A stretch of 64,000 nt of DNA from Ceratodon purpureus (taxonomy: Eukaryota > Streptophyta > Bryopsida > Pseudoditrichales > Ditrichaceae), in NCBI GenBank assembly GCA_014871385.1, contig CM026426.1, forward strand, positions 30,121,452-30,185,451, given 5' to 3'. Position numbers and translations under genes: made by a program. The notes beneath the pieces were generated by a model. It was not told the DNA's origin. It ran no database searches and worked only from the letters and a program-made list of their open reading frames with translations. This document shows positions 1-64,000 of the stretch, piece by piece (within the stretch, counting starts at the first letter, position 1; each line of letters opens with the position of its first letter).

Positions 1-931
1 CTTTGTCTGTCTCGTCGTCTTCGGATTGGTTGAGAATTTCTTCTGCCACATCGCGTGCGCTTGAGCGAGCTTCCTCTTTCGCAGACTTGATTTCTAGCAG
101 GTTTTCATACGAATTTGAGGAAGAGATTGTACCTTGAGCACTCACTCCCACCGTGGACGGTCCGGGTATCCTCAACCAAAGTCCCCACTTCTTACGAGCA
201 CCCCGTAAATTATGGAGCACATTTATATCTTTGCATATGGCTGTAACATGAGCGATAGCTTCTGCAGAAATGTTCTGCTCCGTCTTCGGGGGGTCAGTGG
301 TTTCCTCGTCGGCTGGACGTACGATCACTTCATTATCATCTATGCCACTAGTGATGTTCATCGCGGCATCCCCTTCCTTTGCAACAAACAGGTCGGTAAT
401 CCTTGAAACATTTTGAACTTTGTCGCAATCAGCAATCGGGTCTTCAACAAAAACTCCCACTATTACAATAACATATGAAACACAATATTCAAGTACTATC
501 TTCAGTAGAACAATCCATCATTCACACATTAACGCAACTCAACACGAAGAGACTGAACCACTTCAGTAGAAGATTTAGTTACAACAGAATATCTTATAAT
601 ATTTAGTTGCTCCAAGAACAGCTTGCTCAAACAATACGACATAACTAAAATAACTCTTACAAACAGGTTTATCTGGGAGTCATGTTTTCGAAAAGTAACA
701 AAAACGAGGATATATATATTCATTGCTTAGATTTTTTTCGTAACCACACACAGGCTCACGTGTGTAGAAAATCTTTGATAGCCATCATCTGATACAGTGG
801 AAGCTCAAACATCACCACATGCGAAATGTAAACTTACATTCTTCACAGTGGATATCTTCTGTTACGGGATTTGGTGACGCTGAATTTCCCGTTGACGTCA
901 TGTTGTTTTCCTTTGCTGATTCCATGGACAT
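1..931 (-). CDS. Unrecognised gene, first two exons, runs off left edge
   Basis: Two exons can be read on the minus strand. Exon 1 is 931 to 838, opening with MSMESAKENN and ending at a donor GTAAGT. Exon 2 is 459 to position 1, after an acceptor ending TAATAG. The join is phase-consistent (one base plus two bases give a Leu codon) and about 184 codons stay open. The ATG at 931 is the first one after an in-frame TAA upstream. The protein is acidic and hydrophilic, with a basic patch (LRGARKKWGLWLRIPG) and a Ser/Glu-rich helix-forming stretch near the left edge. I recognise no family. It could be an independent host gene or a further gene of the neighbouring CACTA element. The 378-bp intron is inferred from splice signals only. 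Confidence 0.55.
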
Positions 932-2952
932 CCTGTCTTGATAATACGGTAAACAACTGCAGGGTCCGTTCAGGTACAATTAAACATAAGCCACAATAGA
1001 CAACTTTGGATGCGCATTGCTTGCAACCTCCCTCACACTTTGTAGGATGAGATTCTCTAATCGAAAACGCTGCGCCGTATACTAATATCCACGTAAACCA
1101 TACATCAGAAGACGTTGTTACAGTAAAGAATGGAGCATCCACGCAGCAAATTCATATGACCGAACCCTTCAACACATCCATACATTGTACCTAAATATAA
1201 TTACATGAGAACTTCCAGCCTACTCAAACACGTCAGTGGTCACGCTGTAGTGAAACAATCCAGTTAACGAAGTCGCTTAGTTCAAACGGATACCATAAAC
1301 TACACTGTCCCATGTGTTTTTTGTTACATCTTCAAGCATAAACATGAACTACAGCAGCAAGCCCCGATCACCATAGCTAACCTAAAACGCAGCAAGTAAA
1401 CATTTACTTCTCAATGAACATGCAGCGGACATTACAACCAGAGAGAATGGATTGGAATTACAAAAGGCCAGACCATGAACTACGCTACCTCCGCCACCGA
1501 TGGAAATCTAAGATACATCAGACCTCTCGGAAACAACTCACCAGCGAAGCGAATCGTTCGGTATCGATAATGTGCTTCCTTCCCTCTGTTCCAGAAGAAA
1601 CATGCTGCCAAAATGAGAGAGATAACCCCTTCCTGATAATCAACAGAAATCTTCAAAAACTTCAAAATAAACGAAGAGAACGATCCATGAAATGTAGAAT
1701 GTACCACAAATGAACATAAAAAAGGCGGCTTCTCTGGAAATCTAGGAAAATGGGACATTTCAAGAAAGAATAGCGATCTAACGTACATCTGTAAAAACCA
1801 AATGTCAACTAATGAGTACCTTGTCCGTAAACTGGAGCGTCGACTGTGTCAACTCTGGGTGCGTGAAAGGACATCCTGGGACCGATGATTTCGAGTAAAC
1901 GTCTCCTCCTCTAGCTTTTTATGATGCGAATATTATATTGGATGTTAGACATTATCATTAATGATTTCAGTTCGCTCCATGAATGATAAATCTGCACCCG
2001 AAACAGTCATGGATTACAAGGAATGCTTCACTTATATTATAATTTCTGGCATTTAGTTAGAGAGTTGATTATGGTGATTATTTTGTTCTTGAGGTAAAAC
2101 GGATTTCAAAACACACACTCGGAATAACACACGCAGTGCAACACTCTAACATTTTACTGATTTATCTTACTAAAAAAAAAAGACTTTTCGTGAGGCAAAA
2201 CTAATATAGTTTTTTCCTTCAATTATTGGTTTACTCAAATTTTTATTTATTGAATTGTATGCCAATTTCTGTATTGGATTTATAGTAAGTTCAGCATGTG
2301 CAACTTTTACAAATTATGAAAGCGTTATAACTCTTAAAAAATACTTATTACACTGCATTGGACGACAGACGTGGAGCATTTGGGAACCTTGTGTATGAAC
2401 AAGTAAGGGAGAAAATAGGAGCACATTTACAACAACAGTCAGAATTTTACTTCAAGAGTTAACCTCAGATCGCTCCTTCTTGGTTACTATGTCATTCCTG
2501 TCATTCGTTTTCGTTTCATTCAATGATGTATATAAGTGCTCACATAATTATTTCACACCAAGAAGGAAGTAAGCGCATAGTAACAGACCTGATAAACCCC
2601 GGATACTTCAGAAATATCACAATGTGTCGACCATCCAGAGGATTCTTATCGAGGAATACTGTTTCTGGGCATACCTTCCAATGAACAAATTTGATACCGC
2701 CTGATAAAACTGTAGCTGGTCTTCTATTGATCATCGGATCCCCAAGAGACATGCAAACCTCAAGCTTGATCTGAATGGCACCAGCAATTCAACAATGCGG
2801 TCATGTACAATATTATTTAACCTCGTTTGTTTGCTTAAAAGTTCATAAGTGGTACAACCGTGTGGTGATTCGTACTCTACTTCCATCAGTGCGTCATAAT
2901 TTTATAACGACAACATACAACATGGAGTTTGGGAATGATCATTACCGAAGAT
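932..2952. other. Intergenic stretch, one weak candidate exon
   Basis: About 2 kb of AT-rich DNA between the start of the left-edge gene and the 3' end of the tnp2-like gene. The only coding-like piece is a possible minus-strand exon, 2752 to 2675, beginning MSLGDPMINRR and ending at AAG followed by GTATGC. It could be a stray downstream exon of the transposase or part of the left-edge gene. No CACTA-type terminal repeat was identified. Confidence 0.3.
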
Positions 2953-5900
2953 TCAATGCGGACGTGTTGTCGAAGTTTTCCTCCGCACATTTCTAGCAGA
3001 AGTACTTGAATCCTTCCTTATACGTGTTCTCACTGTCTGTTTATCGAAAGACTGGAGTGCAATAGCATTGTCTATGTCATTTAAAACTATGGCACCAGTT
3101 AAATCAGGTTCAACCCGTTGATTAAGCAACTGTGAGCTCGGTACCGCCCCTGTATCCGCATTCGTGGTAGTTAAAAACACTTTGTCGTCCTCTTCAACTG
3201 TCCGTTTTGACCGGGCGTCTTTCTTCAAAACTACTTTCCATTGGGAGCCTGGAGGACGTAAATCATCATTTGCCCAAAAAACCTGATTGCACTGTGATGG
3301 AAACACGTAAGGATCAATGGCTCGCGATATGTTATGTTTGAAATTAACAACAAGAAAGCCATCTGGGTCACGAACGTAGGTAGAGTTGTTGTGATTGTCC
3401 ACTCTCTTCTTCCAAACACACAAAAATACAGTCATCGGTGTCTTTAGATCGCCATAATCAGGTACAAGAATATCCAATAGAATGCCAACGTAATCTTTGC
3501 CGGATCCTGCAGACAATCCAATTGATTCCAAGCAGGCTACACCACTGTCGAAATTCCCCATACTCCTTGTCGTTTCATCATCGACTCTCCAATGATTGCC
3601 ATATGCAGTCATCTTAGCATAACGTTTGCAGGTTAGACTAGGAGGATTAGACAACAACACCGTATCCGATTCATTGGGGTCAGTCATATCGAGAGTCTTA
3701 GAATGAATAGTCTGCTGCATCCAGATTTCTACGGGAGTCGCTGGTCCTCTCCTCTGTTGCATCTCCGATTCCCATTGACTGTACAATCAGTAAATGATGT
3801 GTCATAAGCAATATTAATAAATATCATAAGAAATAATTAAAAACCAGCCTTGTAATCGTGATCGTTCAAGAAGGTGAAACAGATTCAATTTCCGCTTGTG
3901 TAATATCGAACTTAGTTTCTTAACTTTTGACAAACAAGTTATGAACATATCATGTATCGGAGAATAACATCAACTAATGCTCAGAATGAATATTGTTATG
4001 CCAGAACGGAAACAAAAAATACGTAATGGAGTACGGACGATCACGATTACCAATAATAAGGAGCCGTAAGCGTACTGTTTCGCAAAATGAATTTGTGGAG
4101 AGCGTCGCGATCTGCTCTGGAGAGCGTAAGGTTGACTGCTGCTCCTTCCAGAACTTCGAACTCATCGCTGTCCTCCGGGTCTGCATCCCAGACTCTTCTC
4201 CTCACTACTTCGAATCCTTGCATGTAAGAGGTAGCGTATCCCATGGTTTCGTCCAATAAGTATCCGCGAGCAATAGAAGCCTCAGGTCGTGCCCTATTCT
4301 TAACATGGTTCTTGAGCATCATCATTGTCCGCTCAATCGGATACATCCATCTGACATGTGTAGGGCCTAAAATAATTAACTCTCTAACTAAATGCAACGG
4401 TAAATGGGACATAATGTCGAAGAAGGTGAGGGGGAAAGTAATTTCCATTAGGCATAAGGTTACTGCAACATCTTCACGCAGATCCTCCTCTTGAGCTGGA
4501 TCCCAGACTTTGCAGCAAAGACGACGAAACAAACGGCATGACCTCATGATCGCCATCCTGGTGGTGGGATCCATGAACCCCCTCCACGCCAAAGGAATTA
4601 GCGTGTGAATTAAAATGTGGTAATCGTGTGACTTGAGAGCCCCGAACTTCCTGTTTCTAATGTGACAACCGATTTCTGAGCAGTACATTGAAGGGACTTT
4701 CAGGTTTTCTAGTCTTTTGCAGAAAATTTCAAACTCTTTGGGAGACAGGACGTAGTTAGCCACTGGTTTTAACATTCTTGATGGGTTCTTAGGGTCTCTT
4801 ACCATCCAAAGATCTGGCCTTATACCTTCCCTCTGCATGTCCCTCCTCACCTTCACACTGTCTTTTTCTTTGAAATCGCATATGGTTTTAAGAAGGTTTT
4901 CCGCAAAGTTTTTCTCGCAGTGCATCACGTCCAACGAGTTCCTAATTTCAAGATACTGCACACCAAACACAATCACGGTATACTCAGTATGTAATATTTT
5001 CACTTTCAAACTTCGAGCTAATGCAAATCGTTGCAAATCCTGATCAAGTTTAGGAGAGTTCATATCAAATTCAAACAAAATTAGATACATTTGAGAACAC
5101 AATAATGTATTAGCCTATACAGGATTGGTTGCACAGTTTCATTAACAATACGGAAAAATGAAACTGCCATACATAAATCAGAGAAAGTACAGTGATTTCC
5201 CTGTTGAACTGACATATTGAAATAAAACAATTACTCATTGAAAGCCATGTTTAACAGCAAGTAAGTTCAGACAGACTGTGAAAGGAGGACTTGTTGGACA
5301 TTGGGCACATCCTATCGAGAGAAATAACTTATGTTCATTCGGACCTGTTATGGAATTCCGTGTTCTGAAATTGAAGTCGATGCTTTTAAGCACCACTAAT
5401 GAAGCATCTGAAAAAAATAACATAATCCAGTTTAGAGTAACTTAGAACATGTGAAACAAAATTCAAAGTAACGCAACTCATGGTATACAGAAGTGGTCAC
5501 GCTGGAGATCGGAATTCTCCATAAACAATACTAAGAATGACGATACAAGGTTTTAAGCACTTTAAATCAACAACATATTGCTTAAACGATTGGTAATACT
5601 CTTGAACTCAGAATAACGAATAGCATTTTTACTTAATTCCAGAATGGAACAACGCAGACCATATGGTCACGGGCTTCAGGTTATTGGACAAAGTTATTGA
5701 CATTTGTTGGGTGCTGCCTACTGAGATAAGAGAAATACTCTTAATTTTGATTTCCATACACTTTCAATTAGGAGGTGAATGCGCGCTGCTACAGAGCATT
5801 CAATGAATTTAAGAATAACGATTGAGCACTCTGTTTCAAACATGACAGCGGCTTCTTCAAACGACTCCAATTCCAGAACAGAGCATCGCATGATATATCC

Positions 5901-8299
5901 TTAAGAATGACCGAGAATGCAAACTCAATACTCTTCGATAACAACATCCTCGTGCAGATCAAGTACGAGGTTAGCGTTATCACGATGTGATTAAACTCTC
6001 TATATGGCACAAGCGATTCAGAACTCTCAGTGCATGGAAAACGATAGAGCAAACTCAAAACGCATAGAAAACAAATGTCAAGGGGTATTGTACCTTCCAG
6101 TATGGCAACTCGTCGAAAATACTATCTCTCTTAATTCCAGTCGTTTTCGATGGGTCAGGAGTATTTTTCTCTTCTCCGTCGTGACGTGGTAACATTAGTT
6201 CTCTGTCTGGGTGGATTCTGAGGCCGGTTAGAGGTGGATGCATATTCAGTTCTCTTCCTCTTCCTACTTCCGTTTCCAGAATGAGAACCGTGTTCTGTGC
6301 TCCTCGACGTTCCTTCTGCCTTGCGTTTTCCTGCCGGCCTTTGGTTTCCAGCGCAAGCAGAATCCGAAGTTGGAGCACATACATGAGCATTGCAACCATC
6401 CTGAGCATGCCTAGATAAATACGCCTTATACTTATTAAGTGCATCTCTCTGTTCGGCTGCGGTCTTTGTAACTGGAGGAAGTCTGTCTTCAGAGCGCCCA
6501 CCGAAGAGCCTGTCAAACTGCTATGAACGAAGAATATGATCAGGAGGCAACCACCTCCTAGACTCTCGGTATGTGATTTTTCTTGACTCGTAAGCATATG
6601 TTCCCCTCATCTGATCCCCACAAGGAGGACACACAGTATAACCTTGATGAGAAGCTCCTGAGACTGTTCCATATCCAGGAAAGTCATGAGTGGTGTATAA
6701 AACTGCGGCTCTCAATCTAAAAACACGTTCACCTTCAGGCTTAAGTACGTCATAACCGGGTACACCTTCCCATAGAACTTTCAATTCTTGAATGAGTGGC
6801 CTCATCCAGACATTAAAATATTCAAAGGGTACCTGTGTTCTTCCCGGTATCAACAAACTCAACATGGTGAAGAACTTCTTTGTAATTAACCACCGCGGCA
6901 AGTTAAGAAACGTGGTAATCACAGGCCAAGCTGACCACGTTGACTTATGTAGCTTGAATGGACATATACCATCGCATAATATCTGTAACCGAACATCTGT
7001 ATCCGCTGATCCAAACCCCATTGTATCGCACAAATCCGGTGGCATATTATCCACTTTCTTCCAAGCAAGTGAGTCTGCAGGGTACCTTACCTTCCTGTTC
7101 GTGCTACCGTTTTCCTTATGCCAGCACATGAGCTTTGAAAGGACAGGTATTCTAAAGAACCCCTCTAGTCCAGGAGTGACGGGGAAGAATCTAAGTACCT
7201 TTAGTGGTTTTGTCTTCCGATGCATGTCTCTATAGCGCGGAGAATTACAAACTGGACACCTGTCAAGGTTTTCCCTTCCGTCTTCATCAAATAGTACACA
7301 GCCTACGGGACAGCCGTCGATATTCTTGAAGTCCAGACCGAGACGTTTGGTGAGGGTTTGTGCCTGGTATAGAGAAGCGGGAAGAGTATTCTCTGGCGGA
7401 AGAAGACACCGAACCGTGGCAAACAAGTCATCTGCAGCCCTGTCTATTACCCCAGGATGTGTGGCAATTAGATTGACTAGCATAACCGTTGCTCCCAACT
7501 TAGTTGTATTCGAGCCATTGTAAAGCAAACTCATAGCATCTTCTAGTGCCTTGGCATCTCGCACTCGTTCCAACTCTAGAAGATCAGTCGTTGCTCTGTT
7601 CTGCCAATCAACACCGGTTCTCTGTTCAAAATCAGTGGTGGTGTTGTTACGTACATCAGCTTCTGGGACCTCCGCTTCAGTAGAACCGCCAACTTGGTTG
7701 AAATCACCTTGGCTTCCGGAGGTAGGATTAATTCGGTCTGCATCGTCTGGGGTATCATTCAAGAATTGATTACTTGGCTCATTAACTCCTGTATCCTCCT
7801 GGTTGATCCATGTTATGTCGTCCACCGCTTGCAAGGCTTCCATTGTTATGTCATTTAGTTTATCCTCCACAGCTGCAACCTCATCTACCTGCTGATAAAT
7901 ATGTTGCATCAATAACCGCATTTCCAAACCATTATCCCAGACTGATTGCTGATGTGTTGCTCCAGAGAATTGATTTGAAAAATCTGTCTCCCATTCATCA
8001 TCTGAGGAATCCGGCTCTTCAGGGCCCCTCCAAACTCGACACTCTGGGGGTCTCCCATATCTTATCAAATGTTTCTGTACCTCTTGGATGCTATGAGGCA
8101 GACTTAGTCCTTTATGCTTTTTGCAGGGGCAGGGCATTTTCGTGACGCCGTATAGGGCCGCTCTCGCCTTCTCCCTCCGCCATAGCTTATTATCTCTACT
8201 TCTGATCCTTCTCGCGTCAGAAAGAGGCAACCTAGTACCCATCCTGCTAAACAACACGAATCTCCTCACGTAATAGCTGCTAGTCAACTCTCCACACAT
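2953..8299 (-). pseudogene. CACTA (En/Spm) tnp2-like transposase, decayed
   Basis: A three-exon transposase gene of the CACTA superfamily, which would cut and paste DNA by binding element ends in the nucleus. Exon 1 (8299 to 6094) holds a Cys-rich N-terminus (MPCPCKKHKG), an acidic linker and the Transposase_21 region: CPVGC...CPVC, LCDGICPFK, a Trp-rich stretch, then CPPCG. Exon 2 (4955 to 4051) holds NSLDVMHCEKN and the DUF4218 region (SHDYHILIHTLIPLAWRG, MYPIERTMMMLKNHVKNRAR). Exon 3 (3778 to 2953) holds a DUF4216-like region (VNFKHNISRAIDPYVFPSQ). Both introns, 4956-6093 and 3779-4050, join in phase. The gene is broken: an in-frame TAG at 6523-6521 just after a PPDHILRS motif, then a frameshift before KRDSIFDELPYWK at the end of exon 1. 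It ends in TGA. The start Met is uncertain; 8299 is simply the first. Confidence 0.85.
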
Positions 8300-9725
8300 T
8301 CTATGAAGTGAAGAGTGAACCCCGCTGAAGTAAATCTCATAAATAGTATTAGCTGGCTATAGCATTCAATGGAAGGAAGTAGTCTAGCATGCGTTTCACA
8401 GCAAAAATGATCTTTACAGATATGTGGATTACAGAAATGAGAGAAAGGGATCACAACATGTCAGCAAAAGACACTGATAACGCTGAAAAAAATGGAAACG
8501 ATATTAAAAAGAGGTGCAGCACATACCTTCGTATCGTACGACTCTACTGATCCACTTTCATTTAATTCTCGGGAGAAAAAAGCGCATGAAACCTTGATCC
8601 AAACTTTTCAGTCAGTGAGGCTTATTACTTGGTCGTTCCCTCTCAATCGCAATCATCGATTATCGTTTCAGATAACCACAGAAGTTGAAAACATCTGGTA
8701 TCCTGCCTAAGCAATCACAACATATACACGCACACAATCATGAAAACAGAAGCAGATGCCTAGCCTCTGACAATGTGATGTGAATGAGACAGATATTGAA
8801 TCTGGTGTAGCGTGCATATTATTCTCTCACTACATATGCGCTTGATTGAAAAGGTACAGCTGCACATGACATCCACCAGACAGAACTCTGTATATGAATT
8901 AAATTTTCAAGGAGAAGTGCCGTACCTGAAACCCTAATGCGGTGTGCAGCATGTTGATAGCTTGGGTTCATGTTGCTGTCGTGTGATGCAATATTCCCAC
9001 AATACGAGAATAATGTGTGAATGTTAACACTAAGAAAGATCTAAACGGAAATAAGACATTTTGAAAAACATAAACGTAATGAAAACCTGACAGTGTAAAC
9101 ACCAAACCTAATCTTCGTCTCCGAATGCACTTGGGTCTTAGTGTCCGACTCGGACTCAAATTAATTGATCGGATGATTACTGTACTTCAATACTATATTG
9201 CAGTATTTGTGTGCTACTCTGTTTACATTCAATGCCATCATTTACGTTGCTTCTCGAAAACACAATCACAGATCTAAAGGGAGCGTACTTACCAGTAACG
9301 TAAGAAGTTCTATCGGCAATTCATCTGAAGCTGCTCACATCGACTACGACAAAGATGTAAGTCCAATATTGTGGCAAGAGACAAAAAACGATATCCGGGA
9401 ACAGAAGAAGTCCAAGAGATAGACTTATGTTGACGTCTGAAAATCAGTTAAACCACACAGCAAAGTAATCCGAAATTTCTAATTTCACAACCAGAGAACA
9501 GGCAATTCAAAAGAAAAAAAACAGCACTGACTAGACCTTTAGGTGGCGATGCCGTGGAGACTTCGTTACCGTCGGGGCGAGCTTCTGTATCCTCCCTCGT
9601 TGTCTCTTTACTCTTTCCATCGCAGTTGTTGCGTCCCTCCCCGCAGGTAGCCGGCGGTCTCACGTTAGTCACTCTGTAATTCGGGTACGCATATCATAGT
9701 ACAGTAGAGTGTCACAAGTTAAACA
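8300..9725. promoter_or_regulatory. Probable divergent promoter between CACTA genes
   Basis: A 1.4-kb gap between two oppositely transcribed CACTA genes: the tnp2-like gene starts leftward at 8299 and the second gene rightward at 9726. Sub-terminal or internal promoter function is inferred from this geometry. I saw no decisive TATA box or repeated sub-terminal motif, so the internal structure is undefined. Confidence 0.3.
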
Positions 9726-12700
9726 ATGGCTCGGCAGCATGGTTCTGGGGAGGAAGAGAACGATTTTGTTGAAGCACAGCAATCAGAAGAGGATGACGTG
9801 GGCATGAACAGTATGAGAGAGAACGTGCAGCACGAATTGCAAGTCTCAATGCGTATCTTCAGCCAGCTTTGGATGCTGCAAATGATTTGTACGTCTCCTT
9901 TTATACTCATAACCCTAGAACTATGGTCCTCTTGTACCAGATGCATGCCACGTGCCACCTTGAACGGTGTAGATTCTACCCTCGTTACAGTGGTAACCCT
10001 GATTATTTCTAAGAGCCGAGGTGTTCATTCAGGGTTATGTAGAACTATGTCCACCGCTGCGTCTTCAGTTTTTGTTTAACGAAGCAATTTTGTGTGCAGC
10101 AACTCTATTTTAGTCGAGAAGAAAAGAAAGAGAGAGGGGAGAGGTATTCGTGATGAAGTAGGACCGAAACGCAGAAGTGACAGACTTGAGCAATTACAGA
10201 AAAATGGAAGGGGACATGCAGCGTCGACGACCCAACATGAGAAGCCTGGAGAGGATGAAGGAGACGACGGTGGAAGTTCAACCGACCGAGGAGAATCAGG
10301 TGTTCTTCTATTCCTTTACAGCGAAACCCTAGATTTACAGTGATTTTGTTCATGTCTGCTGTATAAATCTTCGGTTACAGTCTCAACTGAGGTCCTCGGC
10401 GTCTTGTACAGCAATTTCCGTTTTAAAGCTTCTTTACGCTAGAAACCAAAGAAGCATACAAATTTGTTTAGCTTTTTGTCTCTCTAAATGTCAGGCCGTG
10501 TGATAGACTTATGCATTAATTACGTTTGAAGTACGATACGCTCCAAAAATAACATCATGAGTTTGCACTGTGTATTGTAAATATACCTAAGCGAATGATT
10601 TACACAAGCGTGTCGAGTTCTATATTTCTCGCAGCATACAGCTCTAAGTCTTCTCCATCAGAGTCATCGGAGGATTCTCGCCCGGGAACTCAACGTGGCA
10701 AGAGCATTGCAACTGAGCGTACGAGGATCGAACAAGTTAAATCTAACCCTGAGCCGGAGGGGAGGAGTCCCGAAGACGGAGTAGGAACTCCGGTTTGCAG
10801 AAGGGGAACGGTAAACCCCATCGTGGCTCCATACGGTCACTCAATTCCGTCTTCCTCGACGAACCCTTTTCAGGCGCAAGCACGTTGGGCCTGGATGCCT
10901 ATTCCTCCGTCTGAAACTGGGTTCGTTTTTACAGACGTCGCTGGTGGAGTGGTCCCAGGAGGAGTACCTGGAAGTTGGCTGTTCCATCCCGCACATGGAG
11001 TTTCAACCGTCCCAGAGAAGTCAAGGGATGATTCTCTGCGGAATGAGAACAGCACAGCGTCTTTGGCGTCGCCGATTAAAGAAGCTTCCATGAAAAAAAG
11101 GATAAGGCGAGCAAAACGACGTGAAGCAGACGAAGACGCAAGGAAGCGTGAAAGCTCGGGTATGAAGCCGTATGTGGTGCAGGTGAAGGCCACTGGCCTT
11201 ATCGACAGTGCTTGCATAGGTCATCTCAGATGGCAGGAACGCGTCCGCAACCTCACTCCCCGAATGCTTGATATGAGCATCATTAAGTACGATGAGCACA
11301 GTGAGAGTTCTAAGAGTAAACTCTGTGAAGCTTTGAGAACTAGGTTTGAATTTATAGAAAACGAACTCAGTGATGCATCTATAGATAAAATGATTAAGAC
11401 CTGGCTTCGGAAAAATCGAGAGAGGACTAAGAGAATTCATGGAGGAAAGATAAAGCCACCAGGGAAAATATCAGATAAAGAGTGGGATTCTCTCAAAAAG
11501 TATTGCGAGTCCCCTTCTGCGAAACTACAGTCTGAAAAATGGCGGAAACGAGGAAGAAAGTTGCGTATAACCCCAGAGTAGGACGACTTGGTTATGCTGG
11601 AAAAGAAGCCCAGGTGGTGAGTACAATCTCTGTGTGAACTTTGGAATCACATTGGACTTCCATCATGATTTATCTCCGAAGTTAGTTGATTTAATTAATA
11701 ATGGATTTGTATGATAGAAGTATTGAGGTTCTGAGTAGTAGTTGGTGGCTGAATAAAACAGGAAAAGCACCGAGAGGGATTGGCTGACATGGCCGACGTT
11801 GCAGACGAGATCAATAATTCGGTGGACAACCCGAATGCCAAGGTTAGCATTTTCCTTTTATGAATTAAGATTTATCAAGGATTTATCCGGTCTACTAGTT
11901 GTTTTTGGTCCGCTGGCATTCGGGAATAATGAATCAGCAATATTCCATGTGAGTGTTTGAAAGTGATTGTTGCAAACTTTTGTGACTCGAGACTGCTCAG
12001 TCATTTATTTCGGAAACTAACAAATGTGATCCAATGTATAATAGGAGATGGAAAGGAAAAACTCACAACGCCTATCTGCAATGGAGAAAACGCAGGCGGA
12101 GACTAATAAAAGGTTGGAGAATATGCAATCAATGCTACAGTCTGTATTAAGCACTATATGTCGTACTGATATTGGAGAAAAAGAAACTGTGCCTCCCACA
12201 GGTAGCACCGCAGTTGGAGAAACTTCGGAACCTGCACGGGATCTTTCCAATTGCGGAACTAGAAGATCAAATGGTTTAGGTAGTAGCGAAGAGTGGTGGG
12301 ACATTCTGTGCCAAACTTCAGAAGACGAAGGACGTCAGATCGACAAGGGTGAAGAGAATGGAATTCCGAATAATCTGCATAAGCAGGTGACGTTATACAA
12401 TTCACTAAGTGTTTGCAACTGGTCGTGAGATGATTATGCTGTGTGAGTATTTGAGATGACCTTGTGCAAGTAAATCGTTACAGTATACCTCCGACTATAG
12501 ACATATTGTCTTAGGAGATGTGCTCCAAGGATAAGTGTAATCATTGACATGTTTGATCAGACATGTGAGTTGATTATTGGCAATGGACTAAATCGACGCC
12601 TGTTACCGAAATGGTTATTCTACCTATGAATATCAAATGTGCACACCGAGGAAACAGAGACCGTAATCTTCGGTATATTGCTATTTGATACATTGTGCTT

Positions 12701-12898
12701 ATGTTATTTAACAATGTCCCAATTGTTGAGCCCTTCGTATTTGTTCTGAGCAGCAATATCCAGAGATGTATGGCTAAGGTACGAGGTTGAGAAGAGGTTT
12801 CAATTTTCTTATTCATCAAGGAATCGTAACACATTCAATGTCATGTACAGGGACGAAGTCATGGTATTCGAGGTCAGACTCACAAATCTTTACCGTAG
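9726..12898 (+). CDS. CACTA second protein, Ptta/En-Spm (Transposase_24-like)
   Basis: Six exons join in phase: 9726-9888, 10114-10299, 10635-11616 (or 11613), 11762-11842, 12045-12386 and a tentative last exon 12851-12898. The N-terminus is acidic, then basic (EKKRKREGRG, MKKRIRRAKRREADED). The diagnostic block is in exon 3: ISDKEWDSLKKYCESPSAKL followed by a basic stretch and YNPRVGRLGYAGKEAQV, the pattern of plant Ptta/En-Spm second proteins. Exon 5 is a coiled coil (RLSAMEKTQAETNKRLENMQ). In En/Spm systems this partner binds sub-terminal repeats and assists the transposase. The conserved block is split by a one-base deficit in the A-run at 11535-11539: upstream and downstream halves are in different frames. 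This could be a real lesion or a homopolymer error. The first coding exon has acceptable context; later exons are less certain. Confidence 0.7.
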
Positions 12899-13445
12899 AA
12901 GACAGACTCCGAGGTAAAATAACAACTCCATGATCTCCAATGTTCTTGTGCGGGTAGAATGAACTAATTCTAGACTCCTTGCGTCTGGAGGTTATACTCT
13001 AATGTCTGACAGGTGCTTGAATAAATTAAGACATGATTAGATTTTTAATTATATTTTAAAGTCTTTGAAGGCTTATGCATACTTAAATGAATCTCATTAG
13101 TTGATAATCTGATTACTAATGTACTGTTTTGGCCCATGTTGTTCTTCCGTATTTGTTGAAATTAAATAATGTTCCTTCAGAATACAAATGCTTTTAACTT
13201 GTTAGATCAATTCTGGCTATCTGTTCACGTAGTAATTATCTTTGAAATTCGATTACAGATCAACTTGTCATTCTAACTGTTCTTATATAAAGCAGGAAAC
13301 GAATCGCATTGCACCCGATGTAGAGAAGAGCACAACAGCAACGGTGAGATTGGTTTATGTTCAGAAAAAAATAAGCAATATCTTTTATTAAAATGCAAGC
13401 GTGTAAGAGAGAACATAGAATCTTTATTTCAGTTATTTTAATAGT
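12899..13445. other. AT-rich intergenic stretch, nothing recognised
   Basis: AT-rich, no convincing exon. It separates the last tentative exon of the CACTA second gene from the minus-strand exon at the duplication edge. The right-hand CACTA terminus should lie here or further right, but I could not identify one. Confidence 0.3.
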
Positions 13446-13585
13446 TCAGGAAATTCCACTTTGTAATTTAGAGATAGCTTTTTTTATTTTTTCGATATTC
13501 ACATCAGCAACTCTGGTATTGTCTTGAGGAACTTTAATGTCAATGGGAACCTTTTCGGCTTTTGAGGTTCTATGCACTTCTGTTT
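13446..13585 (-). CDS. Terminal coding exon crossing the left duplication edge
   Basis: On the minus strand an acceptor (CACTTGCAG) is followed by an open frame from 13585 to a TGA at 13448-13446. It includes SKAEKVPIDIKVPQDNTRVA and ends KAISKLQSGIS. Composition is typical of a real exon, with many Lys, Asp and Val and no stops. It straddles the edge of the inverted repeat at 13564: the first 22 bases lie in the arm and the rest is unique to this side. It may be the 3' end of whatever gene lies in the arms. No family recognised. Confidence 0.45.
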
Positions 13586-16500
13586 CTGCAAGTGTGCAGG
13601 GCTTGGAGAACGTGCTCCCGATACTAACCCGTCAGGAAGTGTTGAAGGAGGTAACGGGACAGGAGCAGCGTGTGCAGCATCTGCACTAGTTCTGCCTGTG
13701 TGTCAGAAATTAGACACCTCAGTGAGATAATACGAATGTTGTTAATTCTTAAACAATAACCACACACCTTACTGTGACGACGAGAAAACAGTGGCTACCT
13801 GTCCTTACCTTTGTTTGCACCCCTGAAATATTGTTACTGCCCCAGCAAGGCCAGCGAGGATAGCCTACGACGGTGGAACTGATAGTGCAACAAGGAGTTA
13901 CAAGGAGAAGTCTAGTTAGATTAGTATAAACAAGGTACCCAGGGTAGAGAACTCACTCCTCAGTTTTGCGGTTAGAGTCGAGTCCGGTCTCAGAGCAGCT
14001 GGTTTCCCTAGAACAGTTTGTCCCTTCATGTAAGCGCCTGAACCTTGGTGTTCATGGACAGTCTTGGGTTACTCAGCTAATACTACACCATGCCTTCTCC
14101 ACCCTCTGCCCTCACCTATCTCGTGTATATGAATCCTGCTTACTGATTACTATTGCTTGTCTAAACTCACGAGTCTCTGATCCTTACCTTGCACTGTCCC
14201 GGCTACCGAGCCCCCTCTCGGAATCCCCTTGCTTCTCTCCCTCTCTTGGTGTTCACGGGGTCTTGGTTGGGACTACACCTGTCTAGCTTCCTCGACTGTC
14301 TCAGAGTTGAACCGCGCGCCCGTGGAAGACCCAACGGTCTCAGGTCCGGTACTCAAAGGGACACCCTGATGGCCCTATGACCGTGTCCCGAGACTAACAC
14401 CCACGGACAGTCTTCAGTCTGCCTTTGTAGCTATTCTCCAACTTCTACCCTTAACCCCTCTAACTCTCACCTCAGGCACCTCCATGTTATGACCTAGGTT
14501 AACAAATATCAGCAGGAAGAGCAGGCCAAGAAGCAGGCCTCGACCATGGTAACCTGCTTAATGATGTGTAGGTGAGTCGAACATCCGCCGTGTGTGACAA
14601 AAGGTATACATCGTGCACGACATCATCATCTACAAGCAATCAACATATTGCGTGTGACAAAATTTCATCAAAACCGGTGTTTAATGAACATGGCTATACA
14701 TTCTACTAGGCATCCAGGTAGTCAATTTGCATAAAATGATGCACCTGAGTACAACAATCCACAGAGAAGGACATTGCTAAAGAGCAAGCTAAGTCGAACA
14801 AATACCCGTGACGAAAAGGCCGACGGAATGTAAAGAGAAATTCCAAATACCAAGGGAGTGAACTCATTATCCATTGCAAGGGCTTCTCTCAATGTCATAA
14901 TCATGTCCAATCGAGTCTCCCAGTCGCATAAGCTGCAGCATCATTTTAACACAGATTTTTGTAAGTGAAATCATCAGTTAGGTTCCCAGCATTTCTAAAA
15001 TCACTCCCTAAAAATTTTCTCAGTACATAACTGAAACCCAAGGCAATCCCACAATACAGTGAAGCTAGAAAAATCTGAAGCGTCGTCAAGTTACAGTGCT
15101 GATAGTGTACAATAATTTCAAAAAATACTTAGGCTCACACATGCAAAATTGCAACCAGAAACTTAGATAAAATTAAAACTGAACTATCAGGTGATCCTAC
15201 CCAGGAGAACTTGGAAATCCCCCCTGAAGTCGATAAAAGCCATTTACAATATCTGGCGTTACTATCGCTGCAGAAAAGCGACGACTAGTAGCTTTCACAA
15301 GCGCAAGACAAGCAGCAATTACCCAGATTTCCCGCATCCAGAATGGCAAGTACTTCTGGTAGATGGTAATCACCAACAATACCAAATGAGCGAAATCCTA
15401 ACCAACAAGAATATGAGCTTATCCACCACATCAGCATAGACTGCCCAAGCCAACATATAACCAGGAGCAGGGAAACTTTAGGATACGAGAGAGCTGGGAA
15501 ATGATACGCCAGGGTCTTAAATAGGGATACGCCAGGATCTTAAGCAGACCTATTTCAATGGCATTAATGAAATAAAATGGTATGCATGGCTAGTAACAGC
15601 CAATATCAAGATGGCAAATAAAAGAGACCATGTCGTAGAGATTGGACTTTATGTAGGTTAAACAAGACGCCATGATCCAACCCCCCGGACTTCAAATAGC
15701 AAATCAACCGCGCTAACATGTAATCACCTGCCCATCCTTTTTTTTTGGTTCCCAAATCCGGAAAATTATCAGTACAGTGCAACTCGGAAATACATGAACT
15801 GGCCTCGACTCAACTGATTCAACCCCGACCGTGACACATAAAACCCAGTAAAATAGGTCAACCCATGACAGCATCAGTAGCGTCAGAAACCACCAAAACA
15901 ATCACCATACGAACCGTTAAAAGTACACAACAACAATCCCCCACGACAAACACCACATTACAATCCACCGAATTCGACCCAAAAAAAACAAATTGAACAA
16001 ATAAAGAACAGCACGTACCACGCTTGGAAGTTTAAGTTGGTCGGAGACACACGGGCGCGAGGCATGTAACGAGTCTCTGACAGCACAGGTGCGCTTCCAA
16101 TCCCCACGGTCAACACGCGAGCCAAGAAGATGCCCAACACGATCAATTTCCCCGCCCATCGTGAACTTCCCCTTACCCCATTGCGCTCCTTCTAGCAGAA
16201 TACCCGTCAGTCCTGCACCTATCATCACCCCCTCCCCCTCCTGCTTTCGTCGCCATCGCCTCCAACGCCCGAGAGTGGCAAGCCTGTGAACACCCGGAAC
16301 TTGCTCTGGCAACGTCACAACACCCAGCTGCGTCCCAAACTAAGTGCCGCGATTCAACCCTCACGGCAAAACAGCATATAAATTTAGTGGAATACAAAAT
16401 TTGAATTCACCCACGTCATCATTGCCAGCGCAGGCACATACAGAAAAGCGACCCTCCGTCAGCGCTAATAAGTGCTAAGTTGTCCTCTATGTCGTCGGTG

Positions 16501-17830
16501 GCACATTTCTTTCCTGACCTAGCATATACGACAGAGCCCCCCTCAATATGTTTCAATCCGATAAAATAACTCAAAACTATACACAAAAACCTGCCATGAC
16601 CTCACACGTCTAGCGCTTTTAACCAGAGCACATGCTACGATATACATGGCAAGTCATTTCGACTTTGCAAAGATGATACAGAAGAGTTCTGGACCAAATA
16701 GGCTTGCCCCAGATGGCATAAGTTGGCAAGGTACATAATTTTAGTGATATATGAATGCTCTTTTCAGGTTTTAGGACAGAATGATTCTTTAATAAATATA
16801 TTTTAATTTTTCCAAGGAGCGCTCTATGAAACATCACAGCTGCTAGAAATAATCCGTGATGTACTTCCTCTCACCTTCCGCAACCGTTCAGGTAGCTCAT
16901 TCTGGGCAATCTTGGTTTCACACCCATCACTATGACCTTCGTCAATCCCTGCAGAGTAAATTCCAATGCCCTCTGTAAGTGGACGTAAAATTTACAAAAG
17001 GCTCAGTCAAACAGTTGTCCTAAATCCGAGAGCACTGTCTGGGCTTACTGACATTTAAGAAAAATAAGGCAAGAGTAGAGGCAAAGTACACAAGAGCAGA
17101 CAAGCGATACAGCCAAATTTAAGCTTAAACTCCCACCTCTGTAGGCCGAGTTTTGACTAGTCCATTCGATTCCATAGCAGGTCGGAGAAGTTGGTCTTGA
17201 CATATCTAATAGCTCCCGAAATGACTCAGTGATGAAGAATTTCCACGAAAACAGTCCGTAACAACGTTCTGACATAGCAGAGAGCTCTCTCTCCTCACTA
17301 TCTCAATTCCTGTATCCTCATCGTCCACGTCTTGCAGAAGTTAACAAATTAACTGAAAATTATCTGCAAAGCTAATATGAAATGTAAACTTCACAAAATA
17401 ATGGACTAACAAAAGTGATTCCCACCGAACTAGCAACCTGACAAACCCTACCAATTGCAGAGACTTTACACTATGGAGACCAGGCAGTGAACAAAAACGC
17501 GAAGGTGAAATACTCACGGACGAACTGACAAACTCTCTTTTGGCGAAATCCACGCCATGTAAACCATGAGATTGCAGTAAGCAGGGGCATTCAAAATGTA
17601 TTCACGTTCTCTGGAATGTATGCCGCCATAGGTATTCCAAACGTCATTGCTCCCTGCAACGTCACGGTTTACATAGCGCAGCATTTCGACCATCTGACGC
17701 TTATGTAGAATATACATATGTAACCCGGTAAGATGAAGGGCAAACGGGCTACATCCTCAGGACACTCCTACACATCAGATCGTCATCTCAAGCACGCTAA
17801 GTAAAAGCACAGACGGGGTAATAGAAGACG
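13564..17830 (+). repeat. Left arm of a large inverted duplication (4,267 bp)
   Basis: This segment is the reverse complement of 24081-28347. Paired coordinates sum to 41911 at both ends, so there is no net insertion or deletion over 4,267 bp. By reading I found only transitions (at about 13598, 14293, 16110, 17575 and 17815) between arms. The outer edge falls at GAGGTTC (13564); the inner edge fades after AATAGAAGACG (17830). The arm contains a solo LTR with its own target-site duplication and the mirror copies of the candidate exons described for the right arm. Confidence 0.93.
13832..14504 (+). mobile_element. Solo LTR with 5-bp TSD (left arm)
   Basis: A 673-bp block starting TGTTACTGCC and ending GGTTAACA, flanked on both sides by AATAT (13827-13831 and 14505-14509). 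A TG...CA block with a direct 5-bp duplication and no internal region is a solo LTR, left by recombination between the two LTRs of a full element. An internal AGTATAAACA matches the equivalent AGTATAAACAGGGTAG of the LTRs at 54675 and 62821, and the 3' ends are similar (TCCATGT...TAACA). It is a relative of element 2. Confidence 0.88.
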
Positions 17831-18453
17831 CTGCCGCAAGTACTTGCCGAAGTCCTCCTACAGGCTTTGGTGTCTAGCTCTGGAAAGTTGACATTGCCTT
17901 GAGTTCTAGAAGGTCCATGCAAAGGCAGTTCTAAACTGTCGACAAAATTAGTCGCAGCCTTCTGTGAATAGTACGCTCTCCACTGCAGCGAGCAGCGTAT
18001 CTGTTTTGGAACAGCTATTTCCAAATCAAAACAAAATGCCTCTCCGCACGTACAAATGGAATGAAGAGAACAATCCAAGTCCGCAGCAGCTTACAGTTGA
18101 AGATCATAAAACACAGCCATGTACTTAAACACCGAGGCAAGGACACAACCGAAGCCGAAGGAGCCCTAGAAGCCGGTGGTGGTATTGGGTACGTCCACAT
18201 CAGTGTCAGCTTCATCCCGTCACTGAGCATTATAGCTTTGCCGCTCCTCAACGTTCGACAAAATAGCTTCCCTCGTTTCCGCACTCATCTTGAATCGAGG
18301 ATTCTTCTGGTCACTCTTATACTGCTGCAACTCCACCCTCGACTGCACAAGAAGATGTGAATAGTTCCAAGCCTTCGGTTCATCCTCGAGGAGTTCGTAC
18401 CTATAGGCCACTGCTCCTCTACCTACGCTGCAAACCCGCCTGTAATATGTCCG

Positions 18454-19193
18454 GGTGTAAGCATGGTAAAGTGGACCAGTAAGTGCAATGTGTGATCACT
18501 AGAAAGTGAATATGAAGTGTGCTGTTTTTTGAAGCTCTAAGCTGATTTTGAGCATTTTGGTGTAGTTTTTTGAGCATTTTAGTCACTTTTTAGGGTGTCA
18601 CAAGGTATCTAACAAGCAACTTCATAAAAAGAACATCTTCAATTGATACTTAATTTGACCACTAGTTCTAAATCATGAAAATAAACTTTTCCAAAGTTTT
18701 GATTTCTTCATTTGGGGCCCTCTATTGTCTTTAGAGGATGTTTTTTCCAATTTGAAAAACAATGTTCGGTGAAAAAGAACTCACTAAAAGTACCGCGGAA
18801 GTGACCCTCTTAAAAAACATTTTTGCGACACTTTTGGAACCCTAAACCAATTGATGAATATATGAATTGACTATTTTAGAATTCCTCTTAAACATACAGA
18901 GGGCCCCCCATCATCAAAAGTGATTTTTAGATAGTTTTTGATTCTTTTCTAGCCACTTTTTCAAATGGTCACATTCACTTTGCTTAGACTTAAAGCCCTC
19001 ATACAATAACTTAAAAGTGTCTACTTTGCATGAAACTTTTCCAAGTTGTACAAAAACAAGTTGAGAATCTATATTAGCCAAATTATTTGACTTCAATAAC
19101 ATTTTTCCATCACTTTTGCATAATTTTAGCAAAAGGGCTGAAACTGACAAATAGTTAACCACTTTTTTGGTAAACTTTACCATGCTTACACCC
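18454..19193 (+). mobile_element. MITE-like element, 20-bp TIRs, 4-bp GTCC duplication
   Basis: The ends are perfect inverted repeats of 20 bp (GGGTGTAAGCATGGTAAAGT at 18454; its reverse complement ends at 19193). GTCC precedes the left end (18450-18453) and follows the right end (19194-19197), consistent with a 4-bp target-site duplication. The 740-bp interior is AT-rich with many short homopolymer tracts. A 120-codon minus-strand open frame (19276-18914) spans the right end but looks incidental. The family is not recognised. A diverged relative ends near 23957. Confidence 0.7.
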
Positions 19194-19878
19194 GTCCCGC
19201 TTATCACCATGGTATCCTTCGGCCAGGTGCAACCCCAGCCATCCGTGAAGGTGGCCTCGTTGTTATGGACATGCAAATTGCACAGTACGACGAAAAAGCA
19301 ATCCCCATGTTATGGGCGATCGGTATAAACCACGTAGGTGTCACCTGCTTCAACGCATTGTGCCTTAGACTCCAATTCCCCAAAATCTTCTCCCTCGTCG
19401 ATGAGGTCATCCTCGAACTGTGCAGTGCTCTTACGTGCTGTCGGTGTGATTCCTTCCCCACCGCCTTCATGCCCGCGTTCTTCAGTCTCATTCACGGGCG
19501 GAACTCCTTGTGTCTGCGACGTTCCAGCGCACACTACACTTGCTCGTTGAAGCCACGTTCCCGTCCCGGCACTCTACAAATCACAAAATAAAATCACATC
19601 AAGCAGTGCAATGGAATGTAGCATTCCGGACCCTCTCTAACCTGAGTAACCACTGTCCTTTACCAACCTTTGTACAACGGCGATGAAGCCTTCAAAAGAC
19701 ATCGCTCACCATTCGGCTGAGAGACCAGCTCGAGAGCCATGGTCTGTCGCGTTTTCCTACCTTGAACTGATACCGTGGTAGCCCTCCATCGAAATAGTTC
19801 AAAATAAGCCTAGGCAACGTAGAGGCTCTCTTTCTGGTAACCGCATGCAAATTCTCAAAAGACATATTCACGCTGCTC

Positions 19879-21671
19879 TCACCAAAACACATGGCCCCAC
19901 GTAACCACAAAGCCTCGACCAGGATCATATTGCAATTCAGACCTCCAAGCACCCACCCGGATGGGCGTACGAGGCTGCAACACTATGAGGGCCCAGTGCT
20001 TCACATGTACTTGCCGAGCGCAGAACATTGGGTTATCGTCCATGCACTCCACACAAAAACATGCCAACTGCCGAATGTGTAAGTACGTGACATTTAGCGG
20101 TGATACAGAGGAAATAGAGTGAACAGATCTTGTTCCGGGTATGGGTCGACAGTCCAAATCCCTTGTCCTATTTACTGCATCTGCGTGAATGAGGTGGAAA
20201 TATCTTATCAGGCTCCTGCGCACGCTCCCATACGCTGCATGCTCTTCCTGCTCCTTGCGATTACGGAAGTCCACGACGTCGGCCGCACACTGTAGCTTGG
20301 TCCTGGACTCAAACTTCATCTCTTCACGTCGGATTGCACACTTCAACATTGCCCCTGCCCTATCATGCGTCCCTTTGCCATCGCCACTTCCGAAGTAACT
20401 CCAGACCATCCGACACCCATTGGGTAAACCCTCCATCACAGTTGTGGAGAGATACCTACCACATTTCGAAACACCCGTGACTGGATTATTTTATATACTA
20501 ACTACTTCAAAGTACAGCAAAGAATAAGCTCAGTCTCAGATTTCATTGCCAAGGAACAGAAATACCTTGAAACGTGATACCAACACGTGCGCGACTTGAA
20601 CTGAGCTGCGCACCCATCGAACCATACGATATGTTCATTCGGCGTTATTCCGCGCTCCGTGATGTGCTTCCAGTGCAGTGCAAAACCGTGCTGCACAAAG
20701 AGCGTGTCATGCTCAGGGGAGTTGCTGATATAATAATGGTACTCCGTGAGGAGCTTCGGAGCATTTGAAGCAGGGTCAGCAAGGAAAAGTGGATTCCATC
20801 TGTAGCATATGTGCACCAGGATGGTAATCTGGTGCTGCAGCCAGTGCATGGACTGGATCTCCTGAAACGGTTGGAAGGTATAGTTCTCTACAAAATCCAA
20901 TGTAAACAAGATTGATTCAGGTGGGAACGTGTCAAGGGACTCCTTGTACCGTTCCGCTTGCCACTTGGCGATATAGTTATGCACTATGAAGGGCCGGAGC
21001 TTCTGAGTTACATACTCCAAGTAAACTGGCGCATGTGTAGTCTGGTACTTCATCCTTGGCACCTTGTTCTCCTTGCCTGATCAAGTCCTTCCATGGACCA
21101 CCATCTTGAAGTTGTGCCATTGCACCATAAGTGGACCCTCAGTATCCAATTCTCGTGGACATAATTGCAGCATATCAACTCCACAAACATCACATGTACC
21201 TTTATTGCACTTGGATGCATGCCAGCCATCCCCCTCCACGGGACATAATACGCTATGCCACATGTCTGTGAGGCCGATGAAGTGCGTGAGGTCTGCGTGG
21301 CAGTTGCTCCCCTCCTCCACTATTCTAGACTGTCTGATTCCCGGGCACATGCACACTTCGCAGCTGCAATCGCAATGTCTCCCATGTATACCTTTCGTGG
21401 CGGTTTTCATATTGTTCCATCCCACTCGCAGCTCTGCCATCTCGCACTAATACTGGCACGCACAGGTATTCCTCTCCTTCAATCGCCTGATGTAAAAAAG
21501 TTTGAGCAGCTCAAACGCCCGTAGCCTCACCTGTCTTTGCACATTGGCTCCCATGAACCGAGCGTGGAACTCGAGCTGCATGACAGAATGAACATCAAAA
21601 TCAGTAGCGACAGTGTGGCATGAACATTTTTGGCGCACAACATCTTCAGCCCGTTTCACATGCGAATCCAC
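19879..21671 (-). pseudogene. DDE-type (RNase H-fold-like) transposase, unclassified, decayed
   Basis: A reading frame in two exons, 21671 to 20566 and 20455 to 19879, with a 110-bp intron that joins in phase (SRTCWYHVS then RYLSTTVMEG). In order: a Cys/His-rich N-terminal half (RERNTCACQY-like, CDCSCEVC, LCP...WHASKC..GTCDVCG), a helical linker (KWQAERYKESL), then acidic motifs LDFVENY, SPEHDTLFVQ and WFDGCAAQFKSR, and finally YFGSGDGKGTHDRAGA. I recall the same spacing in uncharacterised transposon proteins of animals and other eukaryotes, with DFSENY, SPDLKHD and TDGCSAQYK motifs, but I cannot name the family. Two in-frame stops break it: TAG at 21449-21447 and TGA at 21083-21081. There is no frameshift in exon 1. 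The true 5' end was not found. Confidence 0.65.
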
Positions 21672-23699
21672 ATGACATTAAGAAATCATCAACGATGGGC
21701 CATGTGTTCACCGTAATCGGACTGCTTGCTGCTTCCCACGAATGATCCAGACACATTTCATTAATCACCCACAGTGCCCCATATGACCAGGGTGACGGCA
21801 CGGAACGTTTCCAAGCTGATCCAGTGCACATCGATGACCGCATGGGCTCCCATTCTGTGACGGCCGCAACCTAGCTCGTGAGCTGCACCGCATGCAAGCT
21901 AATCCTACCAAAAAAGAGCGTTGACTAATTGAGTGAGCAACCAAAACAGGCAACCCACGGGTGAATCAGTACCTGAGAAGTCTAAAGATAATGCGTGGCG
22001 TGCGTTTCGTGCTCCGTAGCTGAAATTCGCCGTCTCTTCACATCACGCTTCTTTGGGGACACAGTACTCTCTGTCTCCCACCAAGAGCAGACGGCACCGT
22101 GATCCTCTTCACTCATGGCATCGCTCCTCCGTTTTCTGTCCCCCCCAACCCATAAATTTTCACCAGTCTCATCAACCTCTGCACGCCGCTGAAATGCCTT
22201 ACAAACAAGATACCGTGACGCCCCTAATGCCGCAAAGTAAAATCCCTGTGCAACACGGTTTCCTACATTTTTGGGAGATTTGATTTTCAGGACATGGCCA
22301 TGACGGACCCATTTATTACAAGCAATATGAAGTTCAATCGCACGGTGCTTAGAAATGATGATTCAGGACAGTATAACATTACCTCTCAAGCACGGAAATC
22401 ATACATGTGCAAATCAGTTGCAGAATGTGTAAATTTCTTGACCTCTTTACCAACTACGCTGCATCAGTGGGGCCGCAATTTGGTGCCGTATGAGAGCTAC
22501 GTCGTCGACGGCTGCGCGCATCCTCGAACGTTAAGTGATTGCTTCCAATACTCTTACGTGGAAACCATCGTACAGTAGCCATGGCAGGAGTTTCCCCACG
22601 ACATTACTGCAGTTGCAGTACACAGTCACAGTCTCGAAATGTACATGACAGAGTGTTGTGTTAGTTTTTCCTCAAACCCTGACTGAGTACACGACTTTGA
22701 AAAAACTTTTCAAGAACTTTAGAATTTCGGGAATACCTCTACATAACCAGTTCGCAAATGACGACAGTTGCCCCTGTGCTGCAGCCGCCCGTACACTGAT
22801 CTTCACGCCGGTCCTTCAGCCAGTGCGGGCAACCTTCCACAAAACGAACACCTATTTTCTTAAGGGTTACAAAAACTGTGGCCTACGTTGGTTATCACGT
22901 ACAGCGCGATGGAGTGAAGTCGAAATTCTCACAGTTTCACAATTGTCTTCGCCGTTGAAATCCGTATGCTCGATTTACGAACTTCTCCGATCAAAGCAGC
23001 ACCCGAAATGGCTGAACCCTAATTCACCCTAAACTCTGCACAAGAGGTCCATACCGGCACTGCAGCATATTTGCAGTAGAATCAAAGTGCCCAAGTGCTG
23101 GACAGGTACCTTCCCTACGCAACCATCTTCATTTTAGCGCCCCTGCCTTTCTAATAACTGCCACATCGACGTCGCATCGTCCCCCACGATATTAATGAAA
23201 CACTTATACACCTTGATTAGCGCCTTTCATTCTTATGGCGCAGGTGATCCTGAGATCCCAGACCGCAACATGACCATCGCCTGAGAGCATCACCTGCAGC
23301 CTCGAATGAAGGACTGACATCCATTCTGATCGAACAGTAATGAGGTTCCCCTCAAACGTCTCCCCTAACGCAAGGGATGTGGCACATGAACACAGCACTT
23401 GACAATTAGTTGCACTTCCCCCACGCTGGATTTCAAGTGAAATGCCCAAAAAAAAAATAATCATATTTCACTTCTTTTTTTCTAGCATATCACAAACATG
23501 AAGAAGATTTTCTGTGAATCATCAAACACCAAGATATCTTATGAGAGGGGCCTTGGAAGTTTTGTGGAAAACAGGGCATTAAAAACGTTCCAACGGTACT
23601 TCTCGCCCACAGAAGGATGCGATCTCTTATAATTGGACTATTTCTAGAACCATATTCCATAAATGGAATGCGCAGCGAAATTAAAAGTGATTTCCCACA
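21672..23699. other. Spacer stretch with no recognised gene
   Basis: About 2 kb upstream of the DDE pseudogene. A plus-strand open frame of 94 codons at 22294-22578 starts MAMTDPF and has no recognisable motif. The missing 5' exons or the promoter of the transposase would be expected here, but the same-frame reading upstream of 21671 meets several stops. Confidence 0.3.
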
Positions 23700-23960
23700 T
23701 GTTCGTAAACTAATCTCTTCACTTTTCCAAATGACGGTTTTCACTTTGACCAACTTCGTGCTCTCCGTTTTGGTACATAAACTCAACGTCCTCTCTTGCA
23801 ACTTTGAGAAGTTCTAGCAAATCAAGTCTACTTTTGAAGCCTAGAACCCATTTCCGATTCGACATAACTGAGATCCCAATTTCCTTAGTCTTTACCGAGG
23901 GCGCTGAAATTGTCAAGGAGCTAATCACTTTTGTAGTCCACTTTACCATGCTTCCCCCCT
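23700..23960 (-). mobile_element. End of a second MITE-like relative
   Basis: The sequence ending AGTCCACTTTACCATGCTT (about 23938-23954) matches the terminal repeat of the 18454-19193 element, here followed by CCCCC. The adjoining 60 bp (GGGCGCTGAAATTGTCAA and CACTTTTG) also follow the right end of that element with mismatches. The far end was not located, so this may be a truncated or strongly diverged copy. Confidence 0.4.
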
Positions 23961-24635
23961 ACGATTACCAACCTCTTCTGCGCCCATTGAGTGTATGAGT
24001 CATTCTGAAACTTGAATGCTAAGAACGATATTTGGATTTCTTAAGATTATGAGTTACAAAACACCATTAATTTGCAACAACGTCTTCTATTACCTCGTCT
24101 GTGCTTTTACTTAGCGTGCTTGAGATGACGATCTGATGTGTAGGAGTGTCCTGAGGATGTAGCCCGTTTGCCCTTCATCTTACCGGGTTACATATGTATA
24201 TTCTACATAAGCGTCAGATGGTCGAAATGCTGCGCTATGTAAACCGTGACGTTGCAGGGAGCAATGACGTTTGGAATACCTATGGCGGCATACATTCCAG
24301 AGAACGTGAATACATTTTGAATGCCCCTGCTTACTACAATCTCATGGTTTACATGGCGTGGATTTCGCCAAAAGAGAGTTTGTCAGTTCGTCCGTGAGTA
24401 TTTCACCTTCGCGTTTTTGTTCACTGCCTGGTCTCCATAGTGTAAAGTCTCTGCAATTGGTAGGGTTTGTCAGGTTGCTAGTTCGGTGGGAATCACTTTT
24501 GTTAGTCCATTATTTTGTGAAGTTTACATTTCATATTAGCTTTGCAGATAATTTTCAGTTAATTTGTTAACTTCTGCAAGACGTGGACGATGAGGATACA
24601 GGAATTGAGATAGTGAGGAGAGAGAGCTCTCTGCT

Positions 24636-25734
24636 ATGTCAGAACGTTGTTACGGACTGTTTTCGTGGAAATTCTTCATCACTGAGTCATTTCGGGAGCT
24701 ATTAGATATGTCAAGACCAACTTCTCCGACCTGCTATGGAATCGAATGGACTAGTCAAAACTCGGCCTACAGAGGTGGGAGTTTAAGCTTAAATTTGGCT
24801 GTATCGCTTGTCTGCTCTTGTGTACTTTGCCTCTACTCTTGCCTTATTTTTCTTAAATGTCAGTAAGCCCAGACAGTGCTCTCGGATTTAGGACAACTGT
24901 TTGACTGAGCCTTTTGTAAATTTTACGTCCACTTACAGAGGGCATTGGAATTTACTCTGCAGGGATTGACGAAGGTCATAGTGATGGGTGTGAAACCAAG
25001 ATTGCCCAGAATGAGCTACCTGAACGGTTGCGGAAGGTGAGAGGAAGTACATCACGGATTATTTCTAGCAGCTGTGATGTTTCATAGAGCGCTCCTTGGA
25101 AAAATTAAAATATATTTATTAAAGAATCATTCTGTCCTAAAACCTGAAAAGAGCATTCATATATCACTAAAATTATGTACCTTGCCAACTTATGCCATCT
25201 GGGGCAAGCCTATTTGGTCCAGAACTCTTCTGTATCATCTTTGCAAAGTCGAAATGACTTGCCATGTATATCGTAGCATGTGCTCTGGTTAAAAGCGCTA
25301 GACGTGTGAGGTCATGGCAGGTTTTTGTGTATAGTTTTGAGTTATTTTATCGGATTGAAACATATTGAGGGGGGCTCTGTCGTATATGCTAGGTCAGGAA
25401 AGAAATGTGCCACCGACGACATAGAGGACAACTTAGCACTTATTAGCGCTGACGGAGGGTCGCTTTTCTGTATGTGCCTGCGCTGGCAATGATGACGTGG
25501 GTGAATTCAAATTTTGTATTCCACTAAATTTATATGCTGTTTTGCCGTGAGGGTTGAATCGCGGCACTTAGTTTGGGACGCAGCTGGGTGTTGTGACGTT
25601 GCCAGAGCAAGTTCCGGGTGTTCACAGGCTTGCCACTCTCGGGCGTTGGAGGCGATGGCGACGAAAGCAGGAGGGGGAGGGGGTGATGATAGGTGCAGGA
25701 CTGACGGGTATTCTGCTAGAAGGAGCGCAATGGG
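24636..25734 (+). CDS. Candidate multi-exon gene in right arm, unrecognised
   Basis: Spliced coding signals occur in the arm, mirrored in the left arm. One pair joins in phase: an exon ending at 24774 (TSQNSAYR, donor GTGGGA) and an exon 24939-25036 (GIGIYSAGIDEGHSDG, ending AAG before GTGAGA). A separate candidate first exon starts at ATG 25655 in strong context (GGCGATGGCG) and ends at 25734 before GTAAGG; it encodes MATKAGGGGGDDRCR. These may belong to two genes. No family is recognised. Coding support is composition and splice phase only, so the model is weak. Confidence 0.3.
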
Positions 25735-27406
25735 GTAAGGGGAAGTTCACGATGGGCGGGGAAATTGATCGTGTTGGGCATCTTCTTGGCTCGCGTGTCG
25801 ACCGTGGGGATTGGAAGCGCACCTGTGCTGTCAGAGACTCGTTACATGCCTCGCGCCCGTGTGTCTCCGACCAACTTAAACTTCCAAGCGTGGTACGTGC
25901 TGTTCTTTATTTGTTCAATTTGTTTTTTTTGGGTCGAATTCGGTGGATTGTAATGTGGTGTTTGTCGTGGGGGATTGTTGTTGTGTACTTTTAACGGTTC
26001 GTATGGTGATTGTTTTGGTGGTTTCTGACGCTACTGATGCTGTCATGGGTTGACCTATTTTACTGGGTTTTATGTGTCACGGTCGGGGTTGAATCAGTTG
26101 AGTCGAGGCCAGTTCATGTATTTCCGAGTTGCACTGTACTGATAATTTTCCGGATTTGGGAACCAAAAAAAAAGGATGGGCAGGTGATTACATGTTAGCG
26201 CGGTTGATTTGCTATTTGAAGTCCGGGGGGTTGGATCATGGCGTCTTGTTTAACCTACATAAAGTCCAATCTCTACGACATGGTCTCTTTTATTTGCCAT
26301 CTTGATATTGGCTGTTACTAGCCATGCATACCATTTTATTTCATTAATGCCATTGAAATAGGTCTGCTTAAGATCCTGGCGTATCCCTATTTAAGACCCT
26401 GGCGTATCATTTCCCAGCTCTCTCGTATCCTAAAGTTTCCCTGCTCCTGGTTATATGTTGGCTTGGGCAGTCTATGCTGATGTGGTGGATAAGCTCATAT
26501 TCTTGTTGGTTAGGATTTCGCTCATTTGGTATTGTTGGTGATTACCATCTACCAGAAGTACTTGCCATTCTGGATGCGGGAAATCTGGGTAATTGCTGCT
26601 TGTCTTGCGCTTGTGAAAGCTACTAGTCGTCGCTTTTCTGCAGCGATAGTAACGCCAGATATTGTAAATGGCTTTTATCGACTTCAGGGGGGATTTCCAA
26701 GTTCTCCTGGGTAGGATCACCTGATAGTTCAGTTTTAATTTTATCTAAGTTTCTGGTTGCAATTTTGCATGTGTGAGCCTAAGTATTTTTTGAAATTATT
26801 GTACACTATCAGCACTGTAACTTGACGACGCTTCAGATTTTTCTAGCTTCACTGTATTGTGGGATTGCCTTGGGTTTCAGTTATGTACTGAGAAAATTTT
26901 TAGGGAGTGATTTTAGAAATGCTGGGAACCTAACTGATGATTTCACTTACAAAAATCTGTGTTAAAATGATGCTGCAGCTTATGCGACTGGGAGACTCGA
27001 TTGGACATGATTATGACATTGAGAGAAGCCCTTGCAATGGATAATGAGTTCACTCCCTTGGTATTTGGAATTTCTCTTTACATTCCGTCGGCCTTTTCGT
27101 CACGGGTATTTGTTCGACTTAGCTTGCTCTTTAGCAATGTCCTTCTCTGTGGATTGTTGTACTCAGGTGCATCATTTTATGCAAATTGACTACCTGGATG
27201 CCTAGTAGAATGTATAGCCATGTTCATTAAACACCGGTTTTGATGAAATTTTGTCACACGCAATATGTTGATTGCTTGTAGATGATGATGTCGTGCACGA
27301 TGTATACCTTTTGTCACACACGGCGGATGTTCGACTCACCTACACATCATTAAGCAGGTTACCATGGTCGAGGCCTGCTTCTTGGCCTGCTCTTCCTGCT
27401 GATATT

Positions 27407-28079
27407 TGTTAACCTAGGTCATAACATGGAGGTGCCTGAGGTGAGAGTTAGAGGGGTTAAGGGTAGAAGTTGGAGAATAGCTACAAAGGCAGACTGAAGA
27501 CTGTCCGTGGGTGTTAGTCTCGGGACACGGTCATAGGGCCATCAGGGTGTCCCTTTGAGTACCGGACCTGAGACCGTTGGGTCTTCCACGGGCGCGCGGT
27601 TCAACTCTGAGACAGCCGAGGAAGCTAGACAGGTGTAGTCCCAACCAAGACCCCGTGAACACCAAGAGAGGGAGAGAAGCAAGGGGATTCCGAGAGGGGG
27701 CTCGGTAGCCGGGACAGTGCAAGGTAAGGATCAGAGACTCGTGAGTTTAGACAAGCAATAGTAATCAGTAAGCAGGATTCATATACACGAGATAGGTGAG
27801 GGCAGAGGGTGGAGAAGGCATGGTGTAGTATTAGCTGAGTAACCCAAGACTGTCCATGAACACCAAGGTTCAGGCGCTTACATGAAGGGACAAACTGTTC
27901 TAGGGAAACCAGCTGCTCTGAGACCGGACTCGACTCTAACCGCAAAACTGAGGAGTGAGTTCTCTACCCTGGGTACCTTGTTTATACTAATCTAACTAGA
28001 CTTCTCCTTGTAACTCCTTGTTGCACTATCAGTTCCACCGTCGTAGGCTATCCTCGCTGGCCTTGCTGGGGCAGTAACA
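27407..28079 (-). mobile_element. Solo LTR with 5-bp TSD (right arm, mirror copy)
   Basis: Mirror image of the left-arm solo LTR, with the same AATAT duplication in reverse complement (27402-27406 and 28080-28084). One base differs in the part I compared (the codon reading Asp in the left copy reads Gly here). Because both arms share the same insertion and the same TSD, the LTR was in place before the duplication, or it was copied by gene conversion. Confidence 0.88.
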
Positions 28080-28215
28080 ATATTTCAGGGGTGCAAACAA
28101 AGGTAAGGACAGGTAGCCACTGTTTTCTCGTCGTCACAGTAAGGTGTGTGGTTATTGTTTAAGAATTAACAACATTCGTATTATCTCACTGAGGTGTCTA
28201 ATTTCTGACACACAG

Positions 28216-28451
28216 GCAGAACTAGTGCAGATGCTGCACACGCTGCTCCTGTCCCGTTACCTCCTTCAACACTTCCTGACGGGTTAGTATCGGGAGCACG
28301 TTCTCCAAGCCCCGCACACTTGCAGAAACAGAAGTGCATAGAACCTCTCGTGAAGTTGCTTGAAGTTCAAGCAGCAGCAAGGCATGCATTGCTGGCCAAT
28401 AATAGTGATGATCCGATACGCACGGCTGTGTCATCTGTTGAGGGATTTGAG
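28216..28451 (+). CDS. Open exon crossing the right duplication edge
   Basis: An acceptor (GACACACAG) is followed by 78 open codons and a donor GTATGT, phase-compatible at both ends. It encodes RTSADAAHAAPVPLPPSTLP, then a helical part KLLEVQAAARHALLANNSDD and SSVEGFE. The duplication edge at 28347 lies within it, so the left-arm copy is cut off after the codons for KCIEP. The rest of the gene is unknown; the gene at 29086 may or may not be its continuation. Confidence 0.45.
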
Positions 28452-29085
28452 GTATGTGGTTGCATCGTTGCTTGACTTGAGTCATAACAGACTCTCTACA
28501 CGTTGGTATTGGTTGTTCCTATGTATACGAGAACGCGAATAGTTCAGTTACATCTGGCTTGATTGCTTCCTTTTTCTGGAGTGCCATCCTCTTTTTGGAG
28601 TGCCATCCTCTTTCTGGATTGTTTCAAATCTCAGCACTTGTTTCAATTGCTTTATTAAATTATTTTTCCAATGTTGTATTGCTAGTACAGTGGATTGTGT
28701 TCTGCACTCACTAATATGGTGTGTAGTCAGTGGGTGACTTCCTAAAATATCACTAATTTACGCCTGATCAGTCAGTAATTATGGACAGGGTCTCACTTTC
28801 CGGCGCAGAGATCCTCTTTAGGATATGGAGCCCACGATTTCCCAGGGTGGCTCCCCATGTTAGCAGCAATCGCATCAATCTCTCACAACTGCGCAACCTC
28901 ATTCATTGAGAGCTAAGACATTAGGTATTTGGTCTTAACTCCGCTGCCTTCCTTGCAGTCTCTGAAATTTCCGCGCACTGTTATCTTCCACGCTTCCCTC
29001 CCCCTCCGTGGTCCGAATCTCGCGGAGCATTTCACTCACATTCAGGTTATTGCCCTTCGCAAAGCTGTACGCAGGATTTCAAGAG
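28452..29085. other. Intron or intergenic, with a short tandem repeat
   Basis: No coding support. Two adjacent 19-bp copies of TGGAGTGCCATCCTCTTTY lie at 28577-28595 and 28596-28614. A possible acceptor (TTGCAG) occurs near 28960, and an upstream exon of the next gene is possible. Confidence 0.35.
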
Positions 29086-30567
29086 ATGGCGCTTCCGGAA
29101 ACATCCACCGTCCCATGGTTTGTGGAGTTTATGCGGCTCTGCAACCGTGGGCTCACGCCGACCGTCACGCCTACCGAGTTCATGCCCTCCAAACGCGCAC
29201 TCGCGGAGTTCATGGGGCCCAAGGTTGGACATGGTTACACCTTCCACGACCAGGGCGTGCCAGAGCACGCACCGTACGATGAGGAGCTATTCAGGCGAGT
29301 ACTCCAGCAGCCATGGCCAATCACCGGCATTTTGCCATTCCATTTCTTGCGCGGGTTATTGGCGGAGGCGATGGGAGTACAAGTTAATTGGGCCGAATTT
29401 GCATTTCGGGCCACCCATCCGCACCAGTCTTGCACCACTGTCCCGCGCCTCCTACCTGAATTCGCGAACCTTGCTGCCCCGCTGCCTCCTCTGAATGTCA
29501 TTATGCCTCCCACTCATGGGAAGGTGAGGACTCTCGGACATGTCAATTGAGTAATACTTGCTTGTGGTCGCACACACGTATCTCGAGATTGGCGCGGATA
29601 CATGTGCATGGGGGATACACTTGTTAGAATGTTGTATGTTGAGCACGGCAATTCTTTGGGTTCGATTAGGTTAAGTGAATTCGGGCACTTAGGGGGACGG
29701 CCATGCATGTCGGGGGATGCATCATGCTCTCCCTGGCTTCTTGGAGAACCTGCTGACGAATTGGCCTGGCAGACCGATGCAAGTGCAGGACGTGCTGAAA
29801 CCAAGACTGCAGAGGACATGATCATGGTCAGTGGTTTTATAAACTCTGGGCCAGACATGCCCGACGGTGCTATGGATCCGCGGTCTCCTGTGGACAAGTC
29901 TAACCCAATGCCAGCAGTGCCAACCGGCGGCGGTCCTCTGAAAGCGGAGCCGAGAGACGTCGGTGTGCCGGTAGTGCTTCGGGAGGGAGTGGCATCGCAG
30001 GACGATGCCCCTGTGAACGATGTTGTGCGTGGAACACCACCGGGAGATGTTGTGAACGCGTTGATCTTCCTGCGACCGAACGTGACCGTATCACTAGAAG
30101 GAGAGCGAACCCGCCTCCACTTTTCGCGCCTCGCCATTGGAAAGAAGGTCAAAAGCATTCGAGTCCAACTGAACGAAGAACGGGATAAGCTGAAGTTCAT
30201 TGCGCGGAAGGTGGCGGAGAAGTCTGACAGCCACGGCAGAGCCCAGAGAGAGTTCGTACGAGCTCGTGAGGTATTGGAGGCTGCGAAATTCGACAACGAC
30301 CCACCTGCTAATGATACGGAGAAGAAGGCAATCAAGACTTTCATTCGGATGTGCGAGAAGCTGGTGAAATCCTGGCATGACAGATGTGGTGTTGCAAATT
30401 CACGGCTCCAGTCGTGGGAGTTTAAGCTGAAGATGCAGACGGAGCGCGTAGACAAGATTTCAGCGGAACTCGCAGCTGAGGATACCATCGCAAAGGACAA
30501 GCTTCGACAGCTCGATATGAAGCTGAATCATCTACATGCTCTCGGAACTTATCTTCTGACACTCTGA
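29086..30567 (+). CDS. Two-exon gene with VNWA motif and coiled-coil tail
   Basis: Exon 1 starts at ATG 29086 (AGAGATGGCG context) and ends at 29523 with GGGAAG before GTGAGG. It encodes MALPETSTVPWFVEFMRL, a middle containing GILPFHFLRGLLAEAMGVQV followed by NWAEFAF, and a hydrophobic run ending VIMPPTHGK. Exon 2 is open from about 29602 and ends in TGA at 30567; its true acceptor is unclear (CAG at about 29770 or 29789). It contains a Pro/Gly-rich linker and a long charged coiled coil (KSIRVQLNEERDKLKFIARK to the end LLTL). The motif plus coiled-coil design recurs in the proteins at 50353-52574 and 60910-62808, suggesting a retrotransposon accessory protein or its domesticated relative. No frame break was seen. 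Function unknown. Confidence 0.55.
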
Positions 30568-31735
30568 GGACTCGAGTATCTTCATTGGAATTTTTAAGTG
30601 ACGCACTTTCATGGACATGACTAGAGTAGAGGCACGCTTCTGTTTGTACATAGTTCAACTTAGGTGAACAGAGCATAACAATGACCTCCCCTTATTTTGG
30701 CGCTCTCTCGTTTTCTATTTCAGAGAGTAATTTTTGGCAGGATATGGACTAACAGTTGGTTACGTGCTTGCCGCTCTCTGTAAGTAGGGCAGAACGGCGT
30801 GTCACTGGGGACAATATTTCCGATGCGTTTTGTGTGAAGCGGCCTCGCTTGAATTGTACACATCTGTGTTACCTTACCCGACTATAGTGGTTGCGTTACA
30901 ATTATTCGTTGTATGTGCTGATCGCCTTTGTGTCCGGGGTCATGAAGGGAGTAGAATAGATTCACTAACGTCTGAGCTCTGGGTTGCTGATTTTTTTGCG
31001 TAGATGGTTCACAACCTAGGACGGGGTTGTCAATTTGCACAGGGGCCTTCACCATCCTAATTGTGAACATTTCGTATGATGGTGGTTACAGTGTCATGGG
31101 AATACAGACTGTTGCAGATCGCAGGTCAAGAATTGCGTGGAGTGGCTGTGAGGAGGGCGCGCAAAGAAACATCGGCCGTGGGCTGTACTTGACTTCACGG
31201 TGAGAACAGAACTGGCTTAGTTGCTCCTAATGTACTCCTTTTATGCACATGCCGGCCATACAACATGCACCTTGCTAGTGGCTACTGCCAATAATAGTTG
31301 ATTGAGGTTACAAGTCCTGCTTTCTAATGCGTCTATGTGGGCCGAAATGAATGTCTTCAAGGGTCGACGCTGGTCCTGTACCTCCCGCACTGCTCCGGCA
31401 TACTGTTTGCACTAAACACTGTGGAGAATGTGAAGAGCGTCCACGCCCTTTGTTGTATCTCAAGAGTCAAAGGGCTGCACAGTTACATTTTCCACAGGTA
31501 CGTGCACTCACAAAACACTGGCTTTGCGTTGTTTCCGCGTGCCAGGCCCTCCGTCAAACTAGCCCTCCACTGTCTGCCTTCAAAGTTGCACAGAAGACAA
31601 CCGTGAACGTGAATACGTTGGGTGTCATCACTTACCCCTTTTCCGCTATTGAGTCCGCTACCGTCATGACGTAGTACATGGCTTTGCTAGTCACTCTTGT
31701 AACTTCAGTGCGTTGCTGCTGTGTGCCAGGCAGGG
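30568..31735. other. Gap with no supported gene
   Basis: Downstream flank of the coiled-coil gene up to element 1. Open frames here are short and overlapping with no domain. I see no promoter or RNA gene that I can support. The last five bases (CAGGG, 31731-31735) are the target-site duplication of element 1. Confidence 0.4.
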
Positions 31736-32167
31736 TGTTAACCGGAGATCACTCTCCCCCTTTTTCTTAGTTTCCTTTAGGTCCCCTCAGTTTTTACCTT
31801 GGCAGTCTCCAGACAGTCATCCAGTCATCTAGATGAACTCTATCCAGCCGACTGGATGAACTCTGTCCTGCTGACTGGATGATAGCCGCCAGGTTCAAGG
31901 GGGTTTAAGAGGCAACTTTAGGGTTTCCTGTAATCATTCCTGACTAGAGCAGTTAGAGTTAGAGGAGTCTGAGAACCGTTAGAGGCTGCTGTACCATGGT
32001 TATGGGCTGTTTTGACTCATTAATTGCAGTTTTGACTGTTTTCTCCACTTGTATTGTATGTTTCTAGCTTGTTAGGAGTGGTTGGAGTACTTGAATGTGT
32101 TGGGTTTTGTAGGGTTTTGATGGGTTTATAGAGATTAGGGTTTGGTTGGTAAATCCTCCCTCTATCA
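31736..32167 (+). repeat. 5' LTR of element 1
   Basis: 432 bp, TGTTAACC to TCTATCA. Contains three imperfect 23-bp tandem units (from 31821, 31844 and 31867) with the core CCAGCCGACTGGATGAACTC. The first and third units are degenerate compared with the 3' LTR. Such U3 repeats are often enhancers, but that is inference here. Confidence 0.95.
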
Positions 32168-33341
32168 TTGGCGACCATGCTTTAGTTTGTACCATGTGAT
32201 CTCCTGCTTGCTGTAGGCTGTCCACACACTAGAGAGGTCTGATAGTCAGTATCCGACCTGCAGAGAGGCAGTAGTGACTGCTAGACGTTTCGTAGGAGTG
32301 CTGAAATCACTGCCCTGTGAGTCCGAGGTGCTAAGCAGTCCCTGGCAGATGCTGAGAGCCATTGCAGTATTGCAGAGGGCAGGCTGTAGTGCTAGCAAGC
32401 ACACAGCCAAGCTACAGATATCTGAATTCCACACACTGCTGTAGTAGAGAGGGAAAGGCACAGTTTTGGGTTCAGGTGTTTTCTACGAAGAAAACAGTGG
32501 TATTGACACAGTGGCAGTCCAGTACGTGTTCAGAAAGACAGTAACAGCATATTAACCTTGCTTCAGGCTGTTTGGGCGCAGGTACTGTGAGCAGTTGAAG
32601 TAGCAGCAAATTGGCTGATACCCACCTTGTGAACTGAGGGCAGTTCCACAGCGAAAAAGGGGATAGAGGGTGATTCAGGTCACATTCGAACATCCACTGA
32701 AACAAAAGGGGGTGAAAGGTAAGTAACCCACAAAAATTGTATATTCAAAATTCAAAAACACTAGGTTTGAAGATTCAAAGATATTTAAAAAAAAAAAAAA
32801 AAAAAACTGTTGAGATTTTGAAATTTGAATTGGGGTACCTGAAATTGAGACTTGGGTCGGCTGCGGACCTCGAGTTGAGGACGTGGGTCGGTTTAGGCAC
32901 TTTGTGAGAGGTGGGTTTAAAGTAATTTGGGAAAATTGTTTGATATGAAAACCTGGGCAGAAGGTTAATTTTTGACCCAGGACAATCACAGTGGTAACTA
33001 AACACTATCACCCATAGACTGTAAATTCTAGAGATTAATTCAGTGCGAAAAAGGGGATAGGAATAGGCAGACAGAGCAGTTCTGAATTACTTTATTCTTG
33101 TTCGGAACCCTGTACAACTGCTTGTTAGTATTAACCAGACCACACACCAAGTGTTGGGTCAGTGAGTGCTGAGTGGCAGATATACAGACTACCGAAGAGG
33201 CAGACCAGGAGTCATTGTTAACTGATTGAGAACAGTCGACCAGGAGCATTCACTTTGACAGGTAGTAACGGCCAAGCAGGACTGGAAGCAAGAGTGACCA
33301 GTACAGAGACAATCGCCTGATCACTACGGCCAGTGAAAGCC
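32168..33341 (+). other. Leader of element 1
   Basis: About 1.2 kb of untranslated leader. It contains an uninterrupted run of 20 A (32787-32806) and two exact copies of GCGAAAAAGGGGATAG (about 32651 and 33045), which match the polypurine tract near 43081. No ORF of substance. Confidence 0.7.
32169..32180 (+). other. Primer-binding site of element 1
   Basis: TGGCGACCATGC, two bases after the LTR. The same 12-mer follows the LTR of element 2. I cannot name the tRNA with confidence. Confidence 0.6.
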
Positions 33342-36300
33342 ATGGAGGAGGGTGATATGAACCACTTCAAAGCTGAGAGACAGGCAATGGAGCGATATCG
33401 AAGATATATGCAACATGAAGAACGGACTATTGAGCAGAAGCAAACAGAAGGGCAGAGCCGACTTAGCTCGCAGGGCAGTGCAGCCAAGCAAGTCGGTGAG
33501 CTGATTGACATGGAGGTGGAGAATGACCTCTCATCATCAGATGGGAGGACAAGAGAGAGCAGATTTGGAGAGGAAAGGCAGTCTGAAAAAGGGGATAGGC
33601 TGAGTCGCAAACCTGATCCAACCAACACTCCTTGGAAGTACCAAGACATGAAGAGAACGGCGTCATTCAGAAGAGATTTTTCTGCTGCAGTGGACGACTA
33701 CAATACTTTCTAGGAAGAAAGGCGTCAAACGCAGGAGGTCTTCGCGGAGCCAACACAGTGGCCGAGTACAGTTACCGGCAGAGTCGACTTGGAGACGGAG
33801 CCGACCCGGCTACGTAGCCGACCTGTATCACCAGGACACTTGCCAAAGACCCCTGAGACGCTACCCGCTGCATTCCAGAACCTGCGGCAGAAGATGGATG
33901 AAACTAGGAGTCGATCAGTTCAGGAGCAAGGGCCCGTTCACCCCTCAGACAATCTTCCTAACAGAAATGTTCATTTTCTGGATGAATTTCGACTACGGTC
34001 AGGATGGGAGCCGGAAGAGGAAGATTAGAGGGCACTAGAGGCCTTTGCAGCGGAGTTAATGGCAAGAAGGGAGAGAGTCAGGCAATAGCAGGCCAGCCAG
34101 ACTCAAAGCAGACAGGATCCAGGGAAATATCTCATGCAGTTAGAGGCTCTACAACAAGGTGTACCCTCAGGAGTGGCTTCATTGCAACATTGGCACACTG
34201 AACCACAGTGGACAGAGAAGAACCCAACATTGCAAGGGGATGATTTACACCGTCGTGTGGAAGAGGCTGTGCAAAGACTGGCAGCACAGCAGCTGGTTGC
34301 CCAACAGAAGGAGCAGGAACGTCTAGAGCGTGAGAGACAGGAGTTGGCCCAACTGCAGGACCTGTGGGAGGACCAACGGAGGAAACCAGACCAAGGGTGC
34401 CCTGAGGGGACTATTCCAAAACCCCCCTACATATATATAGTGGCACCCGAAGCAACCGTAGGGAGGGTGATACCTAGCCCCTTGCCTGCAGCGAATTCTT
34501 CGACTGTCCATAAGCTGCCAGGATACGTGGATCATCTCACCGGGGATGTGTACCATTCCACACAGCCGACCCAACCAGCTGGGTACTCTAGAAAAACTGT
34601 AGAACCAACTTTCGGGGGGCCATCCCTGGACCTATACCTGAAGGGGTCCCTCCAGTCATACCACTGGCTCCCGCATCAGTCGGCTACAGTTCCACCGCCT
34701 TTCCAGGAGGTCCGTCCACTGTACCAACTGCCCCTCAGGTCCCAGCATCTTATCCAGTGGCAGCAATATTTCCTCCGGTAGCACCAATAGTACGGACAAT
34801 GGACCTCAACTCAGCTCCGCCAAGGCTGCCTGTTAGTACCCAGCGGAAGCAGTTACCCTATAGGGCCTACAAGGAGGGTAGTGACCCTGATGCCCACCTC
34901 AGGTACTTTGACAAGTGTGTCTGGTTTAATGGCGAAACAGACAAGAAGGTCATCATTACTCTGTTTGGTACAACACTGGTGGATAAGGCTCAGCGCTGGT
35001 TTGATGACTGGTTAGACCACCATCTCTACTGCACTTGGGAGGAGGCTAAGGAGGCATTCAAACTGCGATATAGGGAGCAGGATTCAGACGAGCAGGTCTA
35101 TATGACATTGCGAACGTTTAAACAGGGAGAAGGAGAAAAGGTTTAAGATTATTATGAACGCTTCATGAAGCTGGTAAATTGCCTGCAAACTGATGTGGGA
35201 GAGGGATTCAAATTGACATACTTCAGAGCTGGGTTACTTGATTACCTTAAGGTTACTACCAGCGGCCCTACAGCTACTACCCTGACTGAGCTTAAGGAGT
35301 TAGCAAGACGCTGTGAGACCAATTGCACTGATGCGTCTGGTAAGAAGTTGTACTTCTAGACTAAGAAGACGGAGCCGACCAGTAGTCGTGCTAACACTGT
35401 CACTGCTCAGACAAAGGGGGTTGACACTATCCACAGAAGGTACTGTACTGTGTGCAAAAAATTTGGGCATGATGATGCATACTGCTTTGTGAACCCAGCC
35501 AACCCAAACAATAGACTCTCGAAATCGGAAGGCCGGCCGACTGTGGGAGTTCATGAGGTGTCGGCTACGCAGCCGACTACCAATACAGGGAGGCCAGTTT
35601 ACAACAGACAAGGAGGTTATCAAGCAGGCGGTTCAGGGCGAAGTGATGCCTGTTTCCTCTGTTTAGGCACTGATCACCAGATGCGCAACTGCTCACATAA
35701 ATTGGATTTTCAGCAATTCATGGCTGCTAAGAAACAAGGAACAAATACTGTGGGGGTCAACAGTGTAGAGTTACAGGAATTGGACGACCCAGAGGTGGCC
35801 ACAATTCTGACTAAGGCTGCTAGGGAGAGGGCTGGGCTCCCTCTAGAGGATAAGGAGCTCAAGGAACCTGAACCGAGGCAACCCAAAACTCAAGCAGACT
35901 GGGACAAGGTGGAGCGCCTTCGAAAGGAGTTTATAGCCTTCACAGAAGAAATCAACAAGGAAAATGAGGAGGCTAGGCGTGCTGAGGAAGAGGACCAGAG
36001 GGCAAAAACAACCGACCCTGAAGCCACAACTCAAGAGGGGCCGGTTTTGGGAGGAGATTGGGCAGGGTTCCCTGACTCAGATTGCTTGCAGACAGCACAC
36101 AAGAAAGCTGTAGAAGAAGAGGTGAAGAGTCCAGAAAATTCACAGCCAGAGGCCCTGGCAAAAACAGTCAGTAGGCAGATATTACAGACGCCCATCACGG
36201 TATCATTGGGAGAGCTGCTGGAAGTAGCCCCTAATCTGACGGAGTATGTGAGGGCTAAGGTGTTTCCAGACATCCGAGCACCTTCAAAGCCTATAACGGG

Positions 36301-37186
36301 CTCTGCCTCATCCACTGAGAGTTACAAGGACTCACTGTCGGCTACCTTGCCAACTCAGAAACGGAGCTCGGGAGGTTCACAGGTAAATCCTAGCCTCGTT
36401 GTTGGGGCAGTGGATATTGACAGGGGTCTACCGGTGATCTCTGTGCAGGTAGGCAAATTAACATTGGAGAATGTCCTGCAGGATGGAGGCTCAGGAGTAA
36501 ATCTCATCACGGAGGAAGAACGAATCAGATTGGGACTCAAGGAGCCATCACCTGCCCCCTATAGATTATGCATGGCAGACCAGGCAGTGGTGGAGCCAGT
36601 GGGCCTGATTAGGAATGTCCGGATTCACATTCACGGCATTCCGTATAACATTAGTCTCACAGTCATTCGCAATAAGGAGGTCAACGAAGCCTACAGCATG
36701 CTACTGGGCCGACCTTGGCTTATAGATGCTAAAGCAACCCATGACTGGGGGAACAAAGTAGTGACGATTCGAGGGAATGGTACAGTGAAAACCATATCCA
36801 TCAACCAGAGACAAGGACCCTTGTCCAAGTTACCAGAAGTGCTGGTATGTTACAACCTGGCTGAAGGTTTGACTGATGAGGAAGAAGATCGATTTTTACA
36901 GTCAGAAGAAGATATATTTGCAGTCGGCACCATTACCCTGCCAGAGCCTTTGCGCGTCCCACTACACGACGAAGCCGACCTGTATCAACCGGACCTTCGC
37001 AAGGCCGACTTTGACGCAACCGACTTACTAGCCGACTTGGACATCGCCGACTCAGCGAAGGCACTTTCTCCTACCCTCGATTCTGCGACGTATCCAGAGA
37101 ATTTCTTTACCTTTATAGAGGGAGAGGTGTAGGTTGATGAGACCCCAGTACGAGAGAAGCTAACGGAGATGAAGGTGGCAGCATAG
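33342..37186 (+). pseudogene. gag-protease of element 1, broken by stops
   Basis: Gag starts at ATG 33342 in strong context (GCCATGG). The frame changes once near the G-run at 34614-34619. After it come a Pro-rich linker, the gag core (YKEGSDPDAHLRYFDKCVWF, WDEAK-type helices, DYYERFMKL) and two CX2CX4HX4C zinc knuckles (CTVCKKFGHDDAYC near 35447 and CFLCLGTDHQMRNC near 35650). The aspartic protease has an intact DGGSGVNLI active site (about 36484) and the LLGRPWL flap-side motif. In-frame stops: TAG 33711, TAG 34026, TAG 34086, TAA 35144, TAG 35357, TAG 37130, TAG 37184. None is TGA. Gag would coat the RNA in the cytoplasm; protease would process the polyprotein. Confidence 0.88.
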
Positions 37187-37806
37187 AATTTAACTGAGGA
37201 GGAACAGCTGCGGAAGATTAATGTCGGCACTGAGGAAGATCCCAAGATTTTGAAGATTGGTAGCCACCTGGAGCCAACTTTAGCCAAAGCAGCGGAGGAT
37301 CTCTTACGAGAGTATACAGACGTTTTTGCCTGGACTTACAAAGATCTAAAGGGCATCCCTTCCTCAATCGCCCAGCATCGCATCGTATTGGAGAAGGATG
37401 TTCCTCCAAGCCATCAAGCTAGATACAGGATGAACCCCAACTATGCCAGCATTGTCAAACAGGACATAGACAAGCTCGTGGCAGCAGGGTTCATTGTACC
37501 AGTCGAGGAGGCGAGTTGGCTCTCACCTATTGTTGTTGTCCCTAAAAAAAATGGTCAATTACGCATTTGTATTGATTATCGAAAATTAAATGCTGCTACC
37601 AGGAAGGATCCTTACCCCCTGCTGTTTATCGAAGAGGTCTTAGATGCTGTGGCAGGTTACAAAATGTATACTTTCCTGGATGGTAGGTCGGGCTACTACG
37701 AGATTTCCATTGCCCTAGAGGACAGGCACAAGACAGCCTTCATCACGGAGTGGGGTGCTTTCGTATGGGTAGTCATGCCTTTTGGCTTGACTAATGCACC
37801 GCCGAC
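37187..37806 (+). pseudogene. Reverse transcriptase fragment of element 1
   Basis: Same frame as protease. Conserved RT blocks are present: YRMNPNYASIVKQDIDKL, SPIVVVPKKNGQLRICIDYR, KLNAATRKDPYPL, then TAFITEWGAF and [11 protein letters not shown]. The catalytic aspartate of the first block (FLDGRSGYYEI) remains. The sequence stops exactly after the NAPPT block, so the YLDD motif, the thumb and RNase H are absent. It jumps into integrase sequence, and the frame changes at the junction. Confidence 0.9.
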
Positions 37807-38845
37807 TATTGGTGGCCGACAATGCACAAGGATGTGTCTGAATACTGCAGGGCATGTGATAAGTGCCAGCGGGTCGGCGGATTAGCTAACATTGGTCTGG
37901 CTCAGTTGGTCACTAGCCTACCTGCGGAGCCTTTCATGAAGTGGGATCTAGACTTTGTAGGCCCCATAAAGCCAGCAGCAGCTCGAATCGGCAACAGGTA
38001 CATTTTGGTAGCAACCGACTATGCCACCAAATGGGTGGAAGCAAAGGCTCTACGCACCAATACTGCAGCAGTGACTGCCAAGTTCTTGTACGAACAGATC
38101 CTGACTCGTTATGGCTGTCCGCTGACTTTAATCAGTGATCAAGGAACTCATTTTATCAACGAGGCTATCGAGTACCTGGTGCAGCATTTTCTACTACAAC
38201 ATCGCACCTGTACTACCTATTCTCCCCAAGGGAACGGACAGGCCGAGTCAACCAACAAGGTGTTAGGTCGGTTGTTGACCAAATTGGTTAGTGACAACAG
38301 AACCGACTGGGATGAACATTTACCCACAGCCCTATTGTCTTACAGGACTGCTTTTAAGGTTTCTACTAGGTATACACCCTTCCAGTTAGTCTACGGACTC
38401 CATCCATTGATGCCTACAGAGTACACTGTCCCTACCCGTAGGACAAATGGCAGCATCGATTATACTCTTACCCGAGTGTTGCAGGCGCGCACAGCCAACT
38501 TGGAACAGTTAGACAGCCACAGACTTATTGCGCAGGAAGAGGCACGTAGCAGACAGTGGGACAGAGCTTTGTGGAGTCAACAACATTACAGACAGAAAGA
38601 CTTCCAAGTGGGTGATCATGTTCTTTGGTATCCCAAGGGGGAGAAGGAGCATACAGGAAAATTGAAGTGCCGCTGGTTTGGCCCATATCGGGTTCAGTAC
38701 AGGTTACCTAACAACACTGCCCTTGTTGGTAATAGAGGCCCATTTTGAGCCGGACCCCATCATCGTCAACATTAATAAGCTAAAACCATACTGTTTTTAC
38801 TCTGCGGATCAATTGGTCACTATTAGCCCTAAGCAGCTGCCATGA
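37807..38845 (+). pseudogene. Integrase of element 1, N-terminally truncated
   Basis: Begins inside the zinc domain ([21 protein letters not shown]), retaining the two Cys but not the two His. The catalytic core is intact: [17 protein letters not shown] and [11 protein letters not shown] supply D, D and E. A C-terminal [11 protein letters not shown] and WFGPYRV domain follows, no chromodomain seen. A one-base frame change near 38730 precedes the end, LKPYCFY, closing with TGA at 38843-38845. Confidence 0.9.
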
Positions 38846-38974
38846 GGACTGTCCACGGAAATACCTGAAGACCAAGCTGATGGGACACCCGAGCAAGGAG
38901 TGCATTTAAGAGCCGAGCCGAGCTTTGGTAGCTCCCTTCCTCATTCTCTCATCCCGAGTTCGTCTACTTCAACC

Positions 38975-41900
38975 ATGGCGGACCCAACTCACTTCACGAC
39001 GGACCCTTAAGATTTTAGTCAGCAACTTCCCCCCATCAACACTCAGTCTTCACCCACTGCTTCAGCCACTTTGGCAAATTCAATTTTTCATGTGGCGTGT
39101 TGCTTTATTGACTCTACGCCCCTAACGGACCCCTACTCCCGGCCAGCACCTCCTGCGAGACCTGCCCCCCACTCCAATCTCATCGTTCCCTAGAGAGCCC
39201 TAGCAGTCTGCCATTTAGCACTCGGGCTGAAGCTATCTCGTTCGTTTTAGGGTTAGGGTCAGGCCAAAATCCAACCCCCATACCCCAGAAACCCCTCTCT
39301 TTCACTCTGGACGCAGCTCCAACCGAGCCCCTTCTCCGTCCTCGCAGACATACGCTGAGTATAGAGGACGCCTTGCGAACTGCCGCCCTCGTCCGACCCA
39401 GGGATACAGTCATTGAACGTGTTTTTAGCCTCCAGCCCGAGACAGCTCACTCTAGGGACGACTTAGGGTTTCACAGGCCGCGCTCCCCTTCACCGACTCC
39501 GCACCCATCGCCCTGCTCACGCTGTTCCTCAGCACACATTTCTTCCCGCGATCCTCTCCAACCGATCTCCAGCCGGCCCGTTTGTGGTCACCCAGCTAGC
39601 GAGGAGCGCATTATCGGTGGCATTCCTTTGCGGATTCACTGTTACTCAGCATCAGGCGGAGCATCCTCGCACTCACCACCCTGCACATTGGAGGCGATTT
39701 CTTGGGCTGATCCGGGAGTCACAGCAGCATACGCTCGGCGGGGTTTTTCCCACATTGACGCGCCTTCCAGTCACCTCCCTCCAACCAGCGGTTCAGGTCA
39801 GCGATCCTTCGATCGCACTCACCTTATTCACCCTCCTTGCTGTCTTGAAGTTCAGTCTCGACAGTCACTCTTGTCCCCAATTCCTGCTGCTGTTTTTCCC
39901 GTTTCGCGTCAGGCACCTCAGCCAGCTTGTCGGGTTAAGGTTGAGCCCATTGATTCTCTGCTTATGGACCTTCCTTCATCCCAGCTCAATCTCCCCCCAG
40001 TCTTTTCTTCACCCTCTTTCTGTCACTATCTTCGCAACCCTAGTTCCATACAATCAGGTCTTTCCGCAACAGTTGTAGAGCCACAGTTAGGTTGGGTTTT
40101 CTCAGGCCAATTCTGTCCCACCAACTTTCAAGCTCACGGAGACGATCCACTGCAGCTTTCTAGTACTAGCAGCGACTCCGACTGTGGCGAATTTCCTGTC
40201 CACTGTTCCCAGGTCTTCAGCTCTTCACCTTTTTTCGAGTGCAGGCAAGGCCCAGAGCATCACAGCCGACCTGCTAAGCGCGGTCATCAACGTCGTAGAG
40301 GACAGATCGGCACCTTGGAGCGCTACTTTTCGAGGGGAGTATTGCAGACCCTCAACGGGCAGGAATCCATGGACGAGGCGGGCCCTAGCAGTCAGCTGCC
40401 CACACCGCCCGTCGAGGCGGTCAACCGAGCCCCACAGCTGGATCATGCTGATGCTCCTCCAGTTCTTTCAGCGACTGTACTTCCTCCACCCTGCGAGTCA
40501 CTGCCGACCCTTCCTACTCAGAGGAGGGGTATCAAGCGCAAACACACCCCTGTGGATGGTCGGCTTCCCAAACAGGTTTGTGTACCCCGCAATACCCACC
40601 GTCGCTCGGAGGTTGTTTTCGAACCTTACACACACTGGGACTTTTGGACAAAGATGCGGGACGATGATTGGGCTGGGCTGACCAGCCTAGACGTATTCTA
40701 TCACTTTCGTTGGCCTGAGCCCTACCACGAGCTTATCTTGGATTTCTTCGAGGGGTTCGAGTACTCTCCACCAACTAAGGGTTCCCGCCGCTCCTCAGCC
40801 GACAGCACGGATACAATCCGCTCCATGGTTCGGGGGAAACCAGTGGAGATCACGGCTTTTGTCATCCGGGAGGCTCTTGGTTTCGACTCAGGTGCCGACT
40901 TAGTGGACCAGCGCAGGACTGATGGCTTCCATCCCAAATTCGCAAAGTATGGGCTGACTGAAGATAAACACATTCACAATGGTAATCGTACCTCTGCCCT
41001 TACTCCTGCGTATCAGACCCGCGCACAGGCCTTAGGAGATGCTATTGGTTTCAAGCAGCGGTTGCTGTTTGTCAGCAACAACCTATTGGAGCATATTTTC
41101 GCTGCTAAGGAGGCTGGTGAGCGCAACGAGAGGTTTGATTGGTCACACTATGTACTCGCCAACCTCCGTCGTCACCTTATTTACATCCATTCGGAAGCTC
41201 CAGGAAAGCGCCGACTTCGAGGTGCCCCCGTCATGGATGCAGTGTTGTCATACTGGTTTCCTGACCGTGAAGAGGTTGTCGGCCCGACCCATATATCTTC
41301 TAGCGTCGGCACCATGGATGGCAGCCACGAGGGCTCACCTGCCACTGATCCACCCCTTCAGTCTTTGGCTGGCTCAAAGCTTCGAGACCGAGCTAGCGGA
41401 GATAGGTTTCCTGGTCCAGTGAGTGCATTTGTCCCAACCACCGAGACACAGCCGACCACGAACTCTCAAGAAGGATCGTCTGATGTCAGCCGACGTCGCC
41501 TCTGGCTAGTGAAGAATGGCAAGAGGGTGCGCCAACCAGACTTTACCGGGGAAGCAACCCCAGCCAGTCGTCTACCCCCTACAACAACTATTCCCCCAGT
41601 GACAGCCTCGCCCAGTTGCCGGTATCCCCTACGGTCCCGCCCACAACTTCAGGGTCAGCCGACTCAACCCTCAGACCCGGAATTCCCCGGTACAAGACCC
41701 ACTGTACCCATTCATCGTCTTTGCAGTCTGTCTGGCAAATCTTCTGCCACAGTGTCTGGACAGGACCATATTTTGCCCCCTGATGACGAGCTGACTGAGG
41801 GTCCATTCCCCCCTAGTCAACCCTGCATCACCGTGCCTGAACCTGCACTCGACCTCCTTGGTGATCCAACCTTCGTGCCGACTCAGGCTACTTCATCACC

Positions 41901-42900
41901 ACCTCGCCAGAGCACCTCCCCCAGAGCGGATTCTCCCTTAGCAGCCGAAGTTTGTCCACTCTCCTCAGGTTGGGCCATTCTCCCCTGGCAGGAGCCACTT
42001 CCCATTTTTCGCGGGATACTCGCGTCCACAACCATTCGCCCTGAAAACACGGCTACTGCAGCCGTCTTGGCTCCACCATTAGCTGCCGCAGCCGATCCCC
42101 CAACCACCACAGCTGCCCATACCGCTTCAGGGCGGTAGCACCACACAGGCCGAGCGACCACCACACCTGTCAGCAACCCCCAGGGCGCCAGCAACGCTGC
42201 CACACCAGTCATCCACCGAACCACGCGACTTCACCCCAACGGTTCTTCAGGAGGACCACCAGACGATTCCAACGGAACATCTTCCCAGGGTTTCCTTGAC
42301 CCGTCATCTGACTTTGGCATGTTGATGAATAACCTTCAGGCTTTAGCCACTGTCCTTGTAAGGACCAAGGCTGCAGCCAGACAGCTGGAGGCCAATCGCC
42401 AGCAAACAGCCTCATCCGCCGAGGCCCTCAACACCACGGTCGGGGACTTAAGCGCTCAGGTTGCCTTACTAGCAACCACATTACAGTCTACCGCCATCGC
42501 ACGGGATCAGCTTGTCAAGGACAAGGCGGAACTTCAGTTGGCTGCCACCACCCTGCAGGACCAGTTGGCAGTCGCCACCGCTCCAATGAGCCGACCCGAC
42601 CCATCCCTCCGCCGTCTGGAGTTGGAGCAGACCCTCAGCAACCGCTTGCAACAAGCCGACCGGTTGCTCTTGGAGAATCAGCGCCTATCTCTAGAGCTCG
42701 CCACCCGGACATCTCCCCCTCGAGACCTTAGTTGCGCCGTGCGAGACTATGTTACAACCAAGACCCGAGACCTTGAAGCCGCCCTCATCAGTCATCATGC
42801 CGACTTCCAGCGCCAACAGCGATGGTTAATGCGGTTCGAGGAACGAGACCCCGACTTCCAGCCTTGGTTGATGGACGATGATGCTCCGCCAACGACATAG
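38975..42900 (+). pseudogene. Accessory ORF of element 1 (Transposase_32-like, coiled coil)
   Basis: Starts at ATG 38975 (ACCATGGCG, MADPTHFTTDP), meets TAA at 39008, then changes frame between about 39110 and 39190. It stays open from 39112 to TAG 42136 and continues in the same frame to TAG at 42898. The first 450 codons are Pro/Ser-rich and probably disordered. Around 40620-41270 lies a globular region: FYHFRWPEPYHELILDFFEG, then MVRGKPVEITAFVIREALGF. This resembles the putative plant transposon protein domain found next to angiosperm gypsy elements. The end is a coiled coil (ALNTTVGDLSAQVALLATTL). The role of such proteins is unknown. Position after integrase suggests subgenomic or readthrough expression. 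Confidence 0.75.
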
Positions 42901-43080
42901 CCGACTTGCCCACAGCTTCTGTGTGGTTTGTAGAATAGTGTTCACCGGATTTAGGCTGTAGAGTAGTCCGTTAGCGCAAACAGTTTTGTTTAGAGCTATT
43001 TTCACCTGTTGCATTTTTTAGGGCCCAGTTTGCATTCCTTCTTTTTTCTGCTACCCGCACGTTTTGAGGACAGAACTACC

Positions 43081-43095
43081 GGAAAAAGGGGATCA
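43081..43095 (+). other. Polypurine tract of element 1
   Basis: GGAAAAAGGGGATCA immediately before the TGTTAACC of the 3' LTR; it would prime plus-strand synthesis. The core GAAAAAGGGGAT recurs upstream in the leader and in gag. Confidence 0.75.
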
Positions 43096-43527
43096 TGTTA
43101 ACCGGAGATCACTCTCCCCCTTTTTCTTAGTTTCCTTTAGGTCCCCTCAATTTTTACATTGGCAGTCCCCAGACAGTCATCCAGCCAACTGGATGAACTC
43201 TGTCCAGCCAACTGGATGAACTCTGTCCAGCCGACTGGATGATAGCCGCCAGGTTCAAGGGGGTTTAAGAGGCAACTTTAGGGTTTCCTGTAATCATTCC
43301 AGACTAGAGCAGTCAGAGTTAGAGGAGTCTGAGAACCGTTAGAGGCTGCTGTACCATGGTTATGGGCTGTTTTGACTCATTAATTGCAGTTTTGACTCTT
43401 TTCTCCACTTGTATTGTATGTTTCTAGCTTGTTAGGAGTGGTTGGAGTACTTGAATGTGTTGGGTTTTGTAGGGTTTTGATGGATTTATAGAGATTAGGG
43501 TTTGGTTGGTAAATCCTCCTTCTATCA
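43096..43527 (+). repeat. 3' LTR of element 1
   Basis: 432 bp, the same length as the 5' LTR, with about 15 substitutions. The three U3 tandem units are better preserved here (43181, 43204 and 43227). CAGGG follows at 43528-43532. Confidence 0.95.
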
Positions 43528-44794
43528 CAGGGTAGTAGTCAGTGCTTCAAGCTGGCAACACGGGTCGGGGTCACTTTTGCTCAGTTCCCTGAACTTACGT
43601 CCCGCTTCCACTGAGATAAGTTAAATGGACATGTTCTGTCTCACTTGACGTCATGTCCGACACCGGTGTCTCCACTTCATCCACCTTCCCTTTTCCAGAT
43701 GCTTTAGACTATCACTTACGACTCACTTGCTGCGGGCTAAGTTTATCGGAAAGGGTCAGTATCACTTGCAGTCTGTTGCGGAATAGGTGTCTCCACTTCA
43801 TCAAAGACTTCCCTTTTCCACGACACTTAGACTATCACTGCCAAGACGCTTTCTTCCACAATGTATGACCTTGAAATACAAAGTATAGCTGCTTTCACTG
43901 ACCGTTCACGGTGTTCTTACTGATGCTCCAATGACCATCGCTCATTGATCACTGGTCACTTACGAACCACTTCAAAGCACTTTCTCTGCGTAGAAGCAGC
44001 AGTACCAATGCTGGCACTGACATAACAGTGTCCCGTACTTTTTTTCTACTGCGTGTTCAGTGTTAGTTGTTTCAGTACAGGTTTAGGGTTTACACCACCT
44101 TAGTGTGGTCGACACTTGTCCAAGCACTGGCTAACACGGTGAAGAATGTCGGTATGTCTCTCCGAGGGTCCCTTTCTGGATTGCAATGCTTGCACATGTT
44201 CTCTCAATTTCCGCGCACTGTCCTTCTTTGTAGACGCTGTGTCGGCATGGGATATAGCCTGGTAACTGTTTGTTTGCGTGTAAGCACGGGGCACCTCTGT
44301 AGTTCTCACCTATGGCAGCTTCATCTGCATTTTTGCTTGTGTATTGCGCCACACTTTCTAACAGAGTGCTGTTCACCATGTTGCGGTTCCGGAGGGGGAT
44401 GAGCCCGGGGGATGTTCACATGAATATGGTGGGAACATGTTCTTTTTACTTGTGAACTAGCCCTCCACTGTCTGAATTTACTGACGTTTGGAGATGACGT
44501 ATGGTTTTCATCTGGTTCCGGAAACTCTCTGCTCGGTGTGTACATTGTAGTACTTCAAGATACAGAATTGAGTATGTGTGGGAGAGGTTTTCAGCTTATT
44601 TGAGGGAGAGGATGACAGATGTGGCGCTACGGGCGAGATCTTGTGCGCCGCAAGCTCAGAATGCTCCTATTCTCCCGCATCTTTCAGGTGTGTATTTCGT
44701 GAGAATGAGAGGAATATAAATGCTGTTTACCTATTTGTTTTCAAAATTGATGCCGGGCTGCATACCTGTATAAATTGAACTCTTTCCCGTGCAG
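43528..44794. other. Flank between element 1 and kinesin exons
   Basis: No exon recognised. The expected upstream kinesin exons, with the ATP-binding loop, were looked for and not found. Confidence 0.4.
43665..43840 (+). repeat. Imperfect tandem duplication, period 121 bp
   Basis: GGTGTCTCCACTTCATC starts at 43665 and again at 43786. Both are followed by TTCCCTTTTCCA and TTAGACTATCACT with small indels. Confidence 0.65.
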
Positions 44795-46077
44795 ACGGTG
44801 GAGAGCCATCCCTTTGGGGTTGCTCCTGAGGCTCCAGCAATGTCTTTAGTACCAATCTCGGTATTTAACTAATCCATTGCTTATTGCGGAATGCCTACAA
44901 TCCTGAATCAGAAACATAGTGTAAGTGCTTATAATAGCACTTCAGATTAATAACACATGTACCTCTCCTAGCAATGAACAACATCCAACAGTTGCTCTTC
45001 CACTCCACTAATAGTGATCTCTTCGGCAGAATTTTGTCGACTTGGCTGGAAGCGAAAGAGCATCACAAACACATGCTGATGGCGCTAGGCTGAAGGAAGG
45101 AGCTCACATTAACCGCAATCTTCTAACTCTGAGTACTTGTACTCGGAAACCTAGGCATGTCGCATTTTCCAAATTTTGATTTTCATAACCACACTCGCAG
45201 CCTGCCTCCTCTTGCAAGAGTCGAGTATTAGCCTTGCTCTCTGTTCCGACTATCTGGAGTTCTAAGTTGTACCTGTTTCCTTCAGTGGAGGAAGCAAGAA
45301 AAGTGGACATGTACCATACAGAGACTCCAAGTGTACAAGGTTCTTACAGCACTCATTGAGAGGAAATGCAATAACTGCTGTTATCTGCACCACGAGCCCT
45401 GCCCATAGCCATGTCGTGCAATCGCGCAATACCCTTGCCTTTGCTACAAGGGCGAAGGAAGTGACGGTTACCACCCAATTCAACATGGTAGTGCACCTCT
45501 TCACTCACGGTCATTTCTGTTGCACTCGCTGCGTATGGTAGAGTCTAGAACAGAGATTTTGCGTTCATAGTTCAGAAGATGTTGGGCAATGTCCTCCCTG
45601 ACTTCAATGGATCACTTCATTCAACCATCAGCTTGATATTATCAGAGTCTCCGGACATGTTGTCCGTCAACTCCGTATTCAACAGTTTTTTCCCTTTCTC
45701 TGCCAGATTGTGTCGGATAAAGTATTGGTGAAGCCGGGGCAGAAAGAGGTGGCCAGACTCGAGGCTGTAACTTTACTTCAAGGTAAAGACCTCCAGATTC
45801 AAAACTGTTGGTCATACCTTCCAGGTCCGCGTATCAGAGAACTTATTTCTATTCACAATAAGTGATTTTGGTGAATGAGAAGTACTGAGTTTGAAAGTTT
45901 CGCAGATGGATGAAGAGCTCAGGGCGCTTCAAATACAGCGTGATGCTGCACAAGCTCGGCTTGACAACGTGAGCAGAAGGCTCGAGGCAGAGGAAGTGGC
46001 TAAAAAGTTAGCAGAAGAAGTCACAAAGAGGCTTGTGGAGGAAGCTGCAAAGAGACCTGAGGGACGAAATTTTTTGG
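44795..46077 (+). pseudogene. Kinesin-7-type motor exons, truncated gene
   Basis: Five exons of a plant kinesin of the CENP-E/kinesin-7 kind, a microtubule motor. Exon A 44795-44860 encodes TVESHPFGVAP. Exon B 45030-45154 encodes [18 protein letters not shown] and [16 protein letters not shown]. Exon C 45286-45487 encodes [36 protein letters not shown] and AFATRAKEV. Exon D 45708-45782 encodes VSDKVLVKP and EVARLEA, the neck. Exon E 45906-46077 is a coiled coil (MDEELRALQIQRDAAQARL). The B-C intron begins GC, not GT (TAGGCATGT), yet joins in phase to give RKPSGG. The P-loop and switch I half is missing, and exon D does not join E cleanly. It lies just right of element 1 and is probably a truncated copy. 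Confidence 0.82.
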
Positions 46078-47296
46078 GTAGAAAAGCCGTCGTGCACTAC
46101 ATGAACTGACCTTGTATATACGAACATGTCCCCTGTAGACGAAATTTTCTCATAAAATCCGGCTCGCATGTCAGTTGTGTGTATGCTTGCCACTTTCCTG
46201 CTTCTAGATCCTACCGCCTCTCCCAGTGCTTTACTTTGCGTCAAAGCTCTAATTGCGCACAGTTCCGTCAATCTCGAACTGACCAGCTGGGTCTCGGTAC
46301 CTATTTGTATGTCAACCAGTCCTTGAACTCAGTTTGGTTTGCAATTTAATTATATCACGTGAAGGCTTTAAGCGGTAGGGAAGTTCGTAACTTGCCCAGG
46401 ATACCCCTAGAAATATCACAGTGAGCTTCGGAAATATCAGTTCAGGCAAGTAGGAGGCCACTGCAGTGACCAAAGCGTAATCACAGTGCTTTTGCAGCGG
46501 GTGATGCGATGGAAGTAAACTTCAAAGCGATAGCTATGGAAGACGGAGACCGTAAATTCTAATGAATGCGGGGGCACGTAAGTGCTTAGGCAGTGGAGAC
46601 CGTAAATTACCATGAATGCAGGGGCATGTAAGTGCTCTGGCAGCGGGCCAGTCAAAGACGCCACCTTTCTTTGACAGTCGCCTCGAACAAAAAGTTTCAT
46701 CAAAGTTTGTATGAAAGGCGATTCTTGAATCTTCATAGTGCATTACCGAAGACAAATATCGTGCAGGGTCACATGTTGTAGGGATTGCGAGAGTGAAGCT
46801 ATCATGCAGTATTATCACTAAACCTGCCTTCATATTCAGCTCCGACATAGTCATGGCCTTCTTCAATACGGAATAGTTATACAGTGCATCCCATAATCCC
46901 ATAGTTCTCCACTGCTGTGCAGTTCATGCACCAACACATTGCATTGCATTTTATACTGTCATTCCCTTCATTTCAGTTGGTAAATGTTTCATACAAAGTA
47001 TGACGCTTCGTTCTTGACTCCTCGTAGAAATCTGTGCTGGACTGGGTTACAGTATGCGACTCAAGCTGCATTTCACTTACAAGTACTGCAGTTCATCATC
47101 TGACGCTCACAACAACATACCCAAGTAGCAAACATTTTACTTCATATTACAAAAAAATCCACTACACCACAAAGATGCATATGTTCATTCTAACCAGTGG
47201 CGAAGAGCCTCATGGAACAGAGCCTTCGCAAACTTATAGCCTGAAATGCATACACGCAACTATATACCCTGTACCTTCCTCCCGTTTGCAAAAGTA
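46078..47296. other. Gap, only a short tandem repeat seen
   Basis: The kinesin stalk and C-terminal domain would be expected downstream, but no such exon was found. Only the tandem repeat listed separately was seen. Confidence 0.35.
46545..46644 (+). repeat. Two 50-bp tandem units
   Basis: GGAGACCGTAAATT occurs at 46545 and 46595, each followed by a similar ATGAATGC..GGGGCA.GTAAGTGCT stretch. The two units are adjacent, with a few transitions between them. Confidence 0.7.
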
Positions 47297-48334
47297 TCAC
47301 ACGCAGCCCCTTAACCAGTGGTCCGTGGGCATGGTGGATCCTGTACAACCCTTGGCACTTCTCCCAATCTCTTTCACCTGCAGATTCTACTCTGTACCTC
47401 CATCGCGTTTCCGCTTTGCTGGCTTGCTCCCTTGTCCTCGACCCTTCGTTGTGTCACTGACCACCGCTGGTGCTTTGAACTTCTCTTGCAGCCCAAATGC
47501 TGCCAGGGGCTTCATATTGCAGCCCTTCTCTCCCCGTGCCACTCCATGTCCGACCCGCCCTCGTCCCGAAGCTACCTTCTTTGCCCCTGGCAGCACAACA
47601 CCTTCACTTGGAGTCCCTGGAGTGACACCCGGCGCAGGACATAACTTATTGTGCAACGCGGCTTGGCGTCGCGTGCTGGGAGTTCTTTATCCTACGACAG
47701 TGTTTCCCTTCTTTGTCGGAGAGGAAGTTTGTGCTGCTACCTCGGTTTCCTCTACGACTGTGTATCCGCCACCTTCCTCGGACTCGTCTGTCGCCATCCT
47801 TGTCTCCGGAACTGCGTCGCTGCTTGGGGATGATGCCCTCTCACCCTCCTCTACCACGATGGAGTCCGGGAGCACATCCTCAATCTCGCCCTCCTTAATC
47901 TCCACATTCTCTCCCACCCCACCCTGACTGTTAGGCAAGGTCTCTGGGATCATCGTATTCGTTACCTCGCCACCTCTTGTAGGAAGCCTTCTGTGATCAG
48001 AAAGATGTGTCTGGCTCAGATAGACCTCTTCGGTTTCAGGGAACAAAGTGGTGTCGTGCACGATGTATATCTTCTAGATTGAAGGTGCCTTGGACGCAAC
48101 CCCGGATGCAGTCTTCACTGGGGGGGTCTTCAGCACCGAAGTATCCGGATGCCCCACCCTTCCCTCAGCCGACACCCTTCCCGCACTCGACATCGGTGTC
48201 CTCCAACTTGTAGGCCCTGGTGTCCGGCCTTGTCCCGACGATGGCGTGCGTGCTCCCTCCTGCTTCACTGAAACTGGAGTCCCTGAAGCCGACCCCACAT
48301 GAACTGCAACATTGACCAGTGACCAGGAGGCCAT
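47297..48334 (-). pseudogene. Disordered Pro/Ser/Glu-rich ORF with three TAR stops
   Basis: One reading frame runs from ATG 48334 to TGA at 47299-47297, interrupted by TAG (48076-48074), TAA (47689-47687) and TAG (47389-47387). The upstream exon likely ends at CAG before GTAAGT near 48407. The protein is low-complexity: TPGPTSWRTPMSSAG, an acidic block EIKEGEIEDVLPDS, and a basic nuclear-signal-like KPAKRKRD near the end. Splicing could remove some stops (for example a donor at GGAG before GTACAG). No domain is recognised; it may be a retrotransposon accessory protein. Confidence 0.4.
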
Positions 48335-50194
48335 GTAAGTGCTTTTACAACGAGGGAGTCATCAGAAAGTAAACCTCCTACACATCACAGTAATGTCGCA
48401 CTTACCTGGGGCGCCAAAGAGGGTTTGAGAAGCTAGTGCAACCCTGTGCATTCACTAGACATGATGTTTTGTCGTGAGTCTGACTTCGCGGTGGCAGTAT
48501 CCACTTTCAGACTTAGACCACTTTCCATTGCTGTATCCACGTCTATGTCAATGTGCCAGCAAAGTGCAATGGCACTGAAAGGGAAAAAAAAGAAAAAACT
48601 GTCCACCTTCAGAACGGAGGCAGCGACCAGTTCCCTGACCTCTCCACACTCACGGCACGCAGCGGACAAGTGACGCTGATCAGTGATCCACGTGATTGGT
48701 CGCCATCCTTGCAATGCACAAAGTCCCAAGCAGTGACAACGGCCTCACGCCACAGCCATCAATGATATGAACGCCTTCAACGCGCCTGACTCACGTAGAG
48801 AAGCTGAGAAACTGCGGTCCAAGAAACTGCAGCACTGCCAAAGAACAGAGTGCTTACCCTTACATTGCAACATCCGGTGAAAGAACTGGAGCACTCCGGA
48901 AGCCATGTGACTCATCGCGAGCACAGTGCCTCAAAGCGACCACAGTTAACCCCCACGGGCCATAACCTGATTCAGCAGTTTTGCATTCCTCACGTTCAAC
49001 ACACCTAGAATAAAGTGACCTCCAACTTTGCGCTCTGCCTCGAAACTAATGTGAAACTGCGAGACGTCACTGACTCACTTACCGCGTCGTTGGAGGACGA
49101 ACAAATTACAGGAGACACTCTCTACGCAAACTCTCTACACGTCACTGCCACTTCGGTGATCCGAAATCCTGAACGCAGTGGCTAAATTTCCCTCTCACAC
49201 TGAAACGGAACCAAGAAGACAGCAGCTCGACCCCCAAAGTCGAACCTTGAACTTGTCACCCCAACGCGAAAAAAATGTATGTAACGCAAAAAAAATGTAT
49301 TAAACTTTGCCGTTGGACGTTTCTAGCCAAGCGTGACACTCACTGAGCCAACATTTCGCGGAAAACCTATTTAATGGACCCCTTTCACTACAGAATTAGT
49401 TATAGTATGGATGGCAAACAAACTTCACAGAGGACTTACGCAATGCTACACATTTCCCTGTTATTCTGGAAATGATCCCGAGTCACCGCACGACATAGCC
49501 ATGCGTTATCCACTCCCTTTCACAAGCAGGAATTAATGAACAGCAAAGACATGTTCCTATTCTGCGGAACAAAATTTCAAGAGAATCGACGATTCGCAAA
49601 CAAGATCGAAGCAAGAGAAATTGAACCGAGCACTCTAGCTGTAGGGGACTCAAAGTTCGTTGATGCGGCATAGGCTGCATCTCCGCCTCCAAGACTAACA
49701 CAGCTTACGCGGCCCTCGAGCTTCGGTGTGCGAAGTGCCGGTTGCCGTACCTGGTTTGCTCCGAAACTATTAAGCCATTCCGCTGACAATTCTTTGCCAC
49801 AATTTGCACCAGCGCAGCGTCTTCTGCCGTGTGGGACCCGAGGAACTCAGAATAAACCGGAAGAGCCTCATCCGGAGTTAGTATTCCATTAATTTTTCAT
49901 TTTTTTGGTTAATTAGGTAAAAACTAGCTAGACACTAGCTGCATTAGGAGTTAACGCAAACCGGATACTCGAGAAACCTTAAAACAGTTAACGGAGGAAG
50001 TATTCTCGGAACCTTCATTCCGGAAACTCGGAAGAGAAAACACGGAAAGGGTTGACGATCCGAGAACTGACCGTTACTGTAACCGCGTCTAGGATCCCAA
50101 ACGACGCGGAAGTCATCATGACTCGGATAGGCGTCTAGTTCGGTACGGTGGCGGCTGCAATTACGGGCCGCCGCAGCGTTTATGATGCCCTGGG
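48335..50194. other. Long gap without a supported gene
   Basis: A likely upstream exon of the minus-strand ORF ends near 48407, but nothing else coding is supported. 49860-50190 is the 5' flank of the next gene and is rich in CCGGAA-like repeats without clear structure. Confidence 0.35.
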
Positions 50195-50202
50195 TATATA
50201 AG
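50195..50202 (+). promoter_or_regulatory. TATA box of the 50353 gene
   Basis: TATATAAG in a GC-rich surround (CCTGGGTATATAAGCGAGG), 150 bp before the ATG at 50353. A start of transcription near 50225-50235 is expected. Confidence 0.6.
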
Positions 50203-50352
50203 CGAGGATGTTAGGGTTTGGAGTTCCTTTTTGCGGACTGGGAGTAGAGAGTGAAAGAGCGGTGAGGTGTCTTGTCTTTTCCGATTCACTGGCAGTTGGA
50301 TTGCCGGGTTTCTTGCTGTCGGATCGCAAAGGGAGAGAAGTGAGACGTAGAA

Positions 50353-52574
50353 ATGGCGCACGTTCAGTGTAGAGTTCTTAGTCCCGGCACTCCGGTGAGA
50401 GAGTCGGATATGGAAGAGTTGATTGACGATCTCACCCAGATGAGGTGCCAGGGTTTGCTATCACAACCGTGGTTGTTGAAGAATGAGGCGATGGTGAGGG
50501 AGATCCTGGACGGACCGGATAATAGGTGGGACAATACAATCCGGGGCAAGCCCACGCTGTGGAGTGCGGAACGGTGGGCGGAAACTTACGACTTCGAGCA
50601 GAACAGACTCCTTTGGGCAACCCGGACGGATAAGTACGTACAGGATAGGTTTCACGGGAAGATCCATAAGAATAACGGATACGAGATAGACCCCTGCAAG
50701 GATAGGAGACATGACAGGTCTTAGCCTTCCTCGTTCCGATCCTGTATCCGCTGAAACCGGAACAGGTCACCATTACGGTCGGGAACACCATCTTCGGAGC
50801 GTACACGGGGGAACGTCCGGTGAATTGGGCCGCGCTCATAGCGGAAACCGTGCAGAAGATGGTGCCATCGATCGGAAAGAAGCCGACCCCGATCAGCCCT
50901 TTTCTCTACCACCTTTACCACTCGTATAGTTTGCTGAGGGAGAGGGAGGAGGAGGATTATACGACGGCGAAGAACTTCCTCACCTTTGCTGAGGTTCCAC
51001 CAGGGATGGATGTCGAACCGCACGGCGAAACCTCGCATACAGCGTCCACGGAACGGGATGATGATACAGCGATCATTCCGAATCCCGGCGCTACGAAGGC
51101 TCAGTCCAAGTCACGATCGGAACGCGCTGCATCGCAGCACCCGGAGCCCTCCACGGCCCGGGGAGATACGGAACGGAAGGAGGTCATTTCCGAGCGGGGA
51201 TTTCCGGTTGAACTATTCCGGGGGATTCCGGAGGAAATTCATCAGGCGCAGGCCTCTTACGATCGGATCGAGACACTGTTCAGGAGGGTCTGTACGTCTC
51301 TCGGGGGCTGTTTACCGGAGGAGGTGATCCGAGAGGTAGAGCTTTTGAAGGACGCCCCGAAACTTCGGAGTGAGAAAAAGCAGTTGGAGCTTCAGTTGCA
51401 GGAGCTTACGATGGAACTGGCGACGAAGAGCGAGGAGATCCGGAAGTTCCATGCCGAGCAAGAGGAGACCTTGGGGGAGCTTTGGAAGTTGGTGGGGAAT
51501 TCGGGTGCTGTAGTCAACAAGGCCCGGTTGTTCGACGAGAATGTATTGCAGCCTGCAGATTTGGAGAACAAGCAGAAGATCATCACGATTCTCTCCAAAT
51601 GCGAGCACTCGATGAACCAGATTCTGAAGAAGGTTTGGCAGTTGCTCAATCCGGGAGTCGGAAGTCCTAGCGTCGGAACCGTTTGTCGGAACCACCCGTT
51701 TCATGGATCTCCCTCCCGGACCGTTGTAGGGCAATCTCGTGGGGTAGGATTCCGGACCCCAATAGAGCGCAACCTCCAGCTTGAGGAGCAGATGGCGGTT
51801 GACGCGGATATCTTCAAGCCGGCTCGGACGATCGCAGATATGATCCGGGAACACCAAGGACAGGTGGCGTCACCCGGAGCCAGCACGGTTCAGCAAGGCT
51901 GCGCGATCCCCACCGGTCAGGCGGAGGTGACAGGGACTACAGTCACCGTTAGGCGATCCGAAGAGCGGACGATTACGGAAGAGGTGACCCGGCCCGTGCA
52001 GCCGGCTGTTCTCCCAACACTCGGATCGTCGGTGATCATGCCGGCTTATCAAGGGGAGGTAGCAGGAGCGGAATGGGGACGAGCGATTTCACCAACCGGA
52101 CGGACCCGAGTGATTCAGGAGGGGGCACTTACCCCTTCACCCACAGCCAAGACCGGAACGGTGACTCCTACCCCCACCGGAACGCCAGTGGTGGACTCCC
52201 CTGCTGACAGTTCCGGTGCTCGGAGAGTTTTGAGGAAGAGGAAGGATCCGACAGAGAAGGGCCCCATTACGATTTCCGGGTCCGACTCGGAAACCTATGC
52301 GAACTCTCCGGTTGGGACAGCCGGAACTGGGACTCGGACCCCTACGACCGAAACCCCTCCCACGCATATGTTGCCTAAGTCTCCCAACTCTCCCAAGAAC
52401 CGAATCGTTACCCGGCTGTCCTTGGAGGCCCAGACGAAGGAGTCAAAAGCGGAACGGAGTGCTAGGCATCAGGCGGAGCGGGCAGCGAGGGCAGGAGGAT
52501 CCGAGCCACGGATGACCAGGTCGAAGGAGAAGGACCGCGAGCAGGAGAGCCACAAGAAGACGAAGATGGGGTAG
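50353..52574 (+). pseudogene. VNWA-motif accessory-type ORF, one-base frameshift
   Basis: Starts at ATG 50353 (GAAATGGCG, MAHVQCRVLS) and ends in TAG at 52574, about 740 codons. The frame breaks once near 50717, where the reading passes from KDRRHDR to LAFLVPILYPLKPEQVTITV. One missing base would restore it. The N-terminal part is globular, then ERPVNWAALIAETVQKM and SPFLYHLYHSYSLL. Next comes an acidic linker, a coiled coil (KKQLELQLQELTMELATKSE) and a long Pro/Thr/Gly-rich, then basic, tail. The architecture matches the genes at 29086 and 60910. No flanking LTRs were found, so it is either a solitary relative or an element remnant. Function unknown. Confidence 0.6.
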
Positions 52575-53464
52575 ATTCCTCTCGCTGCAACTGGCCGTCA
52601 CTTTCCGGATTTATAGGAGTAGATTTCGGATCGGGAGATCCGGTTTAGTCGTAAAGTAGGATTCTAGGTAGATAACTAGGGATTAGGGTTTTTGATTGAA
52701 CTGCCGGCGCCGCCGCTTTTGTGAAAGCCCCTGCTTACTTAAACGGGGAAGGCGATGCAATCCGGGTCTTCGTTTTGCAGGTTTTCTCCCTATATTCCTT
52801 ATTAGTAAAGTATTCGTGTTTTGCAAGTACTGTACGTGGTTTCCAGGTAAGTGTGAATGATCAGTGAAGGATATGAGAGTTCCGCTGTAGCTTGGATAGG
52901 AAGGTGATGGGAGTTGTGACGAGACCCGAACCGGAAAGGTAATAGGATTGAGCGGAAAGATTTAGTGGATTGTCGTAGGAGTGAAGCCTCACTGTTCCGT
53001 CCCCAACCCAACCTCACGCGGAATAGCCGTCGCTAGGGTCGAAGCGGATCGAGGGGTACTTGATCGGGCTCTCTGAACTTCTGAAGAGGTTCCGTACACT
53101 GTGAGAGGGGGATTCGGAACGTGGTACGGGTCGCCTAGGGATAATCGGATCCTGGTTCTCCCAGAGCCGGATTGGTTTGTCGTTGTAGTCTCCCGGATCG
53201 GAAAAGGTCGTTTGTGTGACCTGCTGGCCAGAGTACTCTAAGACAGTTGTGAAACGATAGCTGTTCCAAGACGTTGGGGTTTGTGGACGAAACACCTAAC
53301 GAGAACAAGAAAGAGAGAGAGCGATAGTCGAGGAGTTACGTTCCGGGTACACTATCCGATCAGTGGCAAGGCTCGGAACTATTATAAGTAACTACTTGGT
53401 GAAACACTATTGAATCCCTGGACAATACTCGGGACCTAGTGACAATACGGAAGTTTACGCTCAA
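52575..53464. other. Gap with a possible minus-strand exon
   Basis: 3' flank of the previous gene, then a 94-codon minus-strand open stretch, 53295 to 53014, starting near FRPQTPTSWNSYRF. It has no known motif and no stop-free extension. I do not call a gene. Confidence 0.3.
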
Positions 53465-54134
53465 TTAGAGTGCTATCCGGATGTTAGTTGCGTTTCCTTG
53501 TTCCGACATGCCGTCACTCAGCCAAGCCGCAAGGCAGAAGTGATGGTACGTACAATCACAATGTGTAACCGAGATGTTGCGGCATGCAAAGTTCATGCCA
53601 CACGCTGGGCAATTAGATATGTATACGTTGTTCAGACGCCCTGCTGGTGCTTGTCTTGGATTCTTTAGTGGTAGCGGAGTGGTGCCCATGCCGGATCCCA
53701 CGGCCATCATCTAAACTTGCTCAGTGAGCTTGCTAATCCACACTTCTAACCGTGTTGACTGACCACCTCGATACCGGATTTTGTTCTCCACTTTCCTTAG
53801 CTCCGACTCAAGCCCTTCTTGTTCCAGCCTAAGTTGCTCTGTACGTGCACTCTCCCGTGCCAGAATGTGAAGGCCGAACTCCAAGTCCTTGTCAATTATT
53901 CGCAACTCCTTTTCCTCCTCCTCAGTAGTTTCTCGAGGTTGCAATTCGTCTTGCCCCTCTAAACTCACGCCTCCTCTACTAGATGAAAAATGAGCCACCA
54001 AAGATTCCCGACGGCTCCTCATGTTAGCGCAGCTAAGCTCTTCCTCCCGTAGAGACTTCTGTCGTTCGGCTAAGGCACCGTCAATCCCCTTGCACCGCTG
54101 CCGCAATTCTTTGCACCGATGCTCCAGTACGCTC
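53465..54134 (-). pseudogene. Coiled-coil plus cysteine-finger ORF, one TAG
   Basis: Open from an acceptor at 54134 (GATGCAG) to TAA at 53465, with one in-frame TAG at 53713-53711. The first part is a charged coiled coil (LEHRCKELRQRCKGIDGALA, LRLEQEGLESELRKVE). The last 80 codons carry CPACGMNFACRNISVTHCDC then YHHFCLAAW, a Cys/His spacing like a RING or PHD finger. Similar coil-plus-finger tails may occur in moss transposon accessory proteins; I recall the pattern but cannot name the family. The upstream exons were not found. Confidence 0.45.
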
Positions 54135-54674
54135 CTGCATCAGATGTGCCCTCCAGCATCCGGTTAGTACAGAGGGAAGTGTGAATCCCGGGGTTGGTAG
54201 TCCTTACCCGGCTACGTGCTACAGATTACCCGGCTCCTTGCTAAACTTTCCCGACGGCTACATGAACTGACCTCTTTACTAGCATCACTAGACAAACAGC
54301 TCAAGCAGATAAACACGCTTCCCAAGCAAACAACAATTCACCTGTACAGAACATCTTGCCCCATTTCCTTTGTCTTCACTGTTATATTTACAAACTAAAA
54401 AAATTGACGACACAATCATCACAAACAACAACAAGCATTTTCTAATTCCATACGCATGCAAAAACATAAAACAGGACGGAAGATACAATTCAACATTAAC
54501 TTCCACAAGAACAGTACACTCATCGATGTTGCAGACGACCGGAAGTGACATAACTGAAGGTCCTTTGTTTTTATCCCCAACTTCCGGCGACACTGAAACG
54601 ATTGAAGTACAAACCCCGCTTATTAAATTCAACCAACGCAACCAACTGTTTGGGGTCCACTGAAACGGGGTCCC
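54135..54674. other. Gap before element 2
   Basis: No gene supported. The last five bases (GTCCC, 54670-54674) are the target-site duplication of element 2. Confidence 0.4.
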
Positions 54675-55329
54675 TGTTACCAGGCAACATCCACGGCAAT
54701 CAAGGGAACAAGGAGCGGCACCGAACTACTAGAACAGTCACAGTTACCGCTAGGAGAGTAGCAGTTAGACCAGGAAAGAAGGAAGAGACCACAAGTATAA
54801 ACAGGGTAGCTAGGGCCAGGGCTTACACTTCTTGATATTTTGTTAGTTGAAGTCGTCTCGCAACCTAGACAGCCAGGGTACTTTGCTCTTCTTTCACTGT
54901 TGATGCTATGTAAACGCTCTCGCACTCCCTTGGTAATGCACAGCCTCCTTTCAGCTTACTTCTTGCTTGCCTTACAATCTCTGTTTCCGTCTCTGCTATT
55001 GCTGCAACCCTAACGCTATACCTTCCCTCCCGTTTCCTCTTATCTGCTTGCATGAAGTGAATCGTTACTCTCACACACAACCTCACCCTCTCCCTCGGTT
55101 CCCACGAGTTCCTTGGACACGGATTCATTCACGGAACAGTAGACTAGTAGACTGACTATTGTCGTGCTCCCTGACTACTTACTATTTAGTAACGGTCCGA
55201 GTCCCACCCCTGGGACAGCTGTCCCCGGTGACCGTGACCACCGTGATCTAAGACCGTGGCTACCATAAGACCCCCCTTACAACCGTGCTCTTCCCCGCCC
55301 AGTATCTCCATGTCTGACCCCAGCTAACA
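54675..55329 (+). repeat. 5' LTR of element 2
   Basis: 655 bp, TGTTACCAGG to AGCTAACA. AGTATAAACAGGG is a possible TATA region (about 54794). Compared with the 3' LTR it has G instead of A in CTAGGAGAGTAG and C instead of T in TGACCCCAGC. Confidence 0.95.
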
Positions 55330-55332
55330 TTT

Positions 55333-55344
55333 TGGCGACCATGC
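55333..55344 (+). other. Primer-binding site of element 2
   Basis: TGGCGACCATGC, three bases after the LTR, identical to the one in element 1 although the LTRs are unrelated. Confidence 0.6.
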
Positions 55345-55389
55345 TGGGGATGGAATACTGAGGTGCCCTGAAACCCCTAAACTAATACC

Positions 55390-57258
55390 ATGCCTCCACG
55401 AAAACTCCCCTTGGTAGTGACAAATGAAGCAGAGGAAGCTGCCAACCAAGATGACTAGGAAACCACCAAGGAATTTTTGGTATGGATGAGACAGCAAATG
55501 ACCGACCTAGTGGCCAAGAATGAGGCTACTAATGCGAGACTGGAAACGCTTAGTGCCCAGTATCAAACTCTACAAGAAAACAGAAACCAGGAGACCATCA
55601 ACACCACACCACAAGCTTCCCAAGCTCTCCCTGAGGCACTCAGATCAGCTACTATCCCTCAGGAAAATCACACTGTTGCCACGCCACCTAGTCAGAATGA
55701 TACACACAAACATTCCAAGCTCCCCAAGATATCCTACCCAGTGTTTGCTGAATCTGGCGATCCAGATTGGCATGTCAGAAGATTCAAGGTTATCGCTCGC
55801 ACAAACGGCGTCACCAATACTGCCGATTTACAAAATATCTTTGGTACAACTCTCCAAGGCAACCACATCAATTGGTACATTGACTTTGAGACTGAACATT
55901 CCAATGCCACTTGGGACGAAATGGAGCAAAGTTTTCTACACAAATTCAGAAAACTCAAGACCAGCTCGGAAGTATTGAGAGCCCTGGGAAGTATTGCACA
56001 AGAGAAAAGCGAACCAGTGGACAAATTTTATGACAGATTCAAACAATTGGCAGACAAATTAAACCAACGCCCCGAGGAGGATTATTTGTGTGAGTGGTTC
56101 AAAAAAGGATTATTACCCTGGATACAACAAGGAATAGTAATCCGTGGAGTCAAGACCTTGCAGGATATCGTTACTGCTGCTAATGACATTAGTAGGGAAC
56201 TAGGGGCCTTAAACAAAATCCAAGCTCCTTTGCTGCCTTTACCCAATGTTCGCCTAGAGATCCGACCCGCCTTGGTACCATGCACTAATTGTGGGAAAAT
56301 TCATGGTGGCCGATGCTGGTACGCCAACAATCCAATTCGTACTGAAGATAATCGGCGCTCTCGTCCTACCACGGCAGCCGTGTATCCCGAGGAAGTTAAC
56401 GTCGACGCTTTTCAACCGGGCAGGAACGATGCCTGCTGGGAGTGTGGATCCACAACCCACATACGCAGAGACTGCCCTCAACTGCATCAGAGATGGGCAC
56501 AGTATCAATCCGGGAACCAAGGTGACCAAGATAACTCCAAAACTCCAGGGAATCCCAGGCGAGGAGGTGTCACACTGACAGAAGTACATGGAACGGAAAC
56601 CTCTGTGTCTACCATAAGCACTGCAGTAGTAACCACGCGATCTAAGGGAACAACGGATGACCATGTAGTAGAACCAAGGAAACCATTCCCAGAAAATCAC
56701 TGGGATCGCCTCCATAGAATCCGTCAAGACTTACAAGCAGGATTGGAAAGCACCAGCCAGGATGCTCCTATCAAACAAATTTTAGAAGATACTAACGTAA
56801 CCATCACCCTTTCGAAATTATTACAGTTGAGTCCAGAACTTCAAAAATACTTACAACAAGCCTCGCTACCTACGGGAACAGAAGGTCCTGAAGTCATTGA
56901 AGTCAACGCCACAACATTAGACCCTGATGCCGCGGTCATTCACTTACAACTTGGAAACCATGAATTAACTAACGTCTTAGTCGATGGAGGATCAGGTGTT
57001 AATGTCATGAGCAACCATCTTAGAAAACATTTAGGCTTACCTTCTCCCAAGCTCGCACAGTTTATACTCAGAATGGCAAATGATGCCCCGGTTACACCCC
57101 TGGGAATACTCTCCACGGTTGCTATTACCACCCATGGTATTTCTACACCCGCTACGTTTGTGGTCATTGATATGCCTGTTAGTAGTAACTTCCCGATAAT
57201 CCTTGGCCGACCTTGGTTACGGGACATGAATGCGATCCATGATTGGTCACGAAATTAG
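55390..57258 (+). pseudogene. gag-protease of element 2
   Basis: ATG 55390 (MPPRKLPLVV) followed by TAG at 55456 and an open frame to TAG at 57256. Gag core: SYPVFAESGDPDWHVRRFKV, FLHKFRKLKTSSEV, EPVDKFYDRFKQL. Two knuckles follow: a variant CTNCGKIHGGRC and a standard CWECGSTTHIRRDC. Protease active site VDGGSGVNVM (about 56974) and the LGRPWLRDM motif are intact. Packaging and maturation roles are as known for gypsy elements. If the early TAG is not read through, translation could start at a downstream Met. Confidence 0.85.
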
Positions 57259-59240
57259 ATCCGCATCCAGCGTCAAGGAAAAACAGTTATCATTCCCGTG
57301 GATAGCTGTATCACCAGAGCTAAGGCTAACCAGATCCGCCACAAAGCTGGAACCAATTGGGTACAAGGGCTCTCCCCGCAACAGGAAGCCATGGTATTTC
57401 AGGCCAACCCAGATCTGATTCCCTTAGCAGAAATTCATCTAGCTAGCATGGTAACCGACCAGGATAAACTAGACATACCCTTGCATTTTTCCCAAGAAAT
57501 CCAAGAAACAGTAACCATACAAGCTATGCCAGCTACTCAAGCCTTGCAGCAAGAGGTCATCACAGGGTGGACCCATGGAGCCAAGGATAGAATAGAACTA
57601 GTAAATCTCGGCACTTCAGAAAAGCCTAAGTTCATCAAGATCAACGCGGATGCACCAAATCATGTGAAAAAAGCAGCAATCGAACTATTTCATGAATACC
57701 AGGACATTTTCGCATGGGGACATGAGGATCTGAAAGGAATCCCAAGCACACTAGCAAAACACACTATCGACCTTGTACCTAACGCCACCCCTGTACAACA
57801 ACGTAGATATTGCATGAATCCAAATTACGCAGTAAGGGTCAAGGCGGAACTTGATAAATTACTCCAAGCCAAATTTATCTCACCTGTAGATGCTGCTCCC
57901 TGGTTATCTCCCATGGTTATCATCCCTAAGAAAAACGGCACACTTCGAATCTGTGTTGATTTCCGAAAGTTAAACGCGGCCACCAAGAAGGATCATTACC
58001 CCTTGCCTTACATGGAAGAAATCATTGATGAAGTAGCCGGCCATGAAATGTATTCTTTTTTGGATTGTTTTTCCGGATATTACCAAGTAGCCATGGCAGA
58101 ACAAGACAAAAGTAAAACAGCTTTCTCAACTGAATGGGGGCCTTATCACTTTGAAAGAATGCCATTTGGGGCCCAAAATGCTCCTATGACTTTTTAACGA
58201 GTCATGGAGTTAATCTTTAGACCCTACTTAAAAAGATTCTTCAGAATCTATTTAGATGATGGTACCGTGTATGGACAAATAAAGGACCATATTACTCACC
58301 TTCGACAAATTTTCCAGGCTTGCAGAACTAATGGGGTAAGTTTAAATGCCGAGAAGTGCATGTTTTTATTTTTCGCAGGGGTAATCTTGGGTTAGATAGT
58401 CTGCAAGTATGGAAAACTCCCTGACCCTGAGAAGATCAAGGACATCATGGAAATCACGCCACCCACGGATCAGAAAGGCGTCCAGAGGCTTTTAAAGCTG
58501 TCACAGTTCAATAGGATATATATTGAGAAACTGGCCCATATCACTGCCCCCATAACCGCACTTAATCATACCAAGTACAAGTACCCCCAAGACTGGACCC
58601 CTGCGGCCCAGGCCGCCTTGGAAAAAATTAAAATTGCGTATTCTAATGCGCCAATTTTGATCGCACCTGACTGGACCAAGCCTTTCCATGTGCACACGGA
58701 TGCATCTAATATTGCCGTCGGCGTCATGCTAGCCCAGAATCTGAACGGCAAATATGATCAGCGCGTTGCCTATGCTAGTCGGCTGTTAAATCAAGCAGAA
58801 AGGAATTATTCCACAACGGAAAGAGAAGCCTTAGCTATGATCTACGCTGTTAAGAAGTTCCGGCACTACTTGCTGGGCAACAAGTTCCGTTTCATGGTAG
58901 ATCATCACAGTTTATCGTACCTGGTAAATCAGCCTTTGGTCACTGGCCAGGTAGCAAGGTGGATCATGATACTCCTAGAATACGATTTTGAAGTAGTATA
59001 TGTGCCAGGAAAGAGACACATAGTTGCAGACTACTTATCCAGGGATTCCAAGGCTACCGAAGAAGGCATCGACGACTCCTTTAACGAGCCATACCTTCAA
59101 GCTGCCAGTCTAGACCTGGAAATTCCCACAGACTCGCGAGGTGACATTATCCGATACTTGACCACAGGAGCAACCCCCACCAATTTATCAGGCACACGAC
59201 AAGTTAGTTTTGTCAGAAATACATTACCTTACACCTTGGT
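57259..59240 (+). pseudogene. Reverse transcriptase and RNase H of element 2
   Basis: Same frame as gag. RT blocks: YCMNPNYAVRVKAELDKL, SPMVIIPKKNGTLRICVDFR, FLDCFSGYYQV, MPFGAQNAPMTF, then TAA at 58195 where gypsy RTs have Gln (TFQ). The catalytic YLDD is at 58249-58260. TAG follows at 58393. RNase H has its three acidic positions in HTDASNIAVG, TEREALAMIYAV and VDHHSLSYLV. All active-site residues are there, so only the stops prevent a full enzyme. Confidence 0.9.
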
Positions 59241-60420
59241 CCAGGGACAATTGTACCGCCGAGGCATTGATCAAGAAATCAGGCTGTGCGTGCCCACAGG
59301 ACAAGAACAAAATCTCATGGCCATTCTCCATGACGGCTCAGCGGGTGGCCACCAAGGACCCGAGACAACAATTAAAAAAATCTTGGCTGCCCGTTATTGG
59401 TGGCCCACACTGCACAAGGACGTCCATGAGTATGTTAAAAACTGCCATGCTTGCTAGGTTTCCACAACCAATTTCCAATACCAAGGCCGAGTACCCCTGA
59501 AATCCATCCCACCCCTTGGTCCTTTTCAACGATGGGGCCTAGACTTTGTTGGCCCAATTAAACCAGCTACAAGACAGGGTTACAAGTATATTCTCGTTGC
59601 CACGGATTATACCACCAAATGGGCTGAAGCCAAACCATTACGTACCAACACTGCCATGGTAACCGCAACCTTTATCTATGAAAACATTATCACTCGATTT
59701 GGTTGTCCCTTGGAAATCATATCAGACCAAGGCTCCCATTTTGTTAATGCAGTCATAGATGACTTAATGGAAAATCATGTCATAAAACATAGAACAAGTA
59801 CAGTATATTATCCCCAAGGAAACGGCCAAGCAGAGTCTACTAATAAAACCTTGATCAACATGTTACGCAGGTTCATCCACGCAAATCAATCCGATTGGGG
59901 GGACTATCTCCCAGCAGCCTTGTGGGCATATAGGGTAGCAATAAAAACTGCCACTCAGGTCAGCCCCTTTGAAATGGTGTATGGCACTCAGCCTCTTTTG
60001 CCCACGGAATATATCGCACCCACTTTTCAAACTCTGCAGCCCAAGGATTACAGCCCTCATCGAGTCCTTGCTGCCCGGATCCAAGATATTCATGCCCTGG
60101 AAGAAGTCCGCGCATCCGCCATCAAAAATATAGTTCACAAACAAGAAAGGAGTGCACGGTATTTTCAAGCTTCTCAGCCCCCACGCATATTTCAGAAAGG
60201 TGACCAGGTGTTATGGTGCCCTAGAGACCCCAAGATCCGCAAGACTAAATTCGAATCTATATGGTACGGGCCGTATAGGGTCCAATTAGTATTACCTAAT
60301 AATACTGTTCTCTTGGTAAATCAGGAAAATTTTGACAGCCATGCAACCATTGTTAACTCCACAAAATTAAAACATTATCATGCTAACAATCCTACAAACA
60401 CACCTCAACTCAGCTTAGGA
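59241..60420 (+). pseudogene. Integrase of element 2
   Basis: HHCC zinc domain (AILHDGSAGGH ... CHAC), with TAG at 59455 directly after CHAC, where the family has CQ. The DDE core is complete: [28 protein letters not shown]. The C-terminal [16 protein letters not shown] and [10 protein letters not shown] domain follows, no chromodomain seen. It would insert the cDNA into nuclear DNA and create the 5-bp duplications. Confidence 0.9.
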
Positions 60421-62808
60421 GACATTTACAAAACCTTGGCAACCGAGGCGCAAAATTTGGCAGATTCAGAAGATCAACCTGAACAAGACCCCAAGGAACC
60501 CATGGACACCCTGGCAGTCCATGTCAGCCTGGTCCAGATCAGCTTCTTGGACACCCAGGACTCCATGGAACATCCCATCGACGGGACAGCCCCAACACCC
60601 CCTAGCCCCCGCATCATAAGGCCTCAGCCGCCACGAACTACGCTAGCTGCTAATCATCGCCAAGGATACCCAGCTATCAGCTTCAACTGTCCATGGACAT
60701 TGCTCCTTGTCCCATCCTGGCCGCCAAGGCAAATCCCCCCTCACATTCCCCTGGCACAGTGGGCTTCCTTCATCTCCACGCTCATACAGTCCGTCACCAC
60801 CCCTGCTGGGCCACATACTCCCCGCACTCGCAACCAGTCTTCCAGCGCGCCTCTCCTTCTTCCTCGTCTTTCCCTACACCCCGCCCCTCTCATTCCCCAG
60901 TTAGTACCCATGGAGCGCAAGAAGAAGATCACCCCTCCATTCCATGTACCGAGAATGATCTCGGAATGGAAACGCCAGCCGGATTTGATCTGGGCAACCG
61001 GGGTAGGATTAGCACGCTACTGCACACTGTGCGAGCCCAAGGTTAACACCAAGCATTGCACGGAGTTTGTTACCTCACTGCGGACCCGGAGCGAGACTGA
61101 GCAGTTCCCTATAGGCGTGGTCGAAGGCATCGAGGTACAATTCTCCAGTCGATATCTGCATAAATTCTTTGGCTGGGATGGCACGGGGATCACAGCTTGG
61201 AGCGAGGAGTGTGGACATCCAAGGCCAGACATCGCAGCTCGCGTAGGTACGCTCCAGCTCAAGGACGATGGCAGGTATGACGTTTTTGCATTGGGAAATC
61301 ACATGAAGGACCCTTGGTTTTCTCGTATGCGTGGGGTACTGAGTCAGGTTTACTTCCAAAATAATTGCAACGGCATCCTGCCAGAGCAATTGGGCTTACT
61401 ACTCCTGGCCGACCAAGGCGCCAAGGTCAACTGGGGCTTGCTGGTTGAAGAAAACTTCCGCATCCAGCTACGAGGACATCGGCAGCGCGCGGATTATAGC
61501 AGCCCCATCGGCCCCTTCCTCACCTCCTACATCGCCAACTACTTGACATTCTATCGACGTCATAACCGGGGCCCGCTCATGGGAACTTTTCTGGATGTCC
61601 AACGTGACCTCGCAGCAGCTGTAGCACGGGACCCAGCACTCCCGGGCCCAAGCAAACGCCCACGGAGCGCAGGACCAATCCAAGCAGCAGGGACGTAATC
61701 CGCCATGGGACCATGTGCCACGAAATTTGCAGCTCAGAGTGCTGCTTTAGCCAACTGCGTGGGGGAGATGCTCCAATGGATTACTACCACCGAGCACGAG
61801 TAGGGGACTCTCTTGCAGGAGCACAAGGATATCGAGGACAGGTACAAGCAAAAGCTCGCCACAGCTATCCAAGGAGTCCGGGAGCAGGCACAGCGCACCC
61901 TGTCACACACACATACGGAGTATCGTCAGCAGCTGGAGGAGAAGGAACAGACACTGACGAACCTACGACACCAGGTGGCAAACCTCGAAATGGAACTCCG
62001 CGCCACACAAGATCATGTCGACGTCTTGACCAAGGAAAAAACAAACGCCGTGGAACGTGCCCAAAGATTGGAACAGCAAAGCCAAGAGTATCTCGCCAGA
62101 TGCAAAGCCCTAAGAGCTCACAACGACACGCTAAAACAGGGACAGCATTCACAGGAGGCCGAGGATAACACGCACCTTCAGGAGGAGCGGATCGCGATCG
62201 AACAATCCATGCAGGATTTTGAGGCCAACAAAGTGGGCTGGGTTCATAACGCTGCCAACTTAATTGCAACCAACGCATATAAATGGCTGCTGGAGCATCC
62301 TTCCACATCGACGGACCCGCCCAAGGATTTCCTTGATCACTGCATTGACAATGCATTAGCAACTCTGGAGTTGGAGCAGTCAGAAAACGCTTGGGAAAAC
62401 ATGGATTTAGAAAGCATGGACCTAGATAACGAGGACATAGAGGCCCTGTCCCTGCTTCCACAGCCGCCATTGGAACCAGCACCACCTAGCCCGGAGCGTG
62501 CCCAGCGGGAGGATCCACAGTCATCCAGTCTGCCCCTTGTCAACCTTGGTGATCAAGCAGAACATGTGGATATCCCAGAAAACTTCACCGATCCGGAGGA
62601 TACTCCACAACCGTCACCACGCCTGCAAGCTCCGCCACAAGCTGCACCAAGCCAAGTTAGTCCCACGCCATAGCTGCCATCTATGGACATCAGGCACCTC
62701 CACGACGCCGCGCCCAGGTACCCAGGGAAGAAACAAGGCCGGACAGAAGACCCGCTCACCGACGCTCGCGTGGCTGACCTACAATCCGGGACGGATTGCA
62801 AGCTTTGA
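60421..62808 (+). pseudogene. Accessory region of element 2 (VNWG motif, coiled coil)
   Basis: In frame with integrase. A Pro-rich linker leads to a likely independent start at ATG 60910 ([16 protein letters not shown]). A globular domain follows: [20 protein letters not shown], then [31 protein letters not shown] and [14 protein letters not shown]. In-frame TAA 61696 and TAG 61801 precede a long coiled coil (QQLEEKEQTLTNLRHQVANL) and an acidic Pro-rich tail. The frame ends at TAG 62671; if that were Gln it would run 45 more codons to TGA at 62806. The layout mirrors the accessory ORF of element 1. Confidence 0.75.
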
Positions 62809-62820
62809 AGGAGGGCTAAA
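62807..62820 (+). other. Polypurine tract of element 2
   Basis: GAAGGAGGGCTAAA directly before the 3' LTR. It would prime plus-strand synthesis and overlaps the last possible stop codon. Confidence 0.7.
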
Positions 62821-63475
62821 TGTTACCAGGCAACATCCACGGCAATCAAGGGAACAAGGAGCGGCACCGAACTACTAGAACAGTCACAGTTACCGCTAGG
62901 AAAGTAGCAGTTAGACCAGGAAAGAAGGAAGAGACCACAAGTATAAACAGGGTAGCTAGGGCCAGGGCTTACACTTCTTGATATTTTGTTAGTTGAAGTC
63001 GTCTCGCAACCTAGACAGCCAGGGTACTTTGCTCTTCTTTCACTGTTGATGCTATGTAAACGCTCTCGCACTCCCTTGGTAATGCACAGCCTCCTTTCAG
63101 CTTACTTCTTGCTTGCCTTACAATCTCTGTTTCCGTCTCTGCTATTGCTGCAACCCTAACGCTATACCTTCCCTCCCGTTTCCTCTTATCTGCTTGCATG
63201 AAGTGAATCGTTACTCTCACACACAACCTCACCCTCTCCCTCGGTTCCCACGAGTTCCTTGGACACGGATTCATTCACGGAACAGTAGACTAGTAGACTG
63301 ACTATTGTCGTGCTCCCTGACTACTTACTATTTAGTAACGGTCCGAGTCCCACCCCTGGGACAGCTGTCCCCGGTGACCGTGACCACCGTGATCTAAGAC
63401 CGTGGCTACCATAAGACCCCCCTTACAACCGTGCTCTTCCCCGCCCAGTATCTCCATGTCTGACTCCAGCTAACA
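62821..63475 (+). repeat. 3' LTR of element 2
   Basis: 655 bp, equal in length to the 5' LTR, 653 identical positions. GTCCC follows at 63476-63480. Confidence 0.95.
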
Positions 63476-64000
63476 GTCCCCTGAAATGAAATGTACAAAA
63501 CGGGGTCTACGGAAGCACAGCAAAATCGTTCCTCATCTTCTCATAACAGTCCTTTCGATCGGAAGTCAGCAGAGAGTGTTCACCCAACCATCAATTTTTC
63601 TTCACCAAACCAAGTTTAACTAATTCAGCTCATGGAAAAACCACCTGATTCTACTCTACTTGGACTCCAGCCACAGCTGGTACCATCCAGCCCATGCATG
63701 CGGTGCGAGCCCACTCAAACGTAAGACATTACAGCGTGGGAAACAAACGGATTCGGATCAACAACAGCCAAAGCAATAAATTGATCAACCAAGATCTACA
63801 TTACCGACATACCGGCAATTACGCCGTGCTGCTCACTATGCACCCATCACGGGGTGTATGCAGCAGCCTTGTGAACTCGCAACGACATGTACGTGAGCTT
63901 CGTGAATTTGCCAGTCATTTTATGTGCAGTGCCAAGAATGTTGACGGACCGCAACTTCTACCAGACCCTAAGCCTCTGCAAAAATCACCAACCCTGAGCA
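63476..64000. other. Right edge, nothing recognised
   Basis: After the target-site duplication no open frame, repeat or RNA gene can be supported to the end of the window. Confidence 0.4.

Follow-up and report, generated by a model that had tools for sequence, protein, structure and literature searches.

What could lead a retrotransposon to carry one hexamer, GCCGAC, at high density along most of its length? The question is raised by a locus of the moss Ceratodon purpureus (GCA_014871385.1, CM026426.1, positions 30,121,452-30,185,451, forward strand), and the window, that is, the whole stretch of DNA analyzed, comprises 64,000 nt and holds two related but distinct Ty3/gypsy elements (Table 1).

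Abundance of GCCGAC in Element 1

Element 1 is bounded by a pair of long terminal repeats (LTRs) and encodes gag and pol, with Pfam matches to gag, RVT_1 and rve. The window copy is without ~1.2 kb at about position 37806 that other copies have; its RNase H stretch is absent, while other copies match the RNase H ORF of Element 2, giving the Ty3/gypsy order of reverse transcriptase, RNase H and integrase. Several family copies have one frame of about 3600 aa, and the accessory domain encoded after the integrase shows 57-100% aa identity across 135 scored genome places. CpG dinucleotides are scarce in the element, at 0.39-0.69 of the expected frequency when scored in 2-kb windows.

The preliminary description held Element 1 to be saturated with GCCGAC, and this was borne out: we counted 39 copies, 29 forward and 10 reverse, compared with 3.6 (dinucleotide Markov model) or 4.5 (trinucleotide Markov model) expected. 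The earlier expectation of ~6 copies was thus too high, and the earlier tally of ~37 had the reverse sites right but only 27 forward sites. The remaining 52.2 kb contain 14 copies, or 0.27 per kb vs 3.3 per kb in Element 1. The count of all hexamers that had been proposed as a check placed GCCGAC first in Element 1, both by count and by z and under both models (z of 18.7 and 16.3). It is absent from the top 12 of a 5-mer Markov model, whose fit already takes in the 5-mers that make up the word. The sites span gag, pol, the accessory region and the LTR, in coding as well as non-coding DNA, and 33 of the 39 lie in ORF pieces. In the window copy no site was found between those at 37873 and 40265, in agreement with the gap described earlier at about 38.0-40.2 kb, but the gap does not extend to the family, as five of the six other rows listed for the second half have sites there, at positions matching 38267 and 38494.

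Shuffling synonymous codons within the Element 1 ORFs yielded a mean of 7.5 and a maximum of 16 GCCGAC, and none of 500 shuffles reached the 33 observed; in three long ORFs, 66 were found vs 14.9 expected from the codon-aware model, while all 18 one-letter neighbors of the word were near expectation (none beyond z 2.1). Over all hexamers, the maximum z in 200 shuffled sets was 5.8 for copy L033 and 5.3 for Element 2, compared with observed values of 8.1 and 8.6, and in five control sets of window ORFs no hexamer exceeded z 4.5. Copy L034 alone had 14 ORF sites vs 4.7 expected (0/500), with a z of 4.7 that does not stand out from the null distribution of the highest-scoring hexamer. Forward sites occupy all three codon phases in the open frames of L033 and L013, as had been claimed, with Ala-Asp (GCC GAC) the commonest, and the contexts differ from site to site in Element 1, AGCCGAC[T/C] being the best context in the family. 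An origin of the word in codon or amino-acid bias, nested repeats or chance is hardly credible: the commonest phase would suit it, as would the few sites due to the 23-bp tandem units of the LTR, but the shuffles, the use of all three forward phases, the unenriched neighbors and the differing contexts all speak against it, and the earlier dismissal of amino-acid bias holds. Codon bias or chance as the source of the count is refuted by the codon shuffle.

In L033 and L013 together, the forward sites numbered 33 vs 7.6 and the reverse sites 12 vs 2.1 expected from the codons. Since GCCGAC is enriched on both strands over the codon expectation, the sequences point to a signal acting in double-stranded DNA. 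Two positions carry the word in opposite orientation in different copies.

Table 1 Features of the two elements and GCCGAC sites of Element 1 (window coordinates)
Feature	Position	Strand	Basis
Element 1, Ty3/gypsy LTR retrotransposon, window copy	31736..43527	+	LTR pair; gag, RT, integrase Pfam matches; 39 GCCGAC
5' LTR, 432 bp	31736..32167	+	matches 43096-43527 at 96.5%, 15 mismatches
Array of 23-bp units bearing GCCGAC, 5' LTR	31832..31882	+	unit number varies among copies
gag segment, Retrotrans_gag PF03732	34592..35143	+	Pfam E 1.2e-05
gag C-part and protease region	35360..37129	+	blastp E 1.6e-30 to Element 2 gag/protease ORF; no own Pfam match
Reverse transcriptase, shortened in window copy	37187..37798	+	RVT_1 E 5.2e-12
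Integrase (H2C2 remnant + rve)	37807..38748	+	Pfam
Accessory region after integrase, single open frame	39112..42138	+	open frame; no Pfam match at E 0.1
Conserved accessory domain, invariant basic stretch	40480..41349	+	genome places and alignment A1 of 9 sequences
Coiled-coil-like C-terminal part	42139..42900	+	weak coiled-coil model match, E 0.006, under cut-off
3' LTR	43096..43527	+	partner of 5' LTR in 432-bp pair
Same 23-bp-unit array, 3' LTR	43180..43242	+	repeat units
Element 2, Ty3/gypsy	54675..63475	+	LTR pair 655 bp, 99.7%; Pfam gag, RT, RNase H, integrase
Element 2 accessory domain after integrase	60901..61695	+	no Pfam match
Element 2 coiled-coil-like part, by eye	61804..62670	+	16 weak Pfam matches, best Not3 E 0.00087, all under cut-offs
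GCCGAC	31847..31852	+	exact match
GCCGAC ahead of gag frames	32856..32861	-	kept in 10/11 rows listed, window included
GCCGAC	33457..33462	+	kept in 11/11 rows listed
GCCGAC	33800..33805	+	exact match
GCCGAC	33817..33822	+	kept in 11/11 rows listed
GCCGAC	34565..34570	+	exact match
GCCGAC	34679..34684	-	exact match
GCCGAC	35374..35379	+	exact match
GCCGAC	35536..35541	+	exact match
GCCGAC	35560..35565	-	exact match
GCCGAC	35572..35577	+	kept in 11/11 rows listed
GCCGAC	36337..36342	-	opposite strand in copy L026
GCCGAC	36708..36713	+	kept in 11/11 rows listed
GCCGAC	36923..36928	-	exact match
GCCGAC	36974..36979	+	exact match
GCCGAC	37004..37009	+	exact match
GCCGAC	37031..37036	+	exact match
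GCCGAC	37046..37051	+	exact match
GCCGAC	37223..37228	-	exact match
GCCGAC bordering missing ~1.2-kb stretch	37801..37806	+	exact match; copy comparison
GCCGAC	37815..37820	+	exact match
GCCGAC	37873..37878	-	exact match
GCCGAC	40265..40270	+	exact match
GCCGAC	40503..40508	+	window copy only, among 7 rows listed
GCCGAC	40559..40564	-	kept in 7/7 rows listed
GCCGAC	40798..40803	+	exact match
GCCGAC	40894..40899	+	kept in 7/7 rows listed
GCCGAC	41210..41215	+	exact match
GCCGAC	41278..41283	-	exact match
GCCGAC	41305..41310	-	window copy only, among 7 rows listed
GCCGAC	41451..41456	+	exact match
GCCGAC	41489..41494	+	exact match
GCCGAC	41658..41663	+	exact match
GCCGAC	41877..41882	+	exact match
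GCCGAC	42590..42595	+	exact match
GCCGAC	42655..42660	+	exact match
GCCGAC	42799..42804	+	exact match
GCCGAC	42900..42905	+	kept in 7/7 rows listed
GCCGAC of 3' LTR	43230..43235	+	kept in 7/7 rows listed

Conservation among family copies

The alignment of family copies, likewise proposed earlier, showed that they carry GCCGAC, many at the same sites: 12 further copies that align in both halves have 44-53 each, compared with 39 in the window copy. Neither of the outcomes named earlier as refuting, family members lacking the word at these sites or a codon-aware shuffle with similar counts, was obtained. The pairwise tests that follow have copies in common and are not independent. Motif bases were better kept than every flank block in seven of eight comparisons; between the window copy and L027, motif identity was 0.88 and not above all flanks (0.84-0.90). 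Between L032 and L044, GCCGAC was kept in 22/29 and 22/25 cases, compared with 29-30% for other NNCGNN words and 40% for all hexamers. The raw conservation of the word was high and not the top value in three of four pair sets, in which 10/74, 38/332 and 6/187 hexamers, itself included, scored as high or higher. In 11 of 16 tests, synonymous codons inside motifs were kept more often than identical codons outside them. L033 vs L044 gave 36/42 vs 26.1 expected, and the motifs of more diverged copies were kept in L013 at 24/25, 27/30, 20/20 and 22/23 synonymous codons. The synonymous test was not significant for L013 motifs sought in four more diverged copies in the first half (P 0.34-0.68), nor for window motifs vs L033 in the second half (28/30, P 0.068). 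Judged from these alignments, GCCGAC is held by selection in the Element 1 family, its sites being kept above expectation.

Some sites are limited to certain lineages, and variant sites often read GCCAAC, GCTGAC or ACCGAC. L049, a relative whose accessory region has diverged, has 23 GCCGAC in 5.6 kb, a density like that of the family, and shares one of the 15 alignable sites in its accessory region; compared with L033, its integrase is nearly unchanged and its hexamer is the same.

A second word and the candidate readers

Element 2 has four copies of GCCGAC, as described earlier, and the word is not clearly enriched there (4 vs 1.8 in the tested ORFs, a count that 48 of 500 shuffles attain). 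The codon-shuffle hexamer scan revealed CCAAGG, which the preliminary description had missed, with 36 copies (21 forward, 15 reverse) between 54928 and 63262, a density comparable to that of GCCGAC in Element 1. In the codon test 31 were found vs 8.6 expected (0/300 shuffles), forward 21 vs 4.6 and reverse 10 vs 3.9. CCAAGG contains no CpG. The integrases of the two elements are 51% identical, while their enriched hexamers differ. Between the accessory domains no relationship was detectable, so the step to one protein family for both is unproved, and neither had a Pfam match suggesting DNA binding apart from one chance-level zinc-finger match (E 0.069, under cut-off).

We propose, with a probability of about 45%, that GCCGAC is a family-specific self-recognition tag whose likeliest reader would be the protein that the element itself encodes after the integrase, much as VANC does for VANDAL transposons. 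On this view the hexamer would be a code recognized in double-stranded DNA: a protein that binds DNA sequence-specifically would occupy the many sites and so coat the element, and their density would mark 'self'. The candidate reader combines the conserved domain and its invariant basic stretch with a coiled-coil-like part that could permit oligomerization. Its likeliest effect would be local chromatin opening or anti-silencing limited to copies of the same family, which would parallel the action of VANC on VANDAL. Of the three options offered earlier, a binding site for the accessory protein fits best, with the reader putative.

Might a host AP2/ERF-type transcription factor instead read GCCGAC and drive the element, for example under stress? 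The word is the CRT core bound by wheat DREB and ERF proteins, and wheat TaERF4 proteins bind GCCGAC and not ACCGAC, in the cited portions of that study (PMC3602543). Each copy has 0-4 tandem LTR units with an intact motif (20 rows compared), as such a factor might use. However, the RCCGAC consensus also covers ACCGAC, which DREBs bind, and in the three long ORFs this second form shows no enrichment (8 vs 11.1 expected), which weakens the DRE reading; the GCC box GCCGCC shows none either (16 vs 18.0). Sites also lie all along gag, pol and the accessory region, places in which an enhancer load has no obvious purpose, and the word of Element 2 is CCAAGG, to our knowledge not an AP2 site. The stress-enhancer load suggested earlier is thus unsupported, and we consider a host factor unlikely. 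A signal in the genomic RNA for packaging or translation would suit the forward majority of 29 to 10 and the stronger forward enrichment of CCAAGG in Element 2, but in the Element 1 family the coding sequence alone predicts a forward excess (5.3 to 1.1 and 2.3 to 1.0 expected), and the reverse sites are equally strongly enriched. An RNA packaging or silencing mark, the remaining earlier option, is less likely because both strands exceed the coding expectation, and we regard an RNA signal as improbable.

The two-strand enrichment and a family-specific code over most of the element would also suit a reading of the motif by Gag, integrase or another element protein on cDNA or the pre-integration complex, in a DNA step of the life cycle other than silencing. 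We know of no precedent for this and hold it to be rather unlikely; the comparison of L033 with L049 suits it and the self-recognition tag equally and does not decide between them. Passive retention, in which a bound protein or absent methylation shields CpG sites from decay, so that the word would be a remnant and not a product of selection, would agree with the CpG-poor element and the many variant sites, but the L049 sites lie at non-homologous places, others are lineage-limited and the word of Element 2 is CpG-free, which makes this origin very improbable.

More generally, we tentatively suggest that the gypsy families of this moss genome each write a private hexamer over most of their length, within protein-coding genes, on both strands and partly at synonymous sites, which would be read by their own post-integrase protein on their own copies, as a separately evolved VANC-like anti-silencing; this rule is based on two families. 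If true, self-recognition codes can overlie the coding sequence of retrotransposon genes, the long, so far nameless post-integrase region of such elements gains a function, and hexamer biases in transposon coding sequence call for caution, as they can be regulatory. The per-family codon-shuffle hexamer scan is applicable to any plant genome.

Comparison with known systems

Among Ty3/gypsy elements, Tat, Athila and Ogre have extra ORFs after the integrase. Element 1 resembles them in its LTRs, its gag-pol with reverse transcriptase ahead of integrase and its long post-integrase region, while its family differs in the private dispersed hexamer, the about 3600-aa frame and accessory domains without Pfam match. 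DRE/CRT elements are stress-responsive promoter sites for plant DREB/CBF factors and for certain ERF proteins. They share the identical hexamer in the cited portions of two studies (PMC3602543, PMC4482647), but the words of Element 1 do not follow the RCCGAC consensus with A or G first, and dozens of copies lie along the body and few in the LTR.

VANC proteins are anti-silencing proteins of the Arabidopsis VANDAL transposons (PMC5735166; PMC10398659), DNA transposons for which sequence-specific anti-silencing has been described. There the protein binds its motif and removes DNA methylation. VANDALs are Mutator-like, with a VANA transposase, whereas Elements 1 and 2 are LTR retrotransposons. 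No Pfam match to DUF1985 or DUF287 was obtained in the accessory domains at E up to 10, and distant similarity is possible. As far as the cited portions describe them, VANC motifs are 8-9 bp long, mostly non-coding and in one orientation; the words here have 6 bp and lie on both strands and mostly in coding frames, which counts against a VANC-like tag. The systems are alike in their dense short motifs that differ between related families (PMC5735166; PMC10398659), here GCCGAC in Element 1 and CCAAGG in Element 2, two families in all. VANC targets vary by tandem repeats in non-coding DNA (PMC5735166), as do the LTR units of Element 1, although 33 of its 39 sites lie in ORF pieces, and in both an extra element-encoded protein comes into play, with a family-specific target for VANC and as the proposed reader in Element 1.

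Two retrotransposons and their genomic setting

The window lies at G000:C6:30121452-30185451 in a genome of 362.5 Mb, and the size of C6 (110,524,308 bp) fits a sex chromosome of the moss Ceratodon purpureus, the U and V assemblies of which measure 110.5 and 112.2 Mb according to an excerpt of PMC9273592. Element 1 matches gag, reverse transcriptase and integrase (Pfam) in the order of Ty3/gypsy elements, with a long accessory region after the integrase. Broken gag frames and the absence of ~1.2 kb, including the RNase H region, at ~37806 make the window copy defective. Together with its flanks (window 30236-44736) it is found again, inverted and 99.8% identical, at G000:C6:30088864-30103364; since this identity continues through the flanks, the fetched copies L009/L029 (with L002) represent the insertion of the window, duplicated as part of an inverted segment, and not independent insertions. 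A match of 100% to the Element 2 query lies at C6:30057267-30060467 on the opposite strand, and these second matches of the two elements perhaps belong to a single large inverted duplication within the putative sex chromosome.

The LTR of Element 1 contains 23-bp units around the hexamer GCCGAC (the motif), and the number of units with an intact motif varies from 0 to 4 among 20 aligned rows. The 5′ part of the element also carries three similar 21-nt stretches with GAAAAAGGGGATAG (window 32647, 33041 and 33579; 86-100% alike), and the plant telomere-like word AAACCCTAA occurs five times in the element, both strands summed. No Rfam matches at gathering scores were found in the window. Element 2 carries a separate accessory domain and a coiled-coil-like end, is probably a recent insertion because its LTRs are nearly identical, and has copies elsewhere in the genome with 79-100% identity over most of the 3.2 kb query.

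Features of the window with their coordinates
Feature	Window position	Strand	Characteristics
Element 1	31736-43527	+	LTRs of 432 bp, 96.5% identical
Element 2	54675-63475	+	related gypsy element; LTRs 99.7% identical; integrase 51% identical to that of Element 1
Inverted repeat	13564-17839 and 24072-28347		arms of 4276 nt, 100% complementary, 6232 nt apart
ORFs with Transposase_21 (tnp2), DUF4218 and DUF4216 (the last just below its cut-off)	2953-8299	-	CACTA-like DNA transposon

An exact word in Element 1 and a different one in Element 2

The saturation of Element 1 with GCCGAC, noticed in the preliminary description, was borne out more strongly than could be known at that stage: the element contains 39 copies (29 forward, 10 reverse), where 3.6-4.5 would be expected, and the word ranks first among hexamers, which rules out chance and composition as the source. 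The codon-preserving shuffle that had been proposed as a check did not reproduce the count, synonymous-codon shuffling within the Element 1 ORFs giving a mean of 7.5 and a maximum of 16 in 500 shuffles versus 33 observed. In the long open frames of two copies and one relative (L013, L033 and L049) the motif occurred 66 times against 14.9 expected (z 13.5), and all 18 of its one-letter neighbours stayed within z -1.7 to 2.1; codon or amino-acid bias is thereby ruled out as well. For calibration, 200 shuffled sets of L033 gave a z of at most 5.8 for any hexamer, compared with 8.1 observed, and no hexamer exceeded 4.5 in five control sets of window ORFs. Given the shuffle counts, the neighbours and this calibration, the enriched word is exact and not a composition effect. 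Enrichment was weaker in the copy L034 (14 versus 4.7 expected, z 4.7), where none of 500 shuffles reached 14. The motif is preferentially preceded by A (31/51) and followed by T or C (42/51) in L013 and L033. An origin of the sites in one recent duplication is ruled out by their differing sequence contexts, and regular spacing by a gap CV of 1.0-1.4.

The first 1265 bases of Element 1 match at least 44 places in the genome, a number that includes LTR-only and partial matches; 40 of the 899 candidates were scored. Twenty copies were fetched, each in two halves, as pieces that include some flank. Before counting, the rearranged L011 was left out of the first half and L031 and the partial L035, L037, L045, L046 and L048 out of the second; L031, which contains an RNase H piece, had no match to the window copy. 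L009/L029 were retained in the alignments although they represent the same insertion as the window copy, and 11 of 20 first-half and 7 of 15 second-half rows were displayed for the site-by-site view. The motif, the presence of which in other family members had been named as a further check, occurred 14-24 times per aligned first half (19 other copies) and 19-29 times per second half (13 copies running through), with 11 in the partial L047. Both halves summed to 44-53 motifs in 12 other insertions and to 40 in L009/L029.

The ORFs of Element 2 are not clearly enriched in GCCGAC (4 versus 1.8 expected). Its own word is CCAAGG, with 36 copies in all, 31 of them in the ORFs against 8.6 expected, a number reached in none of 300 shuffles, and with an excess on both strands (forward 21 versus 4.6, reverse 10 versus 3.9). 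This word may be looser than GCCGAC, since two of its neighbours, CCACGG (z 3.7) and CCAAGC (z 3.3), also show a mild excess. In Element 1, CCAAGG shows no enrichment (9 versus 7.3 expected). The ORF at window 50820-52571 was considered as a third case, with CGGAAC, and was rejected because its top z of 3.9 lies inside the null.

Conservation and turnover of the motifs

Between the copies L032 and L044, 22/29 and 22/25 motifs are kept, compared with 29-30% of other NNCGNN words and 40% of all hexamers, and identity is 0.94-0.95 inside the motifs versus 0.80-0.88 in adjoining blocks. Motif identity was above every flank block in 7 of 8 directed comparisons; for the window copy versus L027 it was 0.88 and not above all flank blocks (0.84-0.90). 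GCCGAC was the best conserved of 34 hexamers in the raw L032/L044 comparison, while in the other three pair sets 10/74, 38/332 and 6/187 hexamers (GCCGAC included) were conserved equally or better, many of which may be kept by protein constraint. Where both copies encode the same residue and a motif covers the third codon position, 36/42 codons were identical between L033 and L044, whereas the rate for these codons elsewhere predicts 26.1 (P 0.0004). Such synonymous tests gave P <0.05 in 11 of 16 cases, with pairs sharing copies and P values thus not independent; window motifs versus L033 gave 28/30 (P 0.068). The outcome in the first half differed with direction: L013 keeps the motifs found in four copies of greater divergence (24/25, 27/30, 20/20 and 22/23, P 0.001-0.011), but L013 motifs were not specially frequent in those four (P 0.34-0.68), a pattern that would fit gain in the L013 lineage together with decay in the diverged copies.

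In the L049 family, RNase H and integrase are nearly unchanged by alignment, whereas divergence is seen in the accessory region, the domain of which is 65% identical. L049 still contains 23 motifs in 5.6 kb, GCCGAC again being the top word. Of the 28 motifs in L033, 21 could be aligned to L049 and five are common to both: 4/6 in RNase H and integrase and 1/15 in the accessory region, the figure of 15 being approximate as part of it aligns poorly. In the accessory region, motif number rather than place seems to be kept.

A signal acting only in RNA was rejected, because reverse-strand motifs also exceed the codon shuffle (6 versus 1.1 in L033, 6 versus 1.0 in L013); the larger forward numbers (19 versus 5.3 and 14 versus 2.3, respectively) reflect a forward excess that the shuffle itself predicts. 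Moreover, the motif at position 36337 lies on the opposite strand in L026, as does one L033 motif position in L049. Enrichment on both strands and such reversed positions point to double-stranded DNA rather than RNA as the probable target.

A candidate reader and comparison with known systems

A family-specific, dispersed, both-strand code kept by number is expected if a protein must recognise its own family's DNA. Judged from sequence, the best reading is that a putative element-encoded protein would tell the family's DNA from the rest by a private word. The accessory domain would be the best candidate reader, because it occurs at 57-100% identity in 135 scored genome places, carries a basic stretch, QRRG.KRK.TPVDGR, invariant in 9/9 aligned sequences, and has a coiled-coil-like part after it. 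The basic stretch resembles a nuclear localisation signal. Sequence comparison found no relation between the accessory domains of the two elements, the PDB gave no sequence relative for that of Element 2 (best E 0.38), and no relative of the integrase was found in IMG/VR, a search that may leave out near records. The accessory domain scores identically (63% to the query) at G000:C6:7866960, 34889133, 76234463 and 92375306, four places that may represent very recent duplicates within a sister family.

The main rival is that host AP2/ERF proteins bind GCCGAC, since ERF proteins specific to GCCGAC do exist according to an excerpt of PMC3602543. The preliminary description had named a DRE/CRT stress enhancer as one possibility, and this reading is weakened, as ACCGAC is not enriched (8 versus 11.1 expected).

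Within the partial texts covered by the literature search, no precedent for an LTR retrotransposon with such a word was recognised. Self-recognition by the accessory protein would, by analogy with VANC, the anti-silencing protein of Arabidopsis VANDAL transposons, result in relief of silencing. The likeness is in the DNA pattern, and the Element 1 system is not a member of VANC/VANDAL. Tandem repeats also shape the evolution of VANC targets, as described in an excerpt of PMC5735166, a parallel to the variable intact-motif units in the LTR of Element 1.
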